Positions 1 through 64,000 of a stretch of 64,000 bases of DNA are shown here, piece after piece. Under the pieces are notes generated by a model. That model did no database searches. It was not told where the DNA came from and saw nothing but the letters and a program-made list of their open reading frames with translations. This DNA is from Diphasiastrum complanatum (lineage: Eukaryota > Streptophyta > Lycopodiopsida > Lycopodiales > Lycopodiaceae), in NCBI GenBank assembly GCA_029204225.1, contig CM055111.1, positions 5,031,403-5,095,402 of the forward strand, given 5' to 3'. Each line of letters starts with the position of its first letter. Position 1 is the stretch's first letter. The position numbers were made by a program, and so were the translations under genes.

Positions 1-284
1 CGTGATTTTTTTGTTTGTTGGCATTGTAGGGAGAGATTGTGGGGTGGGAGGATCAGATCCAAGCACCCAATCCCTTCGTTAATCCATAAAAATCAGAAAA
101 AAAAAAAGCTCAAAATCTATTTTTAAAAAAAAAAAGAGAGCCAAAATCCCATCAGCAGCTCCAGGGTACTATCCCAAACCTACATAGAAGTCTGTGAAGG
201 TTACTTCCCAATAGATCTTGAAAAAACAGAGAAAAACCCAAAAAATTCAAAAATCCTTTGCAAAAACTAATTCTTTTTTCAAAA

Positions 285-1660
285 CTCAAAACTAACCTTC
301 GCAGAGCTCTCAGAAGTTCCATATCACGGAGACAAGGACACGGAGCAGTCTGCGAGAGTTAGATCCCAAAAAAAGTGTCCATGTGAAAGTTACCAAGAGC
401 AAAAAAATGGCCTAGAACCTTCTCAGACAACAAATTTTTGAGTTTCCTTGGGAAATTACCTTCGTAGAGCTCTTTGAAGTTCCATCTCACTGAGACAAGG
501 ACACAAAGAAGTCTGCGAGAGTTAGATCCTAAAAAAAGTGCCCCTGTGAAGGTTTCCAAGAGCAAAAAGTGGCCTAGAACCTTCTCAGACAGCAAATTTT
601 TGAGTTTCCTTGGGAAGTAACTCTTGTAGCTTGGTAAGCAAGTGGATCTAACTCAGATACAAGCACGTACCAGCCTACGAAAATTAGTTCCCAAGAAATC
701 TCAAAATTTGGCCAAAAAACCCCAAAAAAATGCAGTTTTTTCAAGATTTTTTGAGTTTCCTAGGGAAGTAACTCTTGTAGCTTGGTGAGTACTTGAATCT
801 GATTGAGATACAAGTGCATAGGAGTCTGCAAGGGTTTGTTCCCAGAAAATCCTAAACTTTTGCAAAAAAATACACTTTTTTCAAGATTTTTTGAGTTTCC
901 TTGGGAAGTAACTCTTGCAGCTTTGTGAGTAGCTGAATCTGACTGAGATACAAATGCATACTAGTCTGCGAGGGTTTGTTCCCAGAAAATCCTAAAATTT
1001 TGCAAAAAAACCTCAAAAAAATGTATTTTTTTCAAGATTTTTTGAGATTCCTTGGGAAGTAGCTCTTGCAGCTTTCTAAGCAACTGAATCTGACTGAGAT
1101 ACAAATGCATACCAGTCTGCAAGGGTTTATTCCCAGAAAATCTTAACATTTTGCAAAAAAACCCCTTAAAAATGTAGTTTTTTCAAGATTTTTTGAGTTT
1201 CCTTGGGAAGTAATTCTTGCAGCTTGGTAAGCAGCTGAATCTAACTGAGATACAAGTGCATACCAGTCTTAGAGGATTTGTTCCCAGAAAATCTTAAACC
1301 CCAAAAAAATGAACTTTTTTCAAGATTTTTTGAGTTTCCTTGGGACGTAACTCTTGAAGCTTGGTGATCAGCTGAACCTGACTGAGATACAAGTGACTAC
1401 CAGTTTGCAAGGGTTTTTTCCCAAAAAAATCTTAAAATTTTGTAAAAAAACCCCAAAGAAATGCACTTTTTTCAAGATTTTTTGATTTTCCTTGGGAAGT
1501 AACTCTTGCAGCTTGGTGAGCAGCTGAATCTGACTAAGATACAAGTGAATACCAGTCTGCAAGGGTTTGTTTTTGGAAAATCTTTAAATTTTACAAAAAA
1601 GCCCCAAAGAAATGCACTTTTTCCATGATTTTTTGAGATCGGCTAGGAATTAACCTTCGC
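285..1660. repeat. Tandem array of about 150-bp units in the leader
   Basis: A unit recurs whose landmarks are a T-run, 'caagattttttgagtttcc', 'ttgggaagtaactcttg', 'ctgactgagatacaa', 'accagtctgc' and 'gggtttgttcccagaaaatc'. The 'caagattttttga' landmark falls near 742, 881, 1033, 1183, 1319, 1472 and (degenerate) 1622. More diverged copies lie near 290, 435 and 598. Short ORFs on minus across this stretch are by-products of the repeat. The array precedes gag, where the untranslated leader of an LTR retrotransposon would lie. Confidence 0.85.
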
Positions 1661-2321
1661 AAAGAGTTTTCTGGATATATCTAACCAATATATAGCTACT
1701 ATGAAACTCTTGTGAAGATCCAATTTGAAATATCTTAGAAAAAATGCTAAAAAGTGCCAAAAAAGTGAGTTTTTTCAAGATCCTGACAAATCTGTCCATC
1801 AAGAAGTCTTGCAGAACTCACATTGTCTAGAAATGGTCCAGATACAGCTACTTTAGAAAGGTTGAAGGTTAGATTCACTCAGTCCGAAGTAATCTCTCAA
1901 AAAAAAAAAAACCACAAAAAACCAAGAAAAAGGGCTAAAACCACACTATTGGCCAATTGAAACTGATCAGATCTTGTCAAATCTAGGTTGCAATCACATT
2001 ATCCATCAAGATCCAACATCCCTAGACTGAATCGAGTGAATGAACCTCAGATCAAGCCAGTCAATTCCCTCCACATCAACCAATATCCATCCATCATTCT
2101 TCTGTCCCATCTCTATTCCATCTTCTATCTCCATCTCTGTTAGATAAATCCATTTCTGTCTCTATTCTCATCCATACTGATCCACCGTTTACTGATTCTC
2201 TTCTCTTTTTCTTCTTCTCCATCTCCCACAAAAAAAAAAAAAGGTTGGAACACCAGAGTCATTGAGCAAACCTTGAAGCAATTCACCAACCAGCTACTTT
2301 GCGACATTCTAGTGCTGAACT
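1661..2321. other. Non-coding remainder of the retroelement leader
   Basis: No convincing reading frame is present. The stretch has A-runs, a C/T-rich section (about 2085-2230) and then the context of the gag ATG. It is interpreted as 5' untranslated leader between the tandem array and gag. Confidence 0.4.
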
Positions 2322-4135
2322 ATGGAGACCGCCCTTGTAGGATTATCAAAATTGAAAAAGTTCCCTGTTGAAACAATCCGAGACTACACCTATTGGATCT
2401 ATCATCTAGTGAAGGATTGTGATCCCCCGATTCCCCGATAGATCATCATGGCAAAATACTATGTTGGACTATCCAAAAGGATCAGATCTGGTATGGAAGA
2501 GTTGGCATCCTATGCGTCACTTGCACAACTTTGTAAGGATGCTGTCTTGATGGACATCTCACTCGGGAAGAAGGATTTTCCCTATCCAGATGGGGAATCA
2601 GAGGGACAAAGGTTGACAACAAGTGATGATCCAACAAGAATGGAACCCCATGCAAGGCAACAAAGCGTAGCAAGGTCAAGCAGATCAAGTGCAATGGAAG
2701 ACCAAGAACCTTGCACTTCAAGCTGTCAGCAAGCTTATGCTCGCTCTATTAAGTTTCTTAAAAAGGACGAATGTACCTTCTTCTTTGGAGATCATCCAAG
2801 TACCAGATGTCTAATCAAGAATCCGTGCTTATCAAAAGGACAAAATAAAGAGCAACAAGTTCTTCGATAGCAAGATCCAGTGGTTCAATGGTCAGAAGCA
2901 GAATCAAGCCAACAAGGAGCTCACCAGATGGATGGATGTCAGATTGATCCATCTAAATTACAATTTTCTTCAACAAACAGTGGCAAGGTAGAAGTTTTGG
3001 TTATATACTCTTGCCTATCACCAAACTCAATGGAGGACCATAACAACCTATCGGTCTATTATGTGGAAGATCCAAAGGGAAATCTATTACCGATGTATGC
3101 CTATCAACTTAGAGGCAATGGCATACTGCACTTAGTTAGGTGCTATGGATGCGGAGGAAAACACCGTCGTGTTGAATGTCCACATCGAGGAGATCCATCA
3201 ACATTTGATCCCTCATGTTCACAATGCAGAGTTAGTCATCCATGCCAAGATTGCTCGATGAGAAATTCTCAAATAGCCAGGAGGCATTTGGCCTATGTAG
3301 ACTGATATGCACCTGTGGTGACCCTTCCACCTCGAACTCACTATAAAAGAAAAATCTTGGTGCCACCGGGGTATGAAATGAGTGACTAAGAGAACAATCT
3401 GGCAAAAGTCCCAAAGTACACAAAGATACCCTCGAGCAAACAAGTAAAACCATCACAGAAGACAAAGATGGTAGAATCCATTACGCCAATGGTAACTGAG
3501 GAAGTCAAGAAATTGGAATCCGACGAAGTCCAACAGATTTTACCAAGTCTCTTGGCGCAGTCACTGCAAAAAATTCTTAGTGATGAAGGGGACTAGCGTC
3601 AACAGGGCAAGTTGAAGGCAATTCAACACAAGATCCAAGGAAAAGTGCCATCACGCAGCCTTCAACAGGGAAGTGCAATGACCAAGGGAAGACTAAAGTT
3701 GATGATTGTTCCTCAACGAGCAAGATTCAACCAAAGTCTCATTGTTCCATAATGCAGCAGCCCAAACCAATGCCAAATCTGGGTATATCCATTCTTCAAA
3801 GGCCAAATCCAGGGAATCCAAGCCCAAATAGGCCTCCAGTATAGCAAGCACCAGCACCTACAATGACAAAGCCTTGTCCTAAATCTTTGATATTGACTAC
3901 TGAGGAAAGTCTTCAGGTTATGGCATACCATGAATACCTGGATAGACAAGAGAGTCAAGAAAGCATGTCATATCCACATTATGATTTGGGGGAGTCCATG
4001 ATGTTGGGACCAGTTGCACCAATCTAGGAGGATCCAGTTTTATCTTGGGATACTCTGATGAAATGCCTCAACTACCCAATTGTTGATGAACAAGGTTATC
4101 CGGAATGGCCACCAGACCCTTATGGGTATTATTGA
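2322..4135 (+). pseudogene. Decayed retrotransposon gag-like polyprotein
   Basis: One frame runs from ATG 2322 to about 3750 with stops at 2439, 2868, 3303, 3387, 3594 and 3750. It then shifts by one frame, is reopened by ATG 3752, carries stops at 3842 and 4025, and ends at 4133-4135. The N-terminal part is helical and gag-like (the 'YYVGLSKRIRSGMEEL' region). Near 3150-3190 there is a zinc-knuckle-like motif, CYGCGGKHRRVEC, with spacing C-x2-C-x3-H-x4-C, one residue short of the usual knuckle; more Cys pairs follow. All eight stops are compatible with a single C-to-T change in a Gln or Arg codon. No pol domains follow. It is not expected to make a full protein. Gag identity rests on the knuckle and position. 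Confidence 0.6.
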
Positions 4136-4322
4136 AAATCTGGCAAGTCCAGGTTCTTGCTGATCAACAACCAATAAAGCCTCAGGTTTTACGTAAGCGA
4201 ATTCTATCCACGCTTTTCCTGAAGTACCCATGTCCCAGCAATAAAAGAACCGACAACAATGCCCCTTCACGACAGTTGCAGCCTAGTGCCAAGGGACCGA
4301 CACTACTTTGGGCCATGGACTC

Positions 4323-5117
<795 letters not shown>

Positions 5118-6885
5118 ATCATGAAAAATTGGAAGGCTTCAGAGATAGCTTTAGGAAATAGACAGCAGTCCTCCTGGAATAATCATCTATGATAGTAATA
5201 AAGAACTTTGCATCAAGTAAGGATGGTGTCTGCATTGGGCCACATATATCAATATGCACAATGTCTAACATATCTCTAGAAATATATTCTCGATTTGACT
5301 TGAATGGTCTCCTTGCTTGTTTTTCTTTGATACAACTTGAGAAGATAGGGAGATTGACAATTTTACATTCTAAATCAAGAACTGAAAAATGTTTAGACAT
5401 GTTATCTATTGATGTATAGTTAAGGTGACCAAGTCTATTATGCCAAATCACTTCTTTATTCATAGATGTCAAACTACTCAAAGTACGATCAGTCACAACA
5501 TTACAATGGCTAAGCCTATAGATATATCCTTGTCTCTTTCCGAGTGCAAGAACTCTCCTACTCTTATCAAGAATTTGACAGGAATATGTCTAAAACTCTA
5601 CCCTATGTCCTAAATCTGTGATTTGACTGACTGACAGTAGATTTGTTGTCAGATTCGGGACATACAATACATTTGGCACAAGCTTTGACATTTCATTATA
5701 AAAATTCATCCTAACAGTACCTTCACCTTCAATTATATGGGAGCTGTTGTCTCCGAGGTGAACAAATTTCTTGGTGATGTAGGCCAAATAGTCGATAAAC
5801 CATTCTTGATGGCTTGTCATGTGTTGTGTTGCTCTAGAATCAAGAAACCATTCTTTTGACTATTTGACATGACGATGGCTCACCATGAAGACTTCCTGCT
5901 CCTCATCATTTTCGATCTTTTGCTTGGTGTCGGCTGCATGAGCTTGCTGATTCAGCTACTTCTTCTTCTTGTCGTTGTTGAACTTCAAGACTCGACATTC
6001 CTGGATCTCATGATTTGGTCTCTTGCAATACCTGCGAAAGAGTCTTTTCTTGTTGTTCTGAGTAGGGGGCTGATTTTGGAACTTTTGTGACTGCTTTTGA
6101 TTGTTGTCATTCTGTTTGACAGCTTTCTTCTTTTGTTGCCTCCTTGAGCCCTTCTTTGAGAATAATGCTTGTGAGTCATTGATGGAGGATGAAGATGCTC
6201 CACCTCTTTCCTCCTGCAGCAACATAGTTATGACTCTAGATAATGTAATGCTTGAGTGTGTGGAAATCATCATCACCCAGTTTTAAAAGGAGAATGGTAA
6301 GCTTGACAATAAGGTCATTACAACATCAGAGTCTTCAATTGTTGAACCTATTGCTGCCATATGATCCATTAGAGTCTTAAATTCATTTATGTGATTCTGA
6401 ACAGAATCACCATTTGACATTTTGAGAGAGAATAATTTTCTCCTCAGATGCAGCTTCGAAGTGACATCTCTCACTTCATATAATGTACTCAATATATCCC
6501 AAACTTCTTTCAATGATTGGGCTTTTCTGACCAATTTGTGTGTCGGAGATGTTAAGGGTGATCAAGGCAAAAGCCTTGCCATCCCTGAGCTTCCATTTGG
6601 AAATGGCTTGCTCATTGACACTGATAAGTAGTTCGATTCTAGCGACAATTTCCCACAGTTCTTTGGCCATCAATACTACTCTCATTTTGAAGTTCCATAA
6701 ATGGTAATTCGAACCATCCAGTTTATCTACCATTAGAGCAAACTGTGATTGTGAATCCATTTGGAATTTCAAGATGAGTATATGCAAAGAGTAGATTAAT
6801 ATGACTGAAAAATAATAGTAGCAACTACCTACACTATATACTTTGGATCCGCTTTTAGGAATCAGAGAAGGAGCTCTGATACCAT
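5118..6885 (-). pseudogene. Truncated Ty1-copia retrotransposon (gag, protease, start of integrase)
   Basis: Read on minus from 6885: a primer-binding site, gag (6940-6283, with the DGSNYHLW-type N-terminal motif and a UBN2-like region), a basic region with a zinc knuckle (about 6060-6000), an aspartic protease (about 5850-5590), the GAG-pre-integrase motif WHNRLGHLN, and the first part of integrase (HIDICGPM, then IIDDYSRR). The frame is split into several pieces by frameshifts. The first knuckle Cys is Arg (RYCKRPNHEIQEC instead of C-x2-C) and the protease DSG is DSR (LDSRATQH), so both are dead. Integrase stops at 5118 where the gag-only element begins. No reverse transcriptase or 3' LTR is present. 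Confidence 0.88.
6872..6884 (-). other. Primer-binding site of the 5-7 kb copia element
   Basis: Minus strand reads TGGTATCAGAGCT directly after an LTR end ...CCCAACA (LTR 3' edge at 6885). This is the initiator-methionine tRNA complement used by most plant copia elements. The 5' LTR should extend upward from 6885, but its far end could not be placed because no second copy exists here. Confidence 0.8.
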
Positions 6886-6959
6886 GTTGGGATTCGACAA
6901 GTGGATCAACCTTCAATGCCTGTTGCAACAAAAGCAGCATCAGTGATCATATCTTGCTA

Positions 6960-7308
6960 GTTTGACCAAAAAATTCAAAAAGAGGCTTGCCAATTCCATC
7001 TATTTGAGATCTAGTCAGCTTTTTGAGGTCATAGCCACATTATTTCTTACAATTCCATTGTATTGGAGCGATTTGTGGATTCTCTGTGTTTCACACGTGC
7101 CAAAGATAGTTTGACCCAAACTTTTCCTATACTCCATCAATTGATGAGAGGTTGATCTAGTTTGAGAGAGATTGGTAGAGCTAGTGAGATCCATCTCACA
7201 TTTGTTGCAAGATCTTGCATAGGAGTTGGTAGTACACCTTTATTGGATCCTATAGTGAGAGATAAGCAACACTTTATTGTCTAATTCACAAGGAGTCTCA
7301 ACCATTAC
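6960..7308. other. Sequence between two copia remnants, no gene
   Basis: It probably contains part of the minus copia 5' LTR and the leader of the plus copia gag that follows. No open frame, LTR boundary or RNA gene could be supported. Confidence 0.4.
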
Positions 7309-8190
7309 ATGCCATCTATGGGTTCCTTTCTATTGGAATCTAGTGAGAGGCTATCTACCTCCAACTATTCTTTTTGGAAGGTTAGAATGGAATCTATATT
7401 GATACTTCAAGATGTGATAGACATTGTACTTGGGATTGAGGAGGAGCCTCACTTCCTCCAAGAAGTAAAATAGTCCAAGAAGAGAGCTAGGATGGCTCTC
7501 CTTTATATCAAGATGAATGTCTCTAATGAGATTTTGAGAGAGATTGGTACTTCGACCAAGGATGCTTGGGATACTCTCAAAGCAGTCTATGAGGCCAAGA
7601 ATACCTCAAGGCTCCTCACTCTTAGAAATCAAATCTTCGAAAGTTCTCAAAAGAGTGATGAGAGTGCCACTAATTATGTTTTGAGAGTGAAAGATATTCA
7701 TATGGAGCTTGCTTGTATTGGACATTCCATCAAACAAAGTAAGCTAGTCCAAGTCATACTCAATGGTACGAAGGATGAATATGAGAATCTTGTCCAATCC
7801 TATGCTATCAAGGAGGAGCTACCAACCTTGGAGGCCTTGCAAGGAGTGCTGAAGAATCACAGCATGGGAACAAGCTATTAAGGATGGACAAAATGTCACT
7901 CAATCATATTGGTGATGGCAAATTTCTATTTGCCAAGCACAAAGAGAGGAGCAAAAAGCAAAACCAACACTTCTCTAAGGACAAAGCAAAAGACCAAGAT
8001 GAAGAGGATGATGATTCCTCTCAATATTCTACTTTAGATAAGAAGAAAAAAGATGTTAAGTGCTTCTTTTATGACAAGAAAGGCCAATATGCCACCAATC
8101 GCTTCAAGAAGAAGAACCAATTCAAGCAAGCCAACATCTCTCATGAGAAAGAAGACTTATTGCAAGTGATGAAAAATGCTCACTTATGGC
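7309..8190 (+). pseudogene. Ty1-copia gag remnant
   Basis: From ATG 7309 the frame has a SNYSFWKVRMES motif, as in copia Gag N-termini, then one in-frame TAG (7471). A UBN2-type segment follows, with KDAWDTLKAVYE and LTLRNQIFE. The frame ends at 7879-7881 and restarts at 7884. The expected CCHC zinc knuckle near 8057-8110 is ruined: CFFYDKKGQYATNR has lost two Cys and the His. From about 8190 the sequence stops looking like copia and becomes AC/TTT-rich repeat. No protease, integrase or reverse transcriptase follows. Confidence 0.8.
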
Positions 8191-8552
8191 AAGGATTCCT
8201 TTTCTTCTATTATTTATGCCTTATAAATGAATCAAGAAGTCCATATATATTGCAAGTGATCAAGTGTGCAGAATTCTATTTTCATGAGTTAAATTGTTTT
8301 AAAGGCACCTTCACCTTTTTGAGAGCACCTTTGCCTTTTAAGAGCACCTTTAGCTTTTTCGCAAAATCCCGAAGAGAGGAAAAATGCCGAAGGTCGTCTA
8401 TTTTGAACGAGGAACGTTCCCAGTCACTTTTCAAAATTTGCGAAGTGAGAGAAAACCACTTCACGTGAAATGCGAAGTGAGAGAACTTGCGACGTCCTTG
8501 TCTGCATCAACATTCCTAATTCGTTGGTAGTATACACTATGTACAATTGTCA
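8191..8552. other. Repeat-like sequence, possible LTR fragment
   Basis: Words such as 'ttttaaaggcacc', 'gcacctttgcc' and 'ctttttcgcaaaatc' resemble the minus strand of 12450-12650, which is inside a copia LTR, so this may be a diverged relative of that LTR in the opposite orientation. No gene. Confidence 0.3.
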
Positions 8553-9234
8553 CAAAAGCCATATACTTCCAAGTACAACGACTTACCTAATTAGGTGACA
8601 AACATTTAATGTAGTTAATACATGGATGCAATCTATAAATAGATCATCCCAATACAGATTACTTGAGATGCTCCATCCATGAGACAAATGATTTTGAGCC
8701 TCCCAGTTACGCCGTCATTTTGGTTATAATTGCTATTTTATTGTGCTTCAGTGTAAGATAGCAGCAACATGCTTTTCTATCTGTGTATAATGTAGATGAA
8801 TGCTTGTTGTGATTGAATGCACTTTATTGTTCTTTGATCGTGCTTGTTTACTCACTCTGATCAGATTACAGACGTCTATGACTCCTTCGCTTCTGATCAG
8901 ATGATGACTGTCTTTGACGCCTGAGGAACTCGCAATATCATACTGCTCTTTTATCTATTTCAGAACCAAATTTCACATTGAATCCATTTTTCAGTAATAC
9001 CACACACAAACCATTTCTAATCTCTTTGGTGGACTATACTCTTCTTTTTGTGAGTATAAATTAATTTTTAAGATCCTGTTGGGCAATTAAAACACTTAAA
9101 GTTGTGATTATATTTAGCATAAGCTTTCTATTAGACTGTTTTTGCATCTAGCAACTGATTGTAATGGGAGAGCTATTCCGCAATATTCCTACTCTCTTCT
9201 CCGTTCGCGTTCTTCTATCTCCCTTGCCCCATCA
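8553..9234 (+). repeat. 5' LTR of the 8.5-11.8 kb copia element
   Basis: Closely matches 11127-11795 over its whole length, with scattered substitutions and small indels. It ends ...CCCCATCA directly before the primer-binding region. The left terminal TG seems to have changed to CA, judged from alignment with the other LTR. A TATA-like TATAAATA sits at 8634-8641. Confidence 0.88.
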
Positions 9235-9237
9235 GAT

Positions 9238-9250
9238 TGATATCAGAGCG
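9238..9250 (+). other. Primer-binding site
   Basis: TGATATCAGAGCG lies four bases after the LTR end. It is one base different from the copia consensus TGGTATCAGAGC (complement of initiator Met tRNA). Confidence 0.75.
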
Positions 9251-9302
9251 TAGCTCATATAAACCGAGAGATTAAGTGTGTTTTATTTGTATTATTGTTA
9301 GT

Positions 9303-11119
9303 ATGTCTCATATAGGTAGCTCTTCGTCTTCATCATCTAGTGAAGCTAGAATCATTGACAAGTTCAATGGTTCTAACTTCTACATCTGGAAGTTAAAACT
9401 CCGGATGATGTTGATACATAGAGATCTTTGGGATGTAGTAGAACATGTATCACACTCAATCTGGCCGACTCCCAAATATCCCATGTTACCACACATGCAA
9501 AACCTCTTAGGACGCATTAGATTTGTTATCAAATCTCTATGAGACTTATGATGTAACCACTAGATGACATCTGAGAAGGAAGTTCTTTACTCTTAGCTTG
9601 TCTGATTCTATTGCCATCACTTCTCACGTCAACAGCTTCAAGTCTTTATTGATCAGTTATCAACTATAGGATGTTCTATTCAAGATGATGATGTCGTCAT
9701 GACCTTGCTTTCTTCTCTTCCAAAGTCATATTATGAGCACTTTGTGGTGATGATCTCTACACAACCTGACCTCACTCTTCAAAAGGTGATCGGTCATCTT
9801 CTTCAAGAAGAAATACGAAGAAAGACCAGCGACTTGTCCATCAAAGACAAATCCATGGCCATGTACACCAAGAAGAAAAAATATTCCAAGGGCAAGAATC
9901 AAGTGCAACATCAACAACAGAAGCCTCATATTCAAGGTGAGAATAGTGAATCACGAAAGAAGCTTTTCTGTAGATATTGCAAGAGAGCCAATCACGACAT
10001 CAAGGAGTGTTGTATCCGGATCTACAACAAGACAAAGAAGCAACAACAGCAGTACCCAGACTCCTCCAACTCGGCAGAATTCAAGGAGCAAGATACACAT
10101 TTATTAATGGCTTACGACAACAACAACGAAGACTGTGATAGCTGGTACCTGGACAGCGGCGCTACCCAACACATGACCTCTCGCAAGGAATGCTTACAAC
10201 AGAGATCAATTCATCTACCTAGGAGATTCAAGCACCATATGTGTTGAAGGCAAAGAGACAGTCAAGATCACATTCAACAACGATCTATCTATTTGTGTTT
10301 CCAATGTCCTTCACGTTCCTCAGCTATCAAAGAACCTATTATCAGTCTCTAAGATAACTAATGAGGGCTACACTGTTACTTTTTCATCTGAACAGTGAAC
10401 AATATTCGAGGAAGATACTACTCTAACTGCATGCACTAGAATAAAAAATCTTTATGTACTTTCTAATTCAGTTGCATTATCTAGCATCTCTCATGAAAAT
10501 GTAAAAATGCTATTTTGTGGCATAGTCGATTTGGACACGTGAATACAGGATCACTTTCCTATATGCGTTGTAATAAGTTAGTTGATGGATTGCATTTCCC
10601 TTCTTCATTAGATAGGAAATCTTTCTTTTGTGAATCATGCGTCTATGGCAAACACTCTAGAAGCAAATTTCCCAAATCACATTCCATCAAAACAAAGCAT
10701 GTATAGGATCTTGTACATAGCGATCTTTGTAGTCCAATGCCAACTCCGTCCTTAGGAGATGCAATCGATTTTATCACTTTCATAGATGATCATATCTACA
10801 AAAGTGAAGGCACTTTGAACTGATGGTGGCGACGAATACCTCTCTAACGAGATGTCTGACTACATGGCTGAACATGACATTAGAAGATAGTTCACCCCTT
10901 CCTATTCACCTCAAAAAAATGGGATTGCAAAAAGGAAGAATTGAACTCTTCTCAACTCAGCTGGATCCATGCTACATCAAGCACACCTACCTGCGAAGTT
11001 CTAGGCAGAAGCTACTGCCACAGCCTGTTACATGCAGAATAGATTCAGCACCAAAGCCGTCAACAACAAAGCTCCTCATGAAGTTTGGCATGGGCACAAG
11101 CCTAGTGTCAGCCATCTAA
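9303..11119 (+). pseudogene. Internally deleted copia gag-pol
   Basis: Pieces in order: gag start (SSSSEARIIDKFNGSNFYIW, to about 9542); gag middle and an intact zinc knuckle CRYCKRANHDIKEC (9699-10020); protease with intact LDSGATQHMTS (about 10145-10180); a frameshift at about 10240; protease tail (LHVPQLSKNLLSVSKI); GAG-pre-integrase WHSRFGHVN and CESCVYGKHSR (10515-10660); integrase start (DLVHSDLCSPMPTPS) after an in-frame TAG; then integrase tail fragments ending at 11119. The ATG at 9303 is preferred over 9276 because gag homology starts there. Its gag and knuckle resemble the minus copia at 5-7 kb, so the two are related families. Confidence 0.85.
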
Positions 11120-11126
11120 TAATCTT

Positions 11127-11795
11127 TGGAAGCCATATACTTCCAAGTACAATGGCTTACCTAATTAGGTGACAAATATTTAATGTAGTTGATACATGGA
11201 TGCAATCTATAAATAGATCATCCCAGCACAAATTACTTGAGACGCTCCGTCCATGAGACAAATGATTTTGAGCCTCCTAGTTACGCCGTCATTTTGGTTG
11301 TAATTGTTATTTATATTGTGCTTCAATGTAATATAGCAGCAGCATGCTTTTCTATCTGTATGTAACGTAAATGAATGCTTGTTGTGATTGAATGCACTTT
11401 GTCGCTATTTGATCATGCTTGTTTACTCACTCTGATCAGAACATGGACGTCTACGACTCCTTCGCTTCTGATCAGACGATGGCTGTCTTAAACACCCGAG
11501 GAACTCGCGATATCATACTGCTCTTTCATCTATTTCAGAACCAAACTTCACATTGAATCCATTTTTTAGTATTATCACACACAAACCATTTCTAATCTCT
11601 TCAATGGACTGTACTCTCCTTTTTGTGAGTATGAATTATTTTTAAGATCTTGTTGGGCTAAAGCTGTGATTATATTTAGCATAAGCTTTTATTAGACTGT
11701 TTTTGCATCTAGCAGCTGATTGTAATGGGAGAGCAATTCCGCAATATTCCTGCTCTCTTCTCCGTTCGCGTTCTTCTATCTCCCTTGCCCCATCA
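11127..11795 (+). repeat. 3' LTR of the 8.5-11.8 kb copia element
   Basis: Begins TGGAAGCCATATAC and ends CCCCATCA; near-identical partner of 8553-9234. It retains the TG terminus lost in the other copy. Confidence 0.88.
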
Positions 11796-12245
11796 CATCT
11801 CAAATCATATCTATTGAAGATTATCAAGATGTGACGTATGATTTCAAGAGGATCTTCAAAATGGATGGCCAAGTCTTTATGGCTCATCTTTTATGGTAAA
11901 GAGAGGCAAGTTTCAAGTTGTATCCACTTTAACATTCTCACTTATGCTACTCTTCCATTACTTGATGTACTATCTTGCTTTATTGAGATTTCTACATCTC
12001 AAAATTCATGTAAGACAATTCTAGTTTTGGATGATGCCTATAGTATGGACATATTACTTGTCATTCATGGCTTAGATATGTTTTCAAATTACTTAGAAAG
12101 CAAGTGGTTGAGTCATCAACTGTATGCTCTTGGATCTAGTAAGAGCAAAAATGAGTACAATGGCTTGAAGTAATAACTTCAGCTTGCTGAGCGTGATAAT
12201 GCTGGCTACAGATAACTCTGATTTAAAAAGAACACTTACATAGCT
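11796..12245. other. No recognisable gene
   Basis: A frame of 111 codons on plus (11838-12173) and one on minus have no recognisable motif. The stretch may be older repeat sequence. Confidence 0.35.
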
Positions 12246-12720
12246 TGATTCAGCTAGTATATATATATTTACAAGTGTCGAGAAACAAATACCTTATAAG
12301 CCTTAAATGCCATTTAGTCCAGTTTTGTATATGTACAAAGTTGGTAACCGCCCTTAGGATATTTGGTTGTCCAGCTGTTTTTAGGGTTGATGATAAGTTG
12401 GCGACATCGGTCTGCCAATGTAGCAAAAACCCAAAAAAACCCAAAGGTGCCCTTAGACTGAAGGTATGTAAATCTCGACGGTGCCTCTAGAGCGAAGGCA
12501 TAGAAAAATGTGAAAAAGGTGAAGGTGGACCTGAAATGGATTCCAAGGCATTCTGGCCACTGTGTCACATTTTTTGCGAAGATGCGAAAAAGACAAAAGT
12601 GCCTTAAAAACGTTTAAGACACAAAAAATCTCAAAGGTGAAAAATGTGAAGGTTCGAAACATGTAGTCGACCTTCGGTTTCAGGACGCTCATTTTAAGAC
12701 TGAGCATAAGACATCTAACA
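12246..12720 (-). repeat. Partial copia 3' LTR (minus)
   Basis: On minus, a purine-rich AAGGGGGAG tract is followed at 12720 by TGTTAGATGTC, the start of an LTR. The downstream end is not marked by a second copy, so 12246 is only a guess from the change in composition. It holds repeated 'ccttcac'/'gcacctt' words. Confidence 0.45.
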
Positions 12721-12727
12721 CTCCCCC

Positions 12728-12870
12728 TTAATGTGGATCTTGAAAAACCTTGATCTTCAGATTTAGCATATCGTTAAATCTGAGATGTTGCTCCTTTGAT
12801 AGAGCCTTTGTGAAGTAATCTACTACCATGTAGTTTGTTCTGCAAAAAACCAATGCTACTTCCTTAACTT
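12728..12870 (-). pseudogene. Copia RNase H C-terminal tail
   Basis: On minus the frame reads VALVFCRTNYMVVDYFTKAL, then SKEQHLRFNDMLNLKI, and stops at TAA 12728-12730. This matches the usual end of copia polyproteins ('D.FTK.L....H...R..LGL'). It is followed at once by the polypurine tract and LTR. Sequence upstream (12871 on) is unrelated, so the rest of the element is lost. Confidence 0.75.
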
Positions 12871-13788
12871 TAGGGGTATCATAAAGATTTTGTATCAAGC
12901 ATCTTGGTGTAGTACTTTGATAGGGCCAATTCTGGCTTTAGAGGTCAAATGGTCAAGTTTACATGTTTTGTCATGATTAGGCCAAAATTCAATTGTGATA
13001 TAACTCAAGCCAGTTAGGTTGCTTACACATGTCAATTTTAGGTTTGATGAGTGATGCACCCTATGTGGTGGCCAAAGTCAAAGGATCCAATCATAAGAGA
13101 GAGATGTGTTGCAAGGGTCCAATCAAAAGTGAGGGATGTTGCATCACACATCCAATAGGATTAAAGAGACTATGTTTAAGGGGTCCAATAGGATTGCATA
13201 GATCTCCATAAGTTTCTAGATGTACTTTCATTTTCTATCATAATCTAATGTGAGTTTTTCAGTCAATTTGGAAATTCATCAATATTGATTGTATTCCTCT
13301 CTCTACCCTTCACCAAAAGTGGTGGTTGCTCTCTCTACCTGTTGGGACTTAGTTTATTTCATGAAGTCTTCTACACTTGTGAAACACCTTTTGGTAATGA
13401 ATGAATGCATGTAGAATGGTCTTTTTGCCTTAGATTTCATCATTGATCTTGGATTTCAATCAATATTTGATCTATAGTGCATGAGCCAAGCTTAGGAGAT
13501 CAATTTCACACATTAGGGCATTCCCACATGTGTGAATTTCACAGTTTCTACCACCTCTAGTCCTAAAACTTCCTCTCTCCCCAGCACAACCTCTTTTATG
13601 AGGATTATCTTCGGAGTAATGTACAAGGTTTAATAGCTCTTTCAATAAAATTTAAACCTTTTCCATTAACACCAAGAAACAATGTCGTATTTTGGTTATC
13701 AATGAATTTTAAACACCTTGCAAAATATACTCACGAAGAAAGATAAGGGTACTTGAAGCATTTATAATAGGTTTAGCCACTTGGACAT
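12871..13788. other. Intergenic or unclassified repeat sequence, no gene
   Basis: The join near 12910-12920 may be the edge of another inserted element beginning TGATAGGGCC, but no matching end or target-site duplication was found. Confidence 0.3.
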
Positions 13789-14279
13789 CTAGGTTAAACA
13801 AGTAAAAAGTTTGCTTTTCAACAAATCTCCAAGAAGAACATGATCCAAGTGGCTAAGAAGAAACCATATTGCATGGTCAAACCATAAAATTTGCCCATTG
13901 CATTTTAAATTATTTGTTTCACAATCACATTTTATGTATGGTCTTAAGAAATTCCATATCTTGTCATGAAACTTCTTAGATTTTTCTCCGTGTTCGCCTT
14001 GGCACATTATTATGCGTGTAAAAATACCATGGGGGGACGGACATCTAGAAGCCTCAAATTGATGCATATAAAAAAAGCACGTACTCCAGTATAGTACTGC
14101 TCATTTATAGCATTGGTTATTGCTTCTTCTTTTATCCTTTTGACATCATCTCCAAGATCTCCCATAATGATCCACATGTCAAATGCTTGCGAGGCAGGGG
14201 AAGGAGCGATCAAAGGTGTATCATAACCTAATTTGATCAAAATCCAAATGCCATGTATAAGCCTGAAACAAGCAATCAT
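13789..14279 (-). other. Two overlapping minus ORFs, unrecognised
   Basis: Frames 14279-14010 (89 codons) and 14067-13789 (92 codons) overlap in different frames and could be one frameshifted fragment. The first contains IMGDLGDDVKRIKEEAI, which has the rhythm of a transposase fragment. I cannot assign a family. Confidence 0.25.
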
Positions 14280-14358
14280 AGTAAGTATCTTATGTGAGAA
14301 GCAATACTAAAATCAATAAGAGTGCTAGAAAATGAGGGGCATCCTCTCCATTACTCAA

Positions 14359-14384
14359 TGTGTGTGTGTGTGTGTGTGTGTGTG
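14359..14384. repeat. (TG)13 microsatellite
   Basis: Pure TG repeat. Confidence 0.97.
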
Positions 14385-14583
14385 ACAAAACATTCTCCAC
14401 ATAAGATCTTTTATGACAAAAATCAACTACGTGCAAGACAAAATATCATTTTGTACACTTTATAAGCTTTTCTGAAGAAATACATAGAATGTAGCATTCC
14501 TTGTAAAAAACCGAAGAAGAGGGTATACTAACCTACATCCATCCACACGAAAAAACCAAGCTAGAACTAAGTATCTTCTGTGG

Positions 14584-14588
14584 GAACC
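14584..14588. repeat. Left target-site duplication GAACC
   Basis: Identical to 27018-27022 and directly abuts the LTR TG end. Confidence 0.9.
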
Positions 14589-15816
14589 TGTTGCGTAGGC
14601 ATCCCAAAGGGAGCCGGGAACCACGACTTAGCTTCCTAGCCTTCAACTCTTGCCATCCAAACCCACTTGACATACAAGCAGCCAACTCAGCAACAACGAT
14701 CAGACTTAACCAACTTGAAGTTCTGAAAACCAACATTGAGATCCAACCTGGCGCCATGCCAGATCGGGGGTCCCGATGTGGGTGACTTCCCTCCAAGCAA
14801 GCCGCCCGACATACATCAAACTTAACCAACTCGAAGCTTCGTTACAAACGAGTAACATCCATTCCAAGCAAGCGGTCTGACTTACATCAGACTTAACCAA
14901 CTGAAAGCTTCGTCACGAGCGCTGGAAGCCAACTTGGCGCCACGCCAGACTGGACAACCATAAACAGGTAATTTCCACCCAAGCAAGCCATCCAACTCAA
15001 CCGATAGGTTAGAGCCTGTTCCCCAAGAGCTTAACCCATTCACGTTCATTCAAGGAACACTCAGAACCACAAGCCGTGACAGATATGGAGACAACTAGTT
15101 CACGGACCGAATGGTCTCGACAGCATACCGCTGGCGCCACGGACCAAATGGTCCCGACGGCATACCGCTGGCGTCCCGGGATACGACCCTCAGCTATGTG
15201 CCAACTTAAAAATTTTGAAGCGGCCTTACAACTGGCGCTTTCACCGAACACTGAAACCCAGAAGGTAATCAGTCAGTTTGAGGAAAATCCCACTTTATTG
15301 ATAAATCTGAGAAGGTTACATTTCAAGTGTGTGACCGACCCTAGTCTCCGGGGCGCTAGCATGCCAAGGCGAGAGCCATGACAACATTCCAGCAAGGGAG
15401 GCTGAGACTTGGTTGGAGCTCGCCCTGAGTCGCAACCCACACTCCCCTATAGTATTGTGTGATTCGGCACTCCCCTCATACCAAGCACTCTACCCAAGCT
15501 GGTAGAGCACATTTTTCTCTCTCTAGAATTTTCTCTTTCTAGAAAGTCATTTTCTCTCTCTAGATTTTATTGATCCCCAGACTTCCTTTAATCATGCCTA
15601 GATCGTGTGAGGTGTTTGCACATCGATCTGAGCTCTCTGGACTCCGCTAGAACCGATCAAAGATTTTCAGCCATAGGAACTTGGCGCTGGCTGGATTCTA
15701 GTCACAGTGGCGCCGGCGCCGTTGGCGCCGGGAGTAGTAGGGGCGCTGCTGGTGTCGGGGAAGTAGCTGGTGCCAGTGGCGCCGGAAGTAAAGCTTGTAA
15801 AGGTAGCTTTACAACA
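14589..15816 (-). repeat. 3' LTR (by element orientation) of the 12.4-kb element
   Basis: Matches 25787-27017 along its whole length with a few differences per hundred bases. It has internal imperfect tandem repeats: units around 'cttaaccaactcgaagcttcgt' words (14770-14960), a doubled segment 'gcataccgctggcg' (15110-15180) and a cluster of GGCGCC near 15705-15785. ORFs seen across it on both strands recur in the partner LTR and are not genes. Confidence 0.93.
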
Positions 15817-15829
15817 TCCACCCCACCTT
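15817..15829 (-). other. Purine-rich tract next to the 3' LTR
   Basis: On minus the bases before the LTR TG are AAGGTGGGGTGGA, a G-rich, mostly purine stretch in the position of a polypurine tract. Confidence 0.6.
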
Positions 15830-15835
15830 GCACAC

Positions 15836-17147
15836 ATCAAAGATTCCAATGAGCATTGGGTGCCCCACACATTTTCAACTTTTGACTGGGTTTACATGCA
15901 ACCATCGGGCAAAGGAACTCACAAGGTTGCAAAGAGGAAGCGAAACAACCAAGACTACCATTGGAAAGGAAGGATCCACGAATTCAAGATCGACCAAAAC
16001 GGTGAATACCTTGCAAATGTGCAACACGTATACATGCGTTGAGATATTTTATTGGATGTGGCTGTTGCTGATAGAACCATACAGTCACATTGTAAGTCTC
16101 ACCTCTTTTATTCTTGTGTTAACTATTATGTTTGAATTATTATTATGTCATTGTAATGGATAATAATGTTGCATTGATGCCTGGTGCAGATGTCTTTCCT
16201 TCAAATAGCTTTGACTGGCAAAACGTGAAGTCCTTCACTGAAAAATTTTCCGCCATACACGCCAAATATGGAGAACAAATATATGGTGGGTTGGCATTCT
16301 CTGCCCTAATCAAAATGGGCATTTTCTTTTACGATCACATTTACGAAGTTCCAAAAAAAAACTTTGGCCAAGGCAAATTAGCACTAACTTCTGAGCCTGC
16401 GATCAATTCTCACGAGTGGCCATATGTTGACCAACTGACTATTGAATTAACAAAGAGGCAACTTCTCAAAGAGATTATTGGTAATATGAAGCCAACATTC
16501 GGATCCAAACGAGTCTACACTAGCATCTCTGTGCCGATCACCGTATTTGTTGCCATATTTAAGGCGGTCCCCTTTAGGAAAACAAACACGATGTGGGCAT
16601 GGAAAGCAACAGAATCATCATTGTTGGACAACATATTTGTCGCATGGGATTCAAAGGAAATGGAGCATAAAGGAGATTTAATAAGGTGTAAGCTCTCTTG
16701 TGAAACAATGACCATAAGGTATCATATTTCACATCAAACATGCTCCTTAAGTTTCATTTATAGGCGATATAAGTTTGGTCATGGTCGATGGGACCCTCTG
16801 GACGCGGAGACGAATCAGCAAGAAGTGGAGATATCCATACATTTGCCCCATGATGAAATACGAGAAATTCATATAAATAAGGAGTGCAGCCTAGAAGATC
16901 TTCGGCATATGCTTGGATTGACTTTTGTTGATGTGCCAGTAGATTTTGTCTTCACTCGTAATGGACAAAATGTGAGTCCCTAATTTCCATCAGATTCCTG
17001 AATTTTAAATAGTAATGTTAAGTAAATATAGGATTATTAACTTTGTGTCTGGTTTTGCAGATACGGAGACAAGCCGAAAAAGATCATGAATGTGTTTCAT
17101 TTTTACAAACAGGGACATTAGGAGTCCAATGGGAATACAGGATTTAA
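15836..17147 (+). pseudogene. Cargo gene A: unknown protein, 5'-truncated, three exons
   Basis: Exon 1 is open from about 15836 to 16091 and includes the motif HWKGRIHEF, with an in-frame TGA at 16040. Intron 1 is 16092-16189 (GTAAGT...GTGCAG). Exon 2 is 16190-16971, containing DVFPSNSFDW, then a long mixed region with SHEWPYVDQLTIELTKRQL. Intron 2 is 16972-17060 (GTGAGT...TTGCAG). Exon 3 is 17061-17147, ending at TAA. Phases join cleanly at both introns, which supports this model over the alternative frame from 15828. The C-terminal part (EIHINKECSLEDLRHMLG ... VDFVFTRNGQ) looks like a small ubiquitin-like or beta-grasp fold, but that is a weak impression. The gene starts directly against the element's purine tract, so its 5' end is probably missing. 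Family not recognised. Confidence 0.6.
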
Positions 17148-17373
17148 TCTAATGGAAAATAGAAAACACAATTAGTTGGTTGTGTTTTGACTCTATTCTA
17201 ATATATTTGGTTACGTTTTGACATTACTTTTGCGTTGTCACATTTTATATGCCTGTTACTACATTTGTGGATGTCCAAGGATTTTTACTCATGAGCCTAG
17301 ACAAGAATATATTATATTTGGAAAAGAGGCCAAAACTTTTATAGGGACACTTACTAAAAATAGAACCCTTCAC

Positions 17374-17381
17374 TATATAAG
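17374..17381 (+). promoter_or_regulatory. TATA box upstream of the H3-like gene
   Basis: TATATAAG lies about 130 bases before the ATG at 17508. It is followed by a pyrimidine-rich leader without ATG until 17476, which fits a short 5' UTR promoter. Confidence 0.5.
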
Positions 17382-17507
17382 GGTGCTTGGGTCCTCATTT
17401 CTCCACTTCATCCCTTGAGTGTCAGAGTGTCAGTTTTTTTAAATTCTCTGTTTTTCATCTCTCGTGTTCTCTGATATGTTTTCAAAGGCTAACCAATGTC
17501 GGAGGAA

Positions 17508-18717
17508 ATGGCACGGACGAAACAAACGACTAGAGATTCCAAAGTGACTGCATTGCTCCATAGGGATGCACTAGCCACCCTCGATGAGAGAGAGAGAGAC
17601 GAGAGAGCAGAAGCAGGAGTAGGAGTTGCAGCCCTATAGCAGATCCGGCCACTCAACGTGAAGCTGAAGAGGACATGGCCCATACAACAGCTGCACAGGA
17701 GGACCAGACTGAGCAGCAGTAGCAAGAAGACCAGCAACAGCAGGAGGACTAGCAGCAGCAGCAGCAGCAGCCAACACGAGAAAAAAGCCCTTCCCCGACG
17801 GCAACTGAACGGGAGGAAACAATGAAGTTCCTAGATGAGGAGCTTGCGGCATCGGGTGAGTTGCCGGTTCTGAATGATTCTTTCTTCGATCCATTTCCAC
17901 CAGCAATGGGCATGGACACATCAAATTTAGGCATATCGAGGACACCACACCCACCGTGTCACCTCCAAGTCATGGCCCGATGATGGGTCCAATGATGTCG
18001 TTGCTGGTGGGTGGTTCTGATGAGGGCAGTCCGATGTCGAACACAACAACGATGAAGCAGAAGGCGACCCATAGATGGTCAGAGAGAGGAGCACACGAGC
18101 GAAAAAGAAAGAATCCTTGCAAGGCTGGGTCTACATCAAAGTGACGGAACCCTGCAGCTCAGGAGCCATCACCACTGCCCACACCGCCAACATCGCCTCC
18201 ACTGCCTCCACCTCCACCACCTTCGCCCCCACCGCATCCACCGCCTCCACCGCCACCTCCACCACCACCACCTCCACCACCACCACCACCATCACCACCT
18301 CCAAGTTCTGCCGCAGCTGGCCCAAGTAGGACCGTAGAGCGTGGTAGGGATAGGTCGGCCCCTCGTGCAGCACCATGGGCTGGAAAGGAGCTCCGCAGGA
18401 TGCAGCCACCACCTCCTCGACCGCGTAGGAAGCGCAGGATCGCAAAGTGGCTCTAGGATATACGGAGCTATTAGAAGTCCGTAAAATTTTTGATCCCTAG
18501 GGCCCCTTTTGTGAGGCTTGTAAAAGAAATAGTCGATGAATTTTCCTTGGGGAACAGAGTTACGGCAGATGCGGTGTCCGCAATACAAGAGTCTGCGGAA
18601 ATGTACCTAACGCAGCTCTTTGAGGACTCATTTTTGTGTGTAGTGCACGGGAAGAGAGTCACAATACTCCCGAAGGATCTCCACCTAGCTAGAAGGCTAA
18701 GGAGAGAGTGGAATTAA
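17508..18717 (+). pseudogene. Cargo gene: histone H3-like protein with a very long tail
   Basis: The frame at ATG 17508 begins MARTKQTTRDSK, almost the canonical H3 N-terminus; an ATG four codons upstream (17496) is in frame. The C-terminal third (about 18430-18717) is a full H3 histone fold: DIRSY, the stop where H3 has Q, then KSVKFLIPRAPFVRLVKEI, AIQESAEMYLTQLFEDSFLC and KRVTILPKDLHLARRLRREW. Between them lie over 300 codons of low complexity: a poly-Gln run (17700-17775), the acidic patch MKFLDEELAASGELPV, a long poly-Pro run (18175-18305) and basic clusters. Two frame changes (about 17635 and 17937) and stops at 17720, 17750, 18142, 18454 and 18472 break it, unless unseen introns repair it. 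Loop 1 has canonical H3 length, so it is not clearly CENH3. Stop 18472 replaces the conserved Gln of YQKS. Confidence 0.8.
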
Positions 18718-19183
18718 AAATATCATGTACATGATTTTATTTATAATATACTGAAGATTTGGTGTCAAGTATCTTGCAGAATTTCAGGTTGTGTGAATGC
18801 AAATTGTTGTGATTGAGTTTGATATCTGATTTCAGTACTGTTTATGTGAATGCAGTCATTTGAAAATTTTAGTATCATCTATGTGAATGCAGTGATTTAA
18901 AATTTTTCAGTACTATGGGAATGGTAGTTTCTTTAACCATGTTGTAGATAAGATAGGTTTCCATGTCGTGGCATGGAAATCACGCCAGGGCGCGACCAGG
19001 GCCCGTTTGACCAGGTCAAACGGCGCTGGTCGTGCCCTGGCGTGAAAATCACGTCACGTAAAAAAAGGAGGAGAAATCTTTATCAGAAAAAAAATTAAAT
19101 TCTAAATTCAATAAATTAGCACATCATATAATGACAACAGAGAATTAGGAGAGTCCACAAGAAAAAAAGGACAAAATCTTTAT
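18718..19183. other. Gap between convergent cargo genes
   Basis: AT-rich sequence flanks the strong hairpin at 18981-19044. No ORF. Both neighbouring transcripts point into this gap, so it should contain their 3' ends. Confidence 0.6.
18981..19044. repeat. GC-rich hairpin between convergent genes
   Basis: The left arm starts CACGCCAGGGCGCGACCAG and the right arm ends CTGGTCGTGCCCTGGCGTG. The arms are about 31 bases with only a few mismatches and almost no loop, set in AT-rich surroundings. It could be a 3'-end or termination structure for both gene pairs, or the remains of a small inverted-repeat element. Confidence 0.9.
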
Positions 19184-20655
19184 TCACATTTGATCCATTT
19201 CCTTCAGAGAGGACTTCAGCTTCTCTGATCGCTTCTCTGATGACAAAACTGGTTTTAACATTTCTAATGCTAATTTAGGAGCATCTCCCTCATCCTCATA
19301 AGGGCCAATTAAACCCGAGAGAATGAGCCGGGTCTCGAATCCAGGGCAAAAAGCATTCAAAACGGCTTTTTGGAGGACACAGTAAGCCTTTGGCACTGAC
19401 GGTGACATGTCTAGCTCACCAATGTGCTTGGAGAGTGCTTTGCATTTAAGAAGCTCTGTCTGTCCATCTGGCCTGTACTTGTTGCTGAAGCAGAAAATAA
19501 AGTTGTTGGGCAAGTTCCCAATGTAGTGGGCCATAGACCTGTCCAGAGTCCCTACTTCAACTTTCTCCCGAGAGCCACCCCTTCGCATTGCAAATGCATC
19601 AAGCTCCACTGCATCCTGCATTTGGTTCAAATTATTGCAAAATGAGTATAATGAAGACAAACAAAAATAACAAACACATGCAAGTTGAATTGTTGGGTCA
19701 GACTTGCCTCGGTGCCTTCATCAATGTCTTCGATTTGCGCAAGGTTAATTCCTTTGCCTTTGTACTTCATGTCAGCAGTTTTTCCTTCGAGTACCTCGAA
19801 TGGCCTCGTTTGAACTGGTGGTGGTTGAAGCGTTTTCAATCGGCAAAGCACCCTTGCCAGTGCTTGCTCGGTGGTGTCCGTGTCATGCCCGATCAGCTTC
19901 GCATACGTGTCGTCGGGCTGGGTGTGGTTGAAAGTGGAACTGCCATTCTGCAAATTTACCAATGCTGCCAGCATCTCATCTTCTCGCAAGCCGAGAATAT
20001 GTTGCAAGTCATGCATGAACACATACTCCTGCCCATCAATGATGATTGGAACAAGGCCATGGATTCGAAGCACGACATCATCGTACTCATCTATATCTTC
20101 TGGCTCCGCTGATGTGGATGCACATGTTGCCTCTTGCGCAGCCAAGGTTGCTTCGTGCTCCACAGATAAATCTTCCTCTTCACCCGGGTCGTTCATCTCG
20201 TTCACCTGCTCACTAGGATTGTGTTTGTTGCTGGCCACAGTCGCTGGAAACTCATTAAGCAAAAAAATAACAGTAATCTCACCGGAGAGAAACTTCTTTC
20301 CTACACTTTCAAGATCAAAAGTTTTCATCTGATCCTTTGTCAGCTCCAAGTAATGATCGTTACCCAAGTGACTAATAAATCTGTTGAGACGAGCGATAAA
20401 GAGTCTATCTCCTTTCCATATATAACTAAGCAAGTTATATGAAATCCATATGATAGCTGAGCCAGGAATTTGTATGGCATAAGGCTTCAAAGTCTCATCT
20501 ATATACTCACTCACGTACGTGAATGCATCCGTATTAGCCCGTAGAGTGGCAAGTGTGTCTATTCTACCGGTAAACATACAATAAATATGATCTAACTGAT
20601 CTAAAAACTCTGTGGGGGCTAGCAGATTGGCCAACTCTATTTTAGGGGACGACAT
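19184..20655 (-). CDS. Cargo gene C: intact unknown protein, 459 aa, two exons
   Basis: Start ATG is 20653-20655 (MSSPKIELANLL); a TATA box lies upstream. Exon 1 is 20655-19708. The intron uses a GC-AG pair (GAG|GCAAGT ... TGCAG|GAT). Exon 2 is 19615-19184, ending at TGA. The junction is phase 0 and no stop or frameshift is seen. The first 170 residues are mixed alpha/beta-like without a signal peptide. A disordered acidic linker follows (NDPGEEEDLSVEHEATLAAQ ... EPEDIDEYDD), then a compact segment (IHGLVPIIIDGQEYVFMHDL, LGLREDEMLAAL), and a C-terminal half ending KSSLKEMDQM. No domain recognised. It is the only cargo gene with a fully open frame, so it may be the youngest or most constrained. 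It shares orientation with the LTR element and with gene D. Confidence 0.7.
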
Positions 20656-20782
20656 TGTTATGCAACTAAGAACACTAATTGACCAGCAAACTAGTAGTCT
20701 AATTGAACAAGACAAGCTAAATTACGAGGAAACAAATTTCAACAAAGCAAGAAGTGACAACAAAATGAAAACCCCCACTCTT

Positions 20783-20790
20783 ATATAGAG
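20783..20790 (-). promoter_or_regulatory. TATA box upstream of cargo gene C
   Basis: On minus, CTATATAAG about 130 bases before ATG 20655, a spacing very like that of the H3-like gene promoter. Confidence 0.5.
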
Positions 20791-20920
20791 GGACGTGTAT
20801 CCAAAAATAGATATTATTATAAAACCAAATAAAATAATTTCTATTCATAACAACAATCCAATTCGACAGTAATATTTATCACAAAGGAATATTTGAATTA
20901 CAATTCAGCATAAATTGTTT

Positions 20921-23596
20921 CTATTCCATCTCATCAGTTTCTGTAGTTTCTCTAGCGCTGTTTTCCAAAACATTGGATGTTGGTGTCCTCGGCATCCATC
21001 TCTTTCCAACTCGGACTCTAGACATCCTCCATTCTTGATGCCTTGTTCTAGCATTAGAGGATTGCCATGCTGTCTCTCTGACTGAATTTGAACTGGAGAT
21101 CATTGAACACAACTCTTCAGTTCTTGTGTTTTGAAAGTGTCCTCGGCCCAAAACTCCTCCGTAAAACCATTGGAATATCTCAACCAATGCATTGCTAAGA
21201 ACCTTTCCTCCGCCATGCCGTGATTTTTTTGAAATACGCAGCCTTTGCCCTGTAATGACTCTTTTCCATGCCTTGCGTATTCCAAATAGCTAATGATCCA
21301 TAGGTTTTCGTAAACCAAGGTCCATGAGTATAGATGATGTGCTGTTTATAGAAAATTTGTATTAGTTTAAATCTTTACAAATACATAAATATGAAAGTAA
21401 AAAATATGAGACACACATACCATATAGTGAGTTATGTGTGTTTCTCCCCATGCATCGATCATCAATTCAGTAAATGTTTTGACTTCTCTTGCGTATCTAT
21501 CCAAATCTTCATCTCTCACAATCTTTTTGTTGATAGTTTGTGACAAGGCATCAAATGCTTGCCAAACCTTAGCACATGTACTTGCCATGCGAGGATCTGA
21601 GCCAATATTTGTTGTGCATTGACATATTTTCCTCCAGTACTCCCATTCAACACTGCTTTCACGTGCAGTATGATTTGACAATAGGTGTCTCGCTTTCGCA
21701 CCACCCATTGAAACTTTTGCTGGAACATCTTGCATTTTTCCACTCATCTCAACGTCTTTGGTAAGACTCACGTGGCCCCCGTGCAATCCCATATCGGATA
21801 AAATTATCTCTAGATTTCTAATGCTAACATCTGCTCTTGATTTGGGCTGCATGTTCCATGCGTAACAACAATGCAAAAATAATAAGTTGTCCAGTATTCT
21901 TAATTCACCATGCATTGTGCAAAAATGGACTCTTTCGAGAGGAATGTTCAACACAGGACTCCAAGCTTTGTCTAGATTGTGCCTATTTGGTGGAAGACGT
22001 TGGTTGCAATTCAAAATACTTTTGTTCCGCCCAGATTCAAACATACAATATATACAAAAATTCTTTGCATTTGCACCGAGACCACAACCGTACATGCATT
22101 TCAAAGTCTTCAAATCAGCAGCTAGGTGCCATTCTACAGCAAAGCTTTCTCCTTCAACATTGAGCAATTTGCCTTCATTTTGTGCATGTATTATCTTAGA
22201 TATACTGCATTTTTCAGATAGCCACTCCAGTACGTCGTGAGACTCCTTAGGAACTTCAAATGCAGCTATCCACCATATGTGATTTTCGGATTGCATGCTA
22301 AATTCTTTACAATAACTTCTGCCAAACTGTTGCAATTCACGATTCATCAAGGTGATTGTGACACGTTCAAGTTTACGCCCTTTTACAATTTCTGCTTCGT
22401 CCAACTTAATAACAAATATAACTTTACCTCCGCAATCTGTAAAACAGAAATTTCATTACTAAAACATATTAGTTGAAGAAAAGCATACTATTGAAAACCA
22501 AAATTCACAATAAATGTTCTTACCATTTGTTCTAACTCTGTAATGTCGGATCATCATCGCTTGAACCTTTTCCAGATCTAAGAATATATTATTGCCTTGA
22601 TGATAACGAAAACATGTCGGAGGTCCTTTCTTCTTATTGGTTATTGTAAAAGAAACTCTCATAATTCAGAGAGCAATATCGAATTGCATTCTTGTTTGGC
22701 GGATTTGACAAGTTTATAAGTAGGTATTATTTGATGGCGTTTTAACCCATTTTTGTCAGAGCGTTTCATATACTTCTTCAAAGCTCTATACCCCTTGCGA
22801 CTCACACCTCCTTGGTCACATGCATACACCATCTCTTTAACATTTGGATTTGGCTTGAACTTGTCGACTAGCTTTTTTGCAATTCTCAAGCGAATTGAAT
22901 CACTTGTTTCATCTTCCACAATCTTAATCAAATCTTTACCCTTCAAAAAATGTTTCATATATTTTTCGGCAATAAAATCTTTTCCAACCGTCTTTTTCAA
23001 GAACTCTTTTGTGTCCCTCATATGTCTTTTACTGGCACCACCACCTGGTGCCAAAGCTTCTAGTTTGTGTCTCTTAGTGTTTTCATTTTCTGCTTGCTGA
23101 TCCATCGAGACTCTACGGTTTTGTTGTAAGCCATATATTGTCCTCTGAAATATACTGATTGAAGATAGCAATTTTTCAACTTTTGCGACAGAACTGACAA
23201 GCTCTATTTTCAAACCATTTATCTCCTGCTCCAATTTCATATTTATTCCATGCAATGACTTTAAATTGTCATTCATACTCAATATATAATGTTTGCCGTA
23301 TTTGCCAATGTCTCAGCTTGAATTCTTCGAGAATCCATTGCTTGACAATAGCCAAGCAGTCCATTCCGACCATCCCCAACGAACCTTAACAAACTATGTA
23401 CATCAGAAAATTTAGGAGGAGCATCTACCAGTGGATTATGAGGGTATAAATCACCTCTTACCCATAGGTCAATATGTTTTTTTCTTTCTAATCTCCAACA
23501 ATGCATGTCATACGGATTTAAGTTAACACCCCATGCAGCTTTGGTGGTCGCATAATCCTTCTCTAACTTCACATGTAAGTGATACTTGGTTCTCAT
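20921..23596 (-). pseudogene. Cargo gene D: transposase-like protein, frameshifted
   Basis: Minus exons: 23596-22524, 22436-21421 and 21341-20921, joined by GT-AG introns with matching phase. Exon 1 holds an N-terminal part (MRTKYHLHVKLEKDY), a likely coiled coil (MKLEQEINGLKIELV) and a basic region. It is broken by shifts near 23280 and 22660; exon 3 has another near 21220 in an A-run. Exon 2 has candidate acidic residues in VIKLDEAEIVKG and EWHLAADLKTLKCMYG, then a Cys pair CIYC and FCTMHGELRIL. Exon 3 has LAIWNTQGMEKSH followed by HGGG. The order D, D, C-x2-C/H, E resembles large DDE-type transposase-like proteins that I recall from repetitive families; this is a motif-level inference, not a confirmed family. 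Upstream exons beyond 23596 may exist. Confidence 0.6.
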
Positions 23597-25019
23597 CTTG
23601 AAGATGTCGAATTATCCAAAAGAATCTATGTAGAATAGTAGAAACACACCTTAATCAACCTTGTGTCAAAGTTCAATGTGAACTAACCATGATATAAGCT
23701 TTATTAGGCATATACTAGTTTCCATCCCTAGGGTCCTATTGTAGTTAGGACAATGAAAGGTCGTCCTATACTAACCCTACTCTAGTTGTAATTTGTAACT
23801 TACTTATTAGTTGCCTATTATAGTCTATGCAAATAACCTACAATAGTCTATGAAAATGAGACCTACATTTAGGCCTTAACTCTTGCTCACCTTGTATGGT
23901 AACCCAAGGTAAAGGTGCCACGTAGGATTGATTAGCACTAAATTAATTATGATTAGAAAACTTGTTTAGGCAAGGAAGAGGCCCTTTTTGAGTCCAAAAA
24001 GGGCCCTAATGATCTCAATGCGAACTGTCCCTTAGCATCCGTTCGAAATACCAAGTCTCTCATGCAAGACTCAACTTTCACAGTTCCTTCATTGATCAGC
24101 TGCCTTACACGTAACACAAGCCAGCGTACTCATATGTTTCCTCATCGTTGCTGGTCCAGAGAAAGCCTATAACAAGCTTTTCTTTCCACAACAAAAACTT
24201 GTCAACTTATTAGATCCAAAGTTCGCCAGTCTCCTCGTGTGAGTATGGCTAGGTCACCTTGGATTTTCCCCCGTTTTGATCAACTTTCATTCAAAATTTG
24301 CCCCAAGAGAGAGGTGTGTGTGATAGTTCCCCTCCACTTATAAAATCAGCTGATCGGATTTAGAGTAGAGTTCTTCGGACAAAAAGCCTTTCCAACACTT
24401 TGCTTCCCATCTGCTAGGATTATGGCTCAATCCAACTTGTTGCCAATCTCTGAAGAGGATCCTAGTCTTTCCCCTTTGAGGAAAAACCCAACTGATACTG
24501 GATATCACCCATGCTCAGTGAGTTTTTAGTTCTGAAGGTGGCCGTCCCAAAATGAAGACCAACTGCTCCATAGAAGATCTCCCCTGAAATTGCCCTTTCC
24601 AACTTTTGACTTCCTGCTTGCGTTTGGTGGGCGTTGTCGCAAATGAAACCAACCCAAGAAACAGGCTAGCCATCCATCCTTTGCAAACATTGAGTCGTTT
24701 CGTTGCCGTTCACGTGCGAGTACTTGAACTGCAAATCCGCCCCACAGATTCTGTAGTCCTCTTTGTTTGATGGTATCAGCCTTCAAAAAAAAGGTTCCTT
24801 CTCGAGCCATCAGCTCCTTGTATCACAAGCAATCATGCAAACCAGGCAAAGCACGAGTACTAAGACTCACCACGAATACATACAAGTAAGACACTCAGGC
24901 AGGTTTACTAACAAGTAACAAAGACAAGGTCCCCCTTTGAGATGGTCCTGCCAACGGACCTTTGCCTGGCCGTGCCCATACAAATCGATCACAGAATCAG
25001 CCCACATAGGACACCCCTC
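23597..25019 (-). other. Non-coding internal region (leader) of the 12.4-kb element
   Basis: No gag or pol motif on minus, where they would be expected downstream of the primer-binding site. A 94-codon minus frame (24810-24526) has no recognised domain. It includes short direct repeats and C-rich sections. Confidence 0.5.
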
Positions 25020-25700
25020 CAACTATCCGTGCTTTCACCATTAAGCAGCACATTGCCTTAGTCACGCCCCACCACTTTTTGGTCGATAGCCCTTATAGCT
25101 AAACAATCGGCAGCTATCCTTGAATATACCACCCCCGTGGACGCACCCGTGCTTTCACTATTAGGCAGCACATTGCCTCAGTAATGCCCCCACCAAATCT
25201 AGTCGATAGCCATTATAGCTAAACGATTGGCAGCATACCCCCAATCGTGGACGCACCCGTGCTTTCACTGTTAGGCAGCACATTGCCTCAGTAACGCCCC
25301 CACCAAATTTGGTCGATAGCCCTTATAGCTAAACGAATGGCAGCTATCCTTGAATATACCACCCCCGTGGACGCACCCGTGTTTTCCGTGCTTTCAGCGT
25401 TAGGCAGCACATTGCGTCAGTAACGCCCCCACCAAATTTGGTCGATAGGCCTTATAGCTAAACGAACGGTGGCTATCGCGAATATGTCACCCCGCACCCC
25501 ACAAGGCACAGACCATGCTTACACCAACCTAATGGCAGCACATTGCCTCATTTGTCCTACGTGCAGACGGCGCCAGGCCCGAACCGCAAAAACTGACCGT
25601 GCTTACACCTCAAGGGCAGCAACTTGACTCATCAAGCCCCCGTTCTGCCAACCACCCCGACCATGGACGCACCTGTGCTTACACTGTGGGCAGCACCTTG
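25020..25700. repeat. Tandem repeats of about 75-130 bp in the leader
   Basis: Units begin with variants of 'ccgtgctttcac..ttaggcagcacattgcctcagtaacgcc' near 25028, 25147, 25257, 25387, 25512, 25597 and 25672. They also share 'ggtcgatagcccttatagctaaac' and 'ataccacccccgtggacgca'. The last three units are shorter and more diverged. They lie between the primer-binding site and the cargo genes. Confidence 0.85.
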
Positions 25701-25771
25701 CACAACAGTTGTCTTGATGAACCCCAAACAATGGCCATTTCCGTGAGATCCGCATAGCTGACCGGCCAGTT

Positions 25772-25784
25772 GGCTCTGATACCA
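25772..25784 (-). other. Primer-binding site of the 12.4-kb element
   Basis: Minus strand reads TGGTATCAGAGCC two bases after the LTR end (...GCGCAACA at 25787). It is complementary to initiator Met tRNA and sets the element orientation as minus. Confidence 0.88.
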
Positions 25785-25786
25785 CA

Positions 25787-27017
25787 TGTTGCGCATGCAT
25801 CCCAAAGGGAGCCGGGAACCACGACTTAGCTTCCCAGCCTTCAACTCTTGCCATCCAAACCCACTTGACATACAAGCAGCCAACTCGCCAACAACGATTA
25901 GACTTAACCAACTTGAAGTTCTGAAAACCAACATTGAGATCCAACCTGGCGCCATGCCAAATCGGGGGTCCCGATGTGGGTGACTTCCCTCCAAGCAAGC
26001 CGCCCGACATACATCAAACTTAACCAACTCAAACCTTCGTTACAAACGAGTAACATCCATTCCAAGCAAGCGGTCTGACTTACATCAGACTTAACCAACT
26101 GAAAGCTTCGTCACAAGCGCTGAAAGCCAACCTGGCACCACGCCAGACTGGACAGCCATAAATAGGTAACTTCCACCCAAGCAAGCCATCCAACTCAGCC
26201 GACAGGTTAGAGCCCGTTCCCCAAGAGCTTAACCCATTCACGTTCATGCAAGGAACACTCAGAACCACAAGCCGCGACAGATATGGAGACAACCAGTTCC
26301 TGGACCAAATGGTCCCAACAGCATACCGTTGGCACCACGGACCGAATGGTCCCGACGGCATACCGCTGGCATCCCGAGATACGACCCTCAACTACGTGCC
26401 AACTTAAAAATTTTGAAGCGGCCTTACAACTGGCGCTTTTACCGAACACTGAAACCCAGAAGGTAATCAGAGTCAGTTTGAGAAAAATCCCACTTTATTG
26501 ATAAATCTGAGAAGGTTACATTTCAAGTGTGTGACCGACCCTAGTCTCCGGGGCGCTAGCATGCCAAGGCGAGAGCCATGACAACATTCCAGCAAGGGAG
26601 GCTGAGACTTGGTTGGAGCTCGCCCTGAGTCGCAACCCGCACTCCCCTATAGTATTGGTGTGATTCGGCACCCCCCCCCTCATACCAAGCACTCTACCCA
26701 AGCTGGTAAAGCATGTTTTTCTCTCTCTAGAAATTTCTCTTTCTAGAGAGTCATTTTCTCTCTCTAGATTTTATTGATCCCCAGGCTTCCTTTAATCATG
26801 CCTAGATCGTGTGAGGTGATTGCACATCGATCTGAGCTCTCTCGACTCCGCTAGAACCGATCAAAGATTTTCAGCCATAGGAACTTGGCGCTGGCTGGAT
26901 TCTAGTCACAGTGGCGTCGGGAGCGACGCCGGGAGCAGCAGGGGCGCTGCTGGCGCCGGGGACATAGCTGGCGCCAGTGGCGCCGAAAGTAAAGCTTGTA
27001 AAGGTAGCTTCACAACA
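25787..27017 (-). repeat. 5' LTR (by element orientation) of the 12.4-kb element
   Basis: Partner of 14589-15816, same TGTTGCG...CAACA ends. Differences from the partner are scattered single bases and small indels (for example in the C-run near 26670), so insertion is recent relative to the copia remnants nearby. Confidence 0.93.
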
Positions 27018-27022
27018 GAACC
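27018..27022. repeat. Right target-site duplication GAACC
   Basis: Identical to 14584-14588 and directly abuts the LTR CA end. Confidence 0.9.
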
Positions 27023-27299
27023 ACAGGCATCACTCCATACCCTTAGTTGTTATCCATGTCACCTAGGAATTTCACCAAAGTAGCTAGATTGAAACTTTTG
27101 TCGTAGCATAATATCAGAGTTTTACACATGTCAATAAAGTGCAACTCTGCTCTAATATGACCATATTACTATTTATAGACATATAATCTTAACCTGATGG
27201 AAAACTATAATAACGGAAGGTTTTTTCATAAGATATCATGTCAGTCATATCTTATTGATACCCATGAAATAGTAGGTTACAAAGAAGAACGACACCGCA
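27023..27299. other. AT-rich flank of the 12.4-kb element, no gene
   Basis: No frame or repeat boundary was recognised. Confidence 0.4.
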
Positions 27300-28150
27300 T
27301 CAGGAAAAAACAAAACCAAAGATTAATAATAAAAAAAAATAAAAAATAGTCATCAAACCAACAGAACTGAGGAAGAAAAAACTAAGCAACGCAATGAAAC
27401 AAAACCACGAAGAAGCAACCAGAAAAGGCCACAAAATCAACAAATCATAGAAAAAACAATTGACGCATAGGCAACAAAGATCAAGGGCACAAACAAAACA
27501 CGAAGATAGCTCAAACCAACAACACAAGACATCATCAAACAAAAATGAGTAGCCAAACAAGAAGCAGAAGAAACGAAAGAACATAAAAAGGGAAGCAAAA
27601 ACAACCCAGGAATTGAAACACAAAACCAACCATAGGAACATACCTTAGGCAAAGCCATGGGAAATCGCTCCAACAAACAACACCAGAAATCCAACAACAA
27701 GAACACACCAAGCCGCTACAACATCCAAGGCCAGGTGGAGGAGAGCAATATAAAGGTGGAGCCATCATCCAACACAACCCACAACAACAAGAAATGCAAA
27801 GCAAAAGAAGACCACCGCGAAAAGACCTCCAAGAAGCAGCCAAGCCTAAACACCCACAACCAAGTGACCCATCAGCACAGCTAGGAAACATCCATACATC
27901 AAAAGAAAAAACCTAAAAACCCATCAAGCCAGACATGCACAACCACACCTACAGCCAGCACATGAACTAAAACGTAGCAAATGACACAAACAATAAAAAA
28001 CCAAAACATACTGAAAACAAACCTAGACACGACTAAGAACAACAAACTTAAAGAGCACAAAAAAAACTAGCCCACGACAAGCCACATAAAAGGACAAAAA
28101 CAAAGAGGAAACTAACATGACCACACAAAAAGGGTCCTACACAATAACCC
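27300..28150. other. T-poor (A/C-rich) segment of about 850 bp
   Basis: The plus strand here has very few T residues and many AAC, CAA and AAAA words, unlike the AT-balanced flanks. The long minus frames (27641-27300 and overlapping ones) are rich in Phe, Leu, Cys and Trp only because of this skew and look like false membrane proteins. A 75-codon plus frame (27657-27884) is Asn/Lys/Gln-rich for the same reason. Origin unknown. Confidence 0.7.
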
Positions 28151-28681
28151 AAGTTCCAAGTTACTACAATCAATATAACCTTTCTCACGCAGAAGTAGTG
28201 AATGATAGTACAAGATTTGAAGTCCAATAATGCTGAATCATAGCATTTTCGTAAAAACTCTTTCCAAACGTCACCTCATTAACAATCATCTCATGCCAAG
28301 GTTGTGAAAGTTATTACAAAAAACATCATATAGATGTTTGAAATACTCTCAACTGCAAAAAGCTAACATTACTGATCCACAAGTAGTCATAATATGTCTA
28401 TTTATGAGTTTCAAATTTTCAATTATCTGCTTGAGACCATCTCAGGCATAAGTTCTAACTATTAGTATAGCCAAACATTCAACTTTGCCATAACGCATAC
28501 TACTAAACCTAGTTAAAACTTCACCCATTTCTTCCTTTTGCAATTTTGCTCAATATTTTCATTGCATTCTAGTTGCCTTCCTTTCTTGCACAGTCTTGTT
28601 GTCATCAAGGATAACATAATGTTAATATTATAACCATATGACCATTACCACAACAAAGATGATCAAAAAAACATTGGTAAA

Positions 28682-28734
28682 TGTGTGTGTGTGTGTTCTG
28701 GCTGGGGGGGGGGGGGGGGGGGGGGGGGGGTGGG
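28682..28734. repeat. (GT)n then a 27-G run
   Basis: A short GT repeat is followed by 27 consecutive G (28704-28730), T and four more G. The exact run length is prone to sequencing error. Confidence 0.9.
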
Positions 28735-31700
28735 GACAATATATAATGATTTATGAAGCATATTTCTAACTAAAGCAACTTTTTTCATTGAAGATGTGTG
28801 TCACTAAAGGTCCACCCATAAATTAAAAGCTTTTTACTTTATGGGATTGTAAAAGAAATGTCTTGGAAGAGTCAAAACTCCTACCTTTTTTTATGTGGAT
28901 GTGACATTTCCACATGTCATAGTCCATGATAATCATGTTGAGATAGTATTCCCTTGCACCACCATGTCTAGTTTGTGATTTGAATACAACCTATGTCAAT
29001 AACTATAATTTCATTCTTTGAATCTACAAATGAAAGGTCTTGAGTATTGAGTTCTTGATTTTCCAATTCATTTTAATCATCACTAACTAATGTGGAATAT
29101 TTTCAACTCATCACCTTGTAATGTTCTAGCATCATGGTTGACATTTTTCAAATTTTAACATCCATAGTTCACTCATATCTTACATTTTAAAATTGGCATG
29201 CACATTTTGATTTGACATAAATGCACAAAATCCTAGTGCTATCATGCTAATCTATGACGCAAAACAAAAGCTACGGCCTTACAAGTGACGTTTGACTCAA
29301 TGACATGAAAAATCCAACATACCATTAAAAATGAGTGCTTAAAAAAGCTATGTACATGTGTTGCAAATATAAAACCTTTAAAAAAGTCTTTGAATTTCAC
29401 CAACTACCTAAAGCGACATGTGGGGGATTTAATTATGAATGCTTACCATTTTTTCATTTTATGCGAATCAAATTTTCTTGTTACAAGATTTTAATGTTGT
29501 GTTGTTTCCTAAATATTGGAAATGGCAAGCTGATGCATTTCTTCATACCATTATATTGAGAGATTTGTATTTGAGCATCCCAACAAAACATTGTCTTTAC
29601 TTTTCTTAGAATGATAAAGAAATGAGAAATCTTTGTTCTTTAAGAAACAGAAAGTTATGTGTATTAATTTTTTTTTTAAATTGGTCTTCCGAACTTAGTT
29701 GTAGTCAAAGAACTATAAATTTTGAGTGGTTTCTTAGCACGACTTCCATTTTTATGTCTTTGTTTATTTCAGGTAGTTGCATCTATTGATTGATATATTA
29801 AGTGAAAGTTTTTAAACATGTAATTCATCATTTGTCGTTGTGCTTTGACAAGATGAGATCTTAAAATGTAAGATGATGTATGCTATTTATAAGAATTTTG
29901 GACAAACAAATAGGTCCTAGTACATGAAATTTTCAAAAGGAACGGAGGAAGTTGAGAAAGAAACGGAGGAAGTTTCATCACAATCAACAATGATAGAAGG
30001 CGCAACCTAAATTTGAAGGAACATATGTTAGTGGATAGTTGCTTGAAGCAAGAATATGAAAATAATTAGAAAGTGTTTACTATCTAGAAGGGAGAGATTC
30101 CAATATGCATATATGCATGATAACTACTTTTTTTATATTGAGTAAATGAAAATAGACATCTAAATTATCTACTTACATTGAAGTCTTAAAAAAAAAATGG
30201 GACCGAGATAAGCGAAGGAGATGGTACCCTCACAATTAAAATTGAAAATTTTGAGAACTTGTTGTAGCTCCATAAAGACTGTCATTGCTCAATGTGATGT
30301 TGCTTAGTTGCTACTATATGTGACTTGTCATTTTTTGTGGTATTTATTATCCAACTAGCTTCAAATTCATCACGTGCTAGAGTCCTACACACGACCACAC
30401 TTTCTTATGGCATTCTTGGGCTGTTGAATACATTTGATATACACTTACAATATGATTTAGAGTTGATGTACTTTATACTTTGTGAAAATTTGTGTTAGGT
30501 CCATCGGAGTGGGGTGTATGGATAGAGTTGTTGATTGCCACCAAGGTGTATGCTTGAATCCCGACCACTGTGTTGTGTGACATATAAAGAGCGTGACATA
30601 TAAAGAGCTTAGTTCCGCAAATAGCATTGCCAAGTTGCATATGTCATATATAACAACCACTAGTTGCTTAACATGTATGCAAAAAAATTTGTGCTAGTTT
30701 TGGAATATTTGTAGTACAATTTGTCCTACAATATTTCCATTGGTGTAAGCATTTTTTTTGTTTTACCTACACTATAGATCAATCAAAATACTTTTGATAG
30801 AGTCATATTTTCACATTACTATACGATTGGCTATTACCAAAGCTATTGCCTGGGTCTGTCTTCTATTTCTTTAGGATTTGGTAATTTTTTGTAAGCCCTA
30901 CATCAAGAGCATGTTTATTGAAGTTGGGAAGAGCTATATACTTAAAAAAATTTCCTATCTAATATGCCCTTACGTACATACAAATCTAGTTACCATTAAG
31001 GCACATTTTTGTGCGACCCATGTATCCTTAGTTAACTTGATTTCTAAAAAGTTCCACTAAGGGCCTCTAGGTAATATTTATGAACCGTCATTTAATCATT
31101 ATATAACTTTTGATTTGGTATGGCTTGGGCTCTTCGTGGTAGAACCCAACGCTTTCGCTTGTAGGGCTTTAGCCATTAATTATATCAGGATGCTCTTGGC
31201 CATTCTTCATGGGAGATCTCTTGGTTGTGTTGATTATAGTCATTTATGCTTCATTAACATATCATCCATAAATTGAGTCTATAACTTGCGTTGAGTCTCT
31301 CTAATGTGAGAGCCCATCTTTTCCTCTGTAGTAGTAAAATTTGCTTTTGTCACTCTCAAGAGTTGGAAAGCTTAACCCTACGAAAACTCACCTTCAAAAC
31401 GTTATTCTACATCTCAAATATTTTCATGTCAATTTGCCCTTAAGCATGGTAGTTATAATATAAAGAGTATAGAAACATCTTCATCTTGGTTAGCTGTCAT
31501 TATCTGTGACTCTCCCTCTTAAAATGTGAAGTTCCTATTTGAACGTCAGGCTTTTAACATTGGAAGCGAACCAAACTAGCACCTCAAAAGTCGAAAAATA
31601 TGTAAGTGAAAGGTACGAAATGTCTATCCTTTTAATTGCATATGGTGTAGGTGAAAGGCAACCCCATGGACTTTTAAGGAGACACAAAAACATAGAATAT

Positions 31701-31930
31701 TCCTTAGCACCCTTGATAATCCGTTGCATTAAAAATCTTGAGTAAGTACTTGCCCGTAAGTGTCTAAATTACATTGCTACTACACATTTGGAAAAAGGAC
31801 TTAGTAGTAAGAGCCTTTCTAGATCATCAGAAAGGATTTCAATTTCATGCTGGAAGCAGACCTCAAAACAGATAAGAAAAATATGAGGCTGAAAAGACAC
31901 TGAGTGCACAAAAACACACATTTTGTCTTT

Positions 31931-31994
31931 CCTTTTGATTGCATGCAATAGGTGCAAGGCAGCCTTTTGATTGCATGCAATAGGTGCAAGGCAG
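31931..31994. repeat. Exact 32-bp tandem duplication
   Basis: The unit begins 'ccttttgattgcatgcaata' and is present twice without mismatch. A diverged relative of the same phrase lies near 31628-31672. Confidence 0.95.
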
Positions 31995-32255
31995 CCCCAT
32001 GGGCGGAGCTGCAAGCCTTCTATAAAATTCTTTCCTTGCCTTGATTATATAAGTACAAAAGGCTCTTCTTCCAACTTTGAATCTTAGTCACCCAATGGCA
32101 AATTCAATTACACTTGCCAATCGTTATAAAATGATCTGAAAAGACTATACATAGTCTTTGATCAATTTCTCTTACTATGTTTACATCTTGCGTTACAGAT
32201 TATGCTAAACAATGCAGGATCACAAAACTGAACACTTTTTTCATGACTTGAACAT

Positions 32256-32261
32256 TTTATT
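32256..32261 (-). terminator. Polyadenylation signal of the TOPLESS gene
   Basis: AATAAA on minus, about 78 bases after the stop codon at 32339. Confidence 0.5.
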
Positions 32262-32338
32262 GGTATGTCTTTGATTTGTTATACATCTGATGCAGAGCTA
32301 ATAACAAAAAAATTCTATCAACAAAGTCAAACGTCCAA

Positions 32339-35300
32339 TCATCTTGCAGCCTGTTCTGAATTTTGATTTCCAGCTGCGGAATTTGAAGGGGTGCTAACAA
32401 CTGCACCATTATCAGATGATGTGCAAGTACCCCATTTGCCTTCTGTTTCTGAAGGCTCCAATACTTGCACACTCCCATCACTTAATCCAAGGGCAAACTG
32501 AAGTGGTTCAGACGGATGTGCGGCGATTACCAGTGGATACACATTTGTACTGCAAGAAATCAAAATTTGCGCATTAGGACTAAGGTAAAAACACTGCCAA
32601 CTTGCACACGACTAAATGCAAAAGCTCAACTCTTCAATGTGTGGAAGGACTCACTACCTGGTGATTCCTTGAGGTATGTAAGCTGACGATGCCACCCGGC
32701 ATCGTGGCCACAAACTTTCACCATCAAACACACCAACTGAACCATCAGAAAAGCCTGCATAGACTAGCTGGCTATCACAAGAATAGGTAGCAGCTGATAA
32801 AGTTGCAGAGAAAGGATCTCGTGGTACCCACTGTAAAAGCAGAAATTGGTACGCAAGTACCATGACATTAAATCACCAGTATGAAAATATTCCAGCATTG
32901 TTGTTAGTGCTCCACAGTTCTTAGCATTTTCATAAATTAAAGGTCAGAACCTTCCTAAGTGATTCTTCAGAGTTTTCAGCTGACAGTGGTAACTTCTCAA
33001 CATTATTACTATGGGGTTTAGGTATGGAGCTTACCTGACGCACACGCTCCAGTTTTGAAGCATCATAAATGGCAAGTTGAGTTTCGTGAACGACAAGTAA
33101 ACGAAGGTGATCGTTGTGAAACTGAACTTTAGTATCCCCTGTAGCATTTGAACCTCCTCTGCCAGCTGGTATTTGAATGGCCTTTGACTTGCGCTTTTCC
33201 CATCCATCAATACTCCAAACATTAATCTACATTGAATGAAAATAGCTTATGGATTAGTTCCAACTGTCACAGAAGATTGGCTTAAACAGCCAGCCATACT
33301 CAAGTGCTTGCCACATGAAACCGCCACCAGAGTACAACAAAAGTCAGCACAATCAAAAGCTACACAAACCTGTGCATCTGCTCCAGAAGAAACAAGTACA
33401 TTCAAAGCATTGGAAAAAGCAAGCCCAGTTATTTTCTTAGAATGCCCTTTCAATTTGCTTTTCACCTGCAGTTGACAAAACCACTTTATTCAGGATAAAC
33501 ACTATCATGTTTTAGATTTTCAAGAAACCAGTTTCAAGACATTTTTACTGACTAGCATAAATGAAATACAGCAAGCATTCCTTAAGCCTCTCAGATTCTA
33601 AAGATATTAATCGAAATGGCACAGCTAGCTTTCTGCCCATTCAGATAGCAAATCAATGCTCCTGCAAATCATCTGACCTCATCAACTCGAACATTGTAAA
33701 TCTGTATTGTGGAATCCTCCATGCCAATCGCAATAATGTTATTGTCTTGAGGGTGAAATGCAAGGAAAGTTGCCGCTGGTGGAGGTGGCATAAATGTTGT
33801 CATGACCTGATTACATTTGAAGGTCAGATACTCTACATGTTCGGGAAAAGGTGAAGTTTAAAAATTTTGATTCGGCAAAGTGGGTTTTTTGTTTGCTGCA
33901 GAGGGGGGGTGGGATGGGGGTTCATCAACAAGCTAAGATATGTCAAATGGTAGATACTCCTAGTGTCAATGTTCACAAAAGTAATAAGATGAGAAACTAT
34001 ATATACAAAAAATTTAACATTTTAAGAATTTCCTAAGTGCTTGAATCAAGAAAATATTCAACAAACCTTAAAAGTCATCATGTTAAAGAGTGAAATTTTT
34101 CCTCCAGAAGCCGACATAACGTAGGAATCATTCTTTGAGAGTGCAATGCAAGGTACAGCTTCTTCTGGATTGGTTTCACTAATATCATTTGTCATCAAAA
34201 TACCGCTGGACGGTTGCCATAACTGTGGAGCAATACTTGCAGAAGCCTGACATACATTTAACGTCTAGGTGTAAAAATGATAGAGCTTCTACACTTGTAA
34301 GCAATTATCTTCTCAAATAAGAAGAATAGGAAGATCAAACCATACCTTGCCACTCATATTTCTTTCATTGCGTTGCCACTTCCAAAGCTTGTGCACGGCA
34401 TTAGATGCCAAAGCTAATATAGCAACTCCAGAATTTGTATAAATCAACCTTGAAACCTGCCATATAACAGACCCCAAGTGTCAGGAACACAGAGGCACCT
34501 AGAAGGGAATTGGAAGACCTTCAAAACCAGCATACAATAGGTACCTTGCTTGCCGGCAAAGTGTCAGGAAGCCTTATGGCCCTGCACTGACCATGATCAT
34601 TTATTTCCATCAATTTCCAGTTCTTCCCTCTTTCATTTGTCTCCTCTGCCACCCTTGGTTTTGCTTCCAAACCTCGATTGCTATCAACACCATTCTGAGA
34701 AACATTCAGTGTTAGGGGACTTTACTTATCAAGTAAAGGCATCACTATGTGACAAAAAGAAGTCGAGGGTGTTACTGTTCCATTCGAAGTAGTATAATAA
34801 AACAAGAAATACAAGAAAAGTTAAGCCTAAAAATGTGCATGCTAGCTTTTAAGGATTGTTTTTCCTATCAAGTCAATTGTCTATTATACAGATCTAATTG
34901 GTAACCGTATTTCAGCCAAACAAATAAGACTATAATTGCATTTGATGATTGATCCATGAGCCATCTATTTGTTTGGATTTTTCCAATCCACAGTTATTAA
35001 TGATAATCTAAAAATCAGCTTTGTACAGTTTTTTTCTTCATACAATTGCTCACAGCAATTCTCTGGACTTGGAATTTTACTCACACTTCAGTGACAGTTT
35101 TGAAGACCTACAGAAATACACAGAAGGTTGAAGAGGAAGGTCCATGGGGTCGACAAGAGTCCAATGAGCAAAGTCAAAATGCATTTCGACCGACGACAGA
35201 GAAAACCGGAAAACGTAACTTTCGGATAATTTCTTGGATCAGATCCTTCAGCAATAATGTCTGTTAATTGTGAACCACCCTCAAAAGACAGTTTAGCATC

Positions 35301-38300
35301 TTGTGATTGTTAAATTAGGATCAATAGCAATAAAATGTATATAAATATCTAAGTGACAACTATAGATACACGAAGACATGAGAGCATAGAAAAACACGAG
35401 AGCATAGAGAACTAAGAAGTTGTGCGCAAATCCAGAGTGACAAGAGAGACTGACAGCACACTGTAATGAGCGTCAGATAGATCAGATTTTTGTAAACGTA
35501 TTTTTTATTAGTGATTGAAGAATCAGTTTGCACTTCTTTACACATTATGAGTGTAAACTTTTTACTACCATCTGTATGTGTATTTACTGTGCTTATATCG
35601 ATCTGTCCTTTTCTTTTAGCTCGTTACTACCAATTCTCAAATTTATTTTTTGTATCAAAGTATGTCAATTCCTGGAGGCCATTGATGAATGTTGATTCAA
35701 CATTTCATCTTGGCACAAAATAGACACTTCTATTTGATTTCTATCAACAGGATAACTGATTTGAATCACAAAGTTTCTTCCGATAATAGGCACTGAATTA
35801 TTGCAAATGACTTAGGAGAGATTCTTACTATAGGTACAAGAGTTGGGCACTTGTAAAATTATCAGTCACACTGAAAAATCAAAAGTTCTTGTCTCCATTT
35901 GAACCGATTTGCACTCTGCTTGACTCATAGCCTGAGATACCCATATTGCCCACACACAAAAAAAAAAAAACCGTTTCTGAGAAACGCTCCCACATTTCAG
36001 AAACGCATTTCTAGAAACTTGTTGTGTACCATGTTTTTCCAGCACGCTGTGTTTTAGCCAGAAATGAAGGAGAAAGCCGTAATTGAAGTCTCATGGGACT
36101 TGGGAGATAAGAGGGCTGTTACCTTTGGCCTTGGTCTAGCAGATTCTCAAATACATCATTAAAGATTTTCTAAAAAAATTTAAAAAAATTGCATATCTAC
36201 TTACTTGGTGGTAAAGCCTAGCTTTTATGTGCATGTGGTCAACTTTGGACCACCTTAATAGTCCAAGTTGACTGGAAATGACTTGAGTGGAATTTTTGGG
36301 AAGTTTCCAAAAGGGAAATTTTTTGAAAAAAAACACCTTAGAATTTCAGCTCGAATTGCGATAAATCAAAAAGCAATTTTTTGCTTCTATGAACTGAACC
36401 TTCATGCATAGTACTTAATTTTGCACAACTAGCTTTTACACACTTAGTACTTCTAATGAGGGCTTATCTTGTGTAAGATTTCTTCAGCTTTAAACATGAT
36501 CTTTGTGCTTCATCTAGAAACCATACTTTCAGAACCGTTAGATACTTCTGAAAGTCCCGGAAAAGCACTAAAAGCTGAACTTGCGACCCTCCAAGTGATA
36601 CCTCACTTTTTTGAATTGCTTTTCTTCTACAAGAAATTTAAAGGTTAATCCTATAGCATTCACTTTATACTCATTTCTTTCAAGACGGAATTCTGTTTTT
36701 ACAGGACACCATAAAAACTTACACGACCAATTGGTTCCTTCATTTCAACATAAAACATGGTTGAGGCTTGTTTTTTCACTTCAGAGACCATTTGACCCAA
36801 CTTCATGTAAAATGGGAAATAAAGATTCTCTTCTAACTAACTTTTGGGCAAAAGTAGTTGAAACTTGAAACCCAAGATCAACTCATAAGAAAGTCAAAGT
36901 TTCCCAAAGAAGGCTAGGTTCTTGTTTCCTGTTCCCTAAGGTTGTTCATGTTTAAAAATTTTAAAACCATTGTCATGATAAGGTCCAGGCCCCAGGAACA
37001 CTCTACTCACAAGCAGGTCATAACATTGTGAGATATGCTAAGAATCAAGATACAAGAAAGCATATTGCTCCCATATCAGTAAAATCTATTGGTTGGAAAA
37101 CTTCAAAACTTTTCAGAATGAGTCCACAAATAAGTGGCTTGTAGACTACTTTCCTCATATCAAGGATCGGAGTTATAATCCACCAGCCACATATATAGAC
37201 ATAAAAGGTTAAAAAAACAATGCAAGAAGAAAGAAACTAAATTAACTATGTATGTGAATATTCAAACTTCAGAGCTAGTGGTTTTTGGAAAATACAAATC
37301 CACTAAGGTAACAGTGCCAAGTTGTAGGAGCACAAGCAAAAGATACATAGTTTGGGATAGGATAAGAAGCAGTAAAGCAGAAAGATCTAAAGAGTGTATT
37401 TTCACAACAAGAAGAAAAGTGCCAGATAATTTGCATGGAAGTCAATTAAGAGCAATTATCTGCAACGACCAGTACCGGAGCAGATATTGAACCGGCAGGA
37501 GGAAGTGCTCCACCTATTGACCCGCTTGGCGCGCTCACAGCCACCAGCTGAGAGACGGCTGCAGTCTGCAACACCAAAATGAATATCACTTTTGCTAGCA
37601 TAAATGCTAGTATGAAATAGGTCAGTGAAAATACAAACTTGGGGCACGACTGTTAGAAGAGCATCCTCATCAATCATCAGCATCATACTTGTAACCATAT
37701 AAACCAGGGGGTGGCCAGTTTACAATACATACTCAAAGAGCAAACTTGGCAAAGAATTGTGAAACAAACCTTGCTTGAAGCAGCAGCATCCATGAGAATT
37801 TTACCACCCTCAAATGCTCTACTTTCAAATGTTCGTAGGAGCCGCAGTCCATCAGAGTTAGATAAGATCTTTATACCATTGTCACTTGTTGTGACAGCCA
37901 AAAGAGAACCTTCTTTGTTAAAGCGCAAGCGAGGACTAGCCTGTTATTGAAGTTCTCTTATCAGAAGAAAAACAGGTGAAGAGGAGTGCTGAAATGGAGA
38001 AAGAACTAGAATTCAATACTGCAATATAATATCCATTTCCAAATTCATACAGGACACTGAGATCCTCTCAGCTTTCTCCGGGCATCTTAATGTTGGCATG
38101 TCAAATGCTGCTACGATGTAATGTATGTACAAGCATGTAGTTGAATTGGAGCATCCAAGGTTCAACTTACAGGCAATCCACCCTCCGCATCAGTGCTTGT
38201 AAGAACACTTGTGTTGTCCATGTCCCAAAACTTTATCAAAAACTCATCTCCAGCAGCTAGAAAGCGATTTTTGGTGGTATCAAACTGTACTATAATCGCT

Positions 38301-41300
38301 GAACGTTTTCGAAAACCAGAGTATGACCTTTTGAGGGCTCCTTCACTTTCATTCCACTCAACTAGAAATGACTCACCATCTTTGCTTGTTCCACAGGAAA
38401 AAAGCCTGACAAAAGATGTAAGAGAAACTTGAGGCTGATATAGCTGTCTCATACCATCACAGTTGCAAGACTACAAATGCTAACTGTTTGGACTATCAAA
38501 CCAACTTCAAAGTCAGGCATTCATGACGTTGACTGAAAATTTGACAGAATTAACAGACTAAATAATACTAACATGGAATTTGTCTATACAATTTCCAGAT
38601 AAAAAAACCACAAACTATAGAGCTTCGAAATGTTGAAGCTGCTCAATACCTTGTACCGTCAGCACTATAAGCCATTGTTGTGCACCAGTGACCAGGAGCG
38701 TCATAATCAACCCTCGACCCAAGGTGATCATATAGCCAGGCCTTTATTTTACCATCAAGGGCAGTAGAGAAAATAAACTGCAAGCAATTTCCAAATATTT
38801 TATAAGGCTTATGAACTTTGAACCCAGATGCTATAAGGCTAAAAGTAGCATGAAAGAAATTCATAGAAGTCAGAAGCTTTCAGCCTGTGAGAAAACGGAT
38901 TCAAGGTAAACTGCACAAAGAAAATGTGAAAACATTTGAAAAACATGCAAACGAACTGAGTAGGTATACTAACAATAGTAGGAGACCTACTTTGTAACAA
39001 TCTGGATATGAACATTTCTAACTTTAAATCTAAGAGTTGACTGATCACAACATTTTCTTTCACAGTTAATCTATGAGACTTGTAAATGTATGCTACTCTG
39101 ATGTTGAAGGTACCTGCAAAAGAGTATTTCGCCTACAATAAGAAACACACTAGCTGGCCAACGTAAAACACTGTCGTGACCTTGAGTCTATTAACATCGA
39201 GAAATGCATGAAGTAAAGACCTTCCCTCAATAAAATATTAGCTTGTATAGAGTCTTGAACCCGAAAATAGGCTTTGCAACAGTGAACAAATTGACGCATT
39301 CAAAAAGCTTCAAGCCTTGGAAAATAACATTACTAAGCCATTAAGTGGTTTCAAGGGGAAATCAACGAGCCACCTTTTAAAAAAGTCAAGGTTTTTAAAT
39401 ATTAGAAACTGTTGGTGATCTTAAACATGGACGAATAAATCTTACTCGCTGTTCTAGTTACCTGTATACTTTCTTTGTGGTGTGGGCAAACAGAGTACAC
39501 AGGTGCATCATGTCCCTCAAAAGTGTACTGCCTGCGACCAGTTGTAGCATCCCACACCTGCAGTTTGAGCAATAAGCTTAACACATCAAGATGCCTCACT
39601 TCAGGTATGTTCTTCATAATTTTGAGACCAGCTACATTTGTGCTCATAGGTCTGTGGCGTACAAAAGGAACATGGGAAAAAGTCTCGTGTGACACGAGAA
39701 AAATTAAGAAATAGATTTCTTTATTACATTCCATACGCAGTACATGTTTCGTTCCATACATCAGAAATGAAACGTTCAGTCTCAAAATCTTCAAAAAGGG
39801 TATGGGTATTTGTCATTGTGCTATGATGGATCTCACAAAATACATTAAACATTTTTTTTAAGCACTGACAACCCAGATCAATCCACACCTTGATAGTTTT
39901 GTCATCCCCGCAAGTGATTATGCAAAGTTGCTTATTGGGGTGAGAAAAGGCAATATCATTAACACTCCCAATGTGAGCATCAATCTGCACAAGGAAAACA
40001 GATATCAGGAAAAGGACTAAGAGACTACACAAGTTAGGTCCACATCCATCATGGTTAAATAACAAATAAATCAAGCTTTTGATATACTCGTGACATGGAA
40101 CTTTACCTCAAGATGTGGTCGCAAATCACCTGCGCCATTGTATGCATATAACTGGACAACGTGCTTGGAAAATGCAACACCTACAGAAAGAAAACATGAA
40201 ATGTATTATGCTCACTTAAACTGCTGCTTTGCTACACTAAGTTAAACTGCCGTAAAGTGGATTTTGAAAAAAAATGCAATAAAGAGCAAAATTTTCTTCT
40301 ACAATGACAAATCAGGAGCAAACAATATATCCTTCTTTGGAAGTAAGAAACTAAGCCTCTAGAAGCTCCAATTCCAATGAAGGATGAATCGACGGAGAAA
40401 TTTAAGTAGTTATGAATAACTAAATGGAGAACAACTACGAGGCTTGTCTGCACTTTTGAATGCCATTTGGAGCTTATAATGCTAAGTTTTGATATTTTTG
40501 ATCCCCAGTTTATCGCCAACAGTTATAAGGACATTTATTAAAATTTAAAGTGCATTTTGTGGGCCCCTATAAATAGGGTGTGGGTGTGATGGTCAAGTCA
40601 AGTTGTAGGCCTGTGACATCTACATAGGCTTGTTAACCTCATCATCGTTGGTTTCTTGTTAGAAGACCAGTTCTTGAAGCAGCTTTGCTTAGCTTAAATT
40701 CAATTTATACAATAGCATACTCACGAGGATCATGAAATCTTTACCATTTATCTAAATTGTTGCATTCTCTTCAGGTTCTATCTGTGTTCTATGTATAATT
40801 TTGGTCATAGCATTTGTATCATCAACATTGTTCTATCTCTTTCAGATCTGGGAGAGTTATAAGTTGTAGTATCGAACTAATAGAAGCTACTTGGCCACTT
40901 AGGACCCATATTAAATAAGTACTTGGACCTTTAGCATCCCACAACTTATTGAATGTTATTTAAACCCTCAAGAACATCTTAAAATGGACTTTAAGTAGTT
41001 GAGAAGCCCAGAAGTGAAGGCTCTAATTTTGGTATATCAAAATACTATAAAGCGGTATGGTTTCACTGGTTCATTGATCAAAAGACTAGATCTTTGTTTA
41101 GTCCAAATTAACTTAGGCTTAAATCCAGCTCAAAATGAATAGTTAACTGGTAGAGATCATTGTTCACTCACTTATTTGCACTGTTCATTCACTAATGTAT
41201 AGATCTATGTTCTCCTCCAGCTCTACCTGTGTTCTGTAGATGCTTTGGTCAAAATTCAAAGGCATGCCGTATTATGCGACAAATATAAAGCAGAGAGAAA

Positions 41301-44300
41301 ATCAAGAGCAGGTCACAATATCACTAAGGTTTGAAAATTCACCTAATAGTGTTCCATCTGGACTCCACATAGTCCGATTGACCGCCACTGCAGGGTCTTT
41401 GACAAGTGAAGCCTGTTGAATAGCTTATTAAATTAGTAAATATCTTGATTGCAATCTGTCAAAACAAGCACGGCTTATTTCGTATGACAAAGACTCCCTC
41501 AAATGATTTTCCCCATGAATAAGAGGAATAAAAAAGAATTAGAACTACCTGCATTGGCATTGAGCACGCTGAAATGTCCCACACTTTAAATGCTCTCTGA
41601 GCGAGCTTTTCTTTGGACCCTACTTCCCAAATACCAATTTCACCTACATTTGTTCCAACTGCCATTCCCGACAAAAAAGCATCAATACATCAATGCAGTA
41701 AAAAAATCATCCGAAAACCTTGAAAAATGACTGCTGGAGCCTTGCTCACACTTGCAAATCTATAGTCATACTCCAGAATCTGTTTTGATTTAAATTTTCC
41801 GGGCTTGGCTCTTAAAGGAAATAGCATGTGTTGCATATAAAATTTCAATAAGTAGATGGATGCCAGTTATTAAAGATAGTCAACATAAATCACTAAACAC
41901 AAATCAGTGGAGCAATATATATAAGAAATGCCCTTCTAGAGTTCATACATACCTGTAACTTGTTTGATGTTATTACACTAAGAGTTGAAGAATTTACAGT
42001 AGCAAGGTTAAAAGAAAAATCATGAGCACTTTCCAAGTAAAAGCATGTCTCAAAAATTTTTAGTCATCAGATGTACATAAAACAGCACAATGACCAGCAT
42101 ACCTAAGAGAATAGTTTGGTGTACAGGATGAAAATCCATGCTCATCACACCCGATCCCTGATTTAGAGTCCGAACAAGCAGTTTTGGTAGGTCATCTGAA
42201 GAACATGAACTTTGTGTAAGGCTTGAGCCTGCATAGTTCACCTTTGAACCAACATCCACAAAGCAAAACAAGTCCAATAACTAAGGTTAGAGCTGAAACA
42301 GATGGTTACAGCAAAAATGCCTCATTCAAATCCAAGTCCTTTTGATTCACCTTGTACAACCGTTATCTGATTGGAGACAAACTCCTTAAGTTAGAAATTC
42401 GTTTGGCTATAACTAACATTGTAAGACACGAGATATATGGCCAACACTGCCCAAAAACCTTACAGAGGTTTGTAATAAGATGCATAATTGAAATCAATGT
42501 CTCCATTTTACGACATTCAGAAAAGACTATTGACAGTATTCATATGTACAAGTAGAAAATTCCCAAATTCATCCACACAACAAAGATGCACACAGTTGCA
42601 ATATGTATTTGCGATACTACATGCACAGTCAGATGTAATGTTCACCTCATCGATTGTTTGTGCTACTGGGCGACTACGCTTCAATAAATGCTCTGAATCA
42701 GCAGACTGGTAATCCATGGCTGTGGGATTGATTGGTGGAGTCCTAGGACGCTTCAGTAAAGCACCTGCAGTAGACAAAATAAAAGTAGCTGTGATGAGGC
42801 ATTCAGCTCTACTTTGGCATGATCGGCATTCTTGATTCTAATTAGAATTCGCAATGGAATCAGCTATTGAATGGAAACTCTACTGTCTTCTTGACTAAAC
42901 CATGCTAGAGTATATGCACCATACTTACCAGGATTAGGTGGCCCGGTAAGAGTTGCTGGTCCAGGAGCAACCGCAGCATGGGGCGCAGCAGCAGGAGCTG
43001 AATTTGCCATCCAACCAGCTAAAGCTGTTGCACTAGGTGGTGCTGCAGGTTGAAATGGCTGCAACGAGCATATAATGAAAAAGAAGCTCACTGCAACAAA
43101 ATTCCTCATGGCAGCTCTACTCTTAGGGTAAGAAACAGCAAGATTAACAAACCATGGGAATTACAATTTGGTAAGTCCTGTGATGAAACTGAGCTTCAGA
43201 CGATCGAGCAACATCTGCCAAGGGCCAACCAGAGGCCAAAGAAAATTACCAAGAGCAAGCTATCTTACACTGTGAGTTCCAAGAGAAGGAAATGCTCCAC
43301 CCTTAGGTAAACCTGCGACCAATGGGCTATTCTGAGGAGGAGCTGCACGCGTGCCATTCGGCGGTTGGCAAGTGTGATCAACAAACAAAGTCTTGATGTC
43401 GGGGTTAGGGCGTGGATTCTTGCAGAGCTGATGTTGCCAATTTAGACTGCAATTATATGGTCAAATCAAATAGCAGTCCAGATATACTTCACACGGTAAA
43501 CAGTATCTGAATCTAACCTGAAAGGTGTAATTTATCTCTTTGTAGATAGATTACATAGAAGCAGGTATATAATAGAACCCTGAGACTTAAAAGATTACCA
43601 GGAAGAGTTATTTTTTTAAGTCTACTGGTTCAAAGTGTAAATCCCAATGTTAACCTCGTGAGACATCGTTGAACTAGAAAATCTATATGGATATAAGGAC
43701 AGATGTAAAGGCTATAAATTGACATCGCTAGGAAATTATTGAGTCCCCACCTTTGATTGATTAGTGTCCTCAAACGGGAAGCTTTTAGTGCGGGAAATGT
43801 GAGCTTGTCGCGAAACAAGGGATTTGCTTCAATTAGCTTCTTCAGCTCCATAAGCATTATGTTTCTAGCAGATTTTGTGTCGCCGTACTTTGACAATTGT
43901 TCATTCTCTCTAAAAAAAACCCATAGCCATGTTAGACAGCTTGACTTCAAATATCATAAAGCAAAGTAACTTTTGCCTTGTAGCATACCAACCTAAAGTT
44001 GTCCAGGGTCAGAAGTTGCGTAATTTCTTTGTAAAGCTCCTCATTGAAAGACGAGAAAACCTTCAGATCTTTTACCAGTATCTCCACTGCCCTGGCCCGA
44101 TCTTGCCTGAGCACGCCAAACTCACAAAGCTTAGAACCAACCCGAGATATAAAATAAGCTTGTACAAGAAAAATTAAGTGCAGGTACGAAGGGCTAGAAT
44201 GGGAAGGACGCATACTTGTCTAATGCCTCTAAGTATTTCTGCTTCCGAATCTCAAAAAATATCTTCATGGAGTAGCGGTTGTCATCCACTTTAGTGAACC

Positions 44301-44574
44301 CGGAAAGGTAGCGCTCAACCTCGTCCCATTCTCCACCTTGCACTTGCTCTTCGAAGTATTTCATATTAAAGTAGAACCCAGATTCCTGCTCCAACCTGAA
44401 AATGCGCAGCAAACATCATGTCTAGCGATGCTTCCATGTAAAGAGAGCTGTTGAAGTGCAAATTGTGTTAAAAACAGACATAAACTCGTCTTACTTGTGT
44501 ACGGTCTCTTTAAACTTTTCTTCATCCAGGAACTGCAATATAAGAAACACCAGCTCTCTGCTAAGAGAAGACAT
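32339..44574 (-). CDS. TPL: TOPLESS/TOPLESS-related transcriptional corepressor
   Basis: Groucho/TUP1-type nuclear corepressor; family members bind EAR-motif repressors (e.g. Aux/IAA) and recruit histone deacetylases. Twenty-five exons: 44574-44495, 44395-44216, 44106-43993, 43909-43751, 43446-43269, 43058-42929, 42764-42646, 42241-42103, 41658-41549, 41412-41343, 40180-40107, 39984-39889, 39557-39462, 38777-38650, 38405-38171, 37940-37770, 37565-37476, 34694-34545, 34456-34346, 34246-34067, 33806-33678, 33465-33370, 33226-33035, 32830-32658, 32549-32339. All junctions are GT-AG and in phase, giving 1136 aa (Arabidopsis TPL is about 1131). Start MSSLSRELVFLILQFLDEEK is LisH (1-34); CTLH follows (NMKYFEEQVQGGEWDEVERY); then LNWQHQLCKNPRPNPDIKTL; a Pro/Ala hinge and LLKRPRTPP; then the two WD40 propellers (VWDATTGRRQYTFEGH, IKVW, LVEWNESEGALKRSYSGFRK). 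The C-terminus is GSVQVLEPSETEGKWG... No break or missing key segment is seen. Confidence 0.97.
34695..37475 (-). other. Large intron (2.78 kb) of the TOPLESS gene
   Basis: Lies between exons 17 and 18. The exon-17 donor is CCG|GTACTG and the exon-18 acceptor is CTCAG|AATGG. It is much longer than the other introns (about 80-1160 bp). No transposon coding motif was recognised inside, and small ORFs on both strands are unconvincing. Confidence 0.85.
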
Positions 44575-45270
44575 GAGCCCCGCACTATTTAACCCCCCTC
44601 CTCAAAACTTTTCGATTCAGAAAGCAACTTCCCCCCCCCCGCTCCGCCTTTGTATTCCCTTGCAGCGCTACTCGCACAGCAAACTGAGGCTTGCAAAGCC
44701 AGGTTTGTCAGATGCCGTATGCTCCACGCACAGGAGAAGATCCAGTCCAGAGACGGTCAATCTACTATAGCTCCACAATTTCCACAAACCTCCGCGCCTC
44801 AACAAGCCTTGAGAACCTGAAACAAGGCCTTACAGAGCCCGAAACTGCAGGGACGGAGGGAGGCGAGCCTGGTGTCACCAGGCCATGCAAGAAATATCAA
44901 ATCCAGATTCGAGATTAAATGCCGACAGGGCGCAGAGATGCGCAAGAAACAAAATGAAAAGACGAGCAAGAAGAACAAATAGGAGCAGGAGGAGGCCGAG
45001 GAGGAGCAGGAGGAGGAGTCTGGAGCAGCGATGGCGGGGAAGAAATGGATCGAGCAGAAAAAGATAAACCGAAACGAGACGAAAACGAGAGAGAGAGAGA
45101 GAATGAGCGACAGGAAGGAATCGTTGGGAGGAAGAAAGCAGAGATGGGAGAACTTAAAGGAGAGATCCATTTTGATTGGTTCAGTAATTTTGATAAGCGC
45201 ACTGACTTATCAAAAGGGTTGATCCATTCGCCTTATCACACCAGCCGCTTATCACCATATATATTTCCTC
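44575..45270 (-). promoter_or_regulatory. TOPLESS 5' UTR and core promoter
   Basis: On minus the sequence upstream of the ATG is C/T-rich (CTCCTCCTCCTGCTCC, CTCTCTCTCTCTC), typical of plant 5' UTRs. A TATA-like TATATAT on minus lies at about 45257-45266, roughly 690 bases upstream. A 5' UTR intron is common in this family but was not resolved. Confidence 0.45.
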
Positions 45271-45620
45271 GCCGCGTCTCCGACATGTCACATGCAGGCA
45301 GCTGGCCAGGCCAGGCCTCCTCCTCTCGGTCACTGGCCGTCAGTGACCACCAGCCAGCTTGGCAGCGTGTGACCCCCCCCGTGACCTACCTGCCTTCCCC
45401 CTCCCCGCCCCCCAACAAGGCTCCGTGGTCCGGACTCCGGCCTCCGGACCTCCCACTTTGCATATTCCACAAAAAGTATATTCACTTACTTCTGCGGTCT
45501 GGCACGAGGGGAGGGCCACACCCCCCCCCCCCCCCCCCCAAATCTCTTCCCAAAACTCCAACACATTTTGACCTCAATGTATGTTGGCAGATGAATATTT
45601 TAATAATGTGTCTCCGTGCG
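45271..45620. other. GC-rich upstream region with C-runs
   Basis: Contains a small palindrome (GGTCACTG...CAGTGACC near 45329-45349), several C-runs and 'ggaggcc'-type words. It may be distal promoter of TOPLESS. The plus ORFs here have no motif. Confidence 0.35.
45521..45539. repeat. Run of 19 C
   Basis: Homopolymer; length may vary between reads. Confidence 0.95.
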
Positions 45621-45991
45621 TTGTTGGGCGGGTATTGAAAATTTTGACACCATAAAATTCGTTCTGTTGCAACCTTTGTTTGCTCCGTCGCGTAAGAGTA
45701 AGCTATTGTGACGATTTGGTATATGATGATGAGTCGCTCTGAGGTGCATTAGAATATGAGTTTTCTGATCTTTTAACTCTTCTCAAATGCAATCTTTGCT
45801 TTGTTATTGAATTTGTTAGCAATTTACTGACTTAAAGCAAAGATTTTTTTTGAGATATTTTAATCACCTTGTCTAGATCTTTGATGCTTGCCAAGTTTCA
45901 GTACAAGTGTGTTCTACGAGTTGTTGGTTTATAATCAAATGGAGTGGTTTTTCAAGATAATACAATCGCTAATCAACCTATATATAAATGC

Positions 45992-46111
45992 GTACAAATT
46001 GTTGAAAGTTATAATCTCCTTTGAAGAGTATGATGCAACTATTAAAAATCAGTACAAATTGTTGAAAGTTATAATCTCCTTTGAAGAGTATGATGCAACT
46101 ATTAAAAATCA
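45992..46111. repeat. Exact 60-bp tandem duplication
   Basis: The unit starts 'gtacaaattgttgaaag' and ends 'actattaaaaatca', present twice back to back with no mismatch, so it is a recent duplication. Confidence 0.96.
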
Positions 46112-46196
46112 TGATCTGTTTTAGATTAATCCTACTTTGAAATTTTGGCATTTTGTTAGTGCCCACCAATGTTTTGTGGCACCATGAATAAAACAA

Positions 46197-46201
<5 letters not shown>

Positions 46202-46234
<33 letters not shown>
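46202..46234. repeat. (AC)n microsatellite
   Basis: Pure AC repeat followed by 'atatacatata'. Confidence 0.97.
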
Positions 46235-46240
<6 letters not shown>

Positions 46241-47941
46241 TATAAATTTTTGGTACCAAAAAAAGTTGATAGGAGATAAATACTAAGCTAAATATCCACA
46301 ATTTCAAGCCTTAGTTGAGTATTGTCAAAGTCATCATGAAGAGCTCATTGGGTGATGTGTGAGGTTTCCATGTCTTATAAGAAGGATCGATGTATATGAT
46401 AGCATGGTCTCTTTATGAATGCACAAACATTTTAAAATGAGATGTGACATATGTGGATGTAAAGTAGCCAAATCTGGATGTAAGATGTAATTCTCATGAC
46501 TGACTATGTCCCATAGTGTTAAAATGTCAAATTTGGATGTGCTTCGAACTATGTCCTATAGTGTTAAAGATAAGAATATGAGATGTAGCCACACCCATAT
46601 GCTTCATCTCATATTACTTCTCCTCTTGAACATTATCTAGTCCAAGTTGATTATGTAATACCCATGGTTTGTCAAAGCTAATCTTATTCGAGCACCTATA
46701 GCATCCCAACAATGTTCTACTAATTACTTACGGAAAGATAATCCAAGAATGGAATCACCAATTATTCTCAAAAACGGATTTCATAGATATTTTGAAAGAT
46801 GTTGACTTCCTAATAACCAACGACTTCTTTTCTTTAAACTTATAAGAATAGTAGTACCAGGCACTCCTACCTTTCACCTTGATGGGTTTTTCCTTTTTTA
46901 AACTTTCAAATAAAATAATTTAAGAGTATGTCAAATAAAATAATTATGATCCTTTTTAAGCACTTAATACATATATTTTTGTTATATTTTACAATAGAAC
47001 TTTAAAATTTTCAAGCTAGCATGAAATTTGATTTTTTAAAGTTACCTTTCAAATGGAAGGGCAATATTTAAGTTTGTCATTCAAATGACATGCAATTAAA
47101 ATTTTTGCCTTTCTTTTAATGGCAAACTAGCCTTTGACATGCATTGCAGCTTGCAAATGCCAAGCCCCATAACTTCTTATTTATTTAGAAAATTTTGGGA
47201 CACATTGGATCCTAAACCTTAAGCTTTGATATACATATCTTGTCATAATAAATCAACAACCCAAAGGGGTTGGCCTAGTTGGTTATCTTGGCATCCAAAG
47301 TTTTTTTTGTCCCAAGTTTGAGCCTCCCTTGAAAAGCAAGAAGCATAATAGATCAACAAAACACAAATTTTTGTTTGCAATCTAAAGTTTCATCTTATGG
47401 TTGCCCCTTTTTTTTAATTCTTGGTGAAAGTTACATGCTAATCGATAATTTATAAATTTAGAAGACATTTAATGTGAGATTTTTTGTTTGGGCTCTAGCC
47501 CAAGTTTATTTTGATTCTGACCATTATAATCAATACGAGGTCTACCTAGCTAATAAAATTGATCTTCTCGGCAACTTTGTTGATTTTTTTCTTCCAGATA
47601 CACGTACAAGCTTTAGATTAGGTCCCAAATTTTGTGCCGAGCTGAATGATAAAACCTCGAAAATTTCAGATGTAATAGTAGAAGCCAGGGTTTCTTTTTT
47701 GCAGAATAGTATTAGTTTCGACTCCCATGGTACAGTTTTTGTTGTTAGTCCATTTTTCATGGGAGCGATAAAGGCGAAAGAAGCCAATTTTGAGAAGGCT
47801 GTCTATTTTATCGAATGCAGTCTCGTGGCGAAACTTTATTTGATTCCATATGAAAATAAGTAAGGATTGCTCTTTTGTTTTTGTTGCTTTAATCTGGATT
47901 GTTGCATGCTTCAATGGGCAAAGGAAAATGAAGGAGCATCC

Positions 47942-51024
<3,083 letters not shown>

Positions 51025-51437
51025 TGTTGCCAGATAAATAATGTACAATACAATGTGAAGTAACATAATACATGAAACCACACAAGGGAGAACACTCAGA
51101 GAGAAAAGATAGGCATGTATTGCAAATGAGGTTCTTCTTGAAAATGGACTCTTCCACTCCTATATATACTTGGAGTGGTGGTCACTTACAAAAAGGCACT
51201 ATGGGACTAACATGCCATGGGACAAACCCCCAATAGGACTTTTACATAACTTGAAATCACATATCTATGTGCAATGCTCATGGTAATTTAAACTTAGAAC
51301 TAAATAACTTAAGCCAGTATGGATAACATAAAAGCCTAAACTTGATGGGCAAGTTCTACATTTAAATCCTATCTTGCTTGTATTTTTAAAGATGTTCCGC
51401 TGGATGGCTAAAATATTCTTTGGAATATCAGCCTACA
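51025..51437 (-). repeat. Possible solo LTR (minus)
   Basis: On minus a purine tract (AATGGAGGGGTTAA) is followed at 51437 by TGTAGGC. A TATATATAG lies inside (about 51160-51168), and a CAACA end could be placed at 51025. No target-site duplication or primer-binding site was found, so it may be solo or truncated. Confidence 0.35.
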
Positions 51438-53700
51438 TTAACCCCTCCATTAAGAACTTGGCGGTCCCATGCCAAGTGCAATGTAAAGAACCCCGCTCCT
51501 TATAGTGCTGGAGGAGTCAAGGCCGGTGTAGCTTGTAGATGTGGAACATTTTGTAAAGTGCTGCTTTGTAGGAGATGAAGCTTTGAAGAAGTACGAGCAT
51601 CTCCAGAAGATTTGGATTGAATCAGGTTGGAGCTGGCTCGTTGATGACTTGCTTCCAATTGCTTACGCAAATGATTCAACAGATGATATACATGAGCTTA
51701 GTATTGTGAGACATGATGTGAATGTCACACATGGGTTATTGAACGATAGTAAGAGGAAGATGGAGCGGGTGTAATAGGAGGTGTTGTAATCTCGGAAGTG
51801 ATGAAGGTGGATATATAGAAGTGGCTGGATGGATCAAAATTTCTTTGCTCATTACTGCCTTTTGAAGGCACTTTTGTCAGCAGAGATTTTTCATTTGACA
51901 TTTCTTGTAGCTGTTTGAATTCGTAACGGAGTCTGAGAGCCCTTCAAGCAGTTGAGAATGTATAGTTGTGTGGCCTTTTTATTTTTATTTATTTTTCATT
52001 TGAATGATCAACAGGCTGTTAACTTGTCGATTTTTTTTTTTCTAGAAACCTAAGTCATGGCTCATAATCATTGTTGAGAAGCTCTAACATCCTTGATTTT
52101 GTTGCTTCAAGCGCTGAACTATATCAGTTGTATGCTGCGAATGTCGTAGATTTGTCTGCTTCACGAAGTATTGTAGTTGATAAACGAGAGCAAGTTTAGA
52201 TTGATCCATCAGGGGGGGGGGAAGGAGAAATTGAGACAAGGATGGGGGAAGTTAGATGAAGCTTCAAGATGTATAATGTGGTGGAACATGAGGGAATGAA
52301 TGGATAGATAAAAGGAATGAATGAGTCTTGTGTGATTTTTCATATCTGTCCACTATAACCAGTGCTCTGTGTACAATTTTCCATGGAATCATCATTGCTC
52401 ACCTTTGAAAATAGTTTTGTCATTGAGGTTGTGCACTCATAACTTCAATCTCTGATTGATGTGAGATTGCTTCAGTTTGCGTAGGCCTATGGGATTTTGC
52501 TCGTTGATGACGTGCTCCTTGTGGCCTTTGCAGATGATCAAATGAATGATGTAGAACAATGGTAGTATATGCTTGAGACATGATTATGACCACTGCTCAA
52601 TGTACGTTCGTCCAATGAAGCATCACACATTAATAGGAACACTTGTCGTCTGCATCGGTTTGCATATAGTTTTTTCTTTGACGTGACTTGAGAGCCCGTC
52701 ACTGGTACAAATTGCCACTTTGTTGATTATGCGATGGCAATGGTGAGGCAATTGGAAAAGCGTGGATATTGTATCACTTACGTAAAATCAACTGCTTATT
52801 GATGATGGCGGTGGTGGTGTTGTCGCGAATATTTCATCTTGTTGGGATGATGGATCTTTTGCTGGATCACAAATGTAGTCCTATAATGTGTTCCATTTGT
52901 TTCGAAATAGAACATTGTCGATGAAGTGCATGGACTACTTCTTTTCTTGGTTGAGTGTTGTTGTAGTCATTTGTGTAAGTTGTTGAAGTGGATACAAATG
53001 ACAATTCTTGTGAAACTGCAATTGTAGAGGTTGGACCGAAATAGAATTGATATCACCTACAGTTTTGTTGTAAGAGAAAATACACCAAACCATACGACAA
53101 TAGAACAAACAAATATGCAGCAACAAACGACATAGTTGACATGACAAAACTTGAAATAAGAGAAAAAATGAAAAATTAAAGCAGATAACTCTATAGAAGG
53201 AATTGCATGACACCAAACTCTTGCAATGGAGTATTGAACTTGGCACAAGGCCATGGCCACAATGTCACAAAAGAAAAAACAAAGTCAGAACATGTAACAT
53301 TTACGTAGCATGCAATAAGACAATTATGTCTTAGATTACTTTCACTCAGATTAAAAAATACGGGTTGTCATCTAGACACAAAACTAATGATTCATCAAGC
53401 GATAGCTCAAAACTTGGCTCCAGGATATGATATCAATTATTTGGTCATAGAGACGTAATGAAGACACAGAGAGGTGAACATTCTCGGTATTATCTATGAA
53501 TGATGTCTGAGATAGACCTTACGCGGTTGTTAGATAGGATGTAACTCTATTTGGATCAGAAGCAACTATGTATCCGTGGATGACAAAAGAATCAGTAAGA
53601 CTAAACGAGCCTAGACACATCTAGTACTACTAATTTTGGAAAGGTGCAAATGGATCAACTTGATGAGCTGGCACATTATTATCTTCCTTCAATACATCGC
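51438..53700. other. Intergenic or degraded repeat, no gene
   Basis: The phrase 'ctcgttgatgac.tgct' occurs at 51638 and 52500 within similar contexts, which suggests a diverged duplication. A 77-codon plus ORF (51541-51774) contains SGWSWLVDDLLPIAYANDST but no known domain. Confidence 0.4.
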
Positions 53701-53916
53701 TGGGTCTATGTAGTCGAAATTAACTAGTGTGATAGACGATGTAGCAATATGTTGACTCTCTGCAAAAGGCTGTTGTGTTGGATGGGGAGCGATTGGCCTT
53801 GGATAAGAAGACTTTGGTTGAGAATGTAAAAGTGGTGTAGGATGGTTCATAGAACCAGAGGATCGAGGTTGATGAAAAACTGGGTCTATTGGCTTTGGTT
53901 GGTATTTTCCTGGCCT

Positions 53917-54668
53917 CTACGCGGATGCATTTGGATTGTAATTTGGTGCGTAATTCGTAGGTCCAAGTGGTCTGTACGGATGGTACAGTGGTATTGGTGC
54001 ATGTTGATAGTACGTTCTTGCATGTGGGCACTCATTGCCAGCATGGCGTTGAGCACACACATGGCACCATAAATTTTCATGGATAGAGAAGGTCTTTTTG
54101 GCCACATCCTTTAGCATTATCTTAGAACTTTGAGGTCAACTTCTCCATTTGTGCTTGGTGTGCCCATTACCAACCTTCTAGATGCTGAAGGATATCAATC
54201 ATGCTGGTTGAGGCGGATTCTTCAATATGTGAAGTCTCATGTTTAGCCAGCCCCTTACTCTTTTTCTTGCGATAATCGTAATCTTCGTCAGACCCTTCAT
54301 CTTCTTCTCAGATGACATCATCCATCGCATCCTTTAGTGTTGTGTAAGAGTCTACGGGTTTCAATTCTCTCCTGATGGCCTTGGGTAAATCGACTAAAAA
54401 ATATTCAATGGCCATTTTTTTCAGTTATGTTATCATAATCACACTTTACTTTAAGATGCTTGAAGCGCTCGATGTAGGTGCGTACCAATTTTTTGTTTCG
54501 CATCTTGATATGCATCAATTGTATGAAAGGACTCTGAGTCAGCTTGGAGGGTTTAAACCTTTTGATGAGTGCTGCGGTATTGGTCTCCCAAGATGTATTG
54601 TCTGGGCATTCAAGGTTTAAAAACCATTCATTGGCATCGCCTTGAAGAATAATAGGGAACAACCTCAC
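53917..54668 (-). pseudogene. Gypsy-type gag remnant
   Basis: On minus the frame 54668-54405 has FPIILQGDANEWFLNL, then RFKPSKL and TYIERFKHL, the standard retrotransposon-gag capsid pattern. Downstream (54117-53917, another frame) is a knuckle CHVCAQRHAGNEC with the short C-x2-C-x3-H-x4-C spacing, followed by a Pro/Tyr-rich tail. The intervening 300 bases are frameshifted and carry acidic stretches. No pol domain follows on minus. Confidence 0.78.
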
Positions 54669-54779
54669 TTTTTCAGTTTCAGAGCTGTCGCCATAGGTTG
54701 GATTATTCTCCTTCTTACTAATCGACTAATCGATTTTAATCTTCATCCATTGCTTATCCAGTTCTGTGGATCTTCCCGT

Positions 54780-55462
54780 GTCTTTTCATAGTCTGCAGAT
54801 CTACAAGTGTTTTTACACAATCTACAAAAAAAAAAAAAAATAACAGCAATCAATGACAAGGGACCAGATGGATGCCAACAGATCACCAGCCAACTGGGGA
54901 TCGCAATTGACGACCTAATTTCTTAGTATAAATAGCTGTTCATATTCATACATTTTATCATCATCAAATGATCAAATTATCAGAAAGAAGCATTTGAATA
55001 GTTAGTTCTCTCTCTCTCAAGCCTGCGAGCTTGAACACTCCTGAGCATTCTAGCTCACTTCTTAGAGTTGTTTTAGAGATTGATATTGCGCTATTGCTTA
55101 TCAGCATAGTTGCTTATTATCAAACTTATTCTCAGTTACTCAGAGACAACTTAGAGTGCGTGGTTTCTATCCACTATTGTCTTGCACTTATTAGCATCTG
55201 ATTTTGTTTTTCTTAATCAATACAATCTTCTTATTGCGTTTAATATATGTTAGAATGCATGCATCTCTGTATTGCTTTTGTAACTGATAGAAATTGTTTG
55301 AGAATTCAATACTTTATGTTTGGCTATGTAATCACTTAGTATTTAGCGATTTCAAAGTTAGTTGCTAAATATTGAACATGATTTCCATCACTACTGCTTT
55401 GTTCAATTTTTCATAGGTGTACTCATGCATTGGAAGTAGGAGTTTCTGCATTACATTTATCC
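54780..55462. other. Possible plus-strand LTR or promoter-like sequence
   Basis: Contains an A-run (54826-54840), 'agtataaatagctg' near 54922 and then CT-rich sequence. Could be an LTR of an unidentified element; no boundaries found. Confidence 0.25.
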
Positions 55463-55893
55463 TATAGGAAAAATAGTAATTATTCTTCCACAAAGAACAC
55501 AATGCAAGTTTGAATAAATCAAAATAATATCAGTGTCTTCAATCGCGATTGTATTTGATCTATGTACTAATAGAACAGTGTTAGTTCTGATTGAATATAC
55601 GTGCAAAAATTGTATGTGAAAGTAAGAGACAACTTAAGACAATTTAGATAATAAAAAACTATTGGATTTTTATAACTCTGAATCTGATTCATCAATATAC
55701 ATCTCTTGTTGTCTTATTTCACTATTGTGTCGCTGATTGAGTGAGTGACAACGAGTAGTGCACATGTATTTATATTGTTGAAGGATAGGTCTTTTGGCCT
55801 TTTAATGTTGTCATAGTAGATATCTAACCGTTTACAATGGTTGATGTTCAAATAGACGCTCTGTTTCCAGGCTCGAATAAAATCTATTCGCGA
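55463..55893 (-). repeat. Partial 3' LTR of the nested copia element
   Basis: Matches 58610 to about 59080 ('ggaaaa.tagtaattattcttcca', 'gatctatgtactaatagaa', 'tctttggccttttaatg' type words). The terminal TG is TA here, and the other end is lost in a deletion. Confidence 0.85.
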
Positions 55894-55918
55894 ATAAAGT
55901 GTAGTTGATCCCATACGT

Positions 55919-58440
55919 CTATGGAAATCCTTTAGCAACCAACCTTGCCTTGTATCTGATGTTTTCTCCATCAGGACTTGTTTTAATCTTGTAGATCCAC
56001 TTGCACTTGACTGGTTTTCTGCCATTAGGTATAGGTGTAAGTGTCCATACATTGTTCTTATACATGGATGACATTTTGTCCTCCATAACCTGAATCCAGC
56101 GATCTTTATCTGGTCCATCTACAGCTTTCTCGAATGTTTGAGATTCATTAGAGAATCCACAAAATTTGATGGTTGTATTAAAAACATTTTGACCATACCT
56201 TTCTTGTGGTTTGCGTTGTCTGTCTGATCTTCTCACAGGTGGTTTTGAGTTCGATTCTGCAAGTTTTGAGTTTGATTATGATTCGAACATTTCTGTTGGA
56301 ATTTGAGCTTGCGATTCGAGCCTGTCAGACATTTGATCTTGACCTCCCTCTGAATATGGCAACTCTCTTTCATCTTCTACTTGTTTTTCTTCTGTTGTCA
56401 TTGGTAGCTCATAATAATTTTTGAGAATTTCATAGCCGACTAGATCACTATTTGCTATGTATTTCATCTCATCAAATTTAACATCTCGAACAACTTTTAT
56501 CTTGCCAGTTTCGGATACATAAACACAATAATATGACGAATGTAACTCGAATCCTACCAGAAAACCTTGTTTTGTCTTTTCAGCGAGTTTCTTTATCAGC
56601 TTATCTGGTATGTGCATATACACTACGCATCCAAATGTTCGAACATGTGCAAGATTTGGCTTTGACTTCCACCATATCTCATGAGGAGTTTTATCCGGTA
56701 TTCGAGATTTCAGAATATGATTTTGAAGATAATTTGATGTAGCCATTGCTTCTGCCCACAACTGTTTTGGTGCTTTCGCATGAGCCATCATACGCCTTGC
56801 AGCTTCCATCAGTGTACGATTCATTCGTTCAACTATTCCATTGTGCTGAGGTGTGTAAGATGCAGTCTTCGTGTGCATAATAGTTCGATCAGTATAATAA
56901 GCTTTGAATTCATTGGAAATGTACTCACCTCCACGAAAAGGTGTTCTAGTCATCTTGCCTTTAAGACAAGATTCACATGTAATTCGAATATCTCTACTTT
57001 TGATTTTGACTCCTTGAATTTTCTGACTTTTATTGGCTTGGTACAAGGCTTCCATGTTCATGTGACATAGTCTCTTGTGCCACAGTACATCTGTTGATTC
57101 CTGAGTTTGATTGACTTGTTCGATTTGAGTTCGAATGTTCAGGTGATATAAATTTCCTTTTCTGTTGCCTTTAACAACTAGGTTATCAGAATCTTCCTTG
57201 AACAATTTACAAGAGTTCTTCGTGAAGGTTAATGACATGTCTATATCGACTATCTTTGCAACAGATAGAAGATCTTTATCAAGAGTAGGGACATAGAGAA
57301 CTTCCTCCAGTTTCTTGTCTCCCTGATTCGTGTCTAGCCATAATACACCAGTTCCATCACCCACGTGTTTAGAACCGTCTCCAAGTATAATGAATCTCGA
57401 ATAGTTGGTCTTCTTGTACTCAAACAAAATTTGTTTTGAGGAAACAAAATGTGAGGTGGCTCCCGAATCAAGTACTACTTCTCGAATTGAATTAGATGAA
57501 CAACATAGATCAATACTAACATAAGCTGCTGAATTCTTGTTGCCCTCTCCTCTACTGCTCTAGAGCATTCTGCTTTGTCTTCGACATAGTTTGAGTCTGA
57601 AGGTTCGCTTCGATTCTGCTCCTTTTTTATCCTGGGATTCTGATAACAGTCTATTGCTGCATGATCCTGTTTATGACAATGAATGCATACAATCTTTGGA
57701 TTTTGCCAGCACTTTTCTTCTATGTGACCTGATCTTCTGCATTCTGTTGCAGATCTTTTTATCACCAAAATTCTTCTGTTGTTTCCCAGACTATTGTTCA
57801 TTAGTCTTAGACTCATTCTTCTTAGATGACTCTCTCTTAAACTTAGACTTCTTAGAAGATTTATTCTTATGAGTAAATAGAGCATTTTCTGACTCAGCAT
57901 TGTCGTCATAGCATTCATGAGCTACTACTTCCTCCTTAACTCCGTCCATTGCCTTTTGAAATGTCATTGTCACATCTTTTGCCAATAAGGTTTGAGCTGT
58001 GTGGAATGACTCGGGTAGGGCTCAAAGAAAATAACTAAGTTGTTTTTCCTTACTAAATTGTATTTTTTGCACCAGAATTCTACAAGGAAATAAATAAATC
58101 TTTAATCTTTCGCACAAATGTGTTCAGGTCTTTGCCATCCCATTATAGGTAAGTCAATTGGTATTCCAAGAACATGATCAGATTACGAGATCGAGTCTCT
58201 TGGTTTGCAATTCTTCCCATAAATCCTTTGCGTTTGAAATTGATATAAGATCTAGCATTATATTGTCATGCACTGAAGACGCAATAATTGCTATAGCTTT
58301 GTCATTTTTTAGACTCCATTCTTGAAGTTCTTTGCCAAGAGTAGCTTTTGGCTTCTCCTCAATTGGTTCTACCCATTGCCATAGACCTTCGCCTTCAACA
58401 AGAGCAAAGTCTTTAATTTCCAAATCAAGTAGTTTGAACC
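55919..58440 (-). pseudogene. Nested copia gag-pol, interrupted and internally deleted
   Basis: Minus order: gag (58423-58178: EGEGLWQWVEP, LWEELQTKRL); a basic stretch; two knuckles, the first degenerate (CRRSGHIEEKC), the second intact CIHCHKQDHAAIDC (about 57690-57650); protease tail (LYVPTLDKDLLSVAKI); GAG-pre-integrase WHKRLCHMNM and CESCLKGKMTRTPF. Integrase then jumps straight to RGGEYISNEF, so the segment with the first catalytic Asp is deleted. HNGIVERMNRTLMEAAR keeps the catalytic Glu. Reverse transcriptase follows (VWTLTPIPNGRKPVKCKWIY, KARLVAKGF), but is cut at 55919. The 383-codon piece 57427-56276 is the longest open part. Confidence 0.85.
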
Positions 58441-58596
58441 TTCTGGGTCCAAGATTGTTATGATCTTAGCTTGAATATTGGTGATCGACAACATCTTTTA
58501 ATTCTGAATAAGCTCCAAATAGTGGCTTACTAATGGATGTATGAAGAATGTTGAGAGGGATGCGAAGTTACCACTGTATCAACTTTAATTCTGTAT
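58441..58596 (-). other. Copia leader and gag start, degraded
   Basis: Between primer-binding site and recognisable gag. Short, no intact ATG frame. Confidence 0.4.
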
Positions 58597-58608
58597 GCTC
58601 TGATACCA
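58597..58608 (-). other. Primer-binding site of the nested copia element
   Basis: TGGTATCAGAGC on minus, one base after the LTR end ...TTCCTACA. Confidence 0.85.
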
Positions 58609-58609
58609 C

Positions 58610-59475
58610 TGTAGGAAAATTAGTAATTATTCTTCCACAGAGAACACGATGCAAGTTTCAATAAATCAAATTAATATCAGTGTCTTCAATCGCGATTGTA
58701 TCTGATCTATGTACTAATAGAATAGTGTTAGTTATGATTGAATATACGTGCAAAAATTATATACAAAAATAAGAGACAACTTAAGACAATTTAGACAATA
58801 AGAAACTATTGATTAAGAATGAATTTTTATAACTCTGAATCCGATTCATCAATATACATCTCTTGTTGTCTTATCTCGTTGTTATGTCTCTGATTGAGTG
58901 AGTTACAACGAGTAGTGCACATATATTTATATTGCTATAGGACAGGTCTTTTGGCCTTTTATTTATAGGTCTTTTGGTCTTTTAATGCTATAACAGTAGA
59001 TATCTAACCGTTTACGACGGTTAATATTCAAATAGACGTTCTATTTCCAGGCGCAAATAAAACCTGTTCGCGAATAATTCGCGACAGTTCATCTCTTCGT
59101 CTCAGCTTCGTGTTTCGCGACACTTGTCTCTTCGCGACATTTTCATCTTTCGCGAATTGTTCGCGACATATGACAATTCTTGAGCTTGAAAAAGAAATCT
59201 AGAATATTTTGCAAATTGTTTGAGATAGTTTTGCGACAAGTGAGCTTGAAGAACAGTCCAGAAGATTTCTCAAATTATTCGTGACAATTTTGTGACATCT
59301 GAGGCTTGAACAAGAAACAGAATATTTTGCGACAAGATTCTGTTCGTGAATCTTTTGAGCTTCAACAAGAAAGCCATGAGCTTCTACAAGAAACTGTTTC
59401 ACAAATCTTTCGAGTTGACTGCAAGACAAATCTCGCGAATCGTTTGTGAATTTTTTCGAGTTGGTCACAAATAGA
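58610..59475 (-). repeat. 5' LTR of the nested copia element
   Basis: From TG 58610 to about 59475, where the host copia reverse transcriptase resumes. The distal part has many 'ttcgcgaa'/'gcgaca' words and repeated 'gagcttgaa.aagaa' units, so it holds internal short repeats. The exact TG edge near 59475 was not fixed. Confidence 0.75.
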
Positions 59476-59479
59476 AATG

Positions 59480-61390
59480 TTTCAAGTTCGCGTTCGTTTC
59501 CTTCTTGATCATCTCTATCATCTCTTGCCATAGTAATCAGGTCATCAACATAAAGAGCAACCAAAGCAACCATACCATCAAAGCATAAGATGTAAAGATT
59601 TGGATCAGAGTATGTTCTCACCGTCCTCTTAGAACGAAAGTAGGCATCAATCTTGCTGTACCACGCACGTGGTGCCTGTTTAAGACCATAAAGTGCTTTC
59701 TTCAAGTGACATACTATTTTTCTGTCCTTTCACTATAAAGCCTTCAGGTTGATCCATGAGCACCCCTACTTCTAACTCACCATTTAGAAAAGTAGATTTC
59801 AAATCCATCTGATGTAAAGGCCAACCAAAATGTGAAGCTAAAGCAACAAGTAGACATAAAGTATTCCACTTACATATTGGTGCAAAGGTTTTCTCATAGT
59901 CGATGCCTTTACTTTGTGCATAACCTGTGATCACCAATCTTGCTTTGTGCTTTGCTATACTTCAATCTGCATGGTACTTAGTCCTGTATACCCATTTACA
60001 ACCAATGGGTTTCTTGCTAACTGGTGGTTCAAGGTTCTTTGCTTTGAATAATGTTAGATAAGAGAGCATAATTTGCCTCATACCTAGCAGGTTGTGTCTT
60101 CTCTCTTGTTGATCTTCGTAGCTCTCCTTGGATAGATGATCCTGGAAAGTCATCCATGTCGTGGATCTCCATCAATCTCTCAAACCACCTAGGGAGCTTC
60201 CTGTCAGATGATCGGCTTCCTGGTGAAAATGTATCCCACGATACATCCTTCTCCTTGCGTTTGTCACCTGCAACCTCAATCCTCTTTGCACCAAAAGGTT
60301 TATCTCTACCTCTCCTACCTATCTCTTGAGGTTGAGTAGTAGTATCATGAGGGGTACCCAATTTTCATCACTAGGAAAGTCAACAAATGGATCATCATCA
60401 AGAGGAATTCTTACTATACCATCTTTCCCACTAGATGTATCCATCTTCTTAGCATCCTCATCTTCGTACATCTTAGATTCATCAAAGATAACATCACGGC
60501 TAACATGAATTTTGTCTCCGGTGGATCAAAACATTTATAGCCCTTTATACGATCATCATATCATAAGAATATGCACTTTATAGCTTTTATATCAAGCTTA
60601 CGTCTTTCTTCCTTAGGAATGCGTACAAAGGCCTTACATCCAAAGATCCGCAAATGGTTCACCTTTGGCTTCTTCTTCGTGAATGCCTCCTCAGGTGTTA
60701 TCTTTGTTATGGCAATGGTAGGACTTCTATTTTGAAGATAGACTACGGTATAGCATGCTTCTGACCAAAAATCTTTTGGTAGCTTCATCTCAACTAGCAT
60801 AGATCTGGCACTTTCCACAATCGTACGATTCTTGCACTCAACTACACCATTGAGTTCAAGAGTATGAGTTTGCGTAAATTGTCTTTTGGTCCCACATTGA
60901 TCACAAAGATCATTGAAGTCAATAGACTTGTACTCACCTCCACTATCAAATCTTAGGAATTTGATCTTTCTACCTGTTTGATTTTCGACCAATGCTTTTA
61001 AGCTCTTGAAAGTGGCAAAAGCATCCGATTTCTTCTTTAAGAAGTAAATCCATGCCTTACATGACATATCATCTATGAAGGTCATGAAATTAAAAGCTCC
61101 ACCCATGGACATAGTCCTCATAGGCCCGCATAGATCTGTCTGGATCAAGTCCAAGATGTTCTTCGCCCTTGCAACACTACCTTTGTTGAATTTCTCTCGA
61201 TGTTGCTTCCCATACACACATGATTCACACATCGTCTTCAAGTGGTCTTTCATCATAGACAATCCTTTCACCATTTCCAATTTCCTCATCAAGTTGAGAT
61301 CTTCAGTCACTTGAACTCCAGTGATCACTACAATCGACACTTGCTCTTGTTGAAGTCTCATACATATCAGTTGTATTTTTGGTCTTCATT
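59480..61390 (-). pseudogene. Older Ty1-copia pol remnant (integrase and reverse transcriptase)
   Basis: Integrase (61361-60561) has MCESCVYGKQHREKF, then the core acidic residues in QTDLCGPM, RFDSGGEY and NGVVECKNRTI, so D, D and E are all retained. The IFGCKAFVRIP motif and a linker follow. Reverse transcriptase is in pieces: KKPIGCKWVYRTKYHAD (60000), YEKTFAPICKW and HQMDLKSTFLNGE (59900-59780), ALYGLKQAPRAWYSKID (59690) and ALYVDDLITMARDD (59530). It breaks there at the inserted LTR. Frameshifts and stops separate the pieces. Gag, protease and LTRs were not found here. Confidence 0.85.
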
Positions 61391-61763
61391 GCCTTGGTTT
61401 GTATTGTCCTTGTCTTGGCATATTTGGATATGTTCAAATGATGATCTGATCAAAGCTTTGCTGCAACAAATCTAAGTGAACTAATGTCGCATGTTTGGAT
61501 TGGTTGTGGCAAAGGTTCAATCAGATCGTCATTCTGAACTTATTCAAAAAAGACCACGGTAAAGGCAAGGCAGACCAAGGCGATGAAAAACAAACATGTC
61601 GAAAAATAGCAGAAAATTGAAGATGAATGAATCATAACCTGAATTGATAAGAGAAAAATTAACAAGTAAGAACAACCATAGAAAAAATGTAAGTATATTT
61701 CTATTAAAATTTTCTGTACATGTGTCTCATCCACATCAAGTGAGACGAATATTTAAACAGGAA
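61391..61763. other. No recognisable gene
   Basis: Short AT-rich gap between the copia remnant and the Ulp1-like gene. Confidence 0.4.
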
Positions 61764-63217
61764 TCAACTATCTATGATCTCTAAATCCATTTCTCCAGTT
61801 GGAAGTAGCTTGGGTGGAGAACACTCGACCACTACAACTGGGTATGAATTTTCGATCACAAGCTTTATGGTCTCCTACCTGAAGTGCATTATCTCCATTG
61901 GGGACACCTTCGGACATTTAAACTGAAAAAAAACATAAACACAGGTAAATGTAATTAATCAAAGATCAGTTAATAGGAGTTTGTATATGAAAAAAACAAA
62001 AATACAATTAAAAGCAATTAATCGAATATGACCTCTTCCAGATTTGGAAGTCCATCTTGTAATGCAAGCCAATTAAAAAATTGTTTGGCATTGCATACAG
62101 TATACCAACCACAACTGACAGAATCAACCTGCTGGGAGGACTGTAGAATCCAAATTTGAACATTATGAGATATCGGATCAACGCGCAGGATGTAAGAATA
62201 AAATCTACAATGGAAACAAGCGCGCGTCGAACCGATATCAAATTTTTTTGATTGAATATCGGATCAGCGCGCACGTTGGGAAAATAAACCAATCAATAAT
62301 TACAAGGGCACGTCGAACCGATATTGAAAAATTTATACCTCTACATCAACCATTTTCAGCTTCGAGTATGCTTTTGCATTTGGTACTGGAAAGAGTTTCA
62401 GTATTTTCTGTATATGTGTCCTGGCAATTTTGTGTGTGTGTGTAATAGAGTTCATCTTCAAACAAACTGGATTACACACATCCTCATCATTGACGTACAG
62501 GGACAACACACATAAGCTCCAATGATCATTGAAATCAGAAAACAAGAAATTTGAGAATAAATGTGAAATCAAAATTCATATTAAAAATTCAATAAAATAA
62601 AATATGAAAAATAGACACTTACTTTGTTATGTATGGCAGCACGAGAATTGGAGCATATCATCGTGCACACTTTTGAAATCAGGAAAATCAAATGCTGCCA
62701 TGAATTGAAGAGAAAACAATGCAACATCTATAAACAATGGGGTCTGGAAGAACTCCATCCAGTACTGAATTGCCCCACCTCCTACATTGTCCCCTAGCAT
62801 TTTATCCCTACTATCTAATTCACCAGTATCTAAACTAGAAAGGGGGAGACCAACATTGGTCTTCGGCATCCTAAAACTGTATCGAGGACCTAAACCTTTA
62901 AGATACGTGCTTAACAATTGGTCATACTGTACATATTGAGAACTATTTACAAAGGCAAGTGCAGGGGGTGACGGAAGTAACATTGATAAACCACATAAAG
63001 AATTGTCATTCAAATTTGATTCTACCTTGACACTACCAAAATCATCTAAATCACTTCCAACAATAGGAGGAGGGAAACTAATATTTACGAGTTTAGGAGG
63101 AGGAGGAGGAGATTTAGGAGGTGAAGATTGGTTAGGAGAGGAAGATTTAGCAGGAGAAGTTAAAGATGGAGTGGAAGGAGAAGAAGGAGACTTAGGAGGA
63201 GAATTAGGAGGAGAATG
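61764..63217 (-). pseudogene. Ulp1-like (C48) cysteine protease gene, decayed
   Basis: SUMO/ubiquitin-like protease fold, often carried by plant transposons. Exon pieces on minus: 63217-62623 (Ser/Pro-rich start SPPKSPSSPSTP, later GGGAIQYWMEFFQTPLF and FSLQFMAAF, like the Ulp1 substrate-side helix), with a stop TAA at 62629-62627 just before a GTAAGT donor; about 62515-62339 (DHWSLCVLSLYV, the His-Trp of the His active site; no clean AG acceptor); 62140-62033 (SSQQVDSVSCGWYTVCNAKQ, the Gln and catalytic Cys region); and 61922-61764 with TAG at 61877-61875, ending at TGA 61764-61766. The expected Asp after the His may be Asn. Exon 3 and 4 joins are in phase. The ruined acceptor and the two stops suggest it is not functional. 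The 5' end is not found. Confidence 0.65.
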
Positions 63218-64000
63218 CCTAGAAGAAAGATGTTAGCAGATTCCAGAGAATCCCCAGATGCCGAGCCAAGCCAAAGACACAAAATACCTCTCACCTATGA
63301 CTGAGGAGGTTTCAGAAGGAGGAGAGCAGAATAAGTTGAGAGCTGAGCATGAGAGCCGAGAAATTACTGGCTAGGATGACAGTGAAATATCTATGTGAGC
63401 CTACATGGTGTATCCCAAAGAAGGAACGACCATGTAGGAGCTAGTCATATTTCCTAGGCTTTGTAAATAAATGTAGACCCCCCTTAAATTAGTTAGAGTG
63501 AGCCACCTTTTGATGATGACCTTTAGTGGAAGGGCAAATTCCACATGTAATTTCTAATTTGTGGAATTGCCACTTGGGCTCCACATGGACAGCCTTCTTG
63601 CTTATTTCAGGGCTCCCCTCTCTTGTGAGGGAGCTTTGAATGTATTGTCAAGTTATCTTGAACAAATAAAGAAGATCATCCACGAGTTTTTGATAGTTGC
63701 TAAGCTGTTCATGGCAATGTTCTTGAGTGAAGTTTCTATGAGCATGCTTGATTTCCTTGCATTGTGGATTAACTAGTTTCTTGTTTCCTTGTTTATTGCT
63801 TAGTTGTAGATTAGGATTCATTTCTTGTTTGTGGAATAAGGTAGGAATCATCACTCAAGTAAACTAAATAGGCTGGAATAGTGGTGTAGATCTTGCATAC
63901 TTTCTTACATGCCAGTTCTTGATTGTTCTTGAACAATCTAGGCATCAAGAAATGAGTGTTTCTTGATTCTTAGACTGGCTAAATGCTGTTAGGAATCTAG
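63218..64000. other. Right end of window, no gene recognised
   Basis: Contains a hairpin (63538-63574) and AATAAA at about 63664-63669 after 'ttgtgaggg', so it may include a plus-strand LTR or transcript end. No ORF with a motif. Confidence 0.4.
63538..63574. repeat. Small inverted repeat
   Basis: GGCAAATTCCACA and TGTGGAATTGCC face each other across about 12 bases, a stem of 12 pairs with one bulge. Confidence 0.8.

Follow-up and report, generated by a model that had tools for sequence, protein, structure and literature searches.

A DNA transposon with a histone H3-like gene and a transposase of RAG1/Transib-like fold, nested in an LTR element of Diphasiastrum complanatum

Introduction

The locus studied here lies in a window of 64,000 nucleotides (the whole stretch of DNA that was analysed) from Diphasiastrum complanatum, and raises the question of how four genes, none of them retroviral in type, came to lie between two long terminal repeats (LTRs). 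The original prediction, made from the letters of the sequence, left two answers standing: either a retrotransposon captured the gene set, or a gene-rich DNA element was inserted within it and was later trimmed.

Results

The LTR pair and the flanking GAACC duplication that had been predicted are real, with 95.1% identity between the LTRs (K2P 0.051 over 1,225 aligned columns) and GAACC at both flanks. The primer-binding site (PBS) and the purine tract were also correctly placed at the LTR edges, but their orientation has to be reversed. Read on the minus strand, the PBS sits next to the inner edge of the right LTR, and purine-rich sequence directly borders the left one; the element therefore runs right to left, on that strand, with its 5' LTR on the right. 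In the window, TGGTATCAGAGC has four matches with at most one mismatch against 0.26 expected by chance. The features of the LTR element are the following:

14584-14588, no strand assigned: GAACC, left copy of the target duplication
14589-15816, minus strand: 3' LTR (left), 1,228 bp
15817-15829, minus strand: polypurine-tract region, the last LTR-element bases ahead of the deletion junction
24012-25786, minus strand: 5' internal region of the LTR element
25773-25784, minus strand: primer-binding site TGGTATCAGAGC, adjoining the right LTR on its inner side
25787-27017, minus strand: 5' LTR (right), 1,231 bp
27018-27022, no strand assigned: GAACC, right copy of the target duplication

The longest frame seen in the 5' internal region is of 98 aa. 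A minisatellite of ~110 bp occupies 25027-25466 in the same region. A tRNA scan found none, and Pfam searches with nine interior frames returned nothing retroviral, in agreement with the predicted lack of a retroviral-type domain. No allele lacking the LTR element was found: the other haplotype of the locus (C3010) has it too, so that the GAACC duplication rests on the two flanks.

The element is a member of a family present in high copy number in the genome. The best-measured copy (C12) is 4,982 bp overall, other copies mapped have ~2.5 kb between their LTRs and, judging from the length of these copies, gag-pol cannot fit; another copy (C21) holds a different nested element. Paired TG..CA LTRs, a PBS, a polypurine tract and a target duplication were all found, as in non-autonomous LTR elements, and we take the family to be of the LARD type, with which it shares the LTRs, the PBS, the polypurine tract, a short non-coding interior and the high copy number. 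Nothing unusual distinguishes it from such elements, and the one in the window is one more member.

Of the predicted 12.4-kb LTR element, the LTR boundaries were retained, but most of the interior (~15830-24011) is not LTR-element sequence:

15830-24011, no strand assigned: nested DNA transposon, the part remaining in the window haplotype
23975-24011, minus strand: 37-bp terminal inverted repeat at the right end of the DNA transposon

The complete DNA transposon, of 8,802 bp, is found in the other haplotype (C3010:30723-39524), where it is bounded by inverted repeats of 36 and 37 bp (CATTAGGGCCC...) with termini CATTAGGG and is inserted between CCG and ATC without target duplication. Five other copies of the LTR family show the empty site, CTAGTCCG or CTAATCCG followed directly by ATCTC, which provides the clean comparison of filled and empty sites expected of a transposon with terminal inverted repeats, and these repeats are common to independent copies. 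Relative to C3010, the window haplotype lost 1,417 bp: 0.83 kb from the interior of the LTR element, the 36-bp inverted repeat on the left and the beginning of gene A. The deletion junction has a 2-bp TT microhomology.

The target duplication was 0 bp in four independent insertions: the C3010 allele, L030/L031, C22 and C1/C17. Six large transposon copies were taken, among which L030 and L031 share flanks and count as a single insertion. Inverted repeats were readable at both ends in three of ten end pairs (C22, C1 and C17, the last two sharing flanks), whereas the remaining seven gave one end, no end or a spurious match. As sampling began with the highest-ranking matches, it is biased towards well-kept copies. 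The DNA transposon has many copies in the genome, and its genes occur elsewhere at many sites without this LTR.

These results bear on the proposal that the four genes were picked up by the LTR retroelement, through transduction or template switching, and are moved by it, which we consider extremely improbable. It would account for what is seen in the window alone, where the genes lie between intact LTRs with a common GAACC duplication and gene A starts at most ~20 bp from the LTR. However, that closeness is due to the deletion private to the window haplotype; the genes carry their own inverted repeats and have many copies elsewhere, are arranged as two pairs on opposite strands with introns retained, and do not occur at this site in any of the five further LTR copies examined. 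The C3010 allele also contradicts it. Capture, as first proposed, thus failed on the occurrence of the genes without this LTR, their introns and their own inverted repeats, and it is the other answer, a gene-rich DNA element nested and then trimmed, that holds, given the untrimmed transposon in C3010, the empty sites and the window deletion. Simple nesting was to be recognised by cargo found elsewhere with its own termini, which it is, and by other LTR copies with ordinary gag-pol at this place, but those copies are short, with too little room for it between their LTRs.

The comparisons show three stacked events: an LTR insertion, a nested DNA transposon and a deletion. A non-autonomous, LARD-like LTR element of ~5 kb inserted on the minus strand, making the GAACC duplication; an 8.8-kb cut-and-paste DNA transposon with four genes then entered its interior with no target duplication, and the window haplotype finally lost its 1,417 bp by a deletion with the 2-bp microhomology. 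Nested insertion as such is ordinary; the content of the DNA transposon is not. Its genes in the window are:

15836-16980, plus strand: gene A, ~two exons (approximately 15836-16115 and 16186-16980)
17496-18717, plus strand: H3-like gene
19187-20721, minus strand: gene D, overlapping frames of 364 and 177 aa
20924-23060, minus strand: transposase gene, ~four exons (approximately 23060-22680, 22605-22522, 22437-21422 and 21341-20924)

Genes A and D correspond to the two predicted genes of unknown function. In the window, gene A has its start codon deleted and an in-frame TGA where the C3010 haplotype has Arg. Elsewhere it has a single homologue, P0072, at 70% identity, for which no relatives were found in viral contigs; the C-terminus of gene A gave a weak PB1-like score, below the cut-off, and structure prediction from the two sequences yielded no usable model (pLDDT 28.5). 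A BAH domain, suspected by eye in gene A, had no support on checking. For gene D, no homologue outside the genome was accepted among 5.8 billion proteins (7,997 candidates scored).

The transposase-like gene of the original prediction is borne out by 71 homologues, one of them named, from the fern Ceratopteris richardii, and by introns, with GT-AG borders at two places. Together with TOPLESS-like exons, the Ceratopteris homologue would fit a land plant as the source. The window copy has a 16-bp deletion relative to C3010, and a frame change near 21229 is present in both haplotypes. No relatives were found in viral contigs or prokaryote genomes, the family matched no Pfam family, RAG1 included, and its profile had no matches among solved structures. 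The structure model of a homologue (P0001, without the last exon), in contrast to these profile searches, has a RAG1/Transib-like fold, namely an RNase H-like DDE fold interrupted by an all-helical insertion, the arrangement seen in RAG1 and Transib. The catalytic D, D and E were putatively assigned by alignment, and between the second D and the last E the window gene and a homologue (P0049) have CIYC and HIIYTH or HILYAH, which conform to the C(2)C and H(3-4)H motifs found at that position in the CACTA-Mirage-Chapaev-Transib (CMCT) group. The stretch around the last E is identical to mouse RAG1 at 9 of 26 positions (E 2e-4, from a single comparison). Among close copies, L031 left out, pooled pN/pS was 0.68 in the core and 1.26 in the N part, with no clear constraint. 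Such a transposase would cut and paste through the DDE/zinc-site mechanism of the CMCT group. It would represent a remote family of RAG1/Transib fold and broaden the set of known V(D)J-recombinase relatives; as far as the accessible text of CC-licensed PMC papers goes, we found no plant RAG1-like element described.

The H3-like gene was likewise upheld (PF00125, E 5.8e-24): an H3-type N-terminal tail is joined to an H3 histone fold by a linker rich in Ser/Arg, Gln and Pro, and the core aligns with plant H3.1 ungapped over 78 residues, 43 of them identical. The core was absent from one of eight slices. In the window the gene is interrupted by several in-frame stops and frame changes; the frame of copy L034 has ~408 codons and one stop, and the five fully read frames have 1, 1, 2, 3 and 5 stops, none being stop-free. 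A reading of TAG as glutamine, suggested by stops at Gln positions, was rejected: other copies have Gln there and stops elsewhere, which means that the frame is decaying. The CAG to TAG and CGA to TGA changes would fit the expectation from cytosine methylation. With L033 left out and L032 ending short of the gene, exact ARTKQTAR was found in none of the four lineage-1 tails read, each being one residue off; K4 is kept, K9 is replaced by Asp or Arg, and there is no K27-type ARKS motif.

In at least 54 of 113 scored transposase matches an H3-like gene lies downstream of the transposase on the opposite strand, and in one among the 113 listed it lies on the other side. Between lineages with 75% identical transposase, synonymous change in the H3-like gene is saturated and protein change is low, which shows, at the level of sequence, strong constraint between diverged lineages. 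The lasting linkage together with purifying selection suggests a job in the life of the element rather than an accidental capture.

Discussion

We are highly confident that the locus is best explained by the three stacked events, together with the transposase mechanism proposed above and, more weakly, a helper role for the H3-like protein. This protein may be a long-standing helper of the transposon that acts on chromatin, most likely by keeping the element accessible or unsilenced. More specifically, the transposon family could long have kept an H3 of its own, whose nucleosomes on transposon DNA could take the active K4 mark but would escape silencing marks at K9 and K27, so that the RAG1-fold transposase would be self-supplied with silencing-resistant chromatin, a proposal we make very tentatively.

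To the same low degree we entertain that the gene rides along passively, as a piece of host H3 acquired on a single occasion, as in inactivated fungal hAT copies; H3 capture by such elements, as far as the available text of the reports goes (PMC6710886; PMC3538342), and the one or more stops in every fully read frame speak for it. Against it, only 43 of the 78 core residues are shared with plant H3.1, so that capture was not recent, the synonymous and protein changes between lineages differ as described, and among 150 scored matches listed the frame around the H3 core is open for at least 290 aa in 36 and at least 380 aa in 6. It also seems unlikely, in similar measure, that the protein partners the transposase instead of countering silencing, for example by serving as a subunit for DNA bending or tethering that uses its histone fold and K4 tail. 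RAG2, the partner of RAG1, reads the H3 K4 tail, and here the element itself encodes a K4-bearing tail; yet no RAG2-like gene was recognised, neither gene A nor gene D reaching the Pfam cut-off. Whether transposons use their own histones to shape silencing chromatin is a question that can now be tested.

Among known systems, CACTA/EnSpm elements have CACTA termini, a 2-4-bp duplication and a Pfam match of the Transposase_21 type, whereas here the termini are CATTAGGG, the duplication is 0 bp and there is no Pfam match. With RAG1/Transib the element shares the fold, the C(2)C and HxxxxH motifs between the second D and E, and the alignable last-E stretch of mouse RAG1, but it differs in its termini, in lacking a profile-level sequence match and in the absence of the 5-bp target duplication of Transib. 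The motifs are also those of the CMCT group at large, whose transposons are reported to be able to carry chromatin genes (TET/JBP in fungi); no duplication was seen here. The same report calls Lanisha, a candidate identity for the present transposon, similar to EnSpm. VANC proteins of Arabidopsis VANDAL transposons are, in the accessible parts of the reports, anti-silencing factors, and they are likewise transposon-encoded and proposed to counter silencing, but they are sequence-specific DNA binders and not histones (PMC5735166; PMC10398659).

DNA transposons carrying H3 are already known from fungal hAT elements, namely H3L of Pyrenophora tritici-repentis and those of Pseudocercospora fijiensis; according to the available portions of the two reports, they resemble ours in having inverted repeats, a transposase, an unknown frame, an H3-like gene and many copies (PMC3538342; PMC6710886). 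There, by the same accounts, the transposase is of hAT type, the target duplication is of 8 bp in P. fijiensis, and the H3 copies either hardly differ among themselves or have been inactivated by RIP. Neither a hAT transposase nor an 8-bp duplication was found here; in contrast, the lycopod element combines a transposase of predicted RAG1/Transib fold and no target duplication with an H3-like frame of ~400 codons whose tail and fold are set apart by a long linker and which is constrained between diverged lineages.

A DNA transposon nested in an LTR element, with one haplotype trimmed

Contig C3010 matches the window at 99.3-99.4% identity across two long blocks with the flanks covered, and it is the other haplotype of the locus. 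It is longer than the window by 1,417 bp at window position 15827, and the extra DNA starts with the 0.83 kb of family interior that the window lacks, then runs through CATTAGGGCCCTTTTTGGACTCAAAAGGGCCTCTTC into the first part of gene A, start codon included. The repeat recurs in the window:

23975-24011: inverted copy of the CATTAGGGCCCTTTTTGGACTCAAAAGGGCCTCTTC repeat

The complete transposon in C3010 measures 8,802 bp. Five other copies of the LTR element carry the empty site, CTAGTCCG or CTAATCCG followed immediately by ATCTC; therefore, the transposon inserted with CCG on one side and ATC on the other, without creating a duplication. A target duplication was also absent from three more independent insertions with both ends visible (loci L030/L031, contig C22 and contigs C1/C17). 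The deletion in the window haplotype fused CCACCTT to GCACACATC, with TT common at the junction. Two histories had been proposed in the original prediction: capture of the gene cargo by the LTR element, which the five empty sites contradict, and nesting of a DNA element that was later trimmed, which these sites and the untrimmed C3010 bear out. The "captured cargo" locus turns out to be a DNA transposon nested in the LTR element, with the window haplotype trimmed.

The host LTR family

Both LTRs, the GAACC duplication and the genes inside are present where they had been placed, and the primer-binding site is on the minus strand immediately inside the right LTR, so the reading direction of the element is right to left. 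In the assembly containing the window (1.74 Gb, 5,176 contigs), the left LTR gave 40 matches scored among 5,509 first-look candidates, and the majority of those listed have 93-96% identity. In the family copies whose neighbouring DNA was mapped, the 5' interior, as in window 24011-25786, is followed by ~0.83 kb missing from the window and then by the polypurine tract and LTR. The copy on contig C12 is 4,982 bp long, and in the window no frame of the interior sequence that stems from the LTR element exceeds 98 aa. The family is non-autonomous and LARD-like. Its 5' leader contains a minisatellite of ~110-bp units (window 25027-25466), whose unit number varies among copies.

A family copy on contig C21 (L014, 1-6348) bears another nested LTR-flanked insertion, in which a 1,203-aa gag-like frame accompanies identical 109-aa frames near each end. 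Elsewhere in the window, frames at 5122-12170 and 55717-61385 resemble by eye Ty1/copia gag-pol pieces and are accompanied by primer-binding-site matches at 6873-6884 (-) and 58597-58608 (-). WD40-repeat exons lie at 39405-40107 (-), which we take to resemble TOPLESS-type co-repressors.

Transposon copies and gene linkage

Genome searches scored 113 transposase matches among 13,715 candidates, many with an open frame and 92-97% identity, and 150 H3-core matches among 5,259, those listed being 78-100% identical to the window copy. Gene A gave 138 matches (136 scored among 8,257 candidates), and gene D is present in loci L029, L030, L033 and L034. Five of the best 20 transposase matches fall inside 0.6 Mb of contig C15 (31.28-31.87 Mb), and two of these five have an end flank in common with L029, which suggests local segmental duplication.

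At least 54 of the 113 transposase matches have an H3-like match downstream, on the opposite strand and within 6 kb, at 1,606-3,261 bp (median 2,721). Among the matches listed, just 1 has such a neighbour on the opposite side, either strand counted. Five of the fetched loci extend into this region, and every one carries the H3-like frame (L029, L030, L031, L033 and L034; L030 and L031 are a single insertion), and the H3 core stands at the expected place in seven of eight further slices, partial or broken in L055, L058 and L059 and lacking in L056. That the H3-like protein is a partner of this neighbouring transposase seems to us unlikely. The two gene pairs converge at an imperfect inverted repeat (37 bp, 18-bp loop; window 18967-19058), which separates the H3-like gene from gene D.

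Decay and constraint of the H3-like gene

In other copies, the H3-like gene is one frame of ~408 codons, with an H3-like start, a linker rich in Ser/Arg, Gln and Pro, and then the H3 fold. Stops interrupt it in C3010 (5), L029 (3), L030 (1), L033 (2) and L034 (1). Against L034 as reference, 11 of 14 length changes are divisible by three (C3010: 4, 12, 1; L029: 1, 15, 3, 6; L030: 9, 9, 3; L033: 18, 33, 9). Pooled pN/pS among copies is 0.51 for the H3-like gene and gene D, and 0.35 and 0.34 for the gene A exons; in the transposase it is 0.68 for the core and 1.26 for the N part, with clear constraint in neither.

A copy of a distant lineage, on contig C13, has a transposase 75% identical, an H3-like start of MARTKQTAR, a weakly similar linker (37% in a gapped match) and a core identical at 77 of 111 residues. 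Synonymous sites are saturated in this comparison (pS 0.85, pN 0.21), and the C13 copy is likewise broken, by one stop and one frame change. The gene could be a passenger, a reading to which we give little credence, as constraint between lineages argues against it. A tandem motif 3' of the C13 gene (L062, C13:7885900-7887400), with frames repeating RGADRG/ARARTE-like pieces, is positioned close to where the window copy has its inverted repeat.

Tail K4 is retained in all five copies compared (C3010, L029, L030, L034 and C13) and K9 in none; each of the four lineage-1 tails is one residue off ARTKQTAR, and by eye no ARKS motif was seen in the readings examined. Because the tail retains the K4 context without K9, we favour the hypothesis that the histone has a chromatin role aiding the element's escape from silencing. 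The fold of the transposase and the anatomy of the element suggest movement by cut and paste.

Comparison with known systems

Among the CC-licensed PMC papers listed, we found none on a plant transposon with a histone gene. H3-like genes are carried by fungal hAT elements (PMC3538342, PMC6710886) and TET/JBP genes by fungal transposons from several groups (PMC12730594); VANC proteins (PMC5735166, PMC10398659) and viral histones (PMC9145170) are further precedents. Set beside these, the element adds a new variant to the H3-bearing DNA transposons, its transposase being of a remote RAG1-fold type.
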